Assembly: GCA_018417955.1 (NCBI GenBank)
Contig: JACTVC010000016.1
Location: 1,054,001 to 1,118,000 of the forward strand
Length of the DNA: 64,000 nucleotides
Source of the DNA: Laccaria trichodermophora
Lineage: Eukaryota; Basidiomycota; Agaricomycetes; Agaricales; Hydnangiaceae
Direction of reading: 5' to 3'
A program made the translations under genes and the position numbers. This document shows, one piece after another, positions 1-64,000 of this stretch (position 1 is the stretch's first letter; every line of letters starts with the position of its first letter). The notes beneath the pieces are model-generated. The model ran no database searches. It was not told where the DNA came from and saw only the letters and a list, made by a program, of their open reading frames with translations.

Positions 1-3000
1 GCCTTCCGATGCCACCTGGGTCTGTGGCAATTTAAAAGAATGCCATTCGGGCTCAGGAACGGGCCATCAATTTTCCAGAGAGTGATGCAAGGGATACTAG
101 CCCCATTTCTTTGGCTATTTGCCCTAGTTTACATTGACGATATCGTTGTGTATTCCAAGAATTGGACGGAGCATCTCGAGCATTTGGACCGAGTTCTAGG
201 AGCCATCGCCGCTGCTGGGATAACTCTATCCCCAGCCAAGTGCTACGTCGGCTATTCATCTATACTACTGCTAGGACAAAAGGTATCAAGACTGGGCCTC
301 TCCACTCACAAGGAAAAAGTTCAAGCCATCATGGATCTTGCGCGGCCTACCTCCATCGGCGACCTGCAGATATTCTTGGGAATGGTCGTTTATCTTTCCT
401 CGTACATACCCTTCTATTCCATGATCGCTGCGCCCCTGTTTGACCTTCTGAAGAAGGGTGCCAAATGGCAGTGGCGCGCGGAACAGGAAGTGGCTTATAA
501 CCAAGCCAAGGACACACTTGCTAATGCCCCCATGTTAGGACACCCTATCACAGGACAAGCCTATAGACTGTATACCGACGCGTCGGACGTCGCGCTGGGT
601 GCCAGTTTACAACAAGTACAGACGATTCAAGTCAAGGACCTTAAAGGCACCCCTTGCTATGTGAGGCTGGAAACTGCGTGGAACGCCAATAAAGACGTAC
701 CTAATCTCGTCGCTAAGCTTCAGGACCAGCATGAAGTCAAGCAACAGGATGAGTGGGGGCGACTCTGGACGAGACAGTCATTCATGTCGAGCGCGTAATT
801 GCTTATTGGAGTAGGACTTTCAAATCGGCCGAACGGAACTACAGTGCTACCAAAAGGGAAGCTCTAGCGGCAAAGGAAGCGCTAGTTAAGTTCCAACCAT
901 TCATTGAAGGAGAAAGCATCACGTTGATTACGGACCACACTGCCCTAGTGTGGGCGCGGGTCTACGAAAATGCCAACAGGCGACTAGCGGCCGGGGGGCG
1001 GTATTTGCTGCATACCCTGGCCTCAAAATCGTCCATAGAGCTGGCAGGATTCACTCCAATGTTGATCCTTTATCACGTCTTATTCGGATTCCCCCGCACA
1101 ACTCTCCGCTGAACGACGATAACGTCCCTATCAAACAAGACGACTTGAAACGTGGAATAGCTCAGAAAGTGGAAGACAGGATTTTCAGAGCAGCTGCGCC
1201 TAGAGCGGCCTTTTGCGTCATGTGGTGGGAAGACATTGTGGACAAAATGGCAGCCTCGGTACGAACTAGGCGCCAACTCGCAGCTGATAAAAAGCGCGAA
1301 GTCCCAGAAGTCGTCAAAGACCTCGTCAGCGTGGAAGCTCCGAATGACTCAGAATCTTTGCCTGACTCAGACGAACAAGGAGACATTATGCCATTCACTA
1401 AGGCTGACCCCTGGACATACCCCGCAGGGGTTAAACCCTCTGCTTCTCCCCCTGAAGAAGAATGGACCAGCCGTTCTCAATTACTGATATCCGTAGACCC
1501 GAACATCTGTAAGGAATTCGCCAAAGGCTACAAAATAGATAGTTTCTTCGCACCTTGATACCTGAAGGTGCAACCGAACGAGAAAACTATTATCTCAGCC
1601 AGCCACTTTCAGAAAGGGCAGGACGGTTTACTATACTTCATAGACGCGGGTTGGAAGACTCGATTATGTGTCCCTAAATCCAAGATCAATTACATACTGC
1701 GGTGGATCCATGAATCACCCTACGAAAGTGCTCACGCTGGACCTCACCGCTTTATAGCGCGATTGCAAGAGCTTTTCTATTGGCCCTCTATGAATAAGGA
1801 CGCGGAAGCATTTGCGACTACTTGCGATGTCTGTCAAAAGATCAAGGTAGATCACCGAGCCAAAATGGGCGCGTTAAGACCCGCACACATACCGTCCAGG
1901 CCTTTTTCAACAGTCTCTATGGACATGATAACAGGCTTACCCGTGTCAGGAGAACAGGGCTTTAACGCTATACTCGTTATAGTGGATAAACTCACCAAAT
2001 TCGCCATCATTATACCCACTCATACTACGTTAACTCAAGAAGGATTCGCTAAGCTATTCGTGGAAAGGGTAGTTAATGTCTATGGGTTACCCGAAGTCAT
2101 AATTTCGGACTGAGACCGAAGATGGGCCACCATATTCTGGAAATCAGTAGTTGCTAACTACGGTAGCGTCATGGCCTTGTCATCGGCTCATCACCTGCAA
2201 ACCGACGGACAAACTGAAATACTCAATGCTACAATCGAACAAATGCTGCGCGCTTACGTGTCTTCAGACAAGGAGAGCTGGTCGAACTGGCTAAGCGTAC
2301 TAGCTCACTCCTATAATAGCAGCGTGCACTCTTCCACCAGATATACCCCAAACTTCTTATTGATGGGATATAACCCTAGAATCTCCACTGGAGTCATCGC
2401 GCCTGAGATTGATCCTTCTCGACGACCCTTCTTGCCCAGTCAATCCGCTGAAGACTTCGTCGAAATGCTAGAAATGCATAGGAACTATGCTAAAGATGCT
2501 ATAGCCCTGGCGCAAGACCGGCAAGCCAAAGCGCACGACAAGAAGCGCAGGCCTACGCAAACTCTGAAAGTAGGCGACTATGCCTTGGTCAATACTCATT
2601 CCTTAGAACTAGTCGACGTAGAAGGAACAGGCAAGAAGCTGGTGCAACGGATGATAGGTCCCTTTGAAGTCATTGAGGAGATCAATCCTCAAGTGTACTG
2701 CCTAAGACTACCTGACACGTACTCGATGCATCCAGTATTCAACTTAGATCACCTCAAAAAATATAACCTCTTGCCGGAAGAGTTTGGGGAACGGACCGAA
2801 TTACCTTCGACTCGAGCTCTGAAAGCTTCTGAAGAATACGAAGTTGAAGCCATCCTAGGACATCAGTTAGTCGGCAAAAAGAAGGCCAACCGAAGAATGT
2901 ATTTAATTAGATGGAAAGGTTATGGGCCTGCGGACGATTCCTGGATCTCGGAATACGACCTCAGGAATTCGCCTCAACTTAAGCGAGAATACCTTGAGTC

Positions 3001-3019
3001 TAAAGGTCTAGCCATCTAA
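1..3019 (+). pseudogene. Ty3/gypsy pol polyprotein remnant (RT, RNase H, integrase, chromodomain)
   Basis: The reading frame is open from base 1, so the N-terminus is outside the window. The reverse transcriptase active site reads YIDDIVVYSK near 130-160, and RNase H follows with a TDASD motif near 577. Two frameshifts (about 755-800 and about 960-1,010) separate the RNase H pieces, after which frame 2 runs to the end. An HHCC-type integrase zinc-binding region (1,740-1,850, ending CDVCQKIK) and the integrase core (about 1,900-2,250) follow. A C-terminal chromodomain (about 2,835-3,010) contains YLIRWKGYG. In-frame TGA codons lie at 1,556 and 2,111. The second sits where integrases usually have ISDR, which fits a CGA-to-TGA change. 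The gene once copied and integrated the element, and the chromodomain would have targeted heterochromatin. It is certainly a pseudogene. Confidence 0.92.
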
Positions 3020-3239
3020 TCAAGCCCCTAACCGCTCCAGGCGCTCCTTCCTAAACCATAACCATAACTCTATGTCTATTAGGTAATACTACTGTACAGT
3101 CGAATTGAGACTCCGAAGGTCCCTTTCTAAAATAAACCTTGAACTCGCCTAGTCAACAACCATCAATACCCCTTCCAGCTTGCCTGCCTCGAGCGTCCCG
3201 CTGCTGTAAAGCGTGAACACGAAGGGCGCAGTACGAAGG

Positions 3240-3789
3240 ATGTCAGGTCGACCTCAACACATTCCTGGACCCGGAAACAATGACACGAGGCACTTCATTC
3301 CCAGCCGGATACCCAGTTTCGCGGACTACGACCGAATTCCTTTACTGCCAGCTCCGCCTTCCTACCCCCTGCCCGTCGCCATTCGTCGCAGATTGGTACG
3401 AATGGGAGAAAGGTTGTGGGAAATCACCTCCCTGAATTCATATCGTCATGCTTACTGTCCGGGCTTGAGACCTGACAACCTGAATCAGTATATCAACTCT
3501 TTTGAAGAACAGAACCGTCGTTACGATGGACACATAGGACCATTTGACCCTACAAAGAACGCCCAGCTCTGCCTTCCTGGGAAGGAATGGAGAGCCCTAA
3601 TCATAACGCCCGCTGCGGGAGATCCGCGCGATAGTCCTGAATTCGAATCGGTTAATAACTGCTGGAGGAGCGATGGAACTCCCGCTATAGACACTGGAAG
3701 ATTACAAGACGACTACATCGACAAATTAATAAAAATCAATCAAGAGACGGACCGACGAATTGAAACCTTACACCAAGCATACGACTGGT
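3240..3789 (+). pseudogene. Extra ORF of the retrotransposon, part 1 of 3
   Basis: An ATG at 3,240, about 220 bp after the pol stop, opens a frame that reads to the fold-back insertion at 3,789/3,790. The protein piece is proline-rich at its N-terminus and then mixed and soluble-looking. I recognise no domain. The frame as drawn continues into transposon sequence (to 3,923), but that tail is not original. Joining 3,789 to 7,441 keeps the frame and gives YDW, a TGA (7,440-7,442 in the current sequence), then AYLDLYFF, so one C-to-T change of a CGA codon would explain the stop. The position downstream of pol resembles an env or third-ORF slot, but nothing here looks like an envelope protein. 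Confidence 0.6.
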
Positions 3790-5116
3790 GGCTACCACTT
3801 TTCATGATTAATCAATGGCAATGCCAATGGTCATCTCAAGCGAACTGTCACAAAGTTTATGAGAGGCATCTCATTAGGATGTCCTATCTATTTCATTCAT
3901 ATAATTATCAGAACTTTTCATAAACTATGGGGAAGTTTTGAGATATATTTCATAAGTCTTCCTGCTGATTTCATTGTCAATTTCATAACCCTTCCATGGC
4001 GACTTCATTGCACTTTCATTAAAACCTAAGGCTCTTTCATTATTAGTGTATGGGTTATTTCATTATTGATCTCATTGGGAATTTCATTTAGATACCCAAC
4101 ACTTTCATTGGATATTTCATTAATATTTCATGTGATTTCATTGTGCTTTTCATAACTAATGCCCTGCGCTTTCAATAGATATTTCATTAGAAATGTTGGG
4201 GCCTCTCATTGCGATTTTTCATTAATAATTGAGGTGATTTCATTGTGCTTTCAATAAATATTTCATTAGAAATGTTGGGGCCTCTCATTGTGATTTTTCA
4301 TCAATAATTCAGGTGATTTCATTGTGCTTTTCATAACTAATGCCCTGTGCTTTCAATAGATATTTCATTCTTATCCCCAGAATATTTCATTGCACATTTC
4401 ATATGGATCTCTGGTGCTTTCATTTTACCTGTCAGGGTCCATCCAATCAGATGTTGGCATGATGGTCACATGACCCATTACCCCAAATGGTCGAAAAAAC
4501 AAAAGTTGAAGCCCTGCACTGTAGCTTCCAGAATCTGTTTGAATTATGTCCTAGAGTGCTCCCATTGTGAAGATATGAGGTTAGAGATTTTTTCCACCAC
4601 TGGCTTTTTTGTTTTTTGTTTTTTGTGTTTTTCTCCATGAAAACAACACCAAACAATGAGATTTCAACACATTTAGAGAGCTATGAGAAGGGGCTACAAT
4701 TATTGTATTGTGGGAAATTTGACCAAAAAAGGAAGGTGCATGCCCAAAAACAGAAACTGATACTGACAGACTACAAAAGATTTCTGGTAGACTACCAAAG
4801 TCAGTGATGGACTACAATGTTTACTAACAGACTACCAAAGACTACAAAATGTCAGACATAGATTACAAAGTTTACTAATAGACTACAAAAGACTACAACA
4901 GTTGGATGCAGACTATATAGAAAAGTTTGTAGTGTTACCTTTTTGGACAAGACAAGTTTGTAGTGTCTGCTTTTTTAAACTACAAATGTTTGTAATGTCT
5001 ACTTTTTCAGACTACAGAAGTTAGTAGTGTCCACTTTTTTCACTACAAAAGTTAGTAATGTCTGCTTTTTCAGACTACACAGTTTAGTAGTGTCCGCTTT
5101 TTTAGGCTACAAAAGT
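3749..5116 (+). repeat. Left arm of 1.37-kb palindrome, including 41 bp of flanking gene
   Basis: Each base x pairs with base 11,052 minus x on the right arm. In the stretches compared I saw no difference until the inner end near 5,100. The arm starts 41 bp outside the element, in the retrotransposon ORF (3,749-3,789), so the duplicated unit includes flanking DNA. Confidence 0.88.
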
Positions 5117-7434
5117 TTGTATACTGCTTTTCTGATATATAGTTTATACAGTTCTTCACTATGAATAGGTTCATGGGAATATGAGTTAGATTTGACATTT
5201 TACCATTACTACCTCATTGGTTTTGATATCATACCCAAGTTTGTCTGTTTTTCACATCAATGGAGACTGTACTGTATTTTCATATTACTAGCTACCATCC
5301 TAGCTCTAACAATAGTCAACTTTGAAGTGAGTTACAATACTGGATGGATGATAAGTTGAGTGGTCCTTTGAAGTGAGTTACAATATTGGCTGGGTGATAA
5401 GTTGAGTGGTCCTTGTAGATTTTATCACATTTCACCCCAAAGTCAGGTCATGATAGAAAATGTCAACCATGTTCCACCTTGTCTTCAACCTGAATCCTGG
5501 ATGAAGATTGTCAAAGAGAAGACCAAACTGCCCTCTATCATTAACTCTTGCTACCTGTGATACTTACTGTGATGAGGGCTTAAAAATTGACAGCTAATCA
5601 TGATATTTAAAGACAGGATGAGCTGCACTGGTGTGACAGAGAATTTATACTTTTGAAATGATAGTCAAAGATGTCTATAGTCAGACATAAAACATTGGCT
5701 GCTCATATGGATAGAAGGTTGACTGATGTCAGAGATGGGATTGTGGGTTCTCAGATGAAAAGAGATGAAAGACAACCTTGGGCATGATGTCAAAACCAAT
5801 GATGCAGTAATGGTAAGATCCATGCACAGTCAAGGACACTACAAATTATATTTTAGAGAAGCAGTCTACAAACTTTTGTAGTCTAAAAAAGTGGACACTA
5901 CAAAGTGTTGTAATGAAAAAAAGTGGACACTACTGACTTTTGTAGTCTGAAAAAGCGGACACTACTAAACTGTGTAGTCTGAAAAAGCAGACATTACTAA
6001 CTTTTGTAGTGAAAAAAGTGGACACTACTAACTTCTGTAGTCTGAAAAAGTAGACATTACAAACATTTGTAGTTTAAAAAAGCAGACACTACAAACTTGT
6101 CTTGTCCAAAAAGGTAACACTACAAACTTTTCTATATAGTCTGCATCCAACTGTTGTAGTCTTTTGTAGTCTATTAGTAAACTTTGTAATCTATGTCTGA
6201 CATTTTGTAGTCTTTGGTAGTCTGTTAGTAAACATTGTAGTCCATCACTGACTTTGGTAGTCTACCAGAAATCTTTTGTAGTCTGTCAGTATCAGTTTCT
6301 GTTTTTGGGCATGCACCTTCCTTTTTTGGTCAAATTTCCCACAATACAATAATTGTAGCCCCTTCTCATAGCTCTCTAAATGTGTTGAAATCTCATTGTT
6401 TGGTGTTGTTTTCATGGAGAAAAACACAAAAAACAAAAAACAAAAAAGCCAGTGGTGGAAAAAATCTCTAACCTCATATCTTCACAATGGGAGCACTCTA
6501 GGACATAATTCAAACAGATTCTGGAAGCTACAGTGCAGGGCTTCAACTTTTGTTTTTTCGACCATTTGGGGTAATGGGTCATGTGACCATCATGCCAACA
6601 TCTGATTGGATGGACCCTGACAGGTAAAATGAAAGCACCAGAGATCCATATGAAATGTGCAATGAAATATTCTGGGGATAAGAATGAAATATCTATTGAA
6701 AGCACAGGGCATTAGTTATGAAAAGCACAATGAAATCACCTGAATTATTGATGAAAAATCACAATGAGAGGCCCCAACATTTCTAATGAAATATTTATTG
6801 AAAGCACAATGAAATCACCTCAATTATTAATGAAAAATCGCAATGAGAGGCCCCAACATTTCTAATGAAATATCTATTGAAAGCGCAGGGCATTAGTTAT
6901 GAAAAGCACAATGAAATCACATGAAATATTAATGAAATATCCAATGAAAGTGTTGGGTATCTAAATGAAATTCCCAATGAGATCAATAATGAAATAACCC
7001 ATACACTAATAATGAAAGAGCCTTAGGTTTTAATGAAAGTGCAATGAAGTCGCCATGGAAGGGTTATGAAATTGACAATGAAATCAGCAGGAAGACTTAT
7101 GAAATATATCTCAAAACTTCCCCATAGTTTATGAAAAGTTCTGATAATTATATGAATGAAATAGATAGGACATCCTAATGAGATGCCTCTCATAAACTTT
7201 GTGACAGTTCGCTTGAGATGACCATTGGCATTGCCATTGATTAATCATGAAAAGTGGTAGCCACCAGTCGTATGCTTGGTGTAAGGTTTCAATTCGTCGG
7301 TCCTGAAAAGTTCTGATAATTATATGAATGAAATAGATAGGACATCCTAATGAGATGCCTCTCATAAACTTTGTGACAGTTCGTTTGAGATGACCATTGG
7401 CATTGCCATTGTTTTATCATAAATATTGGTTCCC
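3790..7434. mobile_element. Fold-back (inverted-repeat) DNA element with 6-bp target duplication
   Basis: ACTGGT occurs directly before (3,784-3,789) and after (7,435-7,440) the element. The outer ends share an imperfect terminal inverted repeat that includes CAATGGCAATGCCAATGGTC. The interior is two 1.37-kb inverted arms around an 820-bp spacer. Arm sequence is AT-rich and full of TTTCATT/AATGAAA motifs, and the inner parts are full of GACTACAAAAG-like motifs. No transposase is encoded, and the short ORFs mirrored on both arms are not convincing genes. A partial relative lies at 27,930-28,345. The class of autonomous parent is unknown. Confidence 0.75.
5936..7303 (-). repeat. Right arm of 1.37-kb palindrome
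   Basis: This is the inverted copy of 3,749-5,116. It ends abruptly at 7,303, after an inverted copy of retrotransposon ORF sequence. The remaining 131 bp (7,304-7,434) is a second copy of the element end, similar to 7,130-7,262. The 820 bp between the arms (5,117-5,935) is unique sequence with no gene I can support. Confidence 0.88.
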
Positions 7435-7440
7435 ACTGGT

Positions 7441-10022
7441 GAGCGTACCTGGACCTTTACTTCTTCGACAACGAGCAGAGGGCGCTGTGGAGTGTCAGTG
7501 TTTGCCCCTCCTACCCCACTTCTGAACAAATCGCCTCTCTCCGACAACTCAGACGATTCGCAGCTGCCGTTGACCGTGTCACGGAAATACAGCGTGGCAT
7601 AAAGGACAAGCGTGCATTCATTGACTATGTGGCGCGTTTGCCTGGTTCTCGTTTCTGGATGCCGGATTCGGAAGCCGAGGTAGATTTCGCCGATGATCGC
7701 TACATAGGAGTCTGGTTAAATGGAATGGAAGAACATACAGCCCGTTGGTACTTGAAAGAAGGAATTCCTTGTTTCATAGCCAGAGAAATCCCACCCACTG
7801 AGCACGTGCAACTCGCTGCTTGGGAAGCTATGATCGACTTTGCCGCCAGAACCAACTCTTTACTGATTCATTGGAATGTGAACGAGTACAACGTTAGAGC
7901 CATTTCCCGAGGGGACTTGACTATAACGGATCCGTTGAGATCTTTCGATCCTGGTTGGATTTGGCCAGCCCCTCCTAGCAAACCTGACTCCAAAAACCGT
8001 AAGAAGGCAAAGGATCAGGAGACCGGCAATTATAGCCCTCCTCCACTGGTGACGGTTATCGTGGACAGAGACAGAGTCCCATGGATCAAACCCCTGCCTG
8101 TTCAAAGAGCTGAACCTTCGCGTGCCGGCGCTCCACCGACGGAGAAGAAGAAATGGAGGAAATTCGTGGAGCAACATCAGCCAGAGGGAACGTTCAGGGA
8201 GGGTGGAGCTAAGACAAACCCTGACCATCGAACACATAGTTGTTACGATTGAGAGAGACGTTGGCATATTTTCTTCCTGCACGCTCCCAAGCCACCTCCT
8301 GGTTGTGTCTCGAACGTGAGCGTATACAGCCAACCGTGCCCTCCAGGAATCTATCGTGATTTGGGTCAAGTTCGCCTTCGACATCCTTCATGGATCTACA
8401 ACAGTCTGGACCCTCAACCTGGCGACGCAGCAAGGGAAGCCCCAACCCCTAGACCTGAAGATCTGCCCTACCTGCGAGATCCCCCTCGTCCTCCTTCTGA
8501 TCACGATAGCGATAGCGATGACGGCCATTACCTGGACCGTGACTTCCTAGTTCAGTCAGTGAGGACCAATGAGAATACTGGGAGCGCGACCGTTACCCTC
8601 GCAGCCCCTGGCATGAATTCCTTACCCGCAGCCATAGGTGCGACGGAATCCCCAGTATCCCAGGCCACAGAGCCTAACCCAGCACCAACTACTTCCTCTG
8701 CCACCCGTACGGAGAAAAGGAAATCAGATGAGGAAGTGTCACTAGGAGATGAGGATTCAGCAGGAGAACCAATGGGCCTGCAGATTCCCCTCAATTTCAT
8801 GGTCGAAGACTCGATTGACGTAAGGATGGATACAGTCCCAGACGAACCCCTGGAATTCGCGTCTTCTTACTTAACGCTCTACGGATTGCCGCTTACGCTG
8901 GATTTCGTGTCCATTCAGACATTAATTATGGATATAGGAACTAGACTCCAAGTACCAATACGACGAATCTTCAGGACGACAGTCGGTCAGCTCCAGAGTT
9001 TCTGGCTCGAAGCAGGGACAGTTAACCAGGCGAGACAGCTGAGGAGTTACATGCACCACCGTCAAGAGAATGGAATCGAGTTGCTGGCCACCTTCGCTAA
9101 CTACGAGAACTACCTTTTTAAATTTATATCCTCAAATCACATTTATCTGATAACCATATTTTTCAGCTTCCTTAGAGCTCTAAGGCAGTCGACTCACACC
9201 TGGCCTAGTTCCTCTGCCCTCTATCCAATCCCTAGTGTCGACCCTCAGCCCTCTCAGCCACCCCCTGCTAGCTCAACAGGTGCTCCCTCGGCAGCAGCTG
9301 GTTCTTCTTCTCGCAGGACAACAAGCCGGGATCGACCAACTCGTCGATATCAGCATAGTCCTAGGGTGTCAGATCGCTATAACCACGCCAAGCGCTTGCG
9401 TTCCAGGTCTCGCTACCGTTCACCAGAGCGACCTGCATACTCTCGACGGCGTTATCAGTGTTCTCCTTCTCCCCGACCCAGGAATCGAGCTCACCACCGA
9501 CGCTCCATATCCCCGAGAAGATATCGCCATCTCTCGTGGTCGCCATCCCCTAAGTTGAGTCCGCCGTTGATGGAGAGCTCTTCCCTCGTTCACGCCCAAC
9601 CGCCGGTTATCCAAGGTGTCTCTGGGCATGCACTCCTCCCTAGCGCTATCGCGCAAACCCCGCTGCCTTCGAGCGTGCTTCCTGTAGTCCCTAATGCCCC
9701 AGCTGCTCTCAACCTGTCCCCTAACGCCCCGCTGCCTTTTGGCCCAAACGTTGCCTTCATGTGGTCGCCCTCGGGAAATACTTTTAGTCCAGTCTTGTTG
9801 CAGGGGAACACCACTGTCATACCTTATCCCTTGCCTCCGTCAGGACCTACCCCAAGTGCTCTGTTACCCTGGCCAGTAGCGGCAGCGCTGCCATCCATGA
9901 CTGGGAACTCAGCAGCTCGCCTTGACACTGACAGGCCCTTAGCGCTATGCATCTCCAACGCAATAATTCCTTCCCCTAACTCCCCTCCTCCTGAGAATCA
10001 GGGCATTCAGTAGATACGCTAT
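7441..10022 (+). pseudogene. Extra ORF of the retrotransposon, part 2 of 3
   Basis: The frame runs from the fold-back insertion to the KDZ insertion with TGA stops at 7,440 and 8,250 and a TAG at 10,011. The 8,250 stop sits in YD-stop-ERRW, consistent with a former CGA codon. The middle (about 8,800-9,110) is a compact acidic-to-mixed region. The part from about 9,200 to 9,560 is rich in Ser/Arg dipeptides, and the end is Pro/Ala/Ser-rich and low in complexity. An SR-rich, proline-rich protein suggests RNA or nucleoprotein binding, but this is inference because I see no named domain. About 9,110-9,170 is AT-rich and hydrophobic and may be an unspliced intron. Joined to part 3 the original protein would be near 1,195 residues. 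Confidence 0.6.
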
Positions 10023-10090
10023 GGAACCATAACAATAGAAATTGACAATTGTCCCAATAAGTCATAGGGCTACCCCAATGGGCCCAATTA
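10023..10090 (+). repeat. Left terminal inverted repeat of the KDZ element
   Basis: Reads GGAACCATAACAATAGAAAT onward and matches the reverse complement of 24,588-24,654 with only a few mismatches (for example at the outermost bases and one G/T difference near 10,069). Confidence 0.88.
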
Positions 10091-11214
10091 CAAAGGACGT
10101 TATGACACTGTACATTGGCCCAATGATGTAAGAATATGTATATTTGATTGTTGGGCCCAATGAAGCTGCCACTGTCAAAGCCAAGGGTTTATAGATTGGC
10201 CACATGGGTTAAATGGGGGTAATTTTGACCGTCAATATATGATTGCATTAAGCTACAGTTGATAGTTGGGCCCAACATAGGGTAATGGTTAATGGTCAAG
10301 GTTGGGCCCAATGGCCCAATTATTAAGCTACAGTTGAAGGTTGGGCCCAACATCAGGTAATTGTTATTTCGACAAGTTGGGCCCAACGGCGAAATTCATA
10401 TGACATGGCTTGTATCTTGGGCCCATGGATCAAAATACACTATAGTTCCAAAGGTTAGCCCAATCTTTGGATTTTCGGGGTCGGGGCATTGTTCCGTTAA
10501 GACCGGCCCCACGGACCCGCAGTTGTTCCGGACGTGTTGCTCCACCGCACCCGCGGATTAAAACGCGGACAAGCAATTGTTCTGTTACCCCCGTGGGCCC
10601 ACCCACCTTTCTTTGACCCGTGGTCCGCCTGCTGCTCCCGTGCACCCACGGACCGAAATAAGGACATAAAATCGTTCCATTACACCCACGGGCCCACCCT
10701 CCTTTCTTTGACCTGTGAACCGCCTGCTGCTCCCATGCACCCGCGGACCGAAATGCGGACGAAAAATCGTTCCCTCCTTTCTTTGACCCGTGTTGCTCCA
10801 TTACACCCGTGGACCACAACGCGGAACAGCAATTGTTCCATTACCCCCACGGACCAACAGTCGTTCTGTTACATCCCCCGTGGACGCTGTTGCTCCGTTG
10901 CGGTGACGGACCAAGGACTGTTCCATGACACCCACGGGTGAAGACTTTTGTTACACCTGTGGACCGCCTGTTGATCCGTTACACCCGCGGGCCACTGGCT
11001 AGACCTCCTGAGGATGGGGCTTTGACAGGCATGGGCCACCCAAAATAGGTGGCATAGGATATAGTCTGAAGTCCGATGAATCGTCCGGGAGCAATTTCTT
11101 AAAGAGACGAAATAGGGACTGTTCAGGCTTAATGTGGTCTAGTTAAACATGAGGATGACATGAGGCCATATTGTATATAAACCTCCGTGATGAAAATAAT
11201 ATTTGCAGGACGGC
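10091..11214. repeat. Left subterminal region with TTGGGCCCAA palindromes and GC-rich direct repeats
   Basis: No gene is seen. From 10,080 to 10,430 the 10-bp palindrome TTGGGCCCAA or close variants occurs about eight times. From about 10,500 to 11,000 there is a second array of imperfect repeats built on ACCCRCGGACC next to TGTTGCTCCGTTACACC. Many copies contain CCGCGG. Such subterminal arrays are typical transposase-binding zones. The last 150 bp (TATATAAACC near 11,173) may hold the dioxygenase promoter. Confidence 0.65.
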
Positions 11215-12608
11215 ATGACCACTGCTATGCCTGCCTTGCAGGCTCTTACAGACGATGTTGCCCTCTATATGTCCGGGAGACTCCGCTACAACATCTTGCA
11301 GGAGGGTCCGAACGACTTCCCACCAAAGGAGCTAGGCGAGGACCTTGTCACCGCATGCGAACAGGCTATCTCGGTGATAACGGAGGCATGGATGGCGAAG
11401 CCTATTCAAGTGGACTGGCATATCGAGGAGTTCGTTAAGGAGTTGGGATCACGACCTACAGGTATTCGTCAGTATCATTTTTATCCAACGGAATGATGAT
11501 GTCTCCTCCAGGAATGAATGAAGTTTTGGAGGCCGACTTAATGAAGAAGTTTCCACCCGCATATCCCTCTGAACGGGAGGTTGTGGAAGGAAGGCCCTTG
11601 AGAGTTCTGGATGTCTGCGGCTTTACGCTGGCTTGGTATTTGCCCGAGGCAATATCGGAAACTGTTCAGGTGAACTCCACCGCCTTGTTATTCAGCTGTG
11701 AAACTTACCTTTCATTCATCAGAACCGTCTTATATGTGCATTGGCCCATCTTAGGCCCTACTTGAAAGCTAACCCTCCTCGAAGCGGAGGCGGATGGCGA
11801 AATGACGCGGGTTATTTTCGGACCCCGGGTGAATCAGAGATACCCGCGGGTAGCGTAACTCTTACACCACTTTGGGGATCTGCCGGACATGAGGTATATT
11901 TCTACATTTTATAGTTATTCCTCGCTTATGGCCTCCCAGTATGATGGTACACCATTGCAAGCATCTTCCACCTTGAAGGACGACTCTGGTGGAGGTATGA
12001 GATTTATCAGGGACATTATGGACTTTCAAGCGATAGTGGGGGGTGTTATGAGTGTCCTCCATCCTGCGCAGTATTGTATTATGCGGGCTTCGCTTATCCG
12101 GGCTGCCAATCAAGGGAAGAAAGATCCGGATGGAAAGCCCGTTTCCCCCGTCCATGCCATTCAGGACGTCGACGGACTACGTCGAATACTTCGATATTGG
12201 GCCAGCGGATTTACGGGACTATCAGTCATAAGTCAGAGGGAATCACCATTCCATAGAGATGGACAAAGTCCAATGGGAATGTTCGATCTCCTGGCCACCA
12301 TTGGCCGGACGATTGATCCAAACCTTCGGACCGAGCTTCCAGGCATTGGGATTAGATTTCAATACAAGCCGGGCACTCTTCTCTCAGTATTGTCCAAGTC
12401 CGTTAGGCATGGAGTATCGCCTTCAACCGAGGAACGATACTGCTTGGCGTTCTTCATGAGAGAACGGGTACTCCGTCAACTGGGGTATGACCAGCATCCT
12501 TGGATGTCGGATGAGTTGTTTCTGGCTTGGTTGGAACTAGACGACCCGGAAAAGATGGAAAGAATCATTCATCTGGAACAAGGGGGTGAATGGAAACCAT
12601 TGATATAG
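11215..12608 (+). CDS. TET/JBP-family 2-oxoglutarate/Fe(II) dioxygenase (probable 5-methylcytosine oxidase)
   Basis: Four exons (11,215-11,461; 11,512-11,669; 11,723-11,893; 11,940-12,608) join through GT-AG introns to 414 codons plus stop, with all phases agreeing and no internal stop. The double-stranded beta-helix core is in the last exon. The iron ligands are visible as FHRD (His297, Asp299) and RHGV (His349), followed by an Arg in ERYC (Arg358) placed to bind 2-oxoglutarate. GMFDLLATIG and LPGIGIRFQYKPGT between them are characteristic of the fungal TET/JBP branch. Family members oxidise 5-methylcytosine in DNA, and the exact product here is unknown. The gene is next to the KDZ transposase inside the same inverted repeats. 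ATG 11,215 is the first in-frame ATG, but an upstream exon is possible because TTTGCAG precedes it. Confidence 0.86.
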
Positions 12609-12623
12609 ATATATACATATATA

Positions 12624-13829
12624 CTACATGGACAGACCCCGAACAGCTTTTGAAAAATCATCGTCCGTAACCATCATAACGTCCAAATTGTCTTGACATG
12701 GATTGGCCGGAATGTCTTGCTCCGAGGCGGGTCCGTGCAACGTATCCGGGTCCCCACCCTCTGAGAGGGAAAATTCTGGGAGACCTCGAATGGGCGGCCT
12801 GCCCCTCCTCTGTAGCCTTTGTGGAAGTGCCCGTCTTGGTCGGGCAGATGAAAGCATTGCTTGAGCCATATCCTCCGCCACCTGTGTATTCTCCTTCAGC
12901 TTATCCTCTTTCTCATGACGTTCTCGGATGTTATCAAGAACGCGACGTTGATATTCAGTCCGATATTCGGCCTCCATTGCAGTAATATCCACTGAGGCGT
13001 CCTGCATTCTTTCGTCCAGCTCCTTGATGTTGTCAGAGAGCCGGTTGATTTCTACATCCAAGGTCGCCGCTCCGCGGGCGATGCCATCCCGGAGAGCTTC
13101 CAATTGTTCTATCTCCGTGGAGTTGGATACGGAGATCGGAACCTCCCCTCGGTGTTCATAGATTTGCTCCAGCTAAACGGAAATGTCAACAATAGACAGC
13201 CTGGTTTCAGCAAAACGGTCAACTTACAAACTTTGAATGTATGAGAAGTGCATCCTCCTGCACATCACTCCATTTCGGAAATGTATCCACAATGGACGCC
13301 ATATCCTTTGCGTTCCACCAGTCACTCAAATAGCAGTCCACGATTCGATCAGGGTTGGTGTCCGGGCATTCAAAGTCCATATGAACTGGGCCCCTCGCGG
13401 AGATGGATTCTGCAAGATACGTGGGAATGTCGTAGTGATACCCTCGGGCACGATGCGATCCGAGTAAATATGTAATTGCGTCCTGAATTGAGAACGTTAA
13501 CGGGGAAATGAGGGACAAAAACAGGGTCACTTTACCACTTCTTGTTGAAACATTTTCACCCATGCTTCTTCCTGGTCCACGGTTTTTACATCCCTCAAAG
13601 CTCTGTTTGCGGCCCGAAACCTTGAGCTCATCATATAAAGAAGTTGTTGCATAGGCACCGTACGCTCTTCGTTGTCCAACTGCTCATCAGTGAACAACAT
13701 ATTTGGAGGACAAGAAATATTTTGCCGATAGATACAATCAATTCTTAGATCAGCCCTGTGGAAATACAGTAGCAAACAACCCGAACGGACATGATACGCT
13801 CCCACGTTTACGCCCGCGGCCGTAGCCAT
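12624..13829 (-). CDS. Coiled-coil hypothetical protein of the KDZ element
   Basis: Three exons (13,536-13,829; 13,228-13,482; 12,624-13,172) join in phase through GT-AG introns to 365 residues without a stop. I recognise no catalytic domain. The N-terminal 180 residues look globular and mixed alpha/beta. The third exon is strongly heptad-like and charged (LDVEINRLSDNIKELDERMQ), followed by a basic, proline-rich tail with RRGRPPIRG, which resembles an AT-hook-like DNA-contact motif. It starts only 18 bp from the end of the KDZ transposase gene on the same strand and ends 15 bp from the convergent dioxygenase gene. Role unknown. An accessory DNA-binding or oligomerising protein of the element is inference. 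The ATG at 13,829 is chosen as the first ATG after the transposase stop. Confidence 0.65.
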
Positions 13830-13846
13830 GCAAGGAGAACCCGTAA

Positions 13847-16800
13847 TCAAATGGCCCCGGAACGTTGGAAGTCAGCAAGCGCCTGGATCTGGAACGCCCG
13901 CCACATGCCCGCTTGTCTCCTAGCATAACACTGCTTCCCTGGAGTCGTTTCATATCCAAGGCCATCCCACGTTTCAGCCCGACGCTGGAAGTACAACATC
14001 GTCCAGCGCATTTCCCGCGGAACGAGCTTGAATTCCTCCAGCCACCTGTCCCGCCTTGCCTTCGCCCGGATATAATTCACTCGATACACTGGAATTACTG
14101 TTAGTCGTAGATCCAAAGACTGGCTAAAGTTCCTACATTCTTCCATGTGAAAGCTTTCGAATGAATCTCCATGAATATTCATGCCCCAGAACCAGGGAAT
14201 GTTCTGGTTTCTAAAGCCCCGACCATTTGGCTGAGAAATATTGGGAAGCGTATGGGTTTCTTTCTTTTCTATAGGTCGATATTTGTTGAGAATGTCAGCC
14301 GACGCACCCAAGCGGGCCAAAGCCCATCGAGCGTGTGCATAGACCCGGAGATGGTGTGCCAAGTTTCTATCCGCAGTATTTACCTTGTCATAGGAACGGG
14401 TCTTTCCCTTTTTACTTTCCTGATTGTTAATTTCTTTGCGATAGATGAATGATTTGTGTCCGATTTCCAAACGGATGGCTGCCAGTGTATCATTGGCTTG
14501 TGCAATCCGGAGAAGAATCTCCCGCTGACGGGCAATCGCCATTTGCTCCGGAAGGTCAGGAAAAGACGAGGGGAGTATGACCTCCATGCTTTCAGCCATT
14601 TGCCTGTCAGATGAAGGGGGATTGGCCAGCAGCATCTCCAAATCATCGTCATGTTCATATCCGTCTTCCACGGGTGGTATGTCCATGGTCTGACTCACGA
14701 AGTCTACTCCGGGAAACAGTTCGTATGCTTCCCGCTCGAATGCATCAATTCTTCGGAGAAACATCTGACGTCGCTTCGCCAGGTCGAGCTTGTCCTCGGG
14801 TGTTGGCTTCCTGCCCATCATCCGGATAAACCGACTTAACGCCAATCTACTAATATAAACTTAAAGTCCCTGATGAGGGACAATTAACTTACTGAGCTTC
14901 CTGTATCTTGATCCCAGTGCTAACCCACAATGTTACTCCCATGGAAGCGTTCACTGGGGATTCCTGTCCCATGAGCGCTGCTTGAACGTCCTTCTGCGTA
15001 GGCACTGATGCTGGCCTTTAATACAAGACAGATTAGGTTGTAACAGAGGAAGACAAACCCTTCGGAGCTTCTGCTTCATACACATCCATTGCTGAGGCAT
15101 CAGCCACCCGGCGTCTCTGTGCTTCCTCAGCAAGTCCATCCCAATCTTTAAGTTGTTCGGGGCTCGCAGTGTCCGAAAGTTTCAATAACTCCGCTTCCGC
15201 GGCCGCGAGTCCGGATTGAATCTTCTTCCAGCGGTGGCATAGCGAAGAAACTAACACCAATCAGCATCGCTTTTGGAAGACATATTTAAGGCGGACCCAT
15301 GTTCACGAGTTTCTTCCAGTTGCTATCTCCCATGTGGGAGTCCAAGACCTCGGTCCGATGGGCGAGAGTCATTGTTCGGGAGATTCGACCAATGTGATTA
15401 AGGGTCGACCAAAGGGTCTCCAGAATTTCACCATCAGCCTGACCCGCCCCCTCAATAAAAGTAGGTGAAAACCTAGCCAGACAAATCAATTGATGCCCGT
15501 GGACGTGGAAAAGGCCTATCCCGGGAATGATGATTAGGCCTGGGTGAACTTCGAGAAACGGGCTGTCCTCCACCCGTTTGAAAAAATTCTTATGGTACTG
15601 GCAGTTCACATCATAGACCACAATGCACTTCATTATTTCCTCCATGTTGGTGTTCTTCATTGCCTCACAAAGTGCGTAATCCATGTTCATCTGTCTAGCA
15701 AACTTTCTCAATGACATAAAAGACGGCGGAGGACAGGAGTACCTACCTTTCGCCTTTTTGAAAGTCAACAACACCACCAGGGCAGTAGCAGCCATGCCTC
15801 AGACACGCAGCAGCTCCCAGACCCGTGGAATCGCAACCTTTGTGAATACGGGCCTTGTCATTGACAGCATGATGCTCATTACAAGTTGGTGCCTAGAACG
15901 GCCGGGTCGAAAGGATCCGGAATAAATGGCTAATTGCTCACCTCCTTGACTTCTTTCGCGACCCTCAAATGCTGTCCGTATCTTTGCTTTTCCACCATGT
16001 ATCCCTCCCCATTCTTTAACCAAACATCCGTTTCCGGCCGTCGCTGCAATTTATGATTACAGGTAAAGTTACCATCCAGAACAAAGCCCCGAGAATACGC
16101 CCATTGCTCAGCATCCTCTTTCCAGTTCTCTGGAAGATTAACCCCCGGCTGCGGACATGCTGCACAGAAAAGTGCTAACTCTCCTGTTCCGGGAGGACGA
16201 TGTTGATGTCCGAATCCAAACCACTTGTATTCTTTTAAACTTCTCCATTGACGACTTGCCCGAATAAGCTCTCGATATCGGTCCTGCCATTTCCTTTTGA
16301 GTCCATAGTCCAAAAATCTCATTGTGGCTCCTACATACCTTAACCTGCCTTGGAAATGCTTTGGAAGTCATTCTCCGGAGTTTGGAATAGTAATGGGTCG
16401 CGGACGTTTTGCATTCCAGGTTTTCCAGGAGATAGTCATCAAGGACACTGAAAGTAAAAGCTGTCTGCGGTTGAGCGGAGGTAGAGGGAAAGAATCCCAT
16501 CCGTAACAATTGAATATCCAATGCGGGTGCACCCGCACAATGGCAGAATGACGTAGGTAGCTGATGAATTCCGTTTGTATGAACAAATGTAAGCACCCGA
16601 CGTCCATTCAGATAAGATACAGGTGGATCGGGGATCTCATTGTCATCCTGGAGACTTTCCCCGGCATCCGTGAGATCCTCGATATCGATGTCAATGTCAA
16701 TGTCATCCGGGTCCATATCCGCGGAATCCAATGGACATCCACCCTGATCCAGATAAATATCTGGGTCTAACCCCTCATTATCCGAAGAATCCCATTTCAT

Positions 16801-17490
16801 CCCCGGACAAGGCGAGCCGTTGTGTCCCAAGTGTACGACAGTACCCACTTTCCATAACCAAGATGATGAGAAATATGAACCAGTCCAGCTTTTCACCCTG
16901 TGAAACGGATGTCGACGATGTGAGATTCTGCAGCAATCTGTGCATTCGGATGTATTTCCCAGACAATCCTGGCATTTCCACGTTCCCTCCCTTACCCCGC
17001 ACGTAGCACAGATATTAGAGGGTGCCGGAGCCTCTCGTTCAAGTAATTCATCAAGATACAACCGGCGACGATTTCCCCACTCACGTAAATAATCGTTGGA
17101 TGACTGTCAATTGTAAAAAATCTGTTGACATGACTAAGTCAAGGTACCTACCTTGGAACCATTTATCTCCTGATTGTTCACGTTCATGAACATAATTTCT
17201 TCATTTGTTCCCATTGAGCAGTCATCCCGGTCAACTTGGGGTAAAGAAACAGAGTTTTTTTGGGGGGATTGAGATGGGGTGGAAATGCATTGAGAGGACG
17301 TTGGGTCTGTTGGAAAAACTGTCTTCACTTTGACATTTCCACGGGGACCTTGAGTATAACGGGTGTGTTTCAGAGAGCCTATGACCTTTGTTCTCCGGGT
17401 ACTCATCTCTAATCCGTGGTGTTGTTGTGGAACTTTGAAGGAGACGTTTTGCCTCGTGGTGAACCTCATGTTCATCATGTTGAACCTCAT
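13847..17490 (-). CDS. KDZ (Kyakuja-Dileera-Zisupton) transposase with CxC2-like N-terminus
   Basis: About eight exons read on the minus strand, roughly 1,100 residues, with small GT-AG introns and no in-frame stop once they are removed. The N-terminal part (17,108-16,345) has a cysteine cluster CATCGVREGTWKCQDC then CTDCCRISHRRHPFHRV, the zinc-binding CxC2 type that precedes KDZ domains. The catalytic region shows CNEHHAVND, GCDSTG and DFQKGER, then VYDVNCQYHKNF and GQADGEILETLWSTLNHI, with the acidic residues expected of an RNase H-fold transposase. The remainder is a long helical C-terminus. It should cut and join the ends of the 10,023-24,654 element. One donor site (near 15,297) is non-consensus, so that intron boundary is less certain. 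The start is not sharply defined: ATG 17,490 opens a short, basic disordered leader. Confidence 0.88.
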
Positions 17491-17820
17491 GTTTATCAAT
17501 CAATGGATAAGTCTTCCTTTGCTGCATTTCTCCCAAGTAGATTAAATAGGGTCAGGTGAAGGCTCTGATTTTGTCACCACTGATAGCATGCCCGGCAACG
17601 GTAGTATAATGCGGACTAGCAGAAAAGAGTGAGCATTCTATTTTTAGCTCGCCAATCTCTGGTGGGCTTGCCAAAAAAGGCAGAAAACTTGTCAAATATG
17701 GTAATCAGGCCTTTGTTTGTTTAGCATCCCGAAGTCTAACATTTCTCTGCCGAATTCAGCGAAGAAAAAAAAAACAATTCAAGAATACATTTACAACTCC
17801 ATCTCACGAGCTTCTAAAGA
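17491..17820. promoter_or_regulatory. Divergent intergenic region between KDZ transposase and the basic hypothetical gene
   Basis: 330 bp without a gene separates two genes that start away from each other. It contains an A-rich tract (17,765-17,775) close to the rightward start and TTTAGC/CAAT-like stretches, but no motif I can name. A shared bidirectional promoter is inferred from the arrangement only. Confidence 0.4.
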
Positions 17821-20313
17821 ATGAACAACAACTCGCTAGATGTCCCTGTGCCCTCCGGGGACGAAATACCTCCCCCGAAAACGGTGGAACACGTCGCACC
17901 CCCAGCCCATATCTGGGAAGACTGGCAGACGGAGATCCTAGAAAAATATCTTCCGGAATATAGGTCAAAGAAGTCTGCTGGAGCCCGGGTTGCAATTATG
18001 GGAAAGGTGCTACAAAAATTCAAGGCGAGGAAGGAATCTGCAGAAGGAGATACAGCTAACCTCCGAAAGGTAAGCATAGACCGAAACGGATGGCCCGTTT
18101 GACTGCTAATTGAATACCACAGGCCGTCCAGCAATGGTTCGGAGTCAAGTCCAGAATTCGAAAGCCTAAAGAAATAAAAATCCGGAGCATGAACTGGAAC
18201 TTCCGGACCGTCGCATCGGTGCAGAAGAAGATGGAAATTAAGGAGGCCCAACGGACGCTATCTGGAAATGGGGATATTAAGTTTGGTAGCTTCCAAGCCG
18301 GGCTGAATTTGGTTTTGAGCAATCTGACAGAGGATGAGATTGAAGAGTTAAAAGAGACGGCGAAAAAGTGGAATTTACAAGGGCCTCCGGAAGAGGAGAA
18401 ACAGAGGTCTGCCTTTGTCCGTACCCTTCTCACCCGGCTCATGCTTTTACAAACAGGCTGGCTGTGAAATCCGCAATGAAGTTCTGCCGGACCTTTGCTG
18501 AAAAAGCCTGGAAGCAGCTTGGGGGGAGGGTCTACATTTTCTGGGGTTGCCGCGATGAAGACGGGACACTATCCGCTTCCAAATTCGACTTTAATGCTGA
18601 ACTCGGGATGGGCAGGAGCTATCGAGATGTTATTGACGACGGTTCTGTTTCTGACCTCTCCTGGGGAAAATATCTTCAGCAATGCTATGATGGAAATGCC
18701 AAGGCCGCGGAGAATGATATTTTTGTCGGGGGACATCGTAACTCACCAATGGATTTGGACACCCGGGAGAATGGTGAGCCAATACTCCCAGAGCCAGAGT
18801 CATGGCCTTCGGATGTCACGGGGGAGGTAATGATCCGATGGTTGAAAAAGCTATTAAGATCATTTGTAGGAATGCATTATTGTGAGTCAGACTACCTGCC
18901 ATCCTGTCCTACAACGGCCCATATCTTTTTAGCATTGGCCACTGATGGAAGAACCTCTCGGGTCCCGTGGGCCGATATTGTGAAAGATCAGGCAACGTTC
19001 ATAGATGAAGAATACCTTCCGGATTACCAGACGCTTGATGCGGAGCCGTCGCACCTCGCCATTCAAAAGGTGAAGACGCTGTTAAACTTTTGGATTCAAC
19101 GACAGCGTGCCGGGCAGACTGTGTTTCGCTTTCGGCTTGTCATCCAGGGTACTGAACGTGTCCCGGCAAAGGCTCCAGACGTCCGGACGAATACGCAAAA
19201 GCCGACCCGTAGATCCAGAGCAAAGGAGAACTTGAAACGACAAGTCCGTAGATCGAATGAAGGGGAACTCAGAAGTGACGAGGAAGTTGATGATCCATTG
19301 AAAAAAAGGTCAAGGGACAAAAGGGCAAGGGTAAAGTCAACAGAAAGGGAAAAAAAGGAAAGAAGTCCGCGGAGATGGTCGACGATTCCGGAGAAGAATT
19401 CGATCTTCTGGCGATGGATGACTTGGTCTTTTCTGATGATGACCTCCCTCTTCCGAATAGCTTAGACCGTACAGCCGGACGTGACATGGGATCTGGTGGG
19501 ATGGGCATGAAAGGCCCGCGGGTGGGTGGAACCACTACTACGAAGGGCCCGCGGGCGGCTGGAACCGCTGTGGTATGTACAACCGATGGAGCACACTCCA
19601 CAACCACGGCCTATACCCTACCAGCGCCCGCCATTGGCCCAACCACCGTCCAGACCCTCCCCGCACCCCACAGTTTAGCCACCGCTGACAAGGCTTTGTG
19701 GAACAGGTTTGCGGCTCATCTTCCCCTCGACTGCGTCGATTGGTCCGAGGAGCAAGCTATTGCACAATTCCGCGTGTTTCAACGTTGGTTCAGTGCTGAG
19801 ACCAATGGTGTACTGGCTGGGGCTGCATTATACACCCCCCCCTCAGTGGCAATGAACAGGGACGTCGCAGACCCGTCACCACCCGCGGGTGGGAACGATT
19901 CTCCGAAGACGATTGAGCCCGTCTTTGCCAAGGTCGCAGAGAAAATGCCTGACCTCATGCTGGTTGAAAGAACGACTGCATGCGGTTCCACCAATCCGGG
20001 AGAAAGGACACCTGAAGGGGCTACCCCCACGCTGGCAGACAAGGAGACTCTGGCGTTGAATCATTCACTCCCGAATAATTCAATGATCCAAAATGCACGC
20101 GTTGAAGAGGTTCCAAAACGTGTATTGGACCCATCGGACAATCCAGAGGGTCAGGACATCCAGATGAAAGATGGCCCACCCGCAAAGAGGGCCCGGACCG
20201 CTGTGAAACCAACCCCTGCCAAGCCAACCAGGAGCAGCGCCCGTACCAATGCCCCTGGTCCGTCCATCCCCTTGACTAGATCGAAGGCAAAGCGCGGGGG
20301 TAAACGCAAATAG
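17821..20313 (+). CDS. Basic, largely disordered hypothetical protein of the KDZ element (one apparent frameshift)
   Basis: Exons 17,821-18,069, 18,123-18,406 and 18,457 onward join in phase. The N-terminal 180 residues contain WEDWQTEILEKYLPEYRSKK and GVKSRIRKPKEIKIRSMNWN, a helical, basic section that looks DNA-associated. The middle (about 18,460-19,140) is globular and the last part is Lys/Arg-rich then Pro/Thr/Ala-rich, ending in a basic SKAKRGGKRK tail. At A7 (19,301-19,307) the frame changes. One extra A would join the two halves as KKKVKGQKGKGK and so on, giving one protein of near 800 residues. It could be a real frameshift, a sequence error or a missed intron. No family name can be given. 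The tail resembles nuclear localisation sequences. The element context suggests an accessory mobility or chromatin factor. Confidence 0.65.
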
Positions 20314-20513
20314 TCCGGCCCAACGTCGGACCTTTTACTTACTGGAACTTGACTTTCATTTGTCTAAATACATTGGAGCTTTAGCAGTCCGTTAGTACTT
20401 GACAATATAATCTGAATGGAATCTTTGCAATAACTATGTAGACAGCTGGAGAAGCTGGATCGTTTCCCCACGGCCGCGGACCGTTTTGTTTCGGCCGCCT
20501 GGACCTTTTCAGG

Positions 20514-20569
20514 AACGTTAATCACCCTCGGTGATTAACGTTTAATTCCCTCCAGCATCTGGAGGGAAT
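20514..20569. terminator. Two adjacent perfect stem-loops between convergent genes
   Basis: AACGTTAATCACC-CTC-GGTGATTAACGTT (20,514-20,542) has a 13-bp perfect stem. ATTCCCTCCAG-CAT-CTGGAGGGAAT (20,545-20,569) has an 11-bp perfect stem, and both have 3-base loops. They sit in the 360-bp gap (20,314-20,673) between genes transcribed towards each other. A transcript-end or boundary role is inference. The rest of the gap shows nothing else. Confidence 0.55.
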
Positions 20570-20673
20570 GCATTGTAACCATCTGCTCAAGAAAAATTGT
20601 ATTTGAAAACCTAGCTGCGATAACTATGTGTATGTCCAAAAAAAATTATAGGAGGGCCGTAGACACCGTACAA

Positions 20674-22990
20674 CTAATCCAACGTCTTGGCCCGGTCAAC
20701 TGGAGAGCCGTCAACTGCATTGAAAATGTAACGTCCGTCATCGATGGAGGGGACTAGGCCGTGCAGAGCGTCGTTGGAAGGAGTCGATGGCCGTGGATGG
20801 ACGTCGCCCAGGGAGATGGTAGTCAGGTCTTTAGCACCCGCGGACCCGTGGACTTCGCTCAAACCCCCTTTCACGTCCTTAGCCCTCTGCACCTCCTTCC
20901 GAACCGCGTCGTCGTCGACTACCCTGTCCCATCCCACCGCCCGTTCAACTCTCATCCGCTTGTCCAAACCATCATCCGGGTGCCTCAAGAACTCATTGGT
21001 CATCACATTGAGGCAGAGCCCCTCTAGCTTCCCCAATCTTTCCTCAATGAACTCCTTTCCACGGCGTACGTTTCGAATGTCTTCTTCGATCCCAGCGACC
21101 CTCCCACCCAGGCTATCCAGTTCGTCCGGTAACCTCGAGATTCCATCCGCGTCGTTTAGTCGAAGGTTGTCGTTCACCCCCTGGATAAAGTTCTGAATCC
21201 GGGTTTTCAGGCCCTCGGACAAGGACCTCATCTGCTGCTGGGTTACCATTCCTTCAACCTTTTCACGGAGTTCGTCCAGCACCTGCGAAGAGACGGGATC
21301 CTCACTCGGGGCGCGTGCGGCGAACGATTCCATCAAGACCTTTTGACTCTCCTCAAGGTCCTCCAACATCGACCTCTGCATCTCGAGTTCCTTCTTCAAC
21401 TCTTCCATCTCCTGGTCCTTCTGCCGGATCGCGATGGCGGACATGGCCTCGACTCGGGCGGACGTCTCGCGGACCTTATTGGACATTTTGCCCAGATCAA
21501 CGCCTTGCTGGCGGACGGATGTCGAGATGCTGTCGAGACGACGGGTGAATGGATCCTGGAGGTCGATGGGCGTATGGGAGTCTTCCCTAAGCTCCGCAAA
21601 TGTAGCCCCTGGGGGACGTTAAGTCACTCTGTATTTCCATAGAGAAATAGAAGGACTTACTGGCTGTTTCACCATCGTGGCCTGGTCGTACACTCCCATC
21701 CCTTACCCTCCCCTTTGTGACGCTAACCTCAGGTTCGGACGTCTGGCGACTTGAGGCCCGCGTCACCCGAATAGCCACCTTTGGTTCCTTTGCAGACTCT
21801 GGGACGATTACCTCCGCTACGGACTTCTCAGGGATTTGGTTCGGTCCCGTGTAGCGCGAATTCGCATATACCGTTGTCTTCTCTGGATGAATGAGACCGC
21901 GGGCATCGTCCTTGGCGGGGGGTGGTCGAGAGCCCCCACTCTGGGTGACAGCCTCAGTCTTCGCGGGTGGTTTGGTGGCGCGAGGACGAGGGCGCGCATC
22001 TTTGGCCTCGATTTCTTTGCCCGCTGGCTTCGCACTTTGCTTCGGCGGAGCAGTGACGAGGACGATGGGGGGAGTCAGTTCACGGGGTTTTTTCGACGTC
22101 GTCTTCTTGGGCATCGGATTGGAGGTAAGTCGATTGGCAGACGCACCGGGGGTGTTGACAAAGCTACAGCCGATCTTCCTTGAACGGCACTTGACGCACG
22201 CGTTGCCTTTGAGACCTATTGCGACAACGCAATCCAAGTTGGCGATCTCGCACTGCTTGCAAGGAGTGCGATGGCGGGGGGTGGGTTCGGTGGCCGTAAC
22301 TCCCATTGTCCCAAAGTCGTAATCGGGGTCGTCCATCTCGACATCCTTGTTCTCTCCCTGCACCTTCGCCTTCTTCCTCTGCTCCTTCGGCCCTGGTACT
22401 TCCACAACCTCAGCCTCCATGTCTCCATTATCCCCTGCATCCGCCTTACGCTTGTGCCCTCTACTCCGCTTTTTCGGAACTTCCTCCACAACCTCCTTCT
22501 GTTTGCTTTTCTCTCCGGCCGCTGGCCCATCCGCGTTCACTCCCCAGCCGCCTAATAGATCACTGAAGTCATCCTCCTCAACTTCCTCCTCTTGCTCCTG
22601 CTCGGGCGATGGCTCCTCGAGAACTTCCCAATTAAAATCCCCCTGCTCCGTTACAAGGACCTCGTTGGTAATCCGCTCCATCTCGGGCGTTACTGAAAAG
22701 TCAGGATCGTGTTGCAGGACTTGCGCGCAACGTAGGTACCAACCCTACATTTTTCTCTGAGTTGCATGTAATGTTAGATAGTGAAATACACTCACCACAA
22801 CCTTTCGTAGGGAATCCTCCCGAGCTGCCCTTGTCCGCTCGTTCGCACCTTCATACGATTCCCTGTACCAAGTGCGGGCCAATTCGATGAGTGAGGGAAT
22901 CCGCGGGTAAATCTCGTTGATTTTTTCACGGGTGGGAAGCTTCTTGGTGAGATCGGAGGGGATGTTGAAGATGGAGAGTGGGGTGGACAT
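20674..22990 (-). CDS. Zn2Cys6-like zinc-cluster and coiled-coil protein of the KDZ element
   Basis: Three exons (22,796-22,990; 21,661-22,744; 20,674-21,608) join in phase to 737 residues with no stop. An acidic N-terminal third (EEEVEEDDFSDLL) and a basic patch are followed by CKQCEIANLDC, about 10 residues, then CVKCRSRKIGC. This CX2CX6C-X10-CX2CX6C pattern is like a binuclear zinc cluster but with a long linker. Next comes a Pro/Lys-rich linker and then a long coiled coil (about 21,100-21,450 in DNA) with heptads such as MEELKKELEMQRSMLEDLEE. Zinc-cluster proteins usually bind CGG triplets as dimers held by a coiled coil, and CCGCGG sites are frequent in this element. Self-recognition of the element is therefore plausible but unproven. 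The N-terminal start MSTPLSIFNIP is the first ATG and has a clean upstream region. Confidence 0.7.
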
Positions 22991-23330
22991 AATGACCGTC
23001 GACGCTAACGTGGTGGGTGGATAACGGAGTGGATGGGTGATGGGAAAGAATAGAGAGGTGGTGGGGGTGGAAATATTCTATGTCAACATTTCCATTTTCG
23101 GACATCAATGAATTTCGGCCGAATCTGGAGGATCGCATCTCGATTACTCCATTGTCCACCATCCAAATTGTCTTGAACAAAGTACTCCATTGTCCACCCT
23201 CCGAATCGTCTTCAGCAATAAAATGTCGTCTACGTCCCCTCTTGGTGCGCACTGTTCAACCCTTTTGTTTATTGACTAGTCAACTGACTGGAGAACAAAA
23301 GTCCGTTTGGCTGGGAATGCTTCCGCGGAC
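22991..23330. promoter_or_regulatory. Divergent intergenic region with a duplicated CTCCATTGTCCACC motif
   Basis: 340 bp between the minus-strand zinc-cluster gene and the plus-strand small gene. CTCCATTGTCCACCATCC (near 23,146) recurs as CTCCATTGTCCACCCTCC (near 23,187). TTGACTAGTCAA (23,271-23,282) is a perfect 12-bp palindrome close to the rightward start. Both could be regulator sites, but this is inferred from symmetry and position only. Confidence 0.4.
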
Positions 23331-23892
23331 ATGATGTCCCGGACGTTCGCCACAACAAAGGGTAGGTGTTCACGTATGACCGTTGATTTCGTTGACCAAT
23401 CTACCTAGGCATCAATTCCATGTTGGAAAACTACGAGCGACTGGAGCGGGCGAGAAATGATACAGATGTACGTATCTCATTTCGTCCTTTTACAACTTTC
23501 TAAAAGCCATCCTGAAGGTCGCTATTGCAAACTCCGAAAGCAATAAAACTTCCGCGACGCTCAGGGATTCTGATGGTCCTACGCGGGTACCTCTATCCTC
23601 GCCCTCCTCGAATCTCCGTCGGACCTTTTTTGATGAGGTCGCACCGGATTTGCCAGCAGTGACTCACCCTCTGGAATACGCCAGAATGGCGTATAAGGTA
23701 TTGTATAGGGAATACGAGGAAGCGGTGAGGGCTCGGGACTTTTTGCTGCAGGTCCGCTCTCATGCGGAGGACCAACTTGAACAGTTGGACATGATGATCA
23801 GCCTCAAGAAAAAGGCCGTTCAACTTCAATCCAAGGGTGTGAGTTCAGGAGCTGTACTTAAGGTGTCGGATGGAATGGATGGTGGGCCTTAG
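23331..23892 (+). CDS. Small helical hypothetical protein of the KDZ element
   Basis: Exons 23,331-23,361, 23,409-23,467 and 23,518-23,892 join through GT-AG introns to 154 residues. The sequence is mostly helical with a charged heptad-like section (YREYEEAVRARDFLLQVRSH then EDQLEQLDMMISLKKKAVQL), flanked by short Ser/Thr-rich and Gly/Ser tails. No domain is recognised. It is the last gene before the right subterminal repeats and is divergent from the zinc-cluster gene. Either of two tandem ATGs (23,331, 23,334) may start it. A partner of another coiled-coil protein of this element is possible. Confidence 0.6.
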
Positions 23893-24587
23893 TTTTTTAC
23901 ATACATTTATGAATACTTGTGCCCGCGGCTTCTACGAAGTATCCGGAGATCCATCACATTTATGAATACTTGCGCCCGCGGCTTCTACAAAGTATCCGGA
24001 GACCCATCACATTTTTCAATACTTGTGGCCGTGTCTTTTCGTTAATTAATACTTGCACCTGTTCCTTCTAGAAAGTATTCGGAGATGTATAATGTTGATT
24101 GAGACTTCCCCCCACGTCTTCTACAATGTATTCGGAGATCACAAAAGCTTGGATCTGTTGGATGGAAGGGATGCGGGTCGGTAGTTTGTGACTTACATTT
24201 ATGAATACTCGCACCCGCATCTTCTACAAAGTATTGGGAGATGGATCACGTTGTGCCATAGTTGCGTCCCCGCTTTCCGTTGATTAATACTTGCAGCTGT
24301 GTCTTCTACAAGGTCTCCGTAATAGCTTTCCGGAGGAATGTATCCGGATCTTTCAACAAGTGCACTGGGCAAATGGGCCCAACTTTTGGCTATCAGTAGA
24401 TTATACTTTGGGTACCTATGGTACCATTGATTATAGCAATAATCATGTCCTTTTGAGCACATGTGGCCCAACCTTTTACCATTGATTATGGCAATGATGA
24501 GGTCTGATGAATACCCATTGGGCCACACATGAATACCATATGTTAGGTACATCCATGGGTCCCAGGTATGGATCCATGGCGTCCATG
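23893..24587. repeat. Right subterminal region: about 55-bp direct repeats and GGGCCC motifs
   Basis: No gene is seen. A unit containing TTTATGAATACTTG, GCCCGCGGCTTCTAC and AAGTATCCGGAGAT repeats with decay at about 23,902, 23,960, 24,010, 24,050, 24,200 and 24,280. From 24,360 to 24,600 GGGCCCAA-like palindromes recur, mirroring the left subterminal region. Confidence 0.7.
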
Positions 24588-24654
24588 TGTATTGGGCCCA
24601 TTGGGGTAGACCTATGACTTATTGGGACAATTGTCAATTTCTATTGTTATGGTA
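24588..24654 (-). repeat. Right terminal inverted repeat of the KDZ element
   Basis: Reverse complement of the left end. The inner side begins near TTGGGCCCATTGGGGTAGAC and the outer side ends TTGTTATGGTA before the CTAT duplication. Confidence 0.88.
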
Positions 24655-24658
24655 CTAT

Positions 24659-25114
24659 AGTGACATCTATGTATACTTGTGTGAGAATGTCCGACCTACC
24701 TTGATGTCCCGCATGATGGACGATCTGGCCTCCAGATTGCGAGACCCAGAGGGGTCTACCTCGCTCTCTGCTCAGCTATCGGACCCTCACTATCCCCTAG
24801 CTGCTAGGCTAGGAGGGGATGATCGAATGGAGGTAGATTCCCCTGCAGCCATGAATCCCAGGGAGTTCGAGGAAGCGCACTTAGCGGCGATCAACGACAT
24901 GATGGCCTCAGCAGGACCCTTGGTGTTGGATCCGGTACAGTATGATTACCCAGGCACCAATGCTTCGCCCAGCGACTTGGAGGACGGTGAAATGGAAGAT
25001 CAAATGGCGGATTTAGGGTGGAAAAGGACTAAACGAGGCAAACGTGCTGGGCGACGGATTCAAAACATTCGGAAGCAAGATGAAAATCGTAGGCGCAGAC
25101 AAGATCGATGTTAA
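24659..25114 (+). pseudogene. Extra ORF of the retrotransposon, part 3 of 3 (C-terminus)
   Basis: This frame continues from base 10,022 when the KDZ element and one CTAT are removed (TAT then AGT GAC ATC). It encodes about 150 residues: an acidic helical section (MNPREFEEAHLAAINDMM), then an acidic stretch and a basic end RRIQNIRKQDENRRRRQDRC. The stop at 25,112 lies 45 bp before the 3' LTR. An ATG near 24,704 could start a truncated product in the present arrangement. No family recognised. Confidence 0.6.
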
Positions 25115-25158
25115 TCACCTCAAGGATTGAAGGATGCTCCAATCTCATGGGGGGGCTT

Positions 25159-25756
25159 TGTAACGGCGGACAGATGTCCTAGTACGGTTACATGATATGG
25201 GACCATCGTTTACCTTTGTTTACCTCTTGTTGTATATAGTTGAGCTACGTTTTCTTGTAATTACTCACTTGATAACCACATTATATACATATGTGGATTG
25301 GGTCACGGATACGCTTTACGGTTAGGCAACCTGATGCCTCCCCTCCGGGATACCAGAGTCCGACGTCGGGTGACAACGTCCCCCTCCCAGGGTTACAGGG
25401 ACGCTCACCCGAGAAGACGCCACACGTCTCCTCATCTTCCTCGCTCTCGCGAGTACCTCACCTTTTCTCTGCTGCCATCTCGTGCGTGCGACTCCATCGA
25501 GAAGTCATGGAAACACATTCGGTTTCACATCTTGTGGATTTCCCAAGAGGTAGCAGGGGTTGTAGCTTTGGATTTCCAGAGTGATCTCAACCCTAGCTAG
25601 GATACGCCCACATCCAGTCTCATTTCTTCAGTCTTTCTCTCTTTGGACCAAGTTGCGACCAAGATCGCACCTGGGTCTTCACACCATTACCATTCCAGCT
25701 CACCATACGACTTTCATCAACAGCTCCTGCATTTAACATACAGATTGTCTGTTACA
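25159..25756 (+). repeat. 3' LTR of the chromovirus, with polypurine tract upstream
   Basis: A polypurine tract with seven Gs (25,149-25,155) precedes TGTAAC at 25,159. The LTR ends GTTACA at 25,756, an inverted 6-bp pair with the expected TG...CA ends. The last 130 bp match the end of the LTR at 59,830-60,337 (TTTCATCAACAGCTCC and CATTTAACA are shared). TTGTATATAGTTGAGC near 25,230 is TATA-like. The 5' LTR is outside the window, so LTR age cannot be computed here. Confidence 0.85.
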
Positions 25757-25804
25757 GATGACGTTGACGTCATTTGTCACCCACATCTCATGACCCACGT
25801 AACG

Positions 25805-26200
25805 ACTACCCACTGCCCACGAAATCACCACGGCACCCACGAAATCACCACGAACACCCACGAAATCACCACGGCACCCACGAAATCACCACGAACACCC
25901 ACGAAATCACCACGGCACCCACGAAATCACCACGAACACCCACGAAATCACCATGGCGCCCACGAAAACACCACGGCACCCACGAAAACACCACGGCACC
26001 CATGAAAATCACACGGCACCCACGGAACGACGCCCAGTGCCCACACACACTGCCAGCACCCACGAAACGACGTCACAATGCAACGCAATGCCCAGCAGAC
26101 ACAACGCCAATGAGGACGATGACACATGAGGACGACGACACGCGAAAACAACGACACGCGAGGACAACGACACGCGAAAACAACGACACAACGCGATGAC
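25805..26200 (+). repeat. Minisatellite arrays
   Basis: From about 25,812 to 26,035 the word CCCACGAAATCACCACGGCA alternates with a 21-bp variant ending CGAACA, about ten units that decay to the right. From 26,118 to 26,200 GACACGCGAAAACAAC and GACACGCGAGGACAAC alternate. The open frames through these arrays follow the repeat period and are not genes. Confidence 0.8.
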
Positions 26201-26215
26201 ACGTCGACGATGTGC

Positions 26216-26965
26216 GCCAACAAGACCTCTCCCTCCCCCTCCCCTGCTGCTCACCACTCCTTCCTCTCCCTACTGCTCACCCACTACCCACCATCCCCTT
26301 CCCCCTCCCTTACTCCCCCTCCTTTCCTGCTCACCACTCCCTCCCTCTCCCTACCCCCTTCATTCCCTACCCCCTCCCTTCATTCCCAACCCCCTTCATT
26401 CCCTACCCCCTGTCTTCATTCCCTCATTCCCTACCTCCCCTCTCCCTCACTGCCCCTCCCTTCAGTTCTTCATTCCCCCCACTCCCAGCACCCCTACCCC
26501 TCCACTCCTTCCCCCTCACTCCCTCCACTCCCTCCACTTTTCCCATCTCCCTCCACTCCTCCCCCTCCCTCCACTCCTCCCCCTCCCTCTATCTAGATTC
26601 AATGTAGATAAATTCCATCATGTATTTCTAATAAATGAGTTTAAATGAATCTTCCCTCTTTAAGTATAAATGTCCTAAGGAATCCTAAGATTAAGTTAGA
26701 TGAAGATGTCCAGGATGATGAGGATAACTAAATGACAGCAAAGGGAAGTATAAAGAAGTGTATACTAGTGTAATAGAAGTGTGCAGAAGTGTATATAGAA
26801 GTGTATATTAGTGTAAATTCACCAGATTCCAGTTCCATTCCTGAGGATTCCTGTGGATTCCTGTCCCATTCCTGTGGATTCCTGTCCCATTCCTGTGGAT
26901 TCCTGTCCCATTCCTGTGGATTCCTGTCCCATTCCTGAGGATTCCTGAGGATTCCTGCAGGAATG
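26216..26965 (+). repeat. Composite repeat copy A: C/T-rich tract, AT-rich linker and ATTCCTG array
   Basis: 26,220-26,590 is almost purely C/T (CCCTCC, CCCTTCATTC). 26,600-26,815 is AT-rich and 26,820-26,960 repeats TGTGGATTCCTGTCCCATTC about six times. The same order occurs again at 27,003-27,690, so this is one unit of a tandem pair. No coding capacity. Confidence 0.7.
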
Positions 26966-27002
26966 GGTGGGGCACTATAAAGTACTGCCTTCCTTGAGCC
27001 TA

Positions 27003-27695
27003 TCTTTGTCCTCTCCCCTCCCCTTTCTCTCCCCCTTCCTTGTCCATCACCCCTCCCCTTTCTCTCCCCCTTCCTTGTCCATCACCCCTCCACTTTCTCT
27101 CCCCCTTCCTTTTCCCTCCCCCCTTTGTCCCTCCCCTCCCTTTTCCCTCCCCCTTCCCTGTCCCTCCCCCTTCCTTGTCAATCCCCTATTCCTTGTCCCC
27201 CTTTCCTTTTCCCTTCCCCTCTCCCTCCCCATTTCCTGCTCCCCCTTCCTTCACTCTCTCTCCCTACCACTCTCTCCCCCCTCCATCACTCTCCCCTCCA
27301 TCACTCTCCCCTCCATCACTCTCCCCTCCATCACTCTCTCCTCCATCACTCTCCCCCACTCCCTCCCCCTCCCTTTAACACTCAATGTAGTAGAATAGAT
27401 TTATGTAGTTCTATCAAATACACTGTGATTCTCCCTATTCAAGTCTAAATATCATAAAGAATTCTTAGAAGTTATGAGCATAAGGTCTGAGTTGATTAAG
27501 TCACATGACATTGAGCTAAGCTTAAAATTTTCCATAATATGCTCTAGGCTCCAAAATATGTTTTTAGGCCATTCCTGTCCATTCCTGTGGATTCCAGTGC
27601 CATTCCTGTCCATTCCAGTGGATTCCTGTGTCATTCCTGTGGATTCCAGTGGAATGGCTCCATTCCTGCAGGAATCAGTGGGGCATGATGAAGTA
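27003..27695 (+). repeat. Composite repeat copy B
   Basis: 27,005-27,375 is a C/T-rich tract, with CTCCCCTCCATCACT repeated near its end. It is followed by an AT-rich linker resembling that of copy A and an ATTCCTG array (27,570-27,665) ending in GGGGCATGATGAAGTACTG, comparable to GGGGCACTATAAAGTACTG in copy A. 27,700-27,930 shows nothing I can identify. Confidence 0.65.
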
Positions 27696-27929
27696 CTGAG
27701 AAATAACGATACAACACCACTTCGAGCTCCAGGTATTGGAGGAAACGCACACAAGTCATAGAGCCCTTGACAATGGTGTTTGAGACCATCCCATCTAGCG
27801 TGAGTAGTCCTTCAACAGAAAAACATCGCCCGTGAATGAATACACCCACAAGCAGCTACCACTTTTATCATATAACTAAGGCAGTTGCCACAGGAGTGAT
27901 GTGTATAAGTCCATGCTCTTTATGAGATA

Positions 27930-28345
27930 TCGCTCTGGATATTTTATTGGGTGTCTTGGTGGCTTTCATTGACTATTTTGTTCCTGTTTCAGTGTGGTTT
28001 CAATAGATATTTCATTAGTATTTCAGGATATTTCATTGTGCTTTTCATAACTAATGCTCTGCACTTTCAATAGATATTTCATTAAGAATGTTAGGCTCTC
28101 TCATTGTGGTTTTTGTTGATTACTCAGTGCACTTTCAATGGATTTTTCATTAATATTTCAGAATATTTCATTGCACTTTTCATAACTAATGCTTGTCACT
28201 TTCAATGGATATTTCATTAGGAATGTTAGGCCTTCTCATTGCGATTTTCATTAATTACTCAGTGCACTTTCAATGGATTTTTCATTAATATTTCAGGATA
28301 TTTCATTAGGAATGTTAGGTCCTCTCATTGCAATTTCATTGGTTA
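27930..28345 (+). repeat. TTTCATT-rich repeat related to the fold-back element arms
   Basis: Shares CTTTTCATAACTAATGC, CTTTCAATAGATATTTCATT and CTCTCATTG phrases with the arms at 4,140-4,370, but in diverged form and as a single copy. Probably a fragment of an older related element. The sequence has internal imperfect repeats near 28,020-28,150 and 28,150-28,300. Confidence 0.65.
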
Positions 28346-29059
28346 TCCAGTACTCTATCAATGGATCACTGTTGGTGATGACATTGGGGTTGTTTTCAGG
28401 GTCCAGGGTGCATTGCCAAATATGGTAATATAGCCCAGAATAGCACTTCAGTCACCCATTTTAGGGTACCTATGAGGTATATGAATTCTTGGATTTAGGG
28501 AGGACTTTACACTCCTCCACATATTCCGGTTGGACTCCAGATGGACTCTGGCGGACTCCAGATGGATTTCTGGAGTCCATCCACACTTTTTTCTTTAGTG
28601 GTAACCAGCCAAATATTAGTCTGGAATACCCCTGGAGTCCACCTGGAGTCCAGCTGCTCTCCAGGTGGACCCATCTGGACAGCTATCTAGTGCCAAGTGC
28701 ATGCTATCCACCAGTGGCATCAGTGTCGCTCCCCCATGCCGCTCCCTTCGACACGCTGATCCCACCTCTGGCCAACCCACACCCCCTGACGACACGGCCT
28801 CCGCTCAGCCTGCTACCACTACCAGACACTGCCCAGCCACTGATCCACATGGTGGGAAAGATGAAAAAAACAGCGACGAAGAGAAAGTACATGATGCTGA
28901 AGCCGACAAGCAGAACAAACACAATGAAAACAAGGAACGACCCAATGAAGACGACCAGGACAACAAAGAAGACACCCAGCACGATGAACAAGACAACGAA
29001 TATGACAACCAGCAGGGCCACACCAAGGTGAACAAGGAGCAGGATGCAAACCCAATTGC

Positions 29060-29470
29060 CACGCGTCAGCGTGCCCCACACGCCAATGCCAGCACTACCA
29101 CCAACACTGACACACATCAGCGAAATGCAAGCACCAACACCATGCGTCAGCGTGATCCCACCACCACACATCAGCCAGATGAGACCACCAACGCCACCAC
29201 CACACGTCAGCGTGACGCGCCCACCACCACCACACATCAGCCGGATGAGACCAACACCACCACCACACATCAGCATGACGTACCCACCAACACCACCACC
29301 ACCACACGTCAGCATGATGCGCCCACATGTCAGCCAGATGAGATCACCAACACCACCACCACACATCAGCGTGATGTGCCTGCCAACACCACCACTGCAC
29401 GTCAGTGCAATGTGCCCACCAACACACGTCAGCATGACGTGCCCACTAACACTGTCACCAACACAACAGG
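29060..29470 (+). repeat. Degenerate CACCACACGTCAGC repeat within an open frame
   Basis: CACCACACGTCAGCGTGA and CACCACACATCAGCCAGATG type units recur about twelve times. The frame 28,665-29,579 is open on the plus strand and encodes Thr/His/Gln/Asp-rich protein, with an acidic Asn/Asp/Lys-rich section before it. The low complexity makes coding uncertain. It may be the disordered first exon of the gene that follows, because GT-AG introns can be drawn after it (about 29,470-29,516 and 29,572-29,718). Confidence 0.5.
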
Positions 29471-29717
29471 TACGTCCAACTTACCATGTCTCATCCCCAC
29501 TCATCACAGTCAGGATGGTGGATACCCCACCACCTTTCCTGACAGTGAAAACCTGTCTCGACATCGGGATGGTATGTAATCCACCACCCATCCCAATTGT
29601 CAAGAAGGCTGGATAGGCTATGCTTATCTTTATTTTTTTTATTGATATCTATATACCATGTATCATTATGCTATGTTGGTGCTAAGTAGAACATTTAGAC
29701 CTTAGTGCTATCTTGCA

Positions 29718-31124
29718 GGGGCGGCCAACAAAGTGTTTAGACTCTGCTGCCAATGAAAGTCCAGCAGCATCCATGCACCATGGTGAAGGTATGATTTATC
29801 TATCTGTCTTCTATGATATGGTGTTAAACTTTCTAAAATGCAGATATGGTTATGGCTAGTCCACCAAAGGGGGGGATTCCTGCATATGGCTCATCCTGTT
29901 CGACTGGTGGAGTCTTTCGGGGTAAGGCCCTAGGCAATGCCATTAACATTGGTGATGCCAATGAAGTCTGGGAAGAGATGGATGTTTTCACACAGGGACT
30001 AGCCCAGAAGCCAATCAAGGGAAAGATCCACTTTTATATCTCAAACATTAATCCACCTGATGTTGACATCACCCAATCCTCCTTTATTGCCAATGTTCAT
30101 GATATCAGCAAGTGCGAAACTATTCAAGATGTTATTAGTCATGGTTCTTGAGACTATTCACCTATTTGGCGTAAGTTTGCAATTGTTTAGTGAATATCTA
30201 TTAATCGCTTTACATAGGACCTGCTTATCAACTCTTCAAATATGAAGAAGAGGGCTGGAGTATTCAAGGACACTATGAATCAACCATGAACCACAAACCA
30301 ACTGATGAAGACTATGTGGAGTGGTCGGATGATGAGCAGAACAGAAAGTTTATTCGCATTTTGAGTGTAAGTTATTTACTGGACTCTTTTTGAATTGGTT
30401 TAATTAAGAGTCTGGTTTCTAGACTACATTTGATCCAAGTCTCTCAGTATCCTTGCCTGGCTTTGCAGGCCGTCTTGGTTCTAGCATTGGGTCTCGCTCT
30501 GTGTCTGGCTCTCATACTTCTCGTATATCTGCTGGTCATTCTTCCCCCACACTTCCTGCTGTTGAACAAGGTTCATCTTCAGGTCACTGGCTTGTCGGAA
30601 AGGACAAAATATCTCCAGCATTGCGACAGCGTCTCATTGAAGAGCTTAATATCAATGCCAATTATACAAACCATTCAGCTACAGGTCTGTGGTTTGCCTG
30701 GGGACAATATCTGGAATGTACTGCAGCTCTTGCATAGGCCAAAGAAATGGTAGAAGCTGGCAATTGGCCATCTGATATCCCTCCTTTTACTGAATGGCTG
30801 GTGATTGAAGTCTTTATTGGAAGGTCAACCTGGTATGACAACTACGTCCCAGCCTTTGGATCAATCGCAGACAAAGAAACAGACTTTGCTGACATGAGAG
30901 ACTGGTTGGATAGCCCACCAGAGCAAGTCCATTGCTCTGATACTGAGCGTCTTTGGGGTATTCATGATCAGTCATCTTTTACAATGGAGGATATAAAGAA
31001 GTGGCAGGAGAATGGTGGCACGTTGAATAAACATTATAGTCCAACTCCTAGTCCAGAACGAGATCACTCATCAAAAGGAAAGGCAAAGGCAAAGGCAAAG
31101 ACTCACAGGAAATTGAAGTATTAG
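29718..31124 (+). pseudogene. Companion gene of the CxC5/CxC6 element (hypothetical)
   Basis: Exons near 29,718-29,787, 29,843-30,160, 30,216-30,367 and 30,421-31,124 can be joined through GT-AG introns. Stops interrupt it: TGA at 30,149 (HGS-stop-DYSPIW, as from CGA) and TAG at 30,735 (ALA-stop-AKEM, as from CAG). The readable protein has FYISNINPPDVD, WSDDEQNRKFIRIL, a Ser-rich linker, LVGKDKISPALRQRLIEELN, then IGRSTWYDNYVPAF and a basic Lys-rich tail. I do not recognise a named domain. Its place directly before the KDZ-family gene, inside the same inverted repeats, suggests an element-encoded accessory protein. Confidence 0.55.
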
Positions 31125-31185
31125 ATTTTTTTCTCTTTTCTTTCTATTCAAAGTTACTCATGTTTTTTGTACTTGTAGCTCAGTT

Positions 31186-33665
31186 GTGAACTGTTTTCCT
31201 TTGTTTTACAGATTTGCAGTGTTTCTTGGCTCCCTTGGTTTCAGCATTATATGCACTTTGTTCTCTGCTTTGATATGCCTTACTTTCCCTGTAACTGCTT
31301 TCTCATTCTTGACAAGGCTGTGTGTTATTCTTGCCTTTGTACCTTTGGTCTCTGCAGCTCCAAAAACCCAGCCATTTCCCAATCTGCCATTTAAAGCTTT
31401 CAGTGCATTTGTGGAACAAACATTTGGTCCAACTATCTCATTAGCCACAGTGCTTCTTCTCTTGTTTACAATGACTGAAAATCCTGAATTGCTCAGTCTA
31501 CATGCCTGTCAACAGCATCCAGCTGAGGGTGAAAACAAAACTGTAGCTTCTGGATGGATTCATTCTTTGTCATGTGCTATAGTGCACTGATTGAAGGATG
31601 ATATTAAAACAGTGTTTCGTCCTGGAGAATATTGGCCAAAGCAGAATCACCAAGTCACAAAATTGTCTATCAAACTTGATGCATTTGCAAATTTATTGAA
31701 TCTAACCCCATATGACCATCAGGGAAAGTTCAAAGAGAGATTGCGGCCAGTTTCCTATATTGCAATTCAAGCAGTTCATGCCATTTGTCCTGATAGCATT
31801 ACTTGTGTTGATCAACAGTGTGCTTCTCGAGCCCTTTTGCAAATAACCAGACCAAGAGATATTCCATTGGTTACTTTAATCAAAGACAATATTCCTTATG
31901 AGGATGTTCCTATTCTAACAGGCAAATGTATGCAATGTGGTGCTACCTATTATGCAGATCATGAGTGCTTCAAAGACAACTATGGTTCTTGGACCAAATG
32001 CTATTTGAACTCTGCACGATTCCTAAAGATAGGACAGTCTACTTGGGTTGACAGAAATTTTACACATTCTGTTCTTAGTGGAATGTATAATTTCCATGCA
32101 TCAGCCTCTTCATATACGCAGTATTGGAATGATTGTGCTTCAGTTACTGATTCCAAAGTCAAAGTGACTCAGCGTCATGTTTGGCAGGCATTTGTTCAGG
32201 AATCAATTAGAACAATTGCAAGTGTGAATAACTATAATTTGGAGTTGCCTGAAAACTTGAACATTGAAGAAGTTACTGAGCAGGCATTTAAGAAATTAGG
32301 AAATGGAGGGATAATAGAGCCAGGAAAAGAACATTCATGTTCTAAGTGCTGTCAACCATATAAAGCCACTGCAGATTTTATGGCCAATGAAGACCCTGCA
32401 GCAGTGATAGGAGCAGATGAAAATTCTACTGTACCTGTTTTAACAGGAGAATATGCAAATTTATCTGCACAAGAGACTACAAGAGAGAGACAAACAGCCC
32501 AATCAAGAGCAAACATTCTTAATCATGCTGATCCCAATGCTATGGATGTCAGTGATGATGATGCTGATTGTTCAATGATTGTAATGGATGGTGCTGTTAT
32601 GGGCCCTCAGGTAATTAAACTTAATTGGCCTTCTAGAAACTGGATGCTAACGTTTTTAAAGCACTGTGCAGCAGAAGGATGCATTAAAGACTTACAAAAT
32701 ACAAGAGGAGGGGCATTTTGTGAAGAACATGAAAGACAATATGGGAATAAATGCCGTATCCATGACTGTCCTCAAGATAGAGTTGAGAATACACTGGCAT
32801 GCCACTCTCACCAAACAGAATGGAAGAAATACAAACTTGACCACAGCTGTTCAAGCTTGCTTGGAGTAAAAAGGATGTTACAAAGACCAGAAGAGAGAAA
32901 TGCTTGGGAACCTGGTCTCCGCAGAACTGTTCAGCCCCATGATGATGATGAGGATGTTACAATTCCATGACACAATTATTTTGGAGCAGCCAGATTCTAT
33001 TGTGTTGAAACAATTACAGCACCATGTGGTGTTGTAATTGCATGGGTTAAATTTGACAGATCTGAGTCTCCAACCAACATTCTTAATTGGTTAGAGAAGA
33101 TATATCCTACTGAGGAATCTCGACCACACTACATTTGCATTGATAAAGCTTGTTGAGTACTTAGAACAGCCATTGCAAATGGAAGCTGGGATAGATGGAA
33201 GAAAACCACACGTTTTATTGTTGACTCTTATCATTATATCAATCATCGTACATTGGATTACTTGTGCCGCAAATGGTGTAATCCTGGCCCATTAAATGGT
33301 TCTGCTCCAAATCTGGTTAAAGTTGCTCATGATAAAAATGGAAGACCATATCTTCAACAGGCATTTAATACACAGGTATATTATGCATTTTCATTCAGTT
33401 TGATCTGATTTGACTGACTCAATTATAGGCATGTGAACAATTAAATTCTTGGCTTGGAGGATTTGAGTCCATTCTCAAACAAATGAAAACTGGAAATTTT
33501 GATTGGTTCTTGCATACCATGCTTTTTTATCACACTCAGCATGTTATTCAAAAGCAAGGACAGAAGGAAGAGCCTCACCAAATAATTGAAATCAATGATG
33601 ATGAAGATGATAACAGTGGAGAAGCTATTATAGAGAGACATTGGAATGTGGAAGATGATGACTAA
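31186..33665 (+). pseudogene. KDZ-family transposase-like protein with CxC5/CxC6 cysteine clusters
   Basis: One frame runs from about 31,212 to an intron at 33,376-33,428 and then to 33,665, broken by TGA at 31,588, 32,968 and 33,154. The first cluster is CMQCGATYYADHEC (about 31,930). A second is HSCSKCC, then CIKDLQNTRGGAFCEEH and CRIHDCPQ with CHSHQ (32,330-32,830). This matches the CxC5 and CxC6 clusters described as associated with KDZ transposases. The C-terminal part reads ICIDKAC, RFIVDSYHYINHR, CRKWCNPGPLNGSAPNLV and ACEQLNSWLGGFESILKQ, with conserved acidic positions. All three stops are explained by CGA-to-TGA. The N-terminal stretch (31,212-31,380) is unusually hydrophobic and its start is unclear. 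The last 800 bp is duplicated on the minus strand at 35,395-36,190. Confidence 0.75.
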
Positions 33666-34465
33666 AGTGGTATATTATGTTTTTTTCAAAACTTTGTTGA
33701 TCAATAAGAATATTTTTTACAACATTTCCTTGAGACAGTCTAAAATGAGTGCAGTCCATCTATCATCCAGCTGGATGATCCAGAAATATGGACATTTGGT
33801 TGCATTACAGTTGGACCTCCAGAAATCCATCTGGAGTCTGCCGGAGTCCAACTGGAGTCCAACTGGATGATGTGGAGGAGTGTAAAGTACATTTGGGATG
33901 GACCTTGAAGGTAATGCCTGATGTTCTGTACATCATTTGTATGTTTTTCCAATTTTTCTGCTATTTTCTGGATATATTACCATACTTGGAAATGTTTCCT
34001 GGACCCTGAAAACAACCCTGATGTCATCACCAACAGTGAGCACCACCCTGCTATTTTCTTTCTGATTTTTTGGCTATTTTCTGGCTATTCTGCACTTCAG
34101 TCACCCGTTTTAGGGTACCTATGAGGTATATGAATTCTTGGATTTAAGGGTACCTCAATGGTACCCATTCCAGAGTGGTATGTGAGCACCATACCAATAC
34201 CATGGTACCATGGAATGGAAAACTCATACCATATCCCACTCATACCAATACCAAGTTACCATACCATACCATGTCATGTTACACCATACCAGATGGTATG
34301 ATACCATCATACCAAAGCTGTCACTGGGTGTCTGGGGTCCTTTTCCAAAATAAATAAATGAATTCTGCAGGCTGCAATACTGGTCCATTGGGTACCATTT
34401 TTTGTGGGGTGGTTCTCCATGTTTTTCTTGAGATATTGAGCTACAAATTGAGGCTAGATAGTCCA
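32870..34465 (+). repeat. Left arm of 1.6-kb palindrome (transposon end plus flank)
   Basis: Base x pairs with 69,060 minus x. No mismatch was seen in the stretches compared. The arm covers the end of the KDZ-family gene, the transposon terminus (33,888) and 577 bp beyond. The latter includes a block repeating GGTACC/CATACCA words (34,175-34,310) and a block shared with 28,440-28,497. Confidence 0.88.
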
Positions 34466-34594
34466 AACCATCTATTGAAAATGAATTTAAAAGAAAAAAG
34501 TGTAACACTTTTCCCAATTAGGAAATAGTGCGGACATCGTCCTGAACAGTGACAACACCAAGTTAGCCACTAGCTCCAGTGGCCCAAAGAGCAT

Positions 34595-36190
34595 GGGACT
34601 ATCTAGCCTCAATTTGTAGCTCAATATCTCAAGAAAAACATGGAGAACCACCCCACAAAAAATGGTACCCAATGGACCAGTATTGCAGCCTGCAGAATTC
34701 ATTTATTTATTTTGGAAAAGGACCCCAGACACCCAGTGACAGCTTTGGTATGATGGTATCATACCATCTGGTATGGTGTAACATGACATGGTATGGTATG
34801 GTAACTTGGTATTGGTATGAGTGGGATATGGTATGAGTTTTCCATTCCATGGTACCATGGTATTGGTATGGTGCTCACATACCACTCTGGAATGGGTACC
34901 ATTGAGGTACCCTTAAATCCAAGAATTCATATACCTCATAGGTACCCTAAAACGGGTGACTGAAGTGCAGAATAGCCAGAAAATAGCCAAAAAATCAGAA
35001 AGAAAATAGCAGGGTGGTGCTCACTGTTGGTGATGACATCAGGGTTGTTTTCAGGGTCCAGGAAACATTTCCAAGTATGGTAATATATCCAGAAAATAGC
35101 AGAAAAATTGGAAAAACATACAAATGATGTACAGAACATCAGGCATTACCTTCAAGGTCCATCCCAAATGTACTTTACACTCCTCCACATCATCCAGTTG
35201 GACTCCAGTTGGACTCCGGCAGACTCCAGATGGATTTCTGGAGGTCCAACTGTAATGCAACCAAATGTCCATATTTCTGGATCATCCAGCTGGATGATAG
35301 ATGGACTGCACTCATTTTAGACTGTCTCAAGGAAATGTTGTAAAAAATATTCTTATTGATCAACAAAGTTTTGAAAAAAACATAATATACCACTTTAGTC
35401 ATCATCTTCCACATTCCAATGTCTCTCTATAATAGCTTCTCCACTGTTATCATCTTCATCATCATTGATTTCAATTATTTGGTGAGGCTCTTCCTTCTGT
35501 CCTTGCTTTTGAATAACATGCTGAGTGTGATAAAAAAGCATGGTATGCAAGAACCAATCAAAATTTCCAGTTTTCATTTGTTTGAGAATGGACTCAAATC
35601 CTCCAAGCCAAGAATTTAATTGTTCACATGCCTATAATTGAGTCAGTCAAATCAGATCAAACTGAATGAAAATGCATAATATACCTGTGTATTAAATGCC
35701 TGTTGAAGATATGGTCTTCCATTTTTATCATGAGCAACTTTAACCAGATTTGGAGCAGAACCATTTAATGGGCCAGGATTACACCATTTGCGGCACAAGT
35801 AATCCAATGTACGATGATTGATATAATGATAAGAGTCAACAATAAAACGTGTGGTTTTCTTCCATCTATCCCAGCTTCCATTTGCAATGGCTGTTCTAAG
35901 TACTCAACAAGCTTTATCAATGCAAATGTAGTGTGGTCGAGATTCCTCAGTAGGATATATCTTCTCTAACCAATTAAGAATGTTGGTTGGAGACTCAGAT
36001 CTGTCAAATTTAACCCATGCAATTACAACACCACATGGTGCTGTAATTGTTTCAACACAATAGAATCTGGCTGCTCCAAAATAATTGTGTCATGGAATTG
36101 TAACATCCTCATCATCATCATGGGGCTGAACAGTTCTGCGGAGACCAGGTTCCCAAGCATTTCTCTCTTCTGGTCTTTGTAACATCCTTT
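34595..36190 (-). repeat. Right arm of 1.6-kb palindrome
   Basis: Inverted copy of 32,870-34,465 with a 129-bp spacer (34,466-34,594). It carries a minus-strand copy of the C-terminal part of the KDZ-family pseudogene, with the same stop codons. It ends at 36,190 within the gene sequence and is followed by unrelated repeat sequence. Confidence 0.88.
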
Positions 36191-36600
36191 GAGGTCTTAG
36201 TGATGCCCTACATATTCCTGCCAGATTCCGGTCATTCCGGTGGATTCTGGTGTCATTCCAGTGGAATTTACCAGCCAAAATTTCACTCCAGCCACAGAAT
36301 ATTGTTATTCCGGGATTTTCACCAGAACAGTCCCTGGAATGCACTGGAATGGAATGGCACTGGAATCCAGTGACTGGAATGAGCACTAAAAATTGCCAAA
36401 TATGGCAAGATTTATATTTTCAGATAAAAATTAGCAATATAAACTACAAACAGTTGGACTTAGACTACACAGTTTACTGATACATTATAAAGACTACAAA
36501 AGTCAAACTTAGACTACAAAGCTTGCTGATAGACTACAAAAAAGTCAGACTTAGACTACAAAGCTAGAGTTAGGGTCAAAAGGTTATCTTGACTACAAAG
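36191..36600. other. Repeat remnant (ATTCCGGT words, then GACTACAAAG words)
   Basis: 36,200-36,380 carries ATTCCGGTGGATTC / ATTCCAGTGGAATT words like those at 26,820-26,960. 36,430-36,600 carries GACTACAAAG words like the inner part of the fold-back arms (4,830-5,110). Both look like fragments of dispersed elements with no gene. Confidence 0.5.
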
Positions 36601-36606
36601 TTTGTA

Positions 36607-36888
36607 GTGTCTGCTTTTTGTCATTACAAAATTGTTGAATTTGATGAGAAGTTTCCCCCTCACATGAAAGCCCCTCTCCAGTTCCCAACAGAGTGCCTTG
36701 CGAAGGTTTACTCTACCCAGAAGCTGGTCCAAATCAATGCGGTGAAGGCTAAACGTTCAATTTTGCAACCCTTCACCTTCTTGGCATGGTGGACCACAAT
36801 TCGGCCTGAATGGGAGGCGCAACTCAGTGAAACAGCAGTAGAAATGATTGACAGGTCTCAGCATCGACAAAGGGCAAGCGCGGCATAA
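36607..36888 (+). pseudogene. Short coding fragment, unknown
   Basis: An open stretch encodes about 90 residues including KFPPHMKAPLQFPTECLAK and FLAWWTTIRPEWEAQL and ends with TAA at 36,886. Composition looks protein-like, but no domain is recognised and no start fits well, since the upstream part is repeat sequence. Probably the tail of a transposon or host gene cut by the repeats before it. 36,900-37,400 holds no feature beyond AT-rich sequence and one ATTCCATCTGGATTCCATATGG palindrome-like word near 37,100. Confidence 0.35.
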
Positions 36889-37403
36889 TTTGCGACCTTG
36901 AAAGGGATTGGGCAGTCATTAACATCCCCTTGTATGTACAGAATGATATCCCTTTTTTCTACCTCTCCCTTTGATATTGAAGGTAGTTAAATAAATGTAT
37001 GTATGTAATCTATGTAGGTACTTCTACTGTAAACACCCAATTGTGAATAATTAATTCTTCTAATATGTTCAAAAACTCTAAGTTTGAAATTATTCCATGA
37101 CCATTCCATCTGGATTCCATATGGAAATAGTATGTGGGGAGGCACACCACCGACATCAAGATGTGGCTGCTTAGTCATTGTACAGCCACTTCAAAATGGC
37201 CAAATCACTTTGTGTTTGGACATCCTGACTTGAGAACACAATTGAGGGGTGTGTAGAGTAGAAATTATGATAGAAATTTGTAAAAGGATGTACATAGAAA
37301 TATAATCTACAAATCATCATTATCCAACTCATATAAATTGTCATGTCTGGCCTGCTTATTAGTGTCCATGCCCAAAATTAGTTGTTCTGCTCCTTCAATT
37401 GTT

Positions 37404-40400
37404 TCACCTCAAAGCATGGAATCTTGCCACAGCTTTCTTCAGTGCAGCCACATGGTCTTCTTTGAGTTTCATGCAGCTTTTCAATGGTGCTACATCAACC
37501 TCACTCTCCAGGGCTTGACCTGGCTCAGTTCTTGCGCTGTCAGCTGCCAAACACTTCTCAATCTCACAGTGACAATCCAACTGGAAATTTAAGTCCTCGT
37601 TCTTGATCCTTTCAATTTTGATATCCATGAGAACCAGCTTCTTGACAGTCTCCATGAGGATTGCTGCTTTCTTGTCATGCTTTTCAACTCTGGCTATTTC
37701 CTTTTTCCTGTTCTCCAATATTTTCTCCTTGTCAGCTTGAATTTGTGCAACCTTGAGCACTTTCTGATGCCCACTCTGATCACGTCGCCTGGCAGTTCTC
37801 ATGAGGTAAGTCTGATCTTCTTTTTCTGTGAGCTTGTGTGACATAAACTCCTCTGTGTTATTTTGTGCAGCCATGAAGGATGCATTGAACTTCAGCAAAG
37901 TTTCTGCAGGCCTTCTCGCTTGCCCACGTCACCAAGTATCCAAGCCACCCTTGTTCACATCATTTGTTGAAGAAAAGTAGAGCTTGAACTCATCTGAGAA
38001 TCATTTGACAAATGTCTCTCATGCTCCCTGTACAAAGGCAATGACAGCATTGTCAAGGTTGGTAAGTTTCTGTTTGAGTGTTTTGATGATGTTGAGAACT
38101 TTTAATGACCATTTGTCCCATTCCTCCCCATTTAGACATCCAGTTTTATGTGAGACATTGTCACCAGCCCAGAGCGATGGCTTGTCAATTATTGATTGCA
38201 GGAATGAGGCCTTTTTTTCAAAGAATTCCCATAGCTTGAGGATGTTCTTGTGGGTCCTGACATGCTGCATGAAAGGCTGAGAAACAGCAATGTTGTATAA
38301 GGCCAGAACACAGTTCTGTGAGTGTCAGTATGTTCTTGATGGCTTTGGAAAAAAAATTCTCAATGTTTGTTTCTCCAGGTTTGTCCTTCGCATCACGAAT
38401 AGCCCCCATGAAAGAGAGGAAGTGTTTGCAATAAACAAGAATGGTTGCAGCAGCTTCACTATGTGAGCTGTATCACATGTTGCTCACATCCAGGTATGGG
38501 ATGTGGTGGCCAATGTGCTGCTCCATATACCAAAGGTACATATCCTATTGTCCTTTTTTTGTATCTTTATTTTTGAATATCATTCTGCCCAGAGTTGTTG
38601 TGTGGACTCCACCATGCTTAGACCCCTCCTCAGCACGTTTCTCCGCTGCCGTAGGTTCCCTACCCAAAGATCAGTTGGCAAGAACCGCCACATCAAATTT
38701 GTTTGCAAGGAGTTTCAGACCAGTCTTCTTCAACCTTGCCCACATTTCCGCCATCACCTTAGCACCCCCTTTGACACAGTTTAGGTCCTTGTGCATGCAG
38801 CATCCCATTCAGATAAAGCAAGTCAGTTCCTTTTGTTCAGCTGCCGACATGGCTTTGAAGACTTGCTTTCCAATCTCATGGATGATTTGGACATCCATGC
38901 CTGCCTTTTCATCATCTGAGAGTGCATCCCATGCAGCCTGTCCATTGTATGCCTCAATCTGCTTTGCTTTTAGGGACAAGAGAGTGGCAATAACTCAGCC
39001 AACATCCATTTTGAACGGGGCTTCCTCTCCAAGACACACAAGAATGACTTCGAGTCACCATACTCAAAGTATTTCATGACTCTTCTTCTGGTCAGTGGCA
39101 TGGTCACCACTGGTACCAATCATTCAATACACAAAATCGTCAGGAATAAATTGTAAGCCCTCTCATTGTGCCAACAGACTATTATTAAAAACTTCGGCCA
39201 GCTCTCATAGTTGCTCCTTCAGGCCATCAACTTGTGTTTGGCTTGCATGATTGATTGAGGTGCTGATACCAAGGGTATGTGACTTCCATTCAGGTTGCGC
39301 TGTTGGTTTTGAATAGTTGACAACTTGTATGGCAATTGTTTGGCACTCATACTCAATATGATGATGAGAGGTGGAATCTGAACTGTAGGTAATTTCTTCA
39401 AGAGTGATTAGATTGCGCTAATGTAAAATTATCTTCAGTACTTACTTCCAGACTTCAGGATCTCATAGACAAGCTGTATGTCTGCTGCAACCCCCTGCTC
39501 AAGCATGAAGTGCTGAACAGACCATTTATTCATGTGCCTATTAACATGAATTCCCAGTGCATGCCCAATTTCAACCAAAGTGTTTCCAATCTTTGCTTCA
39601 GCAGTGCCTGTGGAGACCAAAAGATGAGCAAGTGACCTTGCAGCTGGTGTGTATTATCCTTTCTGCATCATGCAGAAGGTAGTAAGGTGCTTCTTTGCCC
39701 TCTCCTCCATACATCGTTTAAGAGTTCTCTTTGCAGACTCAAGCTGTCAACACCTCTTCCATAAAATGACACATTGTTCTGTAAGATTATTCTTGGTGTC
39801 GATAAGTGTTTTAATCTTTGCTTGTAACAGTGAAATGGACTCATCTGCCATCTCCTTCACCTCCTTCAAGCTCTTCCCCAACATATTCAGTACCCCATGC
39901 TTATGAGACACATCAATCTTGGCCTGCTTGAGATTCACCTTCCATTGGACAGCTGCTTTTTCCAATTTGAGGTTCTGTCTCTGAGCATTCCAGTACTTCT
40001 GTGTCACCTCCTTGACTAGTGCTTGAAAGTCCAGTCCAGTCTGGTTTTTTGACCCAAAACAGAAAGACCGAGACCTAGACCAGTCCACACAATTCCTAAA
40101 ACATCAAAAGACCGGACCAGGACCAGAAAAGACCAAGACTGTGTTCTTTTTCGGTCTTTGGACTGGTCTTGGTCCAAACTGGTTACAACCAGTTCAAGAC
40201 CGGTTTTTCAGCTAAATATGCCATAAATTTTGCAATTGTGAGTCAGTAATTTTATTAACATTCTTCATAGCTTCTAAACGAGTGCAAGAACGTTAAATTA
40301 CGTTGAGAATTGATGTATATACAAAAATACTAAGGTACATCTGCTATTTTCACAAAATATTTTACAGTTTTTTATGTATCTTTGTCAGTTTTTATCCTAA

Positions 40401-40689
40401 AAATATGATCTTAGGTGTGTTTTGAAGGGTTTTTATGTAGGTACAAAAGACCAGTCTTAACTGACAAGACTGGTTCATGTAAACCAGTTTTTTTGCGGTC
40501 TTGTGATCTCAAATCTAAGAGACCAAGACTGCAGGTCCGGTCTTTTGCAGTCTTGGTCCGGTCCAGTTGCAGTCTTTTTGCAGTCTTGGGACTGGACTTC
40601 CAAGCACTATCCTTGACCTTCCTCTTGAGTTCCTCATTCTCTTTTTTCCACTGCTGAACAACCTTGGCTGGTGAGCCCACATTCATTCT
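37404..40689 (-). pseudogene. Transposase-like gene with MGCCMHKDLN motif, decayed and split by a hAT MITE
   Basis: Read on the minus strand from 40,689, the first part (40,620-40,689 and 39,435-40,008) is a coiled-coil leader (WKKENEELKRKVKDSA, then KEVTQKYWNAQRQNLKLEKA). Around 38,790 comes MGCCMHKDLNCVKGGAKVMA, then RMIFKNKDTKKGQ, YMEQHIGHHIPYLDVSNM and ELCVLALYNIAVSQPFMQHV. It ends in a charged helical section (37,404-37,898). This order is what I know from a multicopy family of Agaricomycete proteins thought to be transposases, so the label is memory-based inference. Numerous stops and frameshifts occur, several at positions suited to C-to-T change. A hAT-type MITE (40,017-40,609) splits KVKDSA from LVKEVTQKYWN. 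Confidence 0.6.
40017..40609. mobile_element. hAT-type MITE with 8-bp target duplication
   Basis: TAGTGCTTGAAAGTCCAGTC at the left and the inverse of TAGTGCTTGGAAGTCCAGTC at the right, flanked on both sides by TCCTTGAC (40,009-40,016 and 40,610-40,617). An 8-bp duplication and TAGNG-type ends fit hAT elements. The interior repeats GACCAGGACC/AAGACCGG words and has no gene. Confidence 0.85.
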
Positions 40690-41199
40690 TTCTCCAAGTG
40701 GATCTCTTTGACCAATAGGGCTTTTTCAAGGTTTTTATTGCTGATTTTTAGTTGTTTTCTTGAGATTTTCCTCCGTTTGACATATTCTCAACCCATTATA
40801 GGTAGTAGGGCATCATATTAGGGCTTTCGACATGTTGGTCACCTGTGTTACATTGTCACTTAATTGGCTTTTGTGCGTTGTAAAACTAATCAATATTTCT
40901 CTTTCCTCACACTTGTTCTGCACCTAGTGAACATGTCAGTGCATTGGTCTGGCCTTGCACTTGGGAGTGTCAGCCTTGGTTTTCAATAATTTCTCCCAAA
41001 AGCCTGTTCCTCATAATATTTTTAAGAGTTTAAGCATGAATATCAAAAAATTAAAGCCAAGACCCCCAGCAGAATTACTTTTTGTCTCAATCTAGGCACA
41101 AATATCAGGTGAGACACAGCTATTGCACTTAAAATATCAATTTTCCTTGTTTTTTAACAGATTGGCAGGAGATCAACATGTACAAATACCATGGCTCTT

Positions 41200-41390
41200 A
41201 CATAGGCAGTGCACCTCCCCATAGTATGGAAGTTATTTAAAAAAAGTATGGATTCCATCTGTAAAAAGTATGGATTCCATCCCCCAAAAGTATGGATTCC
41301 ATCAGCCATTCCATGGAATCCATCTGGAATGTCTGGAATCCACCCCCCCTTCCATGGATTCCACATGGATTAAGCCAGGGAGGGTAAAGT
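41200..41390. repeat. Short array of TATGGATTCCAT words and a GGGTAAAGTACAG end
   Basis: AAAGTATGGATTCCATC repeats three times (41,244-41,300), followed by GGAATCCATCTGGAATG-type inverted words and GGAGGGTAAAGTACAG. The latter resembles the transposon end GGAGGAGTGTAAAGTAC at 33,876-33,890, so this may be an end of a related element. The rest of 40,690-41,698 shows only AT-rich sequence. Confidence 0.4.
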
Positions 41391-41698
41391 ACAGAAATAG
41401 GTTGATATACTTCAATCAAAAGAGCCACACAAAATAATTCTATTCAACATGCTAAACAGAATATCAAGAGACCAGTACAAAAAAGAATATTACTAAGAAG
41501 AATAGAATCATTGTAGGGGAATTGAGAGCCTGCTAATTCATCATTGGGGACTTTCTCCTTATGGGATGAATGTGTTATTTGAGACAGATTTTTGAAGTTG
41601 TCTTTACAAGGAATACACTAATTATATGAGCATCAGAGTTGGTTTAAGAAAGTGATTAACCTCAGTATGCACCTTTTTTGTCAAAATTCATATTGAAG

Positions 41699-44600
41699 TT
41701 ACATCAGCATCCTGGATATTGCCCCAATTACCCCACTTTTGGCTGCCTGAGCTTGGATGACTAGCTTCCCTGCCTCTTTGTACTTTCCCAGACTTGTAAA
41801 AGTGACTGCTAGGTTTTTTATAGCTAGAATGGTATGAGGGTGGTGTACTCCAAGAATTCTCTTCCTTGCATCCAGAACTTGGATCTGCAGCATCTCTGCA
41901 TCTGTGTATTTTCTTATGCTGTGATATGTAGATGCTAGACTTGCCATAGCAGTAATGGTGTCTGGGTGTTCCACCCCAAGAATTCTCTTCCTTGCATCCA
42001 GAACTTGGATCTCCAGTGTCTCTGCCTCTGTGTATTTTCCCAGCTTTCCATATGTTACTGCTATATTTGCCATGGCTATCATTGTGTCTGGGTGTTCCAC
42101 TCCCAAAATTCTCTTCCTTGCATCCAGAACTTGGATCTCCAGTGTCTCTGCCTCTGTGTATTTTCCCAAGTTTTTATATGAAGATGCTAGATTTCCCATG
42201 ATTATCATTGTCTCTGGGTGTTCCACTCCAAGAATTCTCTTCCTTGCATCCAGAACTTGGATCTGCAGTGTCTCTGCCTCTGTGAATTTTCTTATGCTGT
42301 GATATGTAGATGCTAGACTTGCCATAGCAGTAATGGTGCCTGGGTGTTCCACTCCAAGAATTCTCTTCCTTGCATCCAGAACTTGGATCTGCAGTGTCTC
42401 TGCCTCTGTGAATTTTCTTATGCTGTGATATGTAGATGCTAGACTTGCCATAGCAGTAATGGTGCCTGGGTGTTCCACTCCAAGAATTCTCTTCCTTGCA
42501 TCCAGAACTTGGATCTCCAGTGTCTCTGCCTCTGTGTATTTTCCCAGCTTTCCATATGTTACTGCTATATTTGCTATGGCTATCATTGTGTCTGGGTGTT
42601 CCATTCCAAGAATTCTCTTCCTTGCATCCAGAACTTGGATCTCCAGTGTCTCTGCCTCTGTGTATTTTCCCAAGTTTCTATATGAAGATGCTAGATTTCC
42701 CATGACTTTGATTGTCTCTGGGTGTTCCACTCCAAGAATTCTCTTCCTTGCATCCAGAACTTGGATCTCCAGTGTCTTTGCCTCTGTGTATTTTCCCAGC
42801 TTTCCATATGAACATGCTAGATTTGCCATGGTTGACATTGTGTGTGGGTGTTCCACTCCAAGAATTCTCCTCCATGCATCCAGAACTTGGATCTGCAGTG
42901 TCCCTGCCTCTGTGAATTTCCCCAGGTTATAATATGTCACTGCTAGATTTGCCATGGCTGTTATTGTGTCTGGGTGTTCGACTCCAAGAATTCTCTTCCT
43001 TGCATCCAGAACTTGGATCTCCAGTATCTCTGCCTCTGTGTATTTTCCCAGCTTTCCATATGTTACTGCTAGATTTGCCATGGCTATCATTGTGTGTGGG
43101 TGTTCCACTCCAAGAATTCTCTTCCATGCATCCAGAACTTGGATGTCCAGTGTCTCTGCCTCTGTGTATTTTCCCAAGTTTCTATATGAAGATGCTAAAT
43201 TTGCCATTGCTTTGAATGTCTCTGGGTGTTCCATTCCAAGAATTCTCTTCCTTGCATCCAGAACTTGGATCTCCAGTGTCTCTGCCTCTGTGTATTTTCC
43301 CAAGTTTCTATATAAAAATGCTAGATTTCCTATGGCTCTGATTGTCTCTGGGTGCCCCACTCCAAGAATTCTCTTCCATGCATCCAGAACTTGGATCTCT
43401 AGTGTCTCTGCCTCTGTGTATTTTCCCAGCTTTCCATATGTTAGTGCTAGATTTTCCATGGCTATCATTGTCTCTGGGTGTTCCACTCCAAGAATTCTCT
43501 TCCTTGCATCCAGAACTTGGATCTCCAGTGTCTCTGCCTCTGTGTAGTTTCCCAGGTTTCTATATGTTTCTGCTAGATTTTCCATGGCAACAATTGTATC
43601 TGAGTGGTCCACTCCAAGCATTTCATTCCTTTTATCCAGAACTTTAATTTCCAATGTTTCTGCTTCTTTTGAATATCCTTGTTCCCTCAACAACCTTCCA
43701 AATTTTGCATAAGCATCATCCATGTAACTGATAATATTCTGATTGCCTTTTGATTTGCAGTACTCCATATTTGCCCTCACATGTGTTACCAAGGTCCTCT
43801 GGAATCCATATGGCTGGTCTGCATTCCATCTTAGTGAACAAGACAGTATGACATACACCATTAAGCAACATTTTTTCCTCTCATTCAAAGTCAATCTGTC
43901 CCTGCCCCAGGTATGAACCAGTGGATGCATTGCATACACATTATCAGATAGGCTCCTCTTGATTAAGGAGAAAGACAGCAATGTTCGAATTCCCTCTCTG
44001 AATATGAAATTATCCCAAGTACCTGTCTCACAAAGAGGGAGTAGTTTTTGGTCCAGCAGTGAACTGGCAAGAGGTAAACCCAACATAGGAGTTTTCTTAT
44101 CTTTTTGAAGGGCGGCATAAGAAAAGATTTCCTCAGATATTTCCTCATGATGGAAGAACGGAAATAATTCTAGAAGTTGCATTGCACTATTGGCTGCATT
44201 GGCCTTATAAAAATCATCAGATTGAGCCCTTTCTTGAATTTCTTTGTATGATAGCTCCCAAGTTTCATAGACAGTTTTGTTATATTTGGAAGCTCCAGTA
44301 AATTCAGAATGAGAGAATAATGTTTTGCAGTGCTCTGAATACTTTGCCAGATAGTCCCCAATAGTGGCAGCCCCAGAAGCAATATAAGCACCAGCTTGGT
44401 CAATAGCAAGAGGAAAGCAGGAGAGCTCTGTTACAATCTTAGAGGCTTGGATTTGAACATCTGATGTGGATGATTCCAAGCAACTAGCTTTCAGAAGTAG
44501 CTCAATAGCATCCCCCTCTTCCATTTCAGGCACTTCAAGAGAATTCTGATGTAAAGTCAGAGTCATCATGGCAGAGTTACGACTAGTTATCAGAATGTTT

Positions 44601-45227
44601 CCCCACACTCCAGGTGGGAAATACCCCTCCAGTGCAGCAGGTGACAGAACATCAGCATTATCAAAGATCAGAATGTAATTCTCTTTCAGAGAGCCAATCC
44701 ACCAGAGAGCAGACTCAGGTGAGCCATCCAATCCACAAGACTGACCCAGTCCTTTCAATGCCTGCATGATGGTACCTGAGGAGGATGCATCAACCCAGAA
44801 AACGTGAGAGAAGCTGGGAACAGTTCAATTTTTCAGGTAGGGACAGACTGGTGTTCAATAGATACTTACCTGTCAGACATTTCCTCAACAAACTTTAAGC
44901 AAATCTGAGTCTTTCCAATACCCCCCATTCCATATAACAAGAAATGCTTTCTCTTCCGAACTGCATCATTTGCATTGGTGAAAAAATGCCGCTTGAGTTT
45001 CGCGATTACTTCTGCACGCCCAGTGAACCGAGTGCTTGGGTTTGGCAGAAGGGGCATGACCCCCGTCGTCTTATTGCCGTGGATATTGACCTGCAACAGA
45101 TCCAACGCCGTCAACTTGCTTGACGGATACTTTTAGCGAACATTACACTCACAGTCTTAGCTTCAATGAATGTGCCGTTGTTGGCGACAAAGTGGTGAGC
45201 GCCCGCAAAGAAGGTCGCTCCGCTCAT
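41699..45227 (-). CDS. NLR-like protein: NB-ARC domain with about 15 near-identical TPR repeats
   Basis: Exons 45,153-45,227, 44,870-45,090 and 41,699-44,813 join in phase through GT-AG introns to 1,136 residues with no stop. The short N-terminus is MSGATFFAGAHHFVANNGTF and so on, followed by TRFTGRAEVIAKLKRHF. The P-loop GMGGIGKT is at about residues 79-86, Walker B YILIFDNAD at about 145-153, then ITSRNS, FPLAIDQAG and MHPLVHTW, the usual NB-ARC/winged-helix landmarks. From about residue 482 to 1,111 there are 15 units of 42 residues of the kinesin-light-chain TPR type. Fungal NLR-like proteins with such arrays are thought to sense non-self or heterokaryon partners, with ATP-dependent oligomerisation. 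The substrate is unknown. It is the only clearly intact non-transposon gene here. Start ATG 45,227 is chosen because the intron phase and the N-terminal motif fit. Confidence 0.88.
41777..43666 (-). repeat. Fifteen tandem 126-bp units encoding TPRs
   Basis: Each unit encodes EAETLEIQVLDARKRILG-like sequence plus a variable half (for example MIAMANIAVTYGKLGKYT or ITAMASLASTYHSIRKFT). Variation is concentrated in a few positions of the second half, and some units (for example the tenth and eleventh) are almost identical over the full 42 residues. This indicates recent unit duplication or gene conversion. Confidence 0.92.
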
Positions 45228-48118
45228 GTTGAGATATCGAAGATGGACGTTCAGGATGAGGGAGGGAAAGAAAGGACAGCGCCCAAACAGTGCACCCACC
45301 CCCAATCAACGCCACGAGGTGCGTGCCTGTGTCTATTATTACAAACAGTTGTAAACGTGCCTGGGCTTTTCCGACTCTTCACTCCAGTCTTCTCCAAGCC
45401 CTCGCCTTCGTCTTTCTCATTCCTCGGTGTTTTACTGTCTTTGGTGAGTGGGCTCGACTTTCTAGTGTCTGTTTTGTATGGCACCGGGCTCACGACGAGA
45501 GAATAAAGTCCGTTTTTGGCGCCGAACGCGCCTATTGGACTGATGTATATGCGGTGCTTACGAGTGGACTCTCCGAACGTGGGCCTGGCTGACCTTCTTT
45601 CTCGTAGTAGTCATGGCAGATTCGGTTGCGGTGTTAGGCCTCCGGCCTCAGGACCTGAAACCAGAAAACGGCCCACAATCTACACGTCTCTTTTCTCGTC
45701 TTCACAATAACACAATCTCAAATTCGGAGTTGCTGCGCGATGGCTTAGCGGGTCGGTTCGAGTGTCAATATATTTGATTCGTCAAGTCCTCACAATTGGC
45801 CTTGTGGAGAGAATTCATTTCAAAGTGAGCTCGTAGTTTCTTCAGTTCCAAACCGGCGGTAGCTAAGAATTATCTACCAAGCTGGCCAACCCAGCATATC
45901 CCCTCACACACCCACATTCGCGCACTCCTTCTCCTCAATAAAACCAACAATCAACGACAGCCGACCTTCGCAGTTCCTACAAATTCTCAAACATCCTTAT
46001 TCCACAGCTCCCCCACCACCAACTATGTTCCTGGTCCTTCTCACCGTCCTCCTGACTGATGTCGATCACGGTGAGTTCCTTTCGGACGACACGGAAGCAC
46101 GGCTTCTTCATTCTGATGTCTGGTGGAGGATGAATCAAGACGGAAATGGATGATGGATGGGTCGAGGTCCCGCCGTTCATGACTCGATAGAGATTTGAAG
46201 AAGAAAAAAACACCTTCTCCGGCTGGGAGGGACAAGGAGAGTGGGAGTCGAGTTGCAGCGGCCGAACATATCTGGTACCTCACTCGCTTCCCCTTTTACC
46301 CTGTCAATCGGCTTCCACAATATTCGATATCCTGCCTGACGCCTCTTAACGATCCCCTCAAGTTGCCGTCTCCCCATCACGTTTTGGTTGAAAGAGTGTA
46401 TGATGAATTCCTCAGCTGACATCGCATCAGCAACGACCCTCTGTGACGTTGAACTTGAACTGTTTGCACTGGCTCTGTTGTTCGACACCGCTTTCAAATT
46501 GTTTAGGAATGGCGAGGACGAACGGGCGGAAGTTGGACATGTCGAATGTGACAGGGCAGTTGTATTCCGTGGAGTAGAGTTGCAATTCCGGCTGGAAATT
46601 GATGTGAACCGCGAACTATGCGATCGAGGAGCGAAGTTCTGCGGAGTTTGTTGAACTGAGCGTGATTGGCCAATGGTGCCATAGGCTAGAAGACCGCCGT
46701 GAGGCAGGCTCGAGTATGCAACGCCAGAGTTGGTGGAGAGGTGGTGGACAGATGGACGAAAAGAGCGAGAGAACGGCCGACGATGGATTCGGCAGCGTGA
46801 GCTCGAGGCGCCGGCTCTTTCGAATGTTCTGATCTGGGAGGTGTCAACTCCACTGTTGAGGTGGATATACATACGAAGACGACGCTTATCGACCACACCG
46901 AAACTCTTGATTTCAGCCACCACGACCTCGTCGATAACATTGCCATCTTCACTAATCCTGCACTCGTTTGCTACGCTCTCGCGATCTTTCAAGTAAGATA
47001 CCGTTGTCCAGAGTCGAGGTGCGTCAGGTTCTGCCTTCGTATCTTGTCGTTCACTTGACTGAGTAGCGACACTCTAGGTGTTTCTGAAACTTTCTTGCTT
47101 CTTACAAGATCAAAAGACCCCGTTATTGTACTTCCCGACACACACTGCTGTTGAGCCGCGGTTTCCAAAGACACGCCCAACTGCACGAACTCCATCCGCC
47201 ACTCCTCCAACAACGACTGGTATCTCAAACTAGCCTGAATGGCTTGCGGCATACTAGAACTGCACGACCGTTGGTGTCCCCCTCCCTGGATCCTTCGTAG
47301 TGATGTATTTCGGCAGCTGGATACGCTCTACGTAAACATCGAGTTGAGAGTCGTATGTCGGGCCAGAGGTGAGTGCAACAGTTACTTCTATCGTTAAATA
47401 CTCTGTGTTGATGTTGTTGCAGAGACTTCCCGATGTTTCATTCCCACAAACCGTTTGGTTTTCATTTCCGTCGAAGCAGGTAACGATGGACTGCGAGCGG
47501 CACATAAGCCTCGAGCCAACGCCGCTCAAGCACTTAAACCACAAGGTATGCACAATGCCCTCACGCCACATCAACAAGATAATCTTTATATTGTTCTAGT
47601 TCCACCACAACTTTGAAAAAATACTTGGACGTTACCTATAACCTTCGTGAAATGCAGACATGAATCTCAATTCAAAAGTGGGTGACATTTATCAATCCTT
47701 TTGTCGTAGCCCTGACCTCCAGTAACGAAAGACTATGCAGCACATTCATGAACAAAGTCGCCCCGAACGAATCCAAGCTAACAATTCACGAGTTGTCTGG
47801 CAAAACTACGGCGCACCCCATCCAGCCCACTTGCTCCCCTCAAATCGACCTCTCGAAAACCTAGACCATCTCCGTGATGCTCCTGCACACCAGCATCTTT
47901 GCCCTGACATGGCTTTTTCGCCTTCTTTCGCAACCTACAACGTATGAGCAGCCTCACGTAGTATATCGCCACCAGGATCCTGACACCACGATACGCAGCT
48001 CAAATGCATACGGCATACTGATCGTCATCTTCTCCTTCCCCCTCACCGCACACCAAGGCATCGTAAGTTCGAAGAGTAGACGTTTATCCCCAGATCGAAG
48101 ATCCGCTGTCGCAAGGGA
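45228..48118. other. Unassigned region upstream of the NLR gene, possible decayed F-box-like gene pieces
   Basis: 45,228-46,000 has no credible gene and may include the NLR promoter. 46,000-47,650 has overlapping open frames on both strands, none recognisable. A plus-strand stretch (near 46,870-46,985) encodes TETLDFSHHDLVDNIAIFTN, which resembles ELDLHEDLINIALTSH in the F-box-like gene at 53.8 kb. A GT-AG intron can be drawn at 47,368-47,421. I infer an old F-box-like relative but cannot build a gene. Confidence 0.3.
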
Positions 48119-48456
48119 TACAGTCGATATGCTCACAATGCATATAGTAGTAATGCATAAATCTAGTAATGCATGAGATTTTTTGGGGACCAACTCGGTA
48201 CGCAGGGATTTATGCACGAAACGTGACATTGAATAATGCATAAGGGCCTATTCGGTAACCGGGTAAGTCCTGACCAAACCCGGGTTTGGTCAGGTTTACA
48301 CTCCAAAAAAGGCAACTTGTAGTTTACATCCTAAATCAGCCAAAATGTCGTTCGGAAACCTCTGGTTAAGGGCGGTTAGGTTAGGTTCCCTTGTCACGCA
48401 CGCAACACATTCTTTCTGAGTGCTCTCTACTACCGTACACCCACACAACTTTAATC

Positions 48457-49641
48457 ATGCCTCGCAAGAAAGCCGACAAAGAAAACAGCAACCCATCGAG
48501 CCCCCGCGCCGTTTGGAACACGACATGCGACAACATCCTGGTCGACTGTTTGGTTGCGCAAAGAAAAAACGGCAAGATACCCAGTAACGGCTCCTGGGGT
48601 GATGGTGTCTGGAAGACATGTGCCGAGGCCCTCAAGGATTCCCATGTGCGCTCGGGTGGCGCACCAAAGACGGGTGAAAGTTGCCATAATAGGTGGTCTG
48701 CCGTACGCACCAGCCCTTTTCGATCTCACGTCTTAAACGCTAATCATTTCTTTTTTAGATCAAGAAGGACTACCAGGCTGTACATAAACTACGGGAACTG
48801 TCAGGCTTTGGATGGGATGACACCGCTCAGATTGTTACGGCACCTGACAGTGTCTGGGAGGATCTGTTGAAGGTATGTAAACTACAGCACTTGCCTCGCA
48901 GTGAAGTTGGTCTAAAACGTTGGCTTTAGACACATCCGAAGCTCAAGAAATGGCGGAAAACATCATTCCCTCTGTACAGCACCGTGCACGGCCTCATCTA
49001 TGGCACCTTTGCTACTGGCAATGGCACATTTCATGCTGGACGTGATTGTACTCCCTCTCCTCCAGCATCACCTAACTCTAATGCCGAGAGTCATGAGGAA
49101 GATGAATCCTTCATTGATCCTGTTTTACGGTCATCACAAGACTTCGAAGCAACACAGACTCAGTCATCCCAGGTATGTTTTATGCCCTTCATGTGTTATT
49201 ATGTCCTGAATACTGTTAAAGGCTTCTACTATCAGTAGTTCTACCCCAGGTGAAGAGTCGTTGGCTCCATCTGTGGTGCCTTTGACCCCACTCCCTCTGA
49301 ATGGGCGCAAGCGTTCTGCTGATGACACGTTCGAGGAATCAGCTTCGACGAAACACCCAAAACCATCTCGAAAAACTTCGAGTGGCCAGGCAATTGCTCA
49401 GGTAGCTTCGTCAGTCTTGGCTTTGGCTAGTGCTTTTAGCTCTTCAGGTGTGTCGACCTCTCCTGAGCGGAAACGATCAGCTATTCAGCTCCTTGAGGAT
49501 GATGGTGATCTATCTGATAACGAGCACATTAGAGCAATGAAGCTCATTCATCGTGATACCAGTGTTGCAGATGTTCTTCTTGCTGTTGGCTCAAAGGAGA
49601 GGAGGACACACTACATCCAGAGTGAGCTGGAAGATCTTTAA
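48457..49641 (+). CDS. Myb/SANT-like DNA-binding protein of the Harbinger element
   Basis: Exons 48,457-48,702, 48,759-48,872, 48,930-49,172 and 49,222-49,641 join in phase to 340 residues with no stop. The N-terminal domain (residues about 15-120) has the tryptophan pattern of Myb/SANT-like domains: AVWNTTCDNILVDCLVAQ, CHNRWSAVIKKDYQAVHKL, GFGWDDTAQIVTAP and HPKLKKWR. The rest is Ser/Pro-rich and acidic with a helical end. In Harbinger elements this protein binds the transposon ends and carries the transposase to the nucleus. The two genes converge with about 125 bp between stops. The last acceptor (TTAAAG before 49,222) is chosen because it restores the phase. Confidence 0.82.
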
Positions 49642-49767
49642 TTACCACTTTTTATTTTGTGATTATTTTTTTGGGTCCAACTCCTTTCACACTCATTTTT
49701 TAAAACTTCTTTATGTCCAACTCCACACACTCTTTTGTATAGATACCCTTATAATTCTTGTACATAG

Positions 49768-51189
49768 TTATAATTCACCTCTATGACGTTGTTCCTCTAT
49801 GTAGTTCTCCCACATAGCCATGGCAATAGCATCTCGTCTTTCAGTTGCCCAATCCTTCTCTTCCTCAGAAATATGCTGCCCAAGATCCTCTGGGTGCAGT
49901 GGTCCATCAGGTGGGGCTTGCGAGTATTCCTCTGCATCAGAATGATAGTCCTCATCTTCACGTGCATCATCGTCAGGATCGTGAATGCGAATATAATTGT
50001 GTATGGCACCCAATGCTGGTGGGATTTTGGCCTGTGTGTGAAGGGAATATTCAGGAGAAGCCACCATCAATCGGAATCGTCATTTGCAAACACCAAAAAT
50101 CCGTTCAATCACATTTCGCAGCTGTGCATGACAAAGGTTGAAGAGTTCTTGGTGGTTTACAGGTCTATTGATTCATAATGAGCAAATTCAGAATTTAGAA
50201 GCACTTTCACGAACCATAATTTAGCTTGCTCCCACTCCTTGAGATGATATCGAACTCCACAATAGGGTACCAGCAAAGCATCACAGTTTGGAAAACCAGC
50301 ATCCCCGAGATAGTATGATCCAGGTGGAATAGCAAAATCAGTTCTTCGTGCTTCATCAAAAACTCTGCCGTCAGCTGCACTTCCTTCCCATCCTGAAAGG
50401 AGATAGCAAAAGAGGAGGTTGAATCGACAGGCAGCAAGGAGGTTGGTGGATATCCTGCCTTTACGGCTGCGATAGCATGCCATGTCAATGCTGGACACAA
50501 AGGCGTCAAGCAGTGATCCATCCACAGCACCGAGACACCCTTTGAAGTAAGGGAAGAATTTGGGATTACTCCGGATTTCAGGTGGGACAACATCTGCTGG
50601 TGGAAGGTGAACATATTTATTATAAAATGGTTTGCCAACAACGAGATTCAGGATACGGTGGAATGCTCTATGTAAGTGGTTCAATAAGAGCCATAGTCAA
50701 TGATCAATTTACAAACTTTGAGATTGTCTCTCCACTGCGCTGAAAGCGCTCTTGAAGCTCAGCATTTCCCTGCCCTGTACGTGCAAGCCGTAGAAAAATG
50801 GCTAATTGTTCTTCTGAGGAAACATAGCGAGTGGGGCATAGGCCAGCCTCTTCCAGTTCACAAAGAAGCTTTCGGAAGACAAAGCGCTGCATTCTGAACT
50901 GTCTGCGGAAGCGATTTGGATGACCTATTGTTTACCAAAGTATTCAATTTTAATAAATATATTCAAAGGGTTGAATACCTTTTAATAATTCTTCCACCCA
51001 CATTTGCCCAGTGAGTGCAGAAGTGTGCATAGGCTTCTTGTCAAGGTGTGGGGAAGCCTCTGCAAGAATTGTTGCGATGCCTGAGATCACTGCAGCAACA
51101 CATGCTGCCTTTCTGTGCTTTTCTTCCTGGATTTGGCAAGAAGAAGCATGTGATGTAGAAGAGGAGGATGTTGGCCGAATAGTTACCAT
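49768..51189 (-). pseudogene. PIF/Harbinger DDE transposase, disabled by stop codons
   Basis: Exons at about 50,979-51,189, 50,717-50,924, 50,215-50,667 and 49,768-50,164 join as a DDE-type transposase. The catalytic motifs are visible: GAVDGSLLDAFV (first Asp), LGDAGFPNCDALLVPY (second Asp) and NVIERIFGVCK (Glu). A TGA at 50,080-50,082 follows that last motif, where the family has an Arg (K-R-R-F), so CGA-to-TGA is the simplest explanation. The junction at 50,215/50,164 also gives TGA when spliced, as if a split CGA had mutated. The enzyme normally cuts at the GGGCCTATTCGG ends and inserts at TWA. After the TGA an acidic C-terminal tail is still readable. Confidence 0.85.
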
Positions 51190-51815
51190 AATTTGAGCAC
51201 TGTTTCAGTGTCTAGTTGGTGTCAAGCAATGCTATTCAAGAGGCAATACAATCTCATCAGATCTACCGTGACGTTGTGTTACGTTGTGTGACAACTCAGC
51301 CCAAACCTGTGACGTCGAGTTGTTCCTTCCAAGCTAAACCTGGGTTTGGTTAGGACTTACCTGGTTACCGAATAGGCCCTAAGGAAATTCAGAATTATGC
51401 ATTACCATATGTACATATTTCACCTTATTTAACTAAGTTTCTGACCAAAAAAGCGCCATCTGGTCATGAATATATGTCAATTCCTTCTTCTGAGCTTTCC
51501 AATATCCCTTGGTGGCCTTTGACGGTGCCATTTTGCCCTGATACCAAGAGTTTTCCCACGGCTCCAGCTGTGACAAGATCAAAAAAGTTTGAGAAAATGT
51601 CAAGATCTCAATCTACTTTGTAGTTTTTTGATGTTATCTTAACTCAACAAGGCAAAATTTAGCAATCTCGCTGAAAGGTGTGACAAAAATATGACATTTT
51701 TGGCTAGAGTACACAGAATGTCACAGAATGTGACACATTTGGTCTCGCATAAAATGTACTAATGCATAAGAAGAGGGGGGGACCGACATTATGCATTGTG
51801 AGCATATCAACTGTA

Positions 51816-53790
51816 TGTTGAACGTTCCAAGGACCGGAAGACTAACGCGTGGAGATTATTGTGTTGAATTTGCGCACGTTGAGCCGGCGTTGGGTGGTCA
51901 ACGCGGTTTTGGGGGTTTTGCGGAGAGGGAGGTCGCAGGCGCAGGGGAGGATGAGGAGCCGATGTTGACTAGGAGGTGTAGGAGTGAGTGGGTTGAATAA
52001 TGAATGCCAGGAGGCTGAGCCGTCGTGGGTCATGGATTTGGTTGTGTCGTCGATTGAGGGAGAATTGAGTGGCTGGGGCGTGATGCTTTCTTCGGTCCGG
52101 GGAGGGAATCTTCTGGGAGTGGAGAATCTGGGTGGCCAAAGAGACCTGGTGACCCGTTGAATGGGAGAAGGACATTCGAGGAAGCTGTGAAGTTTGCGGG
52201 AGGGTGATACTTAAGTATGTCGAATTGAGGTAGAAATGTTCATGCGAATAAATAATAGGCACTGGGCAAGCGTTGAACTTGATCTTAACCATCACCACGA
52301 GCTCGTCGTCACCATCGCCCTTGGTGCTGCTCGTGCACTCGTCGGCCATTGCTTCAACAAGAGGAACCAGTACGATAACCGCAGGAATGCAGGCGTCTCA
52401 CTCTTAAATCCGTGCTCGACGGCGGCATGGTGGAATTCAAGGGTATGTTAGTTAGGCAGGAGAGGTATACGACGATCGACAAGGTAAGCATGAGAGTTGC
52501 TTCTCTCGTGAGGCATCATTGAAACGTTTGTAGCAGTTTCCTGCCATGGCTCTCCCCTCAAAAAGTTAGGACGATGGCTACCCACCTGGCTCAATTCGTG
52601 CAACACATGACGACGCTCCTCCTCTGCGCCACAGGCTACTTCACGTCACAGCAATGCATTCACGCACATAAGGATCTTTGTCGTGAACAGTGAGTTCGAA
52701 CAGAGTCGTCTGACGTGGGATTGAGGGTACGTGGTATGTCTTCTTTTCTGCAGTGGTCGTGATGCTGATGTCGTGTAGTCGATTCGTCCGTCATTCAACG
52801 ACATAGGACAAAGAAGTCGACTTTGTGCTGCCTGATTCGCGTTCGTGCCCCAGCACGTTTGTACCATTCCATCCATAACCTTTTCATCCACATCACACAC
52901 CACAACCCCCTTCAGTTTAAGGACACCAATCGTTCATCAGTGTCCCCTTCCCCTTTCTTTCTAGTCAGCATCGTACTACATTCATGGACACAAGCACTCC
53001 GAACAAATCTTGACATTGCTCCTCTGCACCCAAGACCAAGGTTCGAAATTCACTGCCCCAACTGAGCTGCGCCCCCCACCACACCTTCACCCGCACCGCA
53101 CCAGCGCACACCGCCTTCACCTGCAGCGGCCACACCCTCACGACCTCGTAGCCAAAGCCTACCAAGTCCTCGCAGATTTAAAGAGCTCGATTGACAGCTA
53201 GAAAAGAAAATGCACCCCAAACTTCCATCTCCGGTAACCTCCCCCTCGTGGCGTGGACAAAGGGCAACCCCTCTGCGCGCTATTATAACACTCCGCCCTG
53301 CGGTCATGTCCGCCCAACGTCCTCCGAGTCAGAACGGCAGGTCTAACCAAAGCTGTCTGCGATCGCCTGTTGTGCTCCAACCAAATATGAATATGCAACG
53401 AGTGGGTCGAATGTTGTATTCCACGAGGCTGAGCCGTCGCGGCTCATTTTTGGGTTGTGTCATCGACCATAGGAGGATTGAGCGGTTGAGGCGTGATACT
53501 TTCTCTGATCCAGGAGTGTGTCTTCTGGGAGTGGTTGCATGGGGGAAGGACGTTCGAGGAAGGAGTTGGTGAATGCGTGGGGAAGGTGATACGTCGATTC
53601 GAGGTAGATCTCCATGTCACTAGCGCTGTGGTGAGTTGGTCTGCTGAAGTAGTCGCAATGTTGCACATACAAGCAGAGAAGAGCAGTGACGGAGGGTGTC
53701 ACATATGCTTGATCCTTGAACTCGATTCAACGGGGGCTGTTTGAGCCAAGGTTGCCCTTTTCCCGCCTTCTCATTTAGCACACGACGATC
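51816..53790. other. Unassigned sequence with a diverged duplicated block
   Basis: A block at 52,010-52,240 (GGCGTGATGCTTTCTTC, TCTTCTGGGAGTGG, GGACATTCGAGGAAG) recurs in diverged form at 53,430-53,620 (GGCGTGATACTTTCTCTG, TCTTCTGGGAGTGG, GGACGTTCGAGGAAGG). After each block comes a plus-strand stretch encoding an ELDL/EVDL-type peptide like the start of the F-box-like gene downstream. Probably tandem, decayed 5' parts of related genes. No complete gene can be drawn. Confidence 0.45.
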
Positions 53791-53792
53791 AA

Positions 53793-55528
53793 TCACCCAG
53801 AGCAGAGTCTGACCCCCACTCCTCCGTCTCCAGATGAGATCCTCGATGATATTGCATCAGAGCTCGATCTCCACGAGGACCTTATCAACATCGCTTTAAC
53901 CTCACATCCTTGTGCCAACATCGTCATACCACGACATACCCAATATCGAATCATCCGCGTTCGCAACGCTGGCTTCCAACTATGGGCGCGCCTCGCAAGA
54001 CAAGCTGACATCGCCCGCAATATCCGCGAGGTGCATATATGCGAACGGCACAACTACACAGCGCCTGATCGTTTGCCCACCACTCTCGTCGATCTCCAAC
54101 TGGATTTGTCCCAGTATTTAGAGGCGGATCGTGTGCGGAATATTTGCGAGGCTTTGAGCGATATGACCGACTTGCAGGTGTTCAGTTGGTGTTGGAATAC
54201 GACGGGCCCGCAGCAGCGTAGCAAGCCAACCGCTCTTCCTGACCACGAAGATGCGATTATCGATATCGTTCGTCAGAAGCCTACGCTGAAACACCTTGGG
54301 CTTTCGGGGCGCTTTGCAAATCACGTTCAAAGTTCCAACCTCGACCCCAACAGCATGTCATACCCCGTAAGTTTGTTGTCCTTATTTTGTGATGCTATGG
54401 CTGACAACGCTCGTAGCTATGGAATACATCCAACCTGACTGCCTTATGCCTACTCGGGGATGCTTGGGTAAAGCCGGGAAACGCTGCAAACGTTAGCCAC
54501 ATGTTTGAGCTATCGCCAGGGCTTGAGGTGCGTTCAACCTGACAACCTTGTTTTCCCTATCTAATCTAATCTCTTCTCTGCCTCTTAGTACTTGGAAATC
54601 CCCCTCGAATTTTATAACCTCGCGAAATGCAGGTTCAGAAGCTGAAATTATCACGTCCACGATTCCTGGAGAACCATCCAACGATCGAGGAACTGACTTG
54701 GTTCCCGATCGGCATTCCCAACCTCGCTTCTGGTAGCTTGCCCATCTTGAAGCGCCTCAGGACGAGCCTTCAGTTGGTCATCGCGCTTGATTACCTTTCG
54801 CAAGATCACGTTATACCGGTCGAGAAACTAGGTGATCAGGCTTCACCAGAATGCATGACGTTTTCAACGCCAGGTCCCCCGGTCCTCCGCCCGTTGGAAT
54901 GTCTTGACGTGCGCTCCGTCGACGCTCAGACCTTGGCGAGTTTCAAGACGTTTGATCGGATGAGTCTTCATAGACTCAGATTACACATGTTGGGGGATCT
55001 GCACTCAATCCACCAGCTCGCCGAGTTCTTCCCCAACATCACTTGGCTTTCCTTGCCGGCTGTCCACCTCCCCAAGGACGCCATCCATCCCGCTAACATG
55101 AAACTTGTACGTAAACCCCAAAATCATCGTATCTATCCACGACTCTGATCAAATCCAACAACAGGGAGAATGATTCTCCATTCTGTCTCTTTTCCCAAAC
55201 CTTGAAGTCTTCCGTGGTCGAGGGCTATGGACTGCCGTCGATTCAAAGAAGGAAAAGATGCATACGGCTATCATGCAGCTTGTCCAACTTTGCCCAAAGC
55301 TTTGGGAGCTCGACCACTGTGATTTCTATGAGAAACACTTTGCGTGGAGGAGAATTGCTATTATTAGGGAGGGCGAGTTTGGCGAGAGGGTTAGGTATGA
55401 AGTTAGGAAGCCGCCGGCAAAGTGGGTTTCTAAATCTAGTGACAGCCTTTCTCGAAAACCAAGATGCTGACTTTTCCCCCCCTCTCTATAGGGGTGTCTT
55501 CGATGTCACCGATGGGGCTTTTGATTGA
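53793..55528 (+). pseudogene. F-box-like protein remnant
   Basis: Exons near 53,793-54,366, 54,419-54,527, 54,635-55,107 and 55,166-55,430 can be spliced. The start has TPPSPDEILDDIASELDLHE and DLINIALTSHPCANIVIPRH, a typical fungal F-box-like opening, then YRIIRVRNAGFQLWARLARQ and REVHICERHNY. Later NHPTIEELTWFPIG, LPILKRLRT and LFPNLEVFRGRGLW resemble the leucine-rich part of these proteins. Such proteins usually recruit substrates to SCF ubiquitin ligases. One TGA (about 55,171) lies where a Trp (TGG) would fit, and no good start codon is seen, so it is probably a pseudogene or a wrongly split gene. An ATG upstream is possible beyond an intron ending near 53,793. Confidence 0.6.
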
Positions 55529-55977
55529 GGACGTTCAGTATTTCGAGAGTCCGCCCCTCCACACTGTCCACACTCACTGTGTTTTGCACCGAATTGTATT
55601 TAGTGAGAAACACGAATAAACATCGGACTTTTGGAAAAAGACTACAACAGACTTTCACAGTTTATTTTTTCAAGACTTTACACCATTTTTCGAACTTTCC
55701 TTGGGGCGAAAAGTCTGATCTTTTAACATGTATACCTCATAGAACAATGTGGGTGACATCCAATTCCCTTGGATAACCTTTCATGTTTCCGGACTTGGTT
55801 TTCATGAAAAATGTCATCTTTTCATATCTATTCAATTGATCAAAATATCATGCACTCCCAAAGTGATCGAAAAAAGGGAGAAAAAAGCCCCAGTACTGCT
55901 AGTAAAGACCTCCTAGTATCCTCAACAATATCCTCCATGAACCTAGCCTTTGACACCGAGCAGCCAAACCTAAGTTC

Positions 55978-57558
55978 TAGTGTTGCCGAAGTTCAGTCCC
56001 GAACTGACAGTTCGGACCGAACTGGCAGAACTGAACTGACAGTTCAGTTACAGTTCTGGTTCCTGTTCAGGCTGGGGGTGTCGGTTCCAGTTCACGGTTC
56101 AGCCCTTTGGAAATTTTTTGAGAACTGAGTTCGGACCCGTTCGAACCGAACTGAACATATATGTTTTGTATATTTTATTGACGAATTTTTGGGCTGTTTC
56201 GGAGATTTAATGTGTGCCGGCAAACGCCATATCATCAAACCTTCATTGATATCATCGCAACATTCTCGCCGACTATAGCGCCTTGAAAGGGAAAGACCCA
56301 GCTCAACGAGTTGGGACAACGCATGTCAAGATCCTGTCAAACAACGTCAGAGTAGAATATCCAGTTCCCCGGGGACCCTGTGATCCAGCTTCAACATCAC
56401 CATTCGTCGTCGCAGGGAGCTCTGATTTCCACCTTATAGAGGTTTGTGAAGGTCTCGTCGCCATCTTTACTTATATCCACGCAAGGTGAGTTGAACATTG
56501 CTGGCATCCAGAACAATGAACTATAACTTACCCTGTCCAGCGTCCCTTCCAATACTTCTGCGGCTCTTTCTCCTGGCCGCATCGTCTCTGCACAGTCTGG
56601 TAGCGCAAGCCGTGGACAGCCTACTCTCATTGAGGTTGAACATTGATTTCTATTATTCCGGATGGCGGTGTCTACTCTCAAAGGTAAGCTGGTTACTTAT
56701 TCTCATTCACGATGACGAGCTCTTTCTCCCCGTGTCGCTGACACCTTTTTCCTACTTCCTGTACCACCATCGCCAGCTCCATCCGCCAACTTGCCACGTC
56801 ATCGACATCACGTCCAGCCATGTCATTTTCCCGTGAGCATGTTCGTCATTGAGCCAGTCATCGGCTGAAAGCGACCGGCAACGGATGTCTTTTGTGGATG
56901 CGATTCGCCGACTTGATTCATCATTATCCTCGTTGTTCCGTCTAGTTTCTAGGTTGTGTGGTGAAGTTCTGCTTGAGTTGCAGCTAGAGGGTAAATTCCA
57001 ACATTTAAACTCAATGGAAAGGGATGGTGCTTACCTGCGTTGGCGGCATGTTTTAATTCTCGATCAACAGGTTGCCGTTGTCCTGCCTTGCCACAAGTGC
57101 ACGCAATTTGTCGCCGAGGCTAATCATCATAAAAATGAAGGCTCGCTGGTTACCTGCTGTAGATTGCGCCTCCCTATTACGAGGATATTTATTGCCGTCC
57201 ATAAGAATAAAAAAAGCTAACCGTCGTCCTTGCCAACTGCCATGTTCGTGAGGTTGCACAATGTTGGATTTTTTATGTAACGCGCCTTCTCGATGCTTCA
57301 ATTGAGGCTGATGCTCACTCAGAACATAGATATATTGGTATGTAGACGCTAGAGTACATAATTCCCCTTGTGGAGACAAATTACCACTTTTTTCTCCCAG
57401 TTCGGCAGTTCGAACTGAGAACTGAACGGAACTGAACAGGAAAGAACGGTTCTTACCAGTTCAGTTCAGTCCTCAGTTCTGCCCAGAGGCTGTCGGTCCA
57501 GTTCTCGGTTCTCAAAAAGTGCCAAAGAACCGAACCGAACTGAACTTTGGCAACACTA
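55978..57558. mobile_element. hAT-like non-autonomous element, 1.58 kb
   Basis: TAGTGTTGCCGAAGTTCAGT at the left and its inverse ACTGAACTTTGGCAACACTA at the right. Both ends continue with repeated GTTCAGTTCGGTTC-like words (55,990-56,150; 57,395-57,545). No 8-bp duplication is visible. The interior 56,200-57,390 has short open frames only and may be captured host sequence. Confidence 0.7.
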
Positions 57559-57684
57559 GCTCCATCAGTCCATGAGAATTATCATATGCATGGAATGCCA
57601 CCACTCACCCCCTTTCCCACCAATGGAAACCAGCATGGGATGATGGGAATGTCCCTGCCTATGTACTATTCTCCCAGTCAGCAA

Positions 57685-58252
57685 TAGGGCTGTGCACCGT
57701 GCCCGTCTATGACGGGTCGACGGACGGGTCTGACGGACAATTACCCGTTCCGTTTGGGCTTGAACACCCGTTTTTATCTGTCTCATGACGGCCGTAACGG
57801 CCGTCAGACGGGTCATCGACACATACTGTAATTTTACCCCACAATTAGCTGTATTTATTGACAAATCTGAAGTGCTGCATCATCAATTTTTTGCATATCT
57901 CTATCAACGGTAAACGGGTTCAATTGCAGCTCAAAAACAACCAAGAATGGTGCTGACTCATTACAATTGAAACCCCGCGGAAGGTGTGTTCACACCCCGA
58001 GCTCACAATTTGCTGTTTGAACATGCAAATTTTTACCATTCATGCTCACTATCTCTTCTTAGATCTACCAGGTACCCAAAAACAAAAGAAAAGCTGTGAA
58101 AAAAAATATGTACTTTGAAAGAGTGGGCAAACGTCCGTCCGACCTGTTTACGGCTGTTTTTTGCCCGCCTGTTCCCGTTTTGACTTTCGAGTTGCAAATT
58201 TATGCCCGTCGATCGACGGCCGTCCCCGTCAAATGGACGGTGCGCAGCCCTA
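57685..58252. mobile_element. hAT-type MITE with 8-bp target duplication
   Basis: TAGGGCTGTGCACCGTGCCC at the left and the inverse of TAGGGCTGCGCACCGTCC at the right, flanked by GTCAGCAA on both sides (57,677-57,684; 58,253-58,260). Sub-terminal GACGGGT/ACGGCCGTC words are repeated. No gene. The clean duplication supports a fairly recent insertion. Confidence 0.88.
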
Positions 58253-58486
58253 GTCAGCAAGAACATGGATTGGCGGGATCATACACACAGGCATTCAAAC
58301 ACGTCTTAATAGTGAAGGCACTGGACACCCTCACAGTCCTGGAAACCTGAACAGTGGTTTTGGATCCTTGAGGCCTTGTGGAATGATGATCTCGAACACA
58401 TTGGAAATCTATCCTGTGATCACAGGATAGATAACACTACTCACAGAAACTGTCAGAATTTAACCGCTTATATGATTCTGAGGGTA

Positions 58487-59165
58487 AAGTTGAGTGCAAA
58501 AAGAATGAAGGTTGGTTCATTTTTTTGGTTCTTTCTAAGAATCTATTATACCTCAAATGTATTTGTGTATTCTTTTACATTATGTAGTTGTGTTACACTT
58601 CCCTTGGTATGGACTAATTTCAGTGAAAGCTGGAGCCTTGAGAAGGTTTTTATTCTGGAGGCCATTTTTGGCATCTGAAAAAAAAAATATGCACTGACTG
58701 GGGAGGTAGCAAGAACATACCTCTGGTCAACCTGAATGAGCCTATCAAAGAATCAGTCAAAAATACTGAGCGGTTAGGTCTGTAGAGGCTTTGGAAAATG
58801 GCTTGTTTTGTCTAAAACAGACCAAAAATGACCAAAATAGCACAAAATGACCATTTTCTGGAGGCTCTACAAGCATAACCGCTCAGTATTTTTAACTGAT
58901 TCTTTGATAGACTCATTCAGGTTGACCAGAGGTATGTTCTGGCTACCTCCCCAGTTAGCGCATATTTTTTTTTTCAGATGCCAAAAATGGCCTCCAGAAT
59001 GAAAACCTTCTCAAGGCTCCAGTTTTCACTGAAATTAGTCCATACCAAGGGAAGTGTAACACAACTACATAATGTAAAAGAATACACAAATACATTTGAG
59101 GTACAATAGATTCTTAGAAAGAACCAGAAAAATGAACCAACCTTCATTCTTTTTGCACTCAACTG
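58487..59165. mobile_element. Tc1/mariner-type fold-back MITE with about 330-bp arms
   Basis: TA lies on both sides (58,485-58,486; 59,166-59,167), and base x pairs with 117,652 minus x around a centre near 58,826. Unlike the two large palindromes, the arms show scattered mismatches, as expected for an element with long inherited inverted repeats. The right end reads AACTG-TA, the inverse of TA-CAGTT. It interrupts the LTR fragment to its right. Confidence 0.72.
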
Positions 59166-59167
59166 TA

Positions 59168-59313
59168 TCTAGATGATAAAGGTACAGGAGTGGAGGTGCA
59201 TATGCAGAGAATGTGGTGGTGCATGGTTAAGAGAGGAGAGCACATATGTAGAGAACCAAATAGTCCAGGAGCCGATGCCAAACAATGCCTGATATGGTAA
59301 TCCCAGGATTACA
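59168..59313 (-). repeat. 3' LTR fragment of a minus-strand gypsy element, with polypurine tract
   Basis: On the minus strand AGAGCAGGGGAGGA (59,314-59,330) looks like a polypurine tract and is followed by TGTAATCC, a TG start like the other LTRs here. The LTR is cut short by the mariner-type MITE. It lies directly downstream of the chromodomain remnant, as expected for a 3' LTR. Confidence 0.55.
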
Positions 59314-59467
59314 TCCTCCCCTGCTCTGAAAAAAAATATCGGTGCAAAAAAAGAGAGAAAGAAAGAAAGAAAAAGGTTAGTACAAAGGTGTAAGTAAATC
59401 TGAATGCCGGGTGCGTCAAAACCCTGTGGGAAAAAGCTACCAGCTGGCAAAAGTGAAAAAAATCTAC

Positions 59468-59826
59468 CTAATGTAAAGGAGATTCTCCGCGTGAGGCCAG
59501 CCAGGTATCCAAAGCCTCGCAGTCTTGTAGTTTGGAGCCAGGTAGCCACCTGTCATGTTCTTGGCCATATCCACGCCAATGAACCAGGTATTGATAGCCG
59601 CGCCCACATCAACGTGCATCCAATATGTGCTTGATATAATATTCTTCGTTCCCATCGTCTGTTGTAATAGGATCGAGTTCCTCAAAGTGGCATGATGGGA
59701 AAAGAGATGTGTCAGATTCGATGTATGGTAGGATTTTGGAAGTGTGAAAGGTGGGGCAAATGTTCAGCGAATTTGGAAGATCCAAGGTCACAGTGGAGTG
59801 TTCTTCATTGATGTCGATAACAGTGT
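59468..59826 (-). pseudogene. Chromodomain end of a gypsy-type integrase
   Basis: On the minus strand the frame reads LDLPNSLNICPTFHTSKILP, EEYYIKHILDAR, a TGA (59,609-59,611), then CGRGYQYLVHWRGYGQEHDR and WLPGSKLQDCEALDTWL before TAG. VHWRGYG is the chromodomain core and the part before it is the integrase C-terminal linker. The TGA fits a CGA codon (DAR-R-CGRG). The upstream part of the polyprotein is missing: at 59,830 a plus-strand LTR begins. Remnant only. Confidence 0.82.
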
Positions 59827-59829
59827 AAG

Positions 59830-60337
59830 TGTAACAGGTATATAGTATTATATCCTTCTTTTACATTGTTTACTTTCCATTACTTAGCATTTGTGTCACA
59901 TGACTCCTCTCCATACTTGTCAGTAGGTAGTCATGTGACAATCTATCTTCTTCTATCTTTCAAACCACCACTACATATACTCTGTGTCAGGATCAGTGTT
60001 GTACCGCGTTCCCCCTTGAAGTATTGTAAGTGATTTGAGTTTAGCAGGGTCACTGAATACTCTCCTAGAGCTGTTCAGTTACAGCTTGGCTTATTTCTCT
60101 CAGTATCACCTTCTTGAGGATTTCCTGAGAAGGAGCAGAGATTGTGCAACGGATTTCTGAAGCATCAATGAACTCTGCTAGATACTGGCCAAATCTCCCT
60201 ATTTCTCTCTCTTTGGACCGAGATCCGACTTAGATCATAGCTGATCACAGCTCGGTCTCCACACCATTGTCATTCTGGCTTGCCATACAACTTTCATCAA
60301 CAGCTCCCCACATTTAACACACAAGAAGTGCATTACA
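59830..60337 (+). repeat. LTR (solo or 5') related to the 25,159-25,756 LTR
   Basis: Starts TGTAACAG and ends CATTACA. The final 130 bp match the other LTR (CTCTCTTTGGACC, TTTCATCAACAGCTCC, CATTTAACA). The first part differs more. The flanking 5-bp sequences (GTAAG and AAGGT) are not identical, so no target duplication is seen. No gag or pol follows, so it is probably a solo LTR. Confidence 0.75.
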
Positions 60338-60398
60338 AAGGTGGACACTGTGGGATCTGTTGACATCCTGGCAAGCCACCTCCATTTTTTTCTTCGTT

Positions 60399-61421
60399 AT
60401 GCACCCCTCATCCTTTTACAATCTTCGAGCTTGTTACATCTATACTCCCTTCCATGGCCCTTATTCCCTGTATGAAGCCCTGGATGGACTCATCTCCTAC
60501 TCTCTCAATGAATCTCAAGACTTTATTTCAATTGGTTCCAAAACAACTTTGTGGCATGAACTTATTTTCGAGCTCAGCAACGTTGTGGACAATCTTCAAG
60601 ATCACCTTGTCTATTTTTCTTCCAGATTTATTATTTCTCCCCCAAATTCACCAGATCTCATTAAAGAATTGTGGGCAAGTTGCAACAGCCCAAAATATCT
60701 GACTGGTTGCTGGGGGGCAATCATTATGTGCCTCATCATTGCTTGCAACATTGTTGAGTGCAGCTTTTGGCCCCATCTCTTTCAACTGGCCATCGACAAC
60801 TTTGCAGCTTTACAAAGACTCAAACAACCACCATCTTTTGTTTTACCCAAGGCAATGTGGAAGAAATCACCCCCATCTACATCCACACATGTTTCGTCAT
60901 CTCATCTGGACAGTGTCACTCCTCGCATAACCAATTCCTCTTTGAAGTTGGAACACCTACCAGTCAATGCAACAAGAGAGCGCCTGCAATCAGCGACATC
61001 AGAAGCCGATGTCACAGGTGGCGAAGAAGGCTGTGCATCGTCTTTGAGGCTCGGCACGATGCTAACGACCCCTGGGTTGCACCCCATCCCAATTCCAACC
61101 AACTGTCAACCCTTGGACGCCTCCCTCAAATCACACATTTTACAGATCTACGAAAATCGGCCAGACAAGGTCTTCATGCTGCCAAATCACACTGGCACCG
61201 TTCCCTGCTTGCACAGCTTGACATTGGCTCATGCTAGCAAAAAGAGGGGACTGCGGATTTTGGAGGACAATACAAGGGTCGAGGGGACTAATGGACAGGC
61301 TACTGGGAAGAGAAAAGTGGTAGTGGGGGAAGCAGAGGTCACCAAGTCGTCTGCATACATTTCATCATCCCATATCAACAACACTCCTCACTTCTCATAC
61401 TCTCCCTTGGAGTCGCAATGA
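60399..61421 (+). CDS. Hypothetical protein, possibly a decayed gene
   Basis: A 340-residue open frame from ATG 60,399. The first 160 residues look like real protein (FHGPYSLYEALDGLISYSLN, WHELIFELSNVVDNLQDHL, CWGAIIMCLIIACNIVECSF, the last somewhat hydrophobic). The remainder is Ser/Thr-rich. Part of it (about 60,990-61,200) resembles 61,460-61,680 at nucleotide level, but the matching peptide CIVFEARHDAND is in another frame, so a frameshift probably lies near 61,050. No domain is recognised. It starts 60 bp after an LTR, yet it does not look like Gag. Confidence 0.4.
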   Translation: MHPSSFYNLRACYIYTPFHGPYSLYEALDGLISYSLNESQDFISIGSKTTLWHELIFELSNVVDNLQDHLVYFSSRFIISPPNSPDLIKELWASCNSPKYLTGCWGAIIMCLIIACNIVECSFWPHLFQLAIDNFAALQRLKQPPSFVLPKAMWKKSPPSTSTHVSSSHLDSVTPRITNSSLKLEHLPVNATRERLQSATSEADVTGGEEGCASSLRLGTMLTTPGLHPIPIPTNCQPLDASLKSHILQIYENRPDKVFMLPNHTGTVPCLHSLTLAHASKKRGLRILEDNTRVEGTNGQATGKRKVVVGEAEVTKSSAYISSSHINNTPHFSYSPLESQ

Positions 61422-61458
61422 CTGCCGCCCAATACACAAAGTGAACGCCTAAGAACAC

Positions 61459-61791
61459 AGCCATCAAAGTTGAATCCCACGGTTGGCCATGTATCGTCTT
61501 TGAGGCTCAACATGACGCCAACGTGGTCTGTGTCACACACCACTCGAATTCCATCAAGTCGCCAAGCCTCTGATGCCCCCTTGGATTTGCACGCTCCAAG
61601 GAGCTACAGAAGCTCCTCAATGAAGTCTTTGCGCTGCCGAACCGCATCATTGCTGCTCAAGCCTTCCGCAGCTCGACTTCAGCTCACACCAGCGATACAA
61701 AGGAACTGGGGAATTGGCAGGACGTTTCAATGGCTGTGGAGGTCGAAGAGTTGGTTACACAAGTATTAGTGACCTTACCCCAACAACACTG
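61459..61791 (+). pseudogene. Second copy of part of the preceding gene
   Basis: The frame reads VESHGWPCIVFEAQHDANVV, a TGA at about 61,570, then SKELQKLLNEVFALPNRIIA and AVEVEELVTQVLVTLPQQH before TGA. It parallels CIVFEARHDAND and KVFMLPNH in the copy 470 bp upstream. An internal tandem duplication of an unknown gene is the simplest reading. Confidence 0.4.
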
Positions 61792-62630
61792 AGCCCCCTG
61801 ACCATACAAACAGGCCATGGTTGATGGTGCCTGCTGATGAGCCGATGTATATGTTGACCCCATCAAAGCTGGCTCGGCCACCCATATTTTCTTGATGAGT
61901 GGTTCTGTGTGCCGGCCGACCAGCCTAAGGATGAATTGACCCTGCTGAAATTGCCTTGGATTGTGGGTCAGCTGAACAGCTTTTGATTCCTCACAATATG
62001 GATCAGCCCACTTGCTGCACCCTGGCTCGGCAAAGTCAGTTTACATACCCGAGGTCATGAATGTCATTGTCAGCCCCGAGCAGAGATGAGGCCGGCCCCC
62101 ATCTGTTGCCATCTCCAGCCCGGATATGGCCAGGCCCAGTCGGCACCACACTCCCTACCATTCTTTGGCTTGTCTCCAATTAAACAATTTATGTTGCCAT
62201 CTGTCCCATGATGATAGCCAGCCCGGCTAACACATGGCCTAGCTAAGTTTACTTGTTCATATGTTGTACCAACCCCCTAATGTTCTTTTCCATGTCCTGC
62301 ATTCAAAATCACCCTCTGGTTTTATGTTTGCATCAGGCCATTGAGAACATTAGCTGGTCCTGTATTCTGGTGCAAAGTTACTGAGCAGACAAGGTCATTG
62401 AATCTGTACAAATGCATGGAAACAGCGAATCAAACATGTTCAGATGCAAAATAATGGAGCCGACAAGTGGGAAATAGTACAAATACCCGGGTTTCACCTT
62501 GAGTGATTGAATCGATTCCATATTAAATCATCGTGTCTGAGCCAGTGCATTTTTCAGGGAAAAGATGTGTGAGCTGGCACCATGTCCGGGTGAAATTACA
62601 CCAAGCAGACATGAATTACATCAGTAAAGG
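61792..62630. other. No gene seen; GC-moderate sequence leading into the satellite
   Basis: GGCCAGCCCGGCTAACACATGG and CAGCCCGGATATGGCCAGGC type words suggest old repeats. From about 62,350 GAGCAGACAAG and GGTGCAAA phrases show very diverged satellite units. Nothing coding can be supported. Confidence 0.45.
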
Positions 62631-62639
62631 TGCACATCG

Positions 62640-64000
62640 GGTGATGCAGGCATTTGAATTCTAAACTGTTGAAGTACCTTGGCTGGTGCCATGTCCAGAT
62701 GCAAAATAATCAAGCAGACAAGTGAATGAAATGGGTAAAAATGCCTGGGCTGCACATCGGGTGATATTAAATTGTTGAAGTACTTTGGCTGGGTGAAAAA
62801 CGACTGAGCAGACAAGTGAATTAAATCATCAAAAGTGCCCGGGCCATGTCTCGGATAATAGAGCTGATTTTATATTAAATTGGTGAAGTACTTTGGCTGG
62901 TGCCAAGGTCAAGTGGAAAATAACCGAGCAGACAAGTGAGTTAAATCAGCAAAAGTGCTCGGGCTGCGTCTCGGATAATAGAGCCGATTTACTATTAAAT
63001 TGTTGTACTTTGGCTGGTGCCAAGGCCAGGTGAAAAATGACCGAGCAGACAAGTGAATTAAATCGGTAAAAGTGCCCAGGCTACATCTCGGGTAATAGAG
63101 CCGATTTAATGGTAAATTGGTGAACTACTTTAACTGGTGCCGAGGCCGAGTGGAAAATAACCAAGCAGACAAGTGAATCAAATCAGTAAAAGTGCCCAGG
63201 CTGCATCTTGGATAATAGAGCCAATTTAATATTAAATTGGTGAAGTACTTTGGCTGGTGCCGAGGCTGGGTGAAAAATAACCGAGCAGACAAGTGAATTA
63301 AATCGGTAAAAGTGCCCAGGCTATGTCTCGGGTAATGGAGCCAATTTAATATTAAATTGGTGAAGTACTTTGGCTGGTGCCGAGGCTGGGTGGAAAATAA
63401 CCGATCAGACAAGTGAATTAAATCGGTAAAAGTGCCCAGGCTATGTCTCGGGTAATAGAGCCGATTTAATATTAAATTGGTGAAGTACTTTAAGTGGTGC
63501 CGAGGCCAAGTGGAAAATAACCGAGCAGACAAGTGAATCAAATCGGTAAAAGTGCCTGGGCTGCATCTTGGATAATAGAGCCAATTTAATATTAGATTGG
63601 TGAAGTACTTTGGCTGGTGCCGAGGCCGGGTGGAAAATAACCGAGCAGACAAGTGAATTAAATCGGTAAAAGTGCCCAGGCTATGTCTCGGGTAATAGAG
63701 CCGATTTAATATTAAATTGGTGAAGTACTTTAAGTGGTGCCGAGGCCAAGTGGAAAATAACCGAGCAGACAAGTGAATCAAATCGGTAAAAGTGCCTGGG
63801 CTGCATCTTGGATAATAGAGCCAATTCAATATTAGATTGGTGAAGTACTTGGCTGGTGCCGAGGCTGGGTGGAAAATAACCGAGCAGACAAGTGAATTAA
63901 ATCGGTAAAAGTGCCCAGGCTACGTCTCGGGTAATAGAGCTGATTTAATATTAAATTGGTGACGTACTTTGGCTGGTGCCGAGGCCAGGTGAAAAATGAC
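62640..64000. repeat. 120-bp tandem satellite, continues past the window end
   Basis: About eleven to twelve units, each with TTAAATTGGTGAAGTACTTT, GGCTGGTGCCGAGG, AACCGAGCAGACAAGTGAAT and TCGGGTAATAGAGCCGATTT. Units are diverged and of variable length at the left (62,640-63,000) and become regular 120-bp units from about 63,120, with two-unit higher-order pairs near 63,480-63,840 (TTTAAGTGGTGCC versus TTTGGCTGGTGCC). The long minus-strand open frame (63,125-63,829) exists because 120 is a multiple of three. Confidence 0.92.

Follow-up and report, generated by a model that had tools for sequence, protein, structure and literature searches.

KDZ transposons were reportedly named by Iyer et al. 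in 2014. TET genes are already known to ride fungal transposons. We analysed a 64,000-nucleotide stretch of Laccaria trichodermophora DNA (hereafter the window), which carries such an element. The closest described systems are the TET+ Kyakuja transposons Kyakuja-1_LB and Kyakuja-2_LB of Laccaria bicolor (Kojima 2025, PMC12730594). They are like the present element in their KDZ transposase, AG-type TET residues, CA..TG ends and 7-bp target site duplication (TSD). Judged by these sequence features, the element matches the published TET+ Kyakuja transposons, and it may be a copy of Kyakuja-1_LB or Kyakuja-2_LB. In contrast, Kyakuja-1_LB and Kyakuja-2_LB are described as having no terminal inverted repeats, whereas inverted repeats start here 20 bp inside the ends; and where the main text of that paper mentions no further genes, four more are present here.

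Two other systems bear comparison. CcTet of Coprinopsis cinerea (7vpn, 8jkk) has a homologous dioxygenase domain, with the H-R-D residues and Asp337 in common; the TET of the element has Ser and not Gly at 331, and its gene sits in a defined element. The VANDAL/VANC anti-silencing elements of Arabidopsis, as presented in PMC5735166 and PMC10398659, are a possible analogy: there too the element encodes proteins, and short motifs recur within its non-coding sequence. Unlike them, our element has its own dioxygenase; DNA binding by the accessory proteins G3 and G4 is putative.

Ends, target site and copies of the element

The whole element spans window positions 9999..24681 on the forward strand (14,683 bp, 5'-CA..TG-3'), as delimited by the borders of a multi-copy alignment, its own TSD and an empty site in paralogues. 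Comparison of the flanks identifies the two TSD copies, TGAGAAT, at 9992..9998 and 24682..24688 (no strand assigned). A 7-bp TSD accompanies all four insertions inspected (the window copy, the full copies C2 and C1, and the shorter copy C8b), each having its own duplication. Two paralogues of the host repeat, 96.4 and 96.5% identical over 1,527 bp, cross the insertion point without a gap and read TGAGAAC where the filled site has TGAGAAT; a third paralogue, 83.9% identical, is also without the element.

The initial annotation had placed the element at 10023..24654, with a 4-bp CTAT duplication. CTAT does adjoin both inverted repeats, but it is subterminal sequence belonging to the element: copies at unrelated places share the bases that flank it. 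In every aligned copy, near-identity continues beyond 10023 and 24654 until CAGGG is reached on the left side and CTTGTG on the right. Divergence begins only after these termini, which fit 5'-CA..TG-3' and lie 24 and 27 bp outside the proposed positions. The empty site fits the 7-bp TSD further out, and a CTAT-joined empty site, sought with up to three mismatches, was not found. The shorter reading is thus already contradicted, and we give it practically no chance. The annotation had itself named homology stopping elsewhere as grounds for rejection; its exact ends fall on that count, and the element itself stands.

The inverted ends reported at the same time are real, although subterminal rather than terminal. 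Element positions 21-101 and 14582-14662 match in inverted orientation with 92.7% identity over 82 columns (window copy compared with the other full copies), and the repeat begins just inside the outermost 20 bp, which have no clear inverted match. The left end region (9999..10468, + strand) is CpG-poor and holds 14 TTGGGCC sites on both strands; the right one (24352..24681, + strand) is CpG-poor as well, with four such sites. Each contains its subterminal inverted repeat.

When the genome was searched for further copies sharing these ends and this order of genes, two full ones emerged, C2 and C1; of the two, one is 99.6% and the other 99.7% identical to the window copy. A sibling element, 73% identical, conserves all six genes, and the 6.2-kb copy C8b retains G5 and lacks TET. 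Each of the six genes is intact in at least one copy; all three full copies have one or more broken genes, so that among these three, the only ones checked in full, none keeps all six intact. Altogether, the element is real mobile DNA with a predicted cut-and-paste enzyme, a TET enzyme of the DNA-demethylation type and four further conserved genes. From sequence identity, its mobility appears recent enough for 99.7%-identical copies to remain.

Six genes in a conserved order

The genes follow one another as TET (+), CC2 (-), KDZ transposase (-), G3 (+), G4 (-) and G5 (+). All six had been proposed as spliced genes, and the copies and the sibling support their models, those of TET and G3 being built by hand. 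Against the 73% identical sibling, dN/dS ranges from 0.06 to 0.24 for five of the genes.

The TET/JBP dioxygenase (11215..12608, + strand; 414 aa, 4 exons) matches Tet_JBP PF12851 with 50.6 bits and CcTet 7vpn with 114 bits. Its alignment with CcTet shows H-R-D, Ser331 and Asp337, and the residues of AG-type TET (HxD, the distal His, Gly/Ser331 and Asp337), whose roles are given by Kojima 2025 (PMC12730594), are all in place. With a dN/dS of 0.14 against the sibling, TET is under purifying selection between families and so must serve something.

The KDZ transposase with its CxC2 cluster (13847..17406, - strand; ~1,060 aa, 8 exons) scores 167.8 bits with PF18758 and 87.8 bits with CxC2. Two of its eight exons gave dN/dS values of 0.12 and 0.06. 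One of its intron boundaries, near 15225-15306, is uncertain, as is one splice site in the sibling (exon 14893-15010). The stop codon is conserved in the sibling. CC2, a coiled-coil-like protein (12624..13700, - strand; 322 aa, 3 exons), has an open frame in all three copies and the sibling, with a dN/dS of 0.16; lineage 4 contains a relative, at 34% across 106 columns with an E value of 4e-16. No Pfam family was found for it, two below-cut-off matches of 13-15 bits being set aside as chance. A model joining transposase and CC2 into one gene was ruled out by the stop conserved in both families.

G3, a conserved core with a basic tail (17821..20313, + strand; ~780 aa), has its frame broken in the window copy. 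The A-run frameshift noted there by the initial annotation is confirmed, and neither C2 nor C1 shares it; the frame is open in C1 and in the sibling, and dN/dS is 0.20. A remote relative of G3 adjoins the TET of another family. The G3 profile found no match among solved structures up to E = 1, and a structure prediction of the core from four sequences was discarded (mean pLDDT 34). Weak Pfam matches of its relatives (RAMA, 14.2 bits against a cut-off of 35.2; Ntox34; TilS; DNA ligase N-terminus) were rejected as chance.

G4, a zinc-cluster/coiled-coil protein (20674..22990, - strand; 737 aa, 3 exons), keeps the spacing CX2CX6CX10CX2CX6C in all four relatives checked. Its Zn_clus scores of 18.4 (window copy), 13.9 and 15.5 bits all lie below the Pfam cut-off of 21; dN/dS is 0.24. 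The searches for homologues were limited to ~8,000 scored candidates for G3 and as many for G4, and a small number of matches is therefore no sign of rarity. G5, a small helical-looking protein (23331..23892, + strand; 154 aa, 3 exons), is open in all three copies and matches LACBIDRAFT_316532 of Laccaria bicolor at 96%; its main exon, exon 3, has a dN/dS of 0.40 (interval 0.23-0.66).

Genome matches place TET, G3, G4 and G5 in constant order at 14 loci, a count that took 35 of 86 G3 matches, 42 of 51 for G5, all 65 for G4, all 76 for TET and five chosen KDZ matches. At 47 of 74 TET loci, G3 occurs downstream of TET and shares its strand, with the transposase between them (30 + 32 G3 matches, sub-exon and duplicate ones dropped; 76 TET matches merged into 74 loci). 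No G3 was detectable at 26 of the 74, and 14 of 62 G3 loci have no TET within 20 kb. All these counts are lower bounds, drawn from the best-scoring candidates. Two clusters fall outside the 14: C16:674995-690587, which has all four genes but in an order that is rearranged and differs from the usual one, and C14:406246-454999, in which several elements are combined into a composite. G3, which follows TET at 47 of 74 loci, is a candidate core component, absent from the Kyakuja main text of Kojima 2025 (PMC12730594).

Could G3, G4, G5 and CC2 be chance passengers picked up by one copy? Three of the four are without an assigned Pfam family, and the G4 zinc cluster is sub-threshold. Their frames and most splice sites are nevertheless kept in the sibling, dN/dS is 0.16-0.40, and the order is the same at 14 loci. 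On these sequence comparisons the idea is already contradicted, and we hold it to be highly improbable. The initial proposal that TET/JBP and four further genes travel together on a KDZ transposon is borne out by three near-identical copies, the six-gene sibling and the 14 same-order loci.

CpG decay, end arrays and possible roles of the cargo

CpG transitions make up 56 of the 66 substitutions among the three full copies, a signature indicating that methylation exists for the element to counter. CpG decay in TET-bearing copies is not lower than in other repeats of this genome. TET-carrying copies decay by methyl-CpG deamination like other repeats here, and carrying TET did not keep them free of methylation. 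Deamination traces accumulate over long periods and are no measure of present methylation. As the initial annotation proposed, such a unit could alter methylation at its own sites and thereby permit expression or excision. TTGGGCC end arrays are retained in each of the six elements of family B that were read, as well as in C8b and at the left end of the sibling; the array-keeping relatives include non-autonomous, TET-less derivatives.

The reading we find most probable, with some reserve, is a TET-bearing Kyakuja-type KDZ transposon whose TET counters host methylation and whose accessory proteins serve its cycle via the arrays. Judging from the domains, the transposase would move the element by cut and paste, and TET would oxidise 5mC (perhaps 6mA) laid on the element by the host, keeping its genes or ends usable. 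G4, perhaps with G3, may bind the TTGGGCC arrays and recruit transposase and/or TET; G3, G4, G5 and CC2 would together serve the transposition/anti-methylation cycle, and relatives keeping only arrays may be moved in trans. The ends, TSDs and copies, the empty site, the domains, CcTet-like catalytic residues, dN/dS well below 1, constant order, G4 spacing, kept arrays and CpG signature argue for this. Strong CpG decay in TET carriers, the lack of a fully intact copy among three, the TET loci without G3 and the G3 loci without TET, the sub-threshold G4 zinc cluster and the few L. bicolor TET genes expressed (4 of 46 in mycelium, as reported in Licyte 2022, PMC8889193) count against it.

The four accessory proteins might instead form the transposition complex, or regulate it, with TET acting alone. 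Arrays kept in non-autonomous relatives are what sites of a transposase complex predict, C8b has G5 without TET, and some G3 and G5 matches are located away from TET. G3 following TET on one strand at 47 of 74 loci speaks against this, but the intervening transposase leaves the two readings unseparated; we regard it as quite conceivable, short of an even chance. Somewhat more doubtful is that TET acts untargeted on methylated repeats generally, its products marking or silencing them, and is kept for another step such as repair or regulation. This would agree with the undiminished CpG decay, with the non-specific oxidation in Agaricomycotina suggested by Kojima 2025 (PMC12730594) and with 5hmC/5fC reported on many repeats and mostly non-expressed genes in Licyte 2022 (PMC8889193). 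Purifying selection on TET implies some use, however, and the decay is a long-term sum rather than present methylation. A sequence-targeted counter-silencing, in which G4 with G3 would recognise the end arrays and bring the element's own TET, so that every Kyakuja family would de-repress its own members, non-autonomous ones included, we consider unlikely.

For the preferred reading, in which TET and the accessory proteins serve the element's cycle, the locus offers concrete test material: six genes in one unit whose ends are exactly placed, the empty site, copies that are nearly identical, the more distant sibling, and natural TET-less derivatives bearing the same arrays at their ends. The element thereby makes the idea of a dedicated toolkit against DNA silencing testable.

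Borders, insertion site and full copies

The window corresponds to C8:1054001-1118000 of a 59.0 Mb genome in 77 contigs. Searching this genome with 378 bp from each end proposed in the initial annotation (10023..24654) returned at least 40 match rows for the left end and at least 71 for the right. When copies at unrelated loci are aligned, their bases stay nearly identical beyond those ends, as far as CAGGG (left) and CTTGTG (right). Because near-identical sequence continues outside them, we place the element, a TET-bearing KDZ transposon probably of the Kyakuja type, at window 9999-24681 (14,683 bp), flanked by the TSD TGAGAAT. The element first proposed is real, its exact ends are not; CTAT, taken for the target duplication, is subterminal element sequence, the actual TSD lying further out.

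Two other full copies, C2:1355058-1369735 (14,678 bp, TSD ATATGAA) and C1:3956692-3971373 (14,682 bp, TSD CAGGAGC), are 99.6% and 99.7% identical to the window element, respectively. The empty site is present in two close host-repeat paralogues, on contigs C45 and C44, which run ungapped across the insertion point over 1,527 bp with one copy of the site. The host sequence is a repeat (window 8316-10013 and 24682-25140, plus strand), whose frame at 8316-10013 meets its stop codon within the element; a more distant insertion-free paralogue lies on C12. Elsewhere in the window we find Gypsy-like retrotransposon remains (40-3019, plus strand; reverse transcriptase with RNase H-like domain, Tf2-1 SH3-like and chromo domains) and a 1,022-aa tetratricopeptide-repeat frame (41699-44767, minus strand; TPR_10 in 15 stretches).

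Six genes and their conservation

Gene models bear out the count of six spliced genes. They encode a TET/JBP dioxygenase (TET; 11215-12608, plus strand; Tet_JBP domain, 50.6 bits), a coiled-coil-like protein (CC2; 12624-13700, minus), a KDZ transposase with a CxC2 cluster (13847-17406, minus), a protein with a core and a basic tail (G3; 17821-20313, plus), a zinc-cluster/coiled-coil protein (G4; 20674-22990, minus) and a small helical-looking protein (G5; 23331-23892, plus). TET aligns with CcTet across the catalytic H-R-D and carries Ser331 and Asp337, positions described in Kyakuja as Gly or Ser and as Asp, respectively (Kojima 2025, PMC12730594). The six cysteines of G4, a putative zinc cluster, have a spacing (2-6-10-2-6) identical in all four relatives checked, but its zinc-cluster Pfam scores are under the cut-off. 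A Pfam search assigned no family to G3, G5 or CC2. Protein database searches gave a single match carrying a species name, LACBIDRAFT_316532 of Laccaria bicolor (96% identity over 77% of G5). Window 31591-32970 (plus strand) holds a second, different KDZ-type sequence: its frame of 459 aa scores 95.8 bits for CxC5 and 45 bits for CxC6, two cysteine clusters found alongside KDZ transposases.

Across the three full copies, frames are open in 3/3 for CC2, G4 and G5, in 2/3 for TET and the transposase, and in 1/3 for G3. From these counts, no copy is fully intact (0/3), yet every gene has an intact version among the three.

C77 carries a diverged six-gene sibling, 73% identical over 13.1 kb, whose left end is at 1305236 and whose right end falls at the limit of the sequence analysed. 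In it TET, CC2, the transposase, G3 and G4 all have open frames, as does G5 in its main exon, and most splice sites are kept. Selection on the genes is seen in pairwise Nei-Gojobori dN/dS between this sibling and the window element: 0.14 for TET, 0.16 for CC2, 0.20 for G3, 0.24 for G4, 0.12 and 0.06 for two transposase exons, and 0.40 (interval 0.23-0.66) for G5 exon 3. For G5 exons 1-2 the ratio is 0.55, from 30 codons; its interval is uninformative. At 0.49 for TET and 0.39 for G5 exon 3, dS reaches at most about half of the values for the transposase, CC2, G3 and G4 (0.95-1.30); TET or G5 could have been exchanged between families.

Recurrence of the gene order and shorter relatives

Joining matches at a 16-kb linking distance, we find TET-G3-G4-G5 in the same order and orientation in 14 clusters genome-wide, or in 15 if an interrupted locus on C31 is counted; some of these belong to lineages whose G4 is just 25-42% identical. 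All four genes are present in two more clusters, one rearranged (C16) and one composite (C14). In one diverged lineage a CC2 relative (34% over 106 columns) adjoins TET, and a KDZ-like frame is also there. Another 44 clusters are TET-only at single-sequence sensitivity; a remote G3 was found in the 5 kb adjoining one of them, on C20 (hhalign probability 99.9, E 1.7e-33). Using this G3 as query raised the count: a G3 is present within 20 kb at 48 of 74 TET loci, and none is detectable at the other 26; ~4% of the genome lies that close to a G3. G3 lies downstream of TET on the same strand at 47 of the 74, in 37 cases at 5.4-6.9 kb. TET is absent from the 20 kb to either side at 14 of 62 G3 loci.

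Counting both strands, the left 470 bp of the element hold 14 copies of the motif TTGGGCC and the right 330 bp four, compared with four in the 13.9 kb interior and two in the other 49 kb of the window. These ends are CpG-poor (o/e 0.29 and 0.07 versus 0.87 in the genes), those of the C77 sibling less so (0.40 and 0.59 versus 0.91). Six fully read relatives of 4.7-6.6 kb, family B, have ends 85-91% identical and repetitive interiors; among the longest frames listed for four of them there is no recognisable gene. Each of the six carries 15 + 4 TGGGCC sites in its ends, and 7-bp duplications are identical in three, mismatched at one base in one and absent in two. A 6.2-kb copy, C8b, retains G5 along with 1,304 bp at the left end and 1,495 bp at the right. 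Family B and C8b look like elements moved in trans.

Besides C8b, 13 clusters consist of a G5-like match only (e.g. C15:288517, C23:3518322, C10:1174603), many ~51% identical; they are perhaps non-autonomous elements retaining G5. At C23:268074-302713, a left and a right end in the wrong orientation have the TSD ATGCGGC in common; two elements may have undergone an inversion between them here. The ends at C4:171470-209005, 37.5 kb apart with the common TSD GCGCTGT, are those of one element enlarged by later insertions.

Methylation trace, proposed mechanism and known systems

The three full copies differ by 66 substitutions: 63 are transitions, 56 of these at CpG, which makes up ~11% of positions (binomial tail 3e-44, independence assumed). 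At 56 of the 66, the lone differing copy has T or A and the others C or G. This pattern is the signature of methyl-CpG deamination. Such decay is not peculiar to the element, since CpG transitions also account for 12 of 16 substitutions between the two host-repeat copies, and for 30/54 and 24/52 between these and the window flank. Carrying TET did not keep the full copies methylation-free.

From their domains, the KDZ transposase would move the element by cut-and-paste and TET would oxidise 5mC. G4 or G3 may bind the TTGGGCC arrays, TET or the transposase may be recruited to them, and family B would be mobilised in trans.

Complete TET+ Kyakuja elements have been described, two L. bicolor families having 7-bp TSDs and CA..TG ends but no TIRs. 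Their TET has been proposed to serve escape from methylation-based silencing; extra genes are not mentioned in the text consulted (Kojima 2025, PMC12730594). In L. bicolor, oxidised 5mC is reported on transposons and TET genes, 4 of 46 TET genes being expressed in mycelium (Licyte 2022, PMC8889193), and KDZ elements with inverted-repeat motifs are reported in Marasmius oreades genome work (PMC8290104). Within the open-licence literature searched, our element is classed as a new member of TET+ Kyakuja, possibly catalogued already; what is added here is its six-gene anatomy and the breadth of its recurrence.
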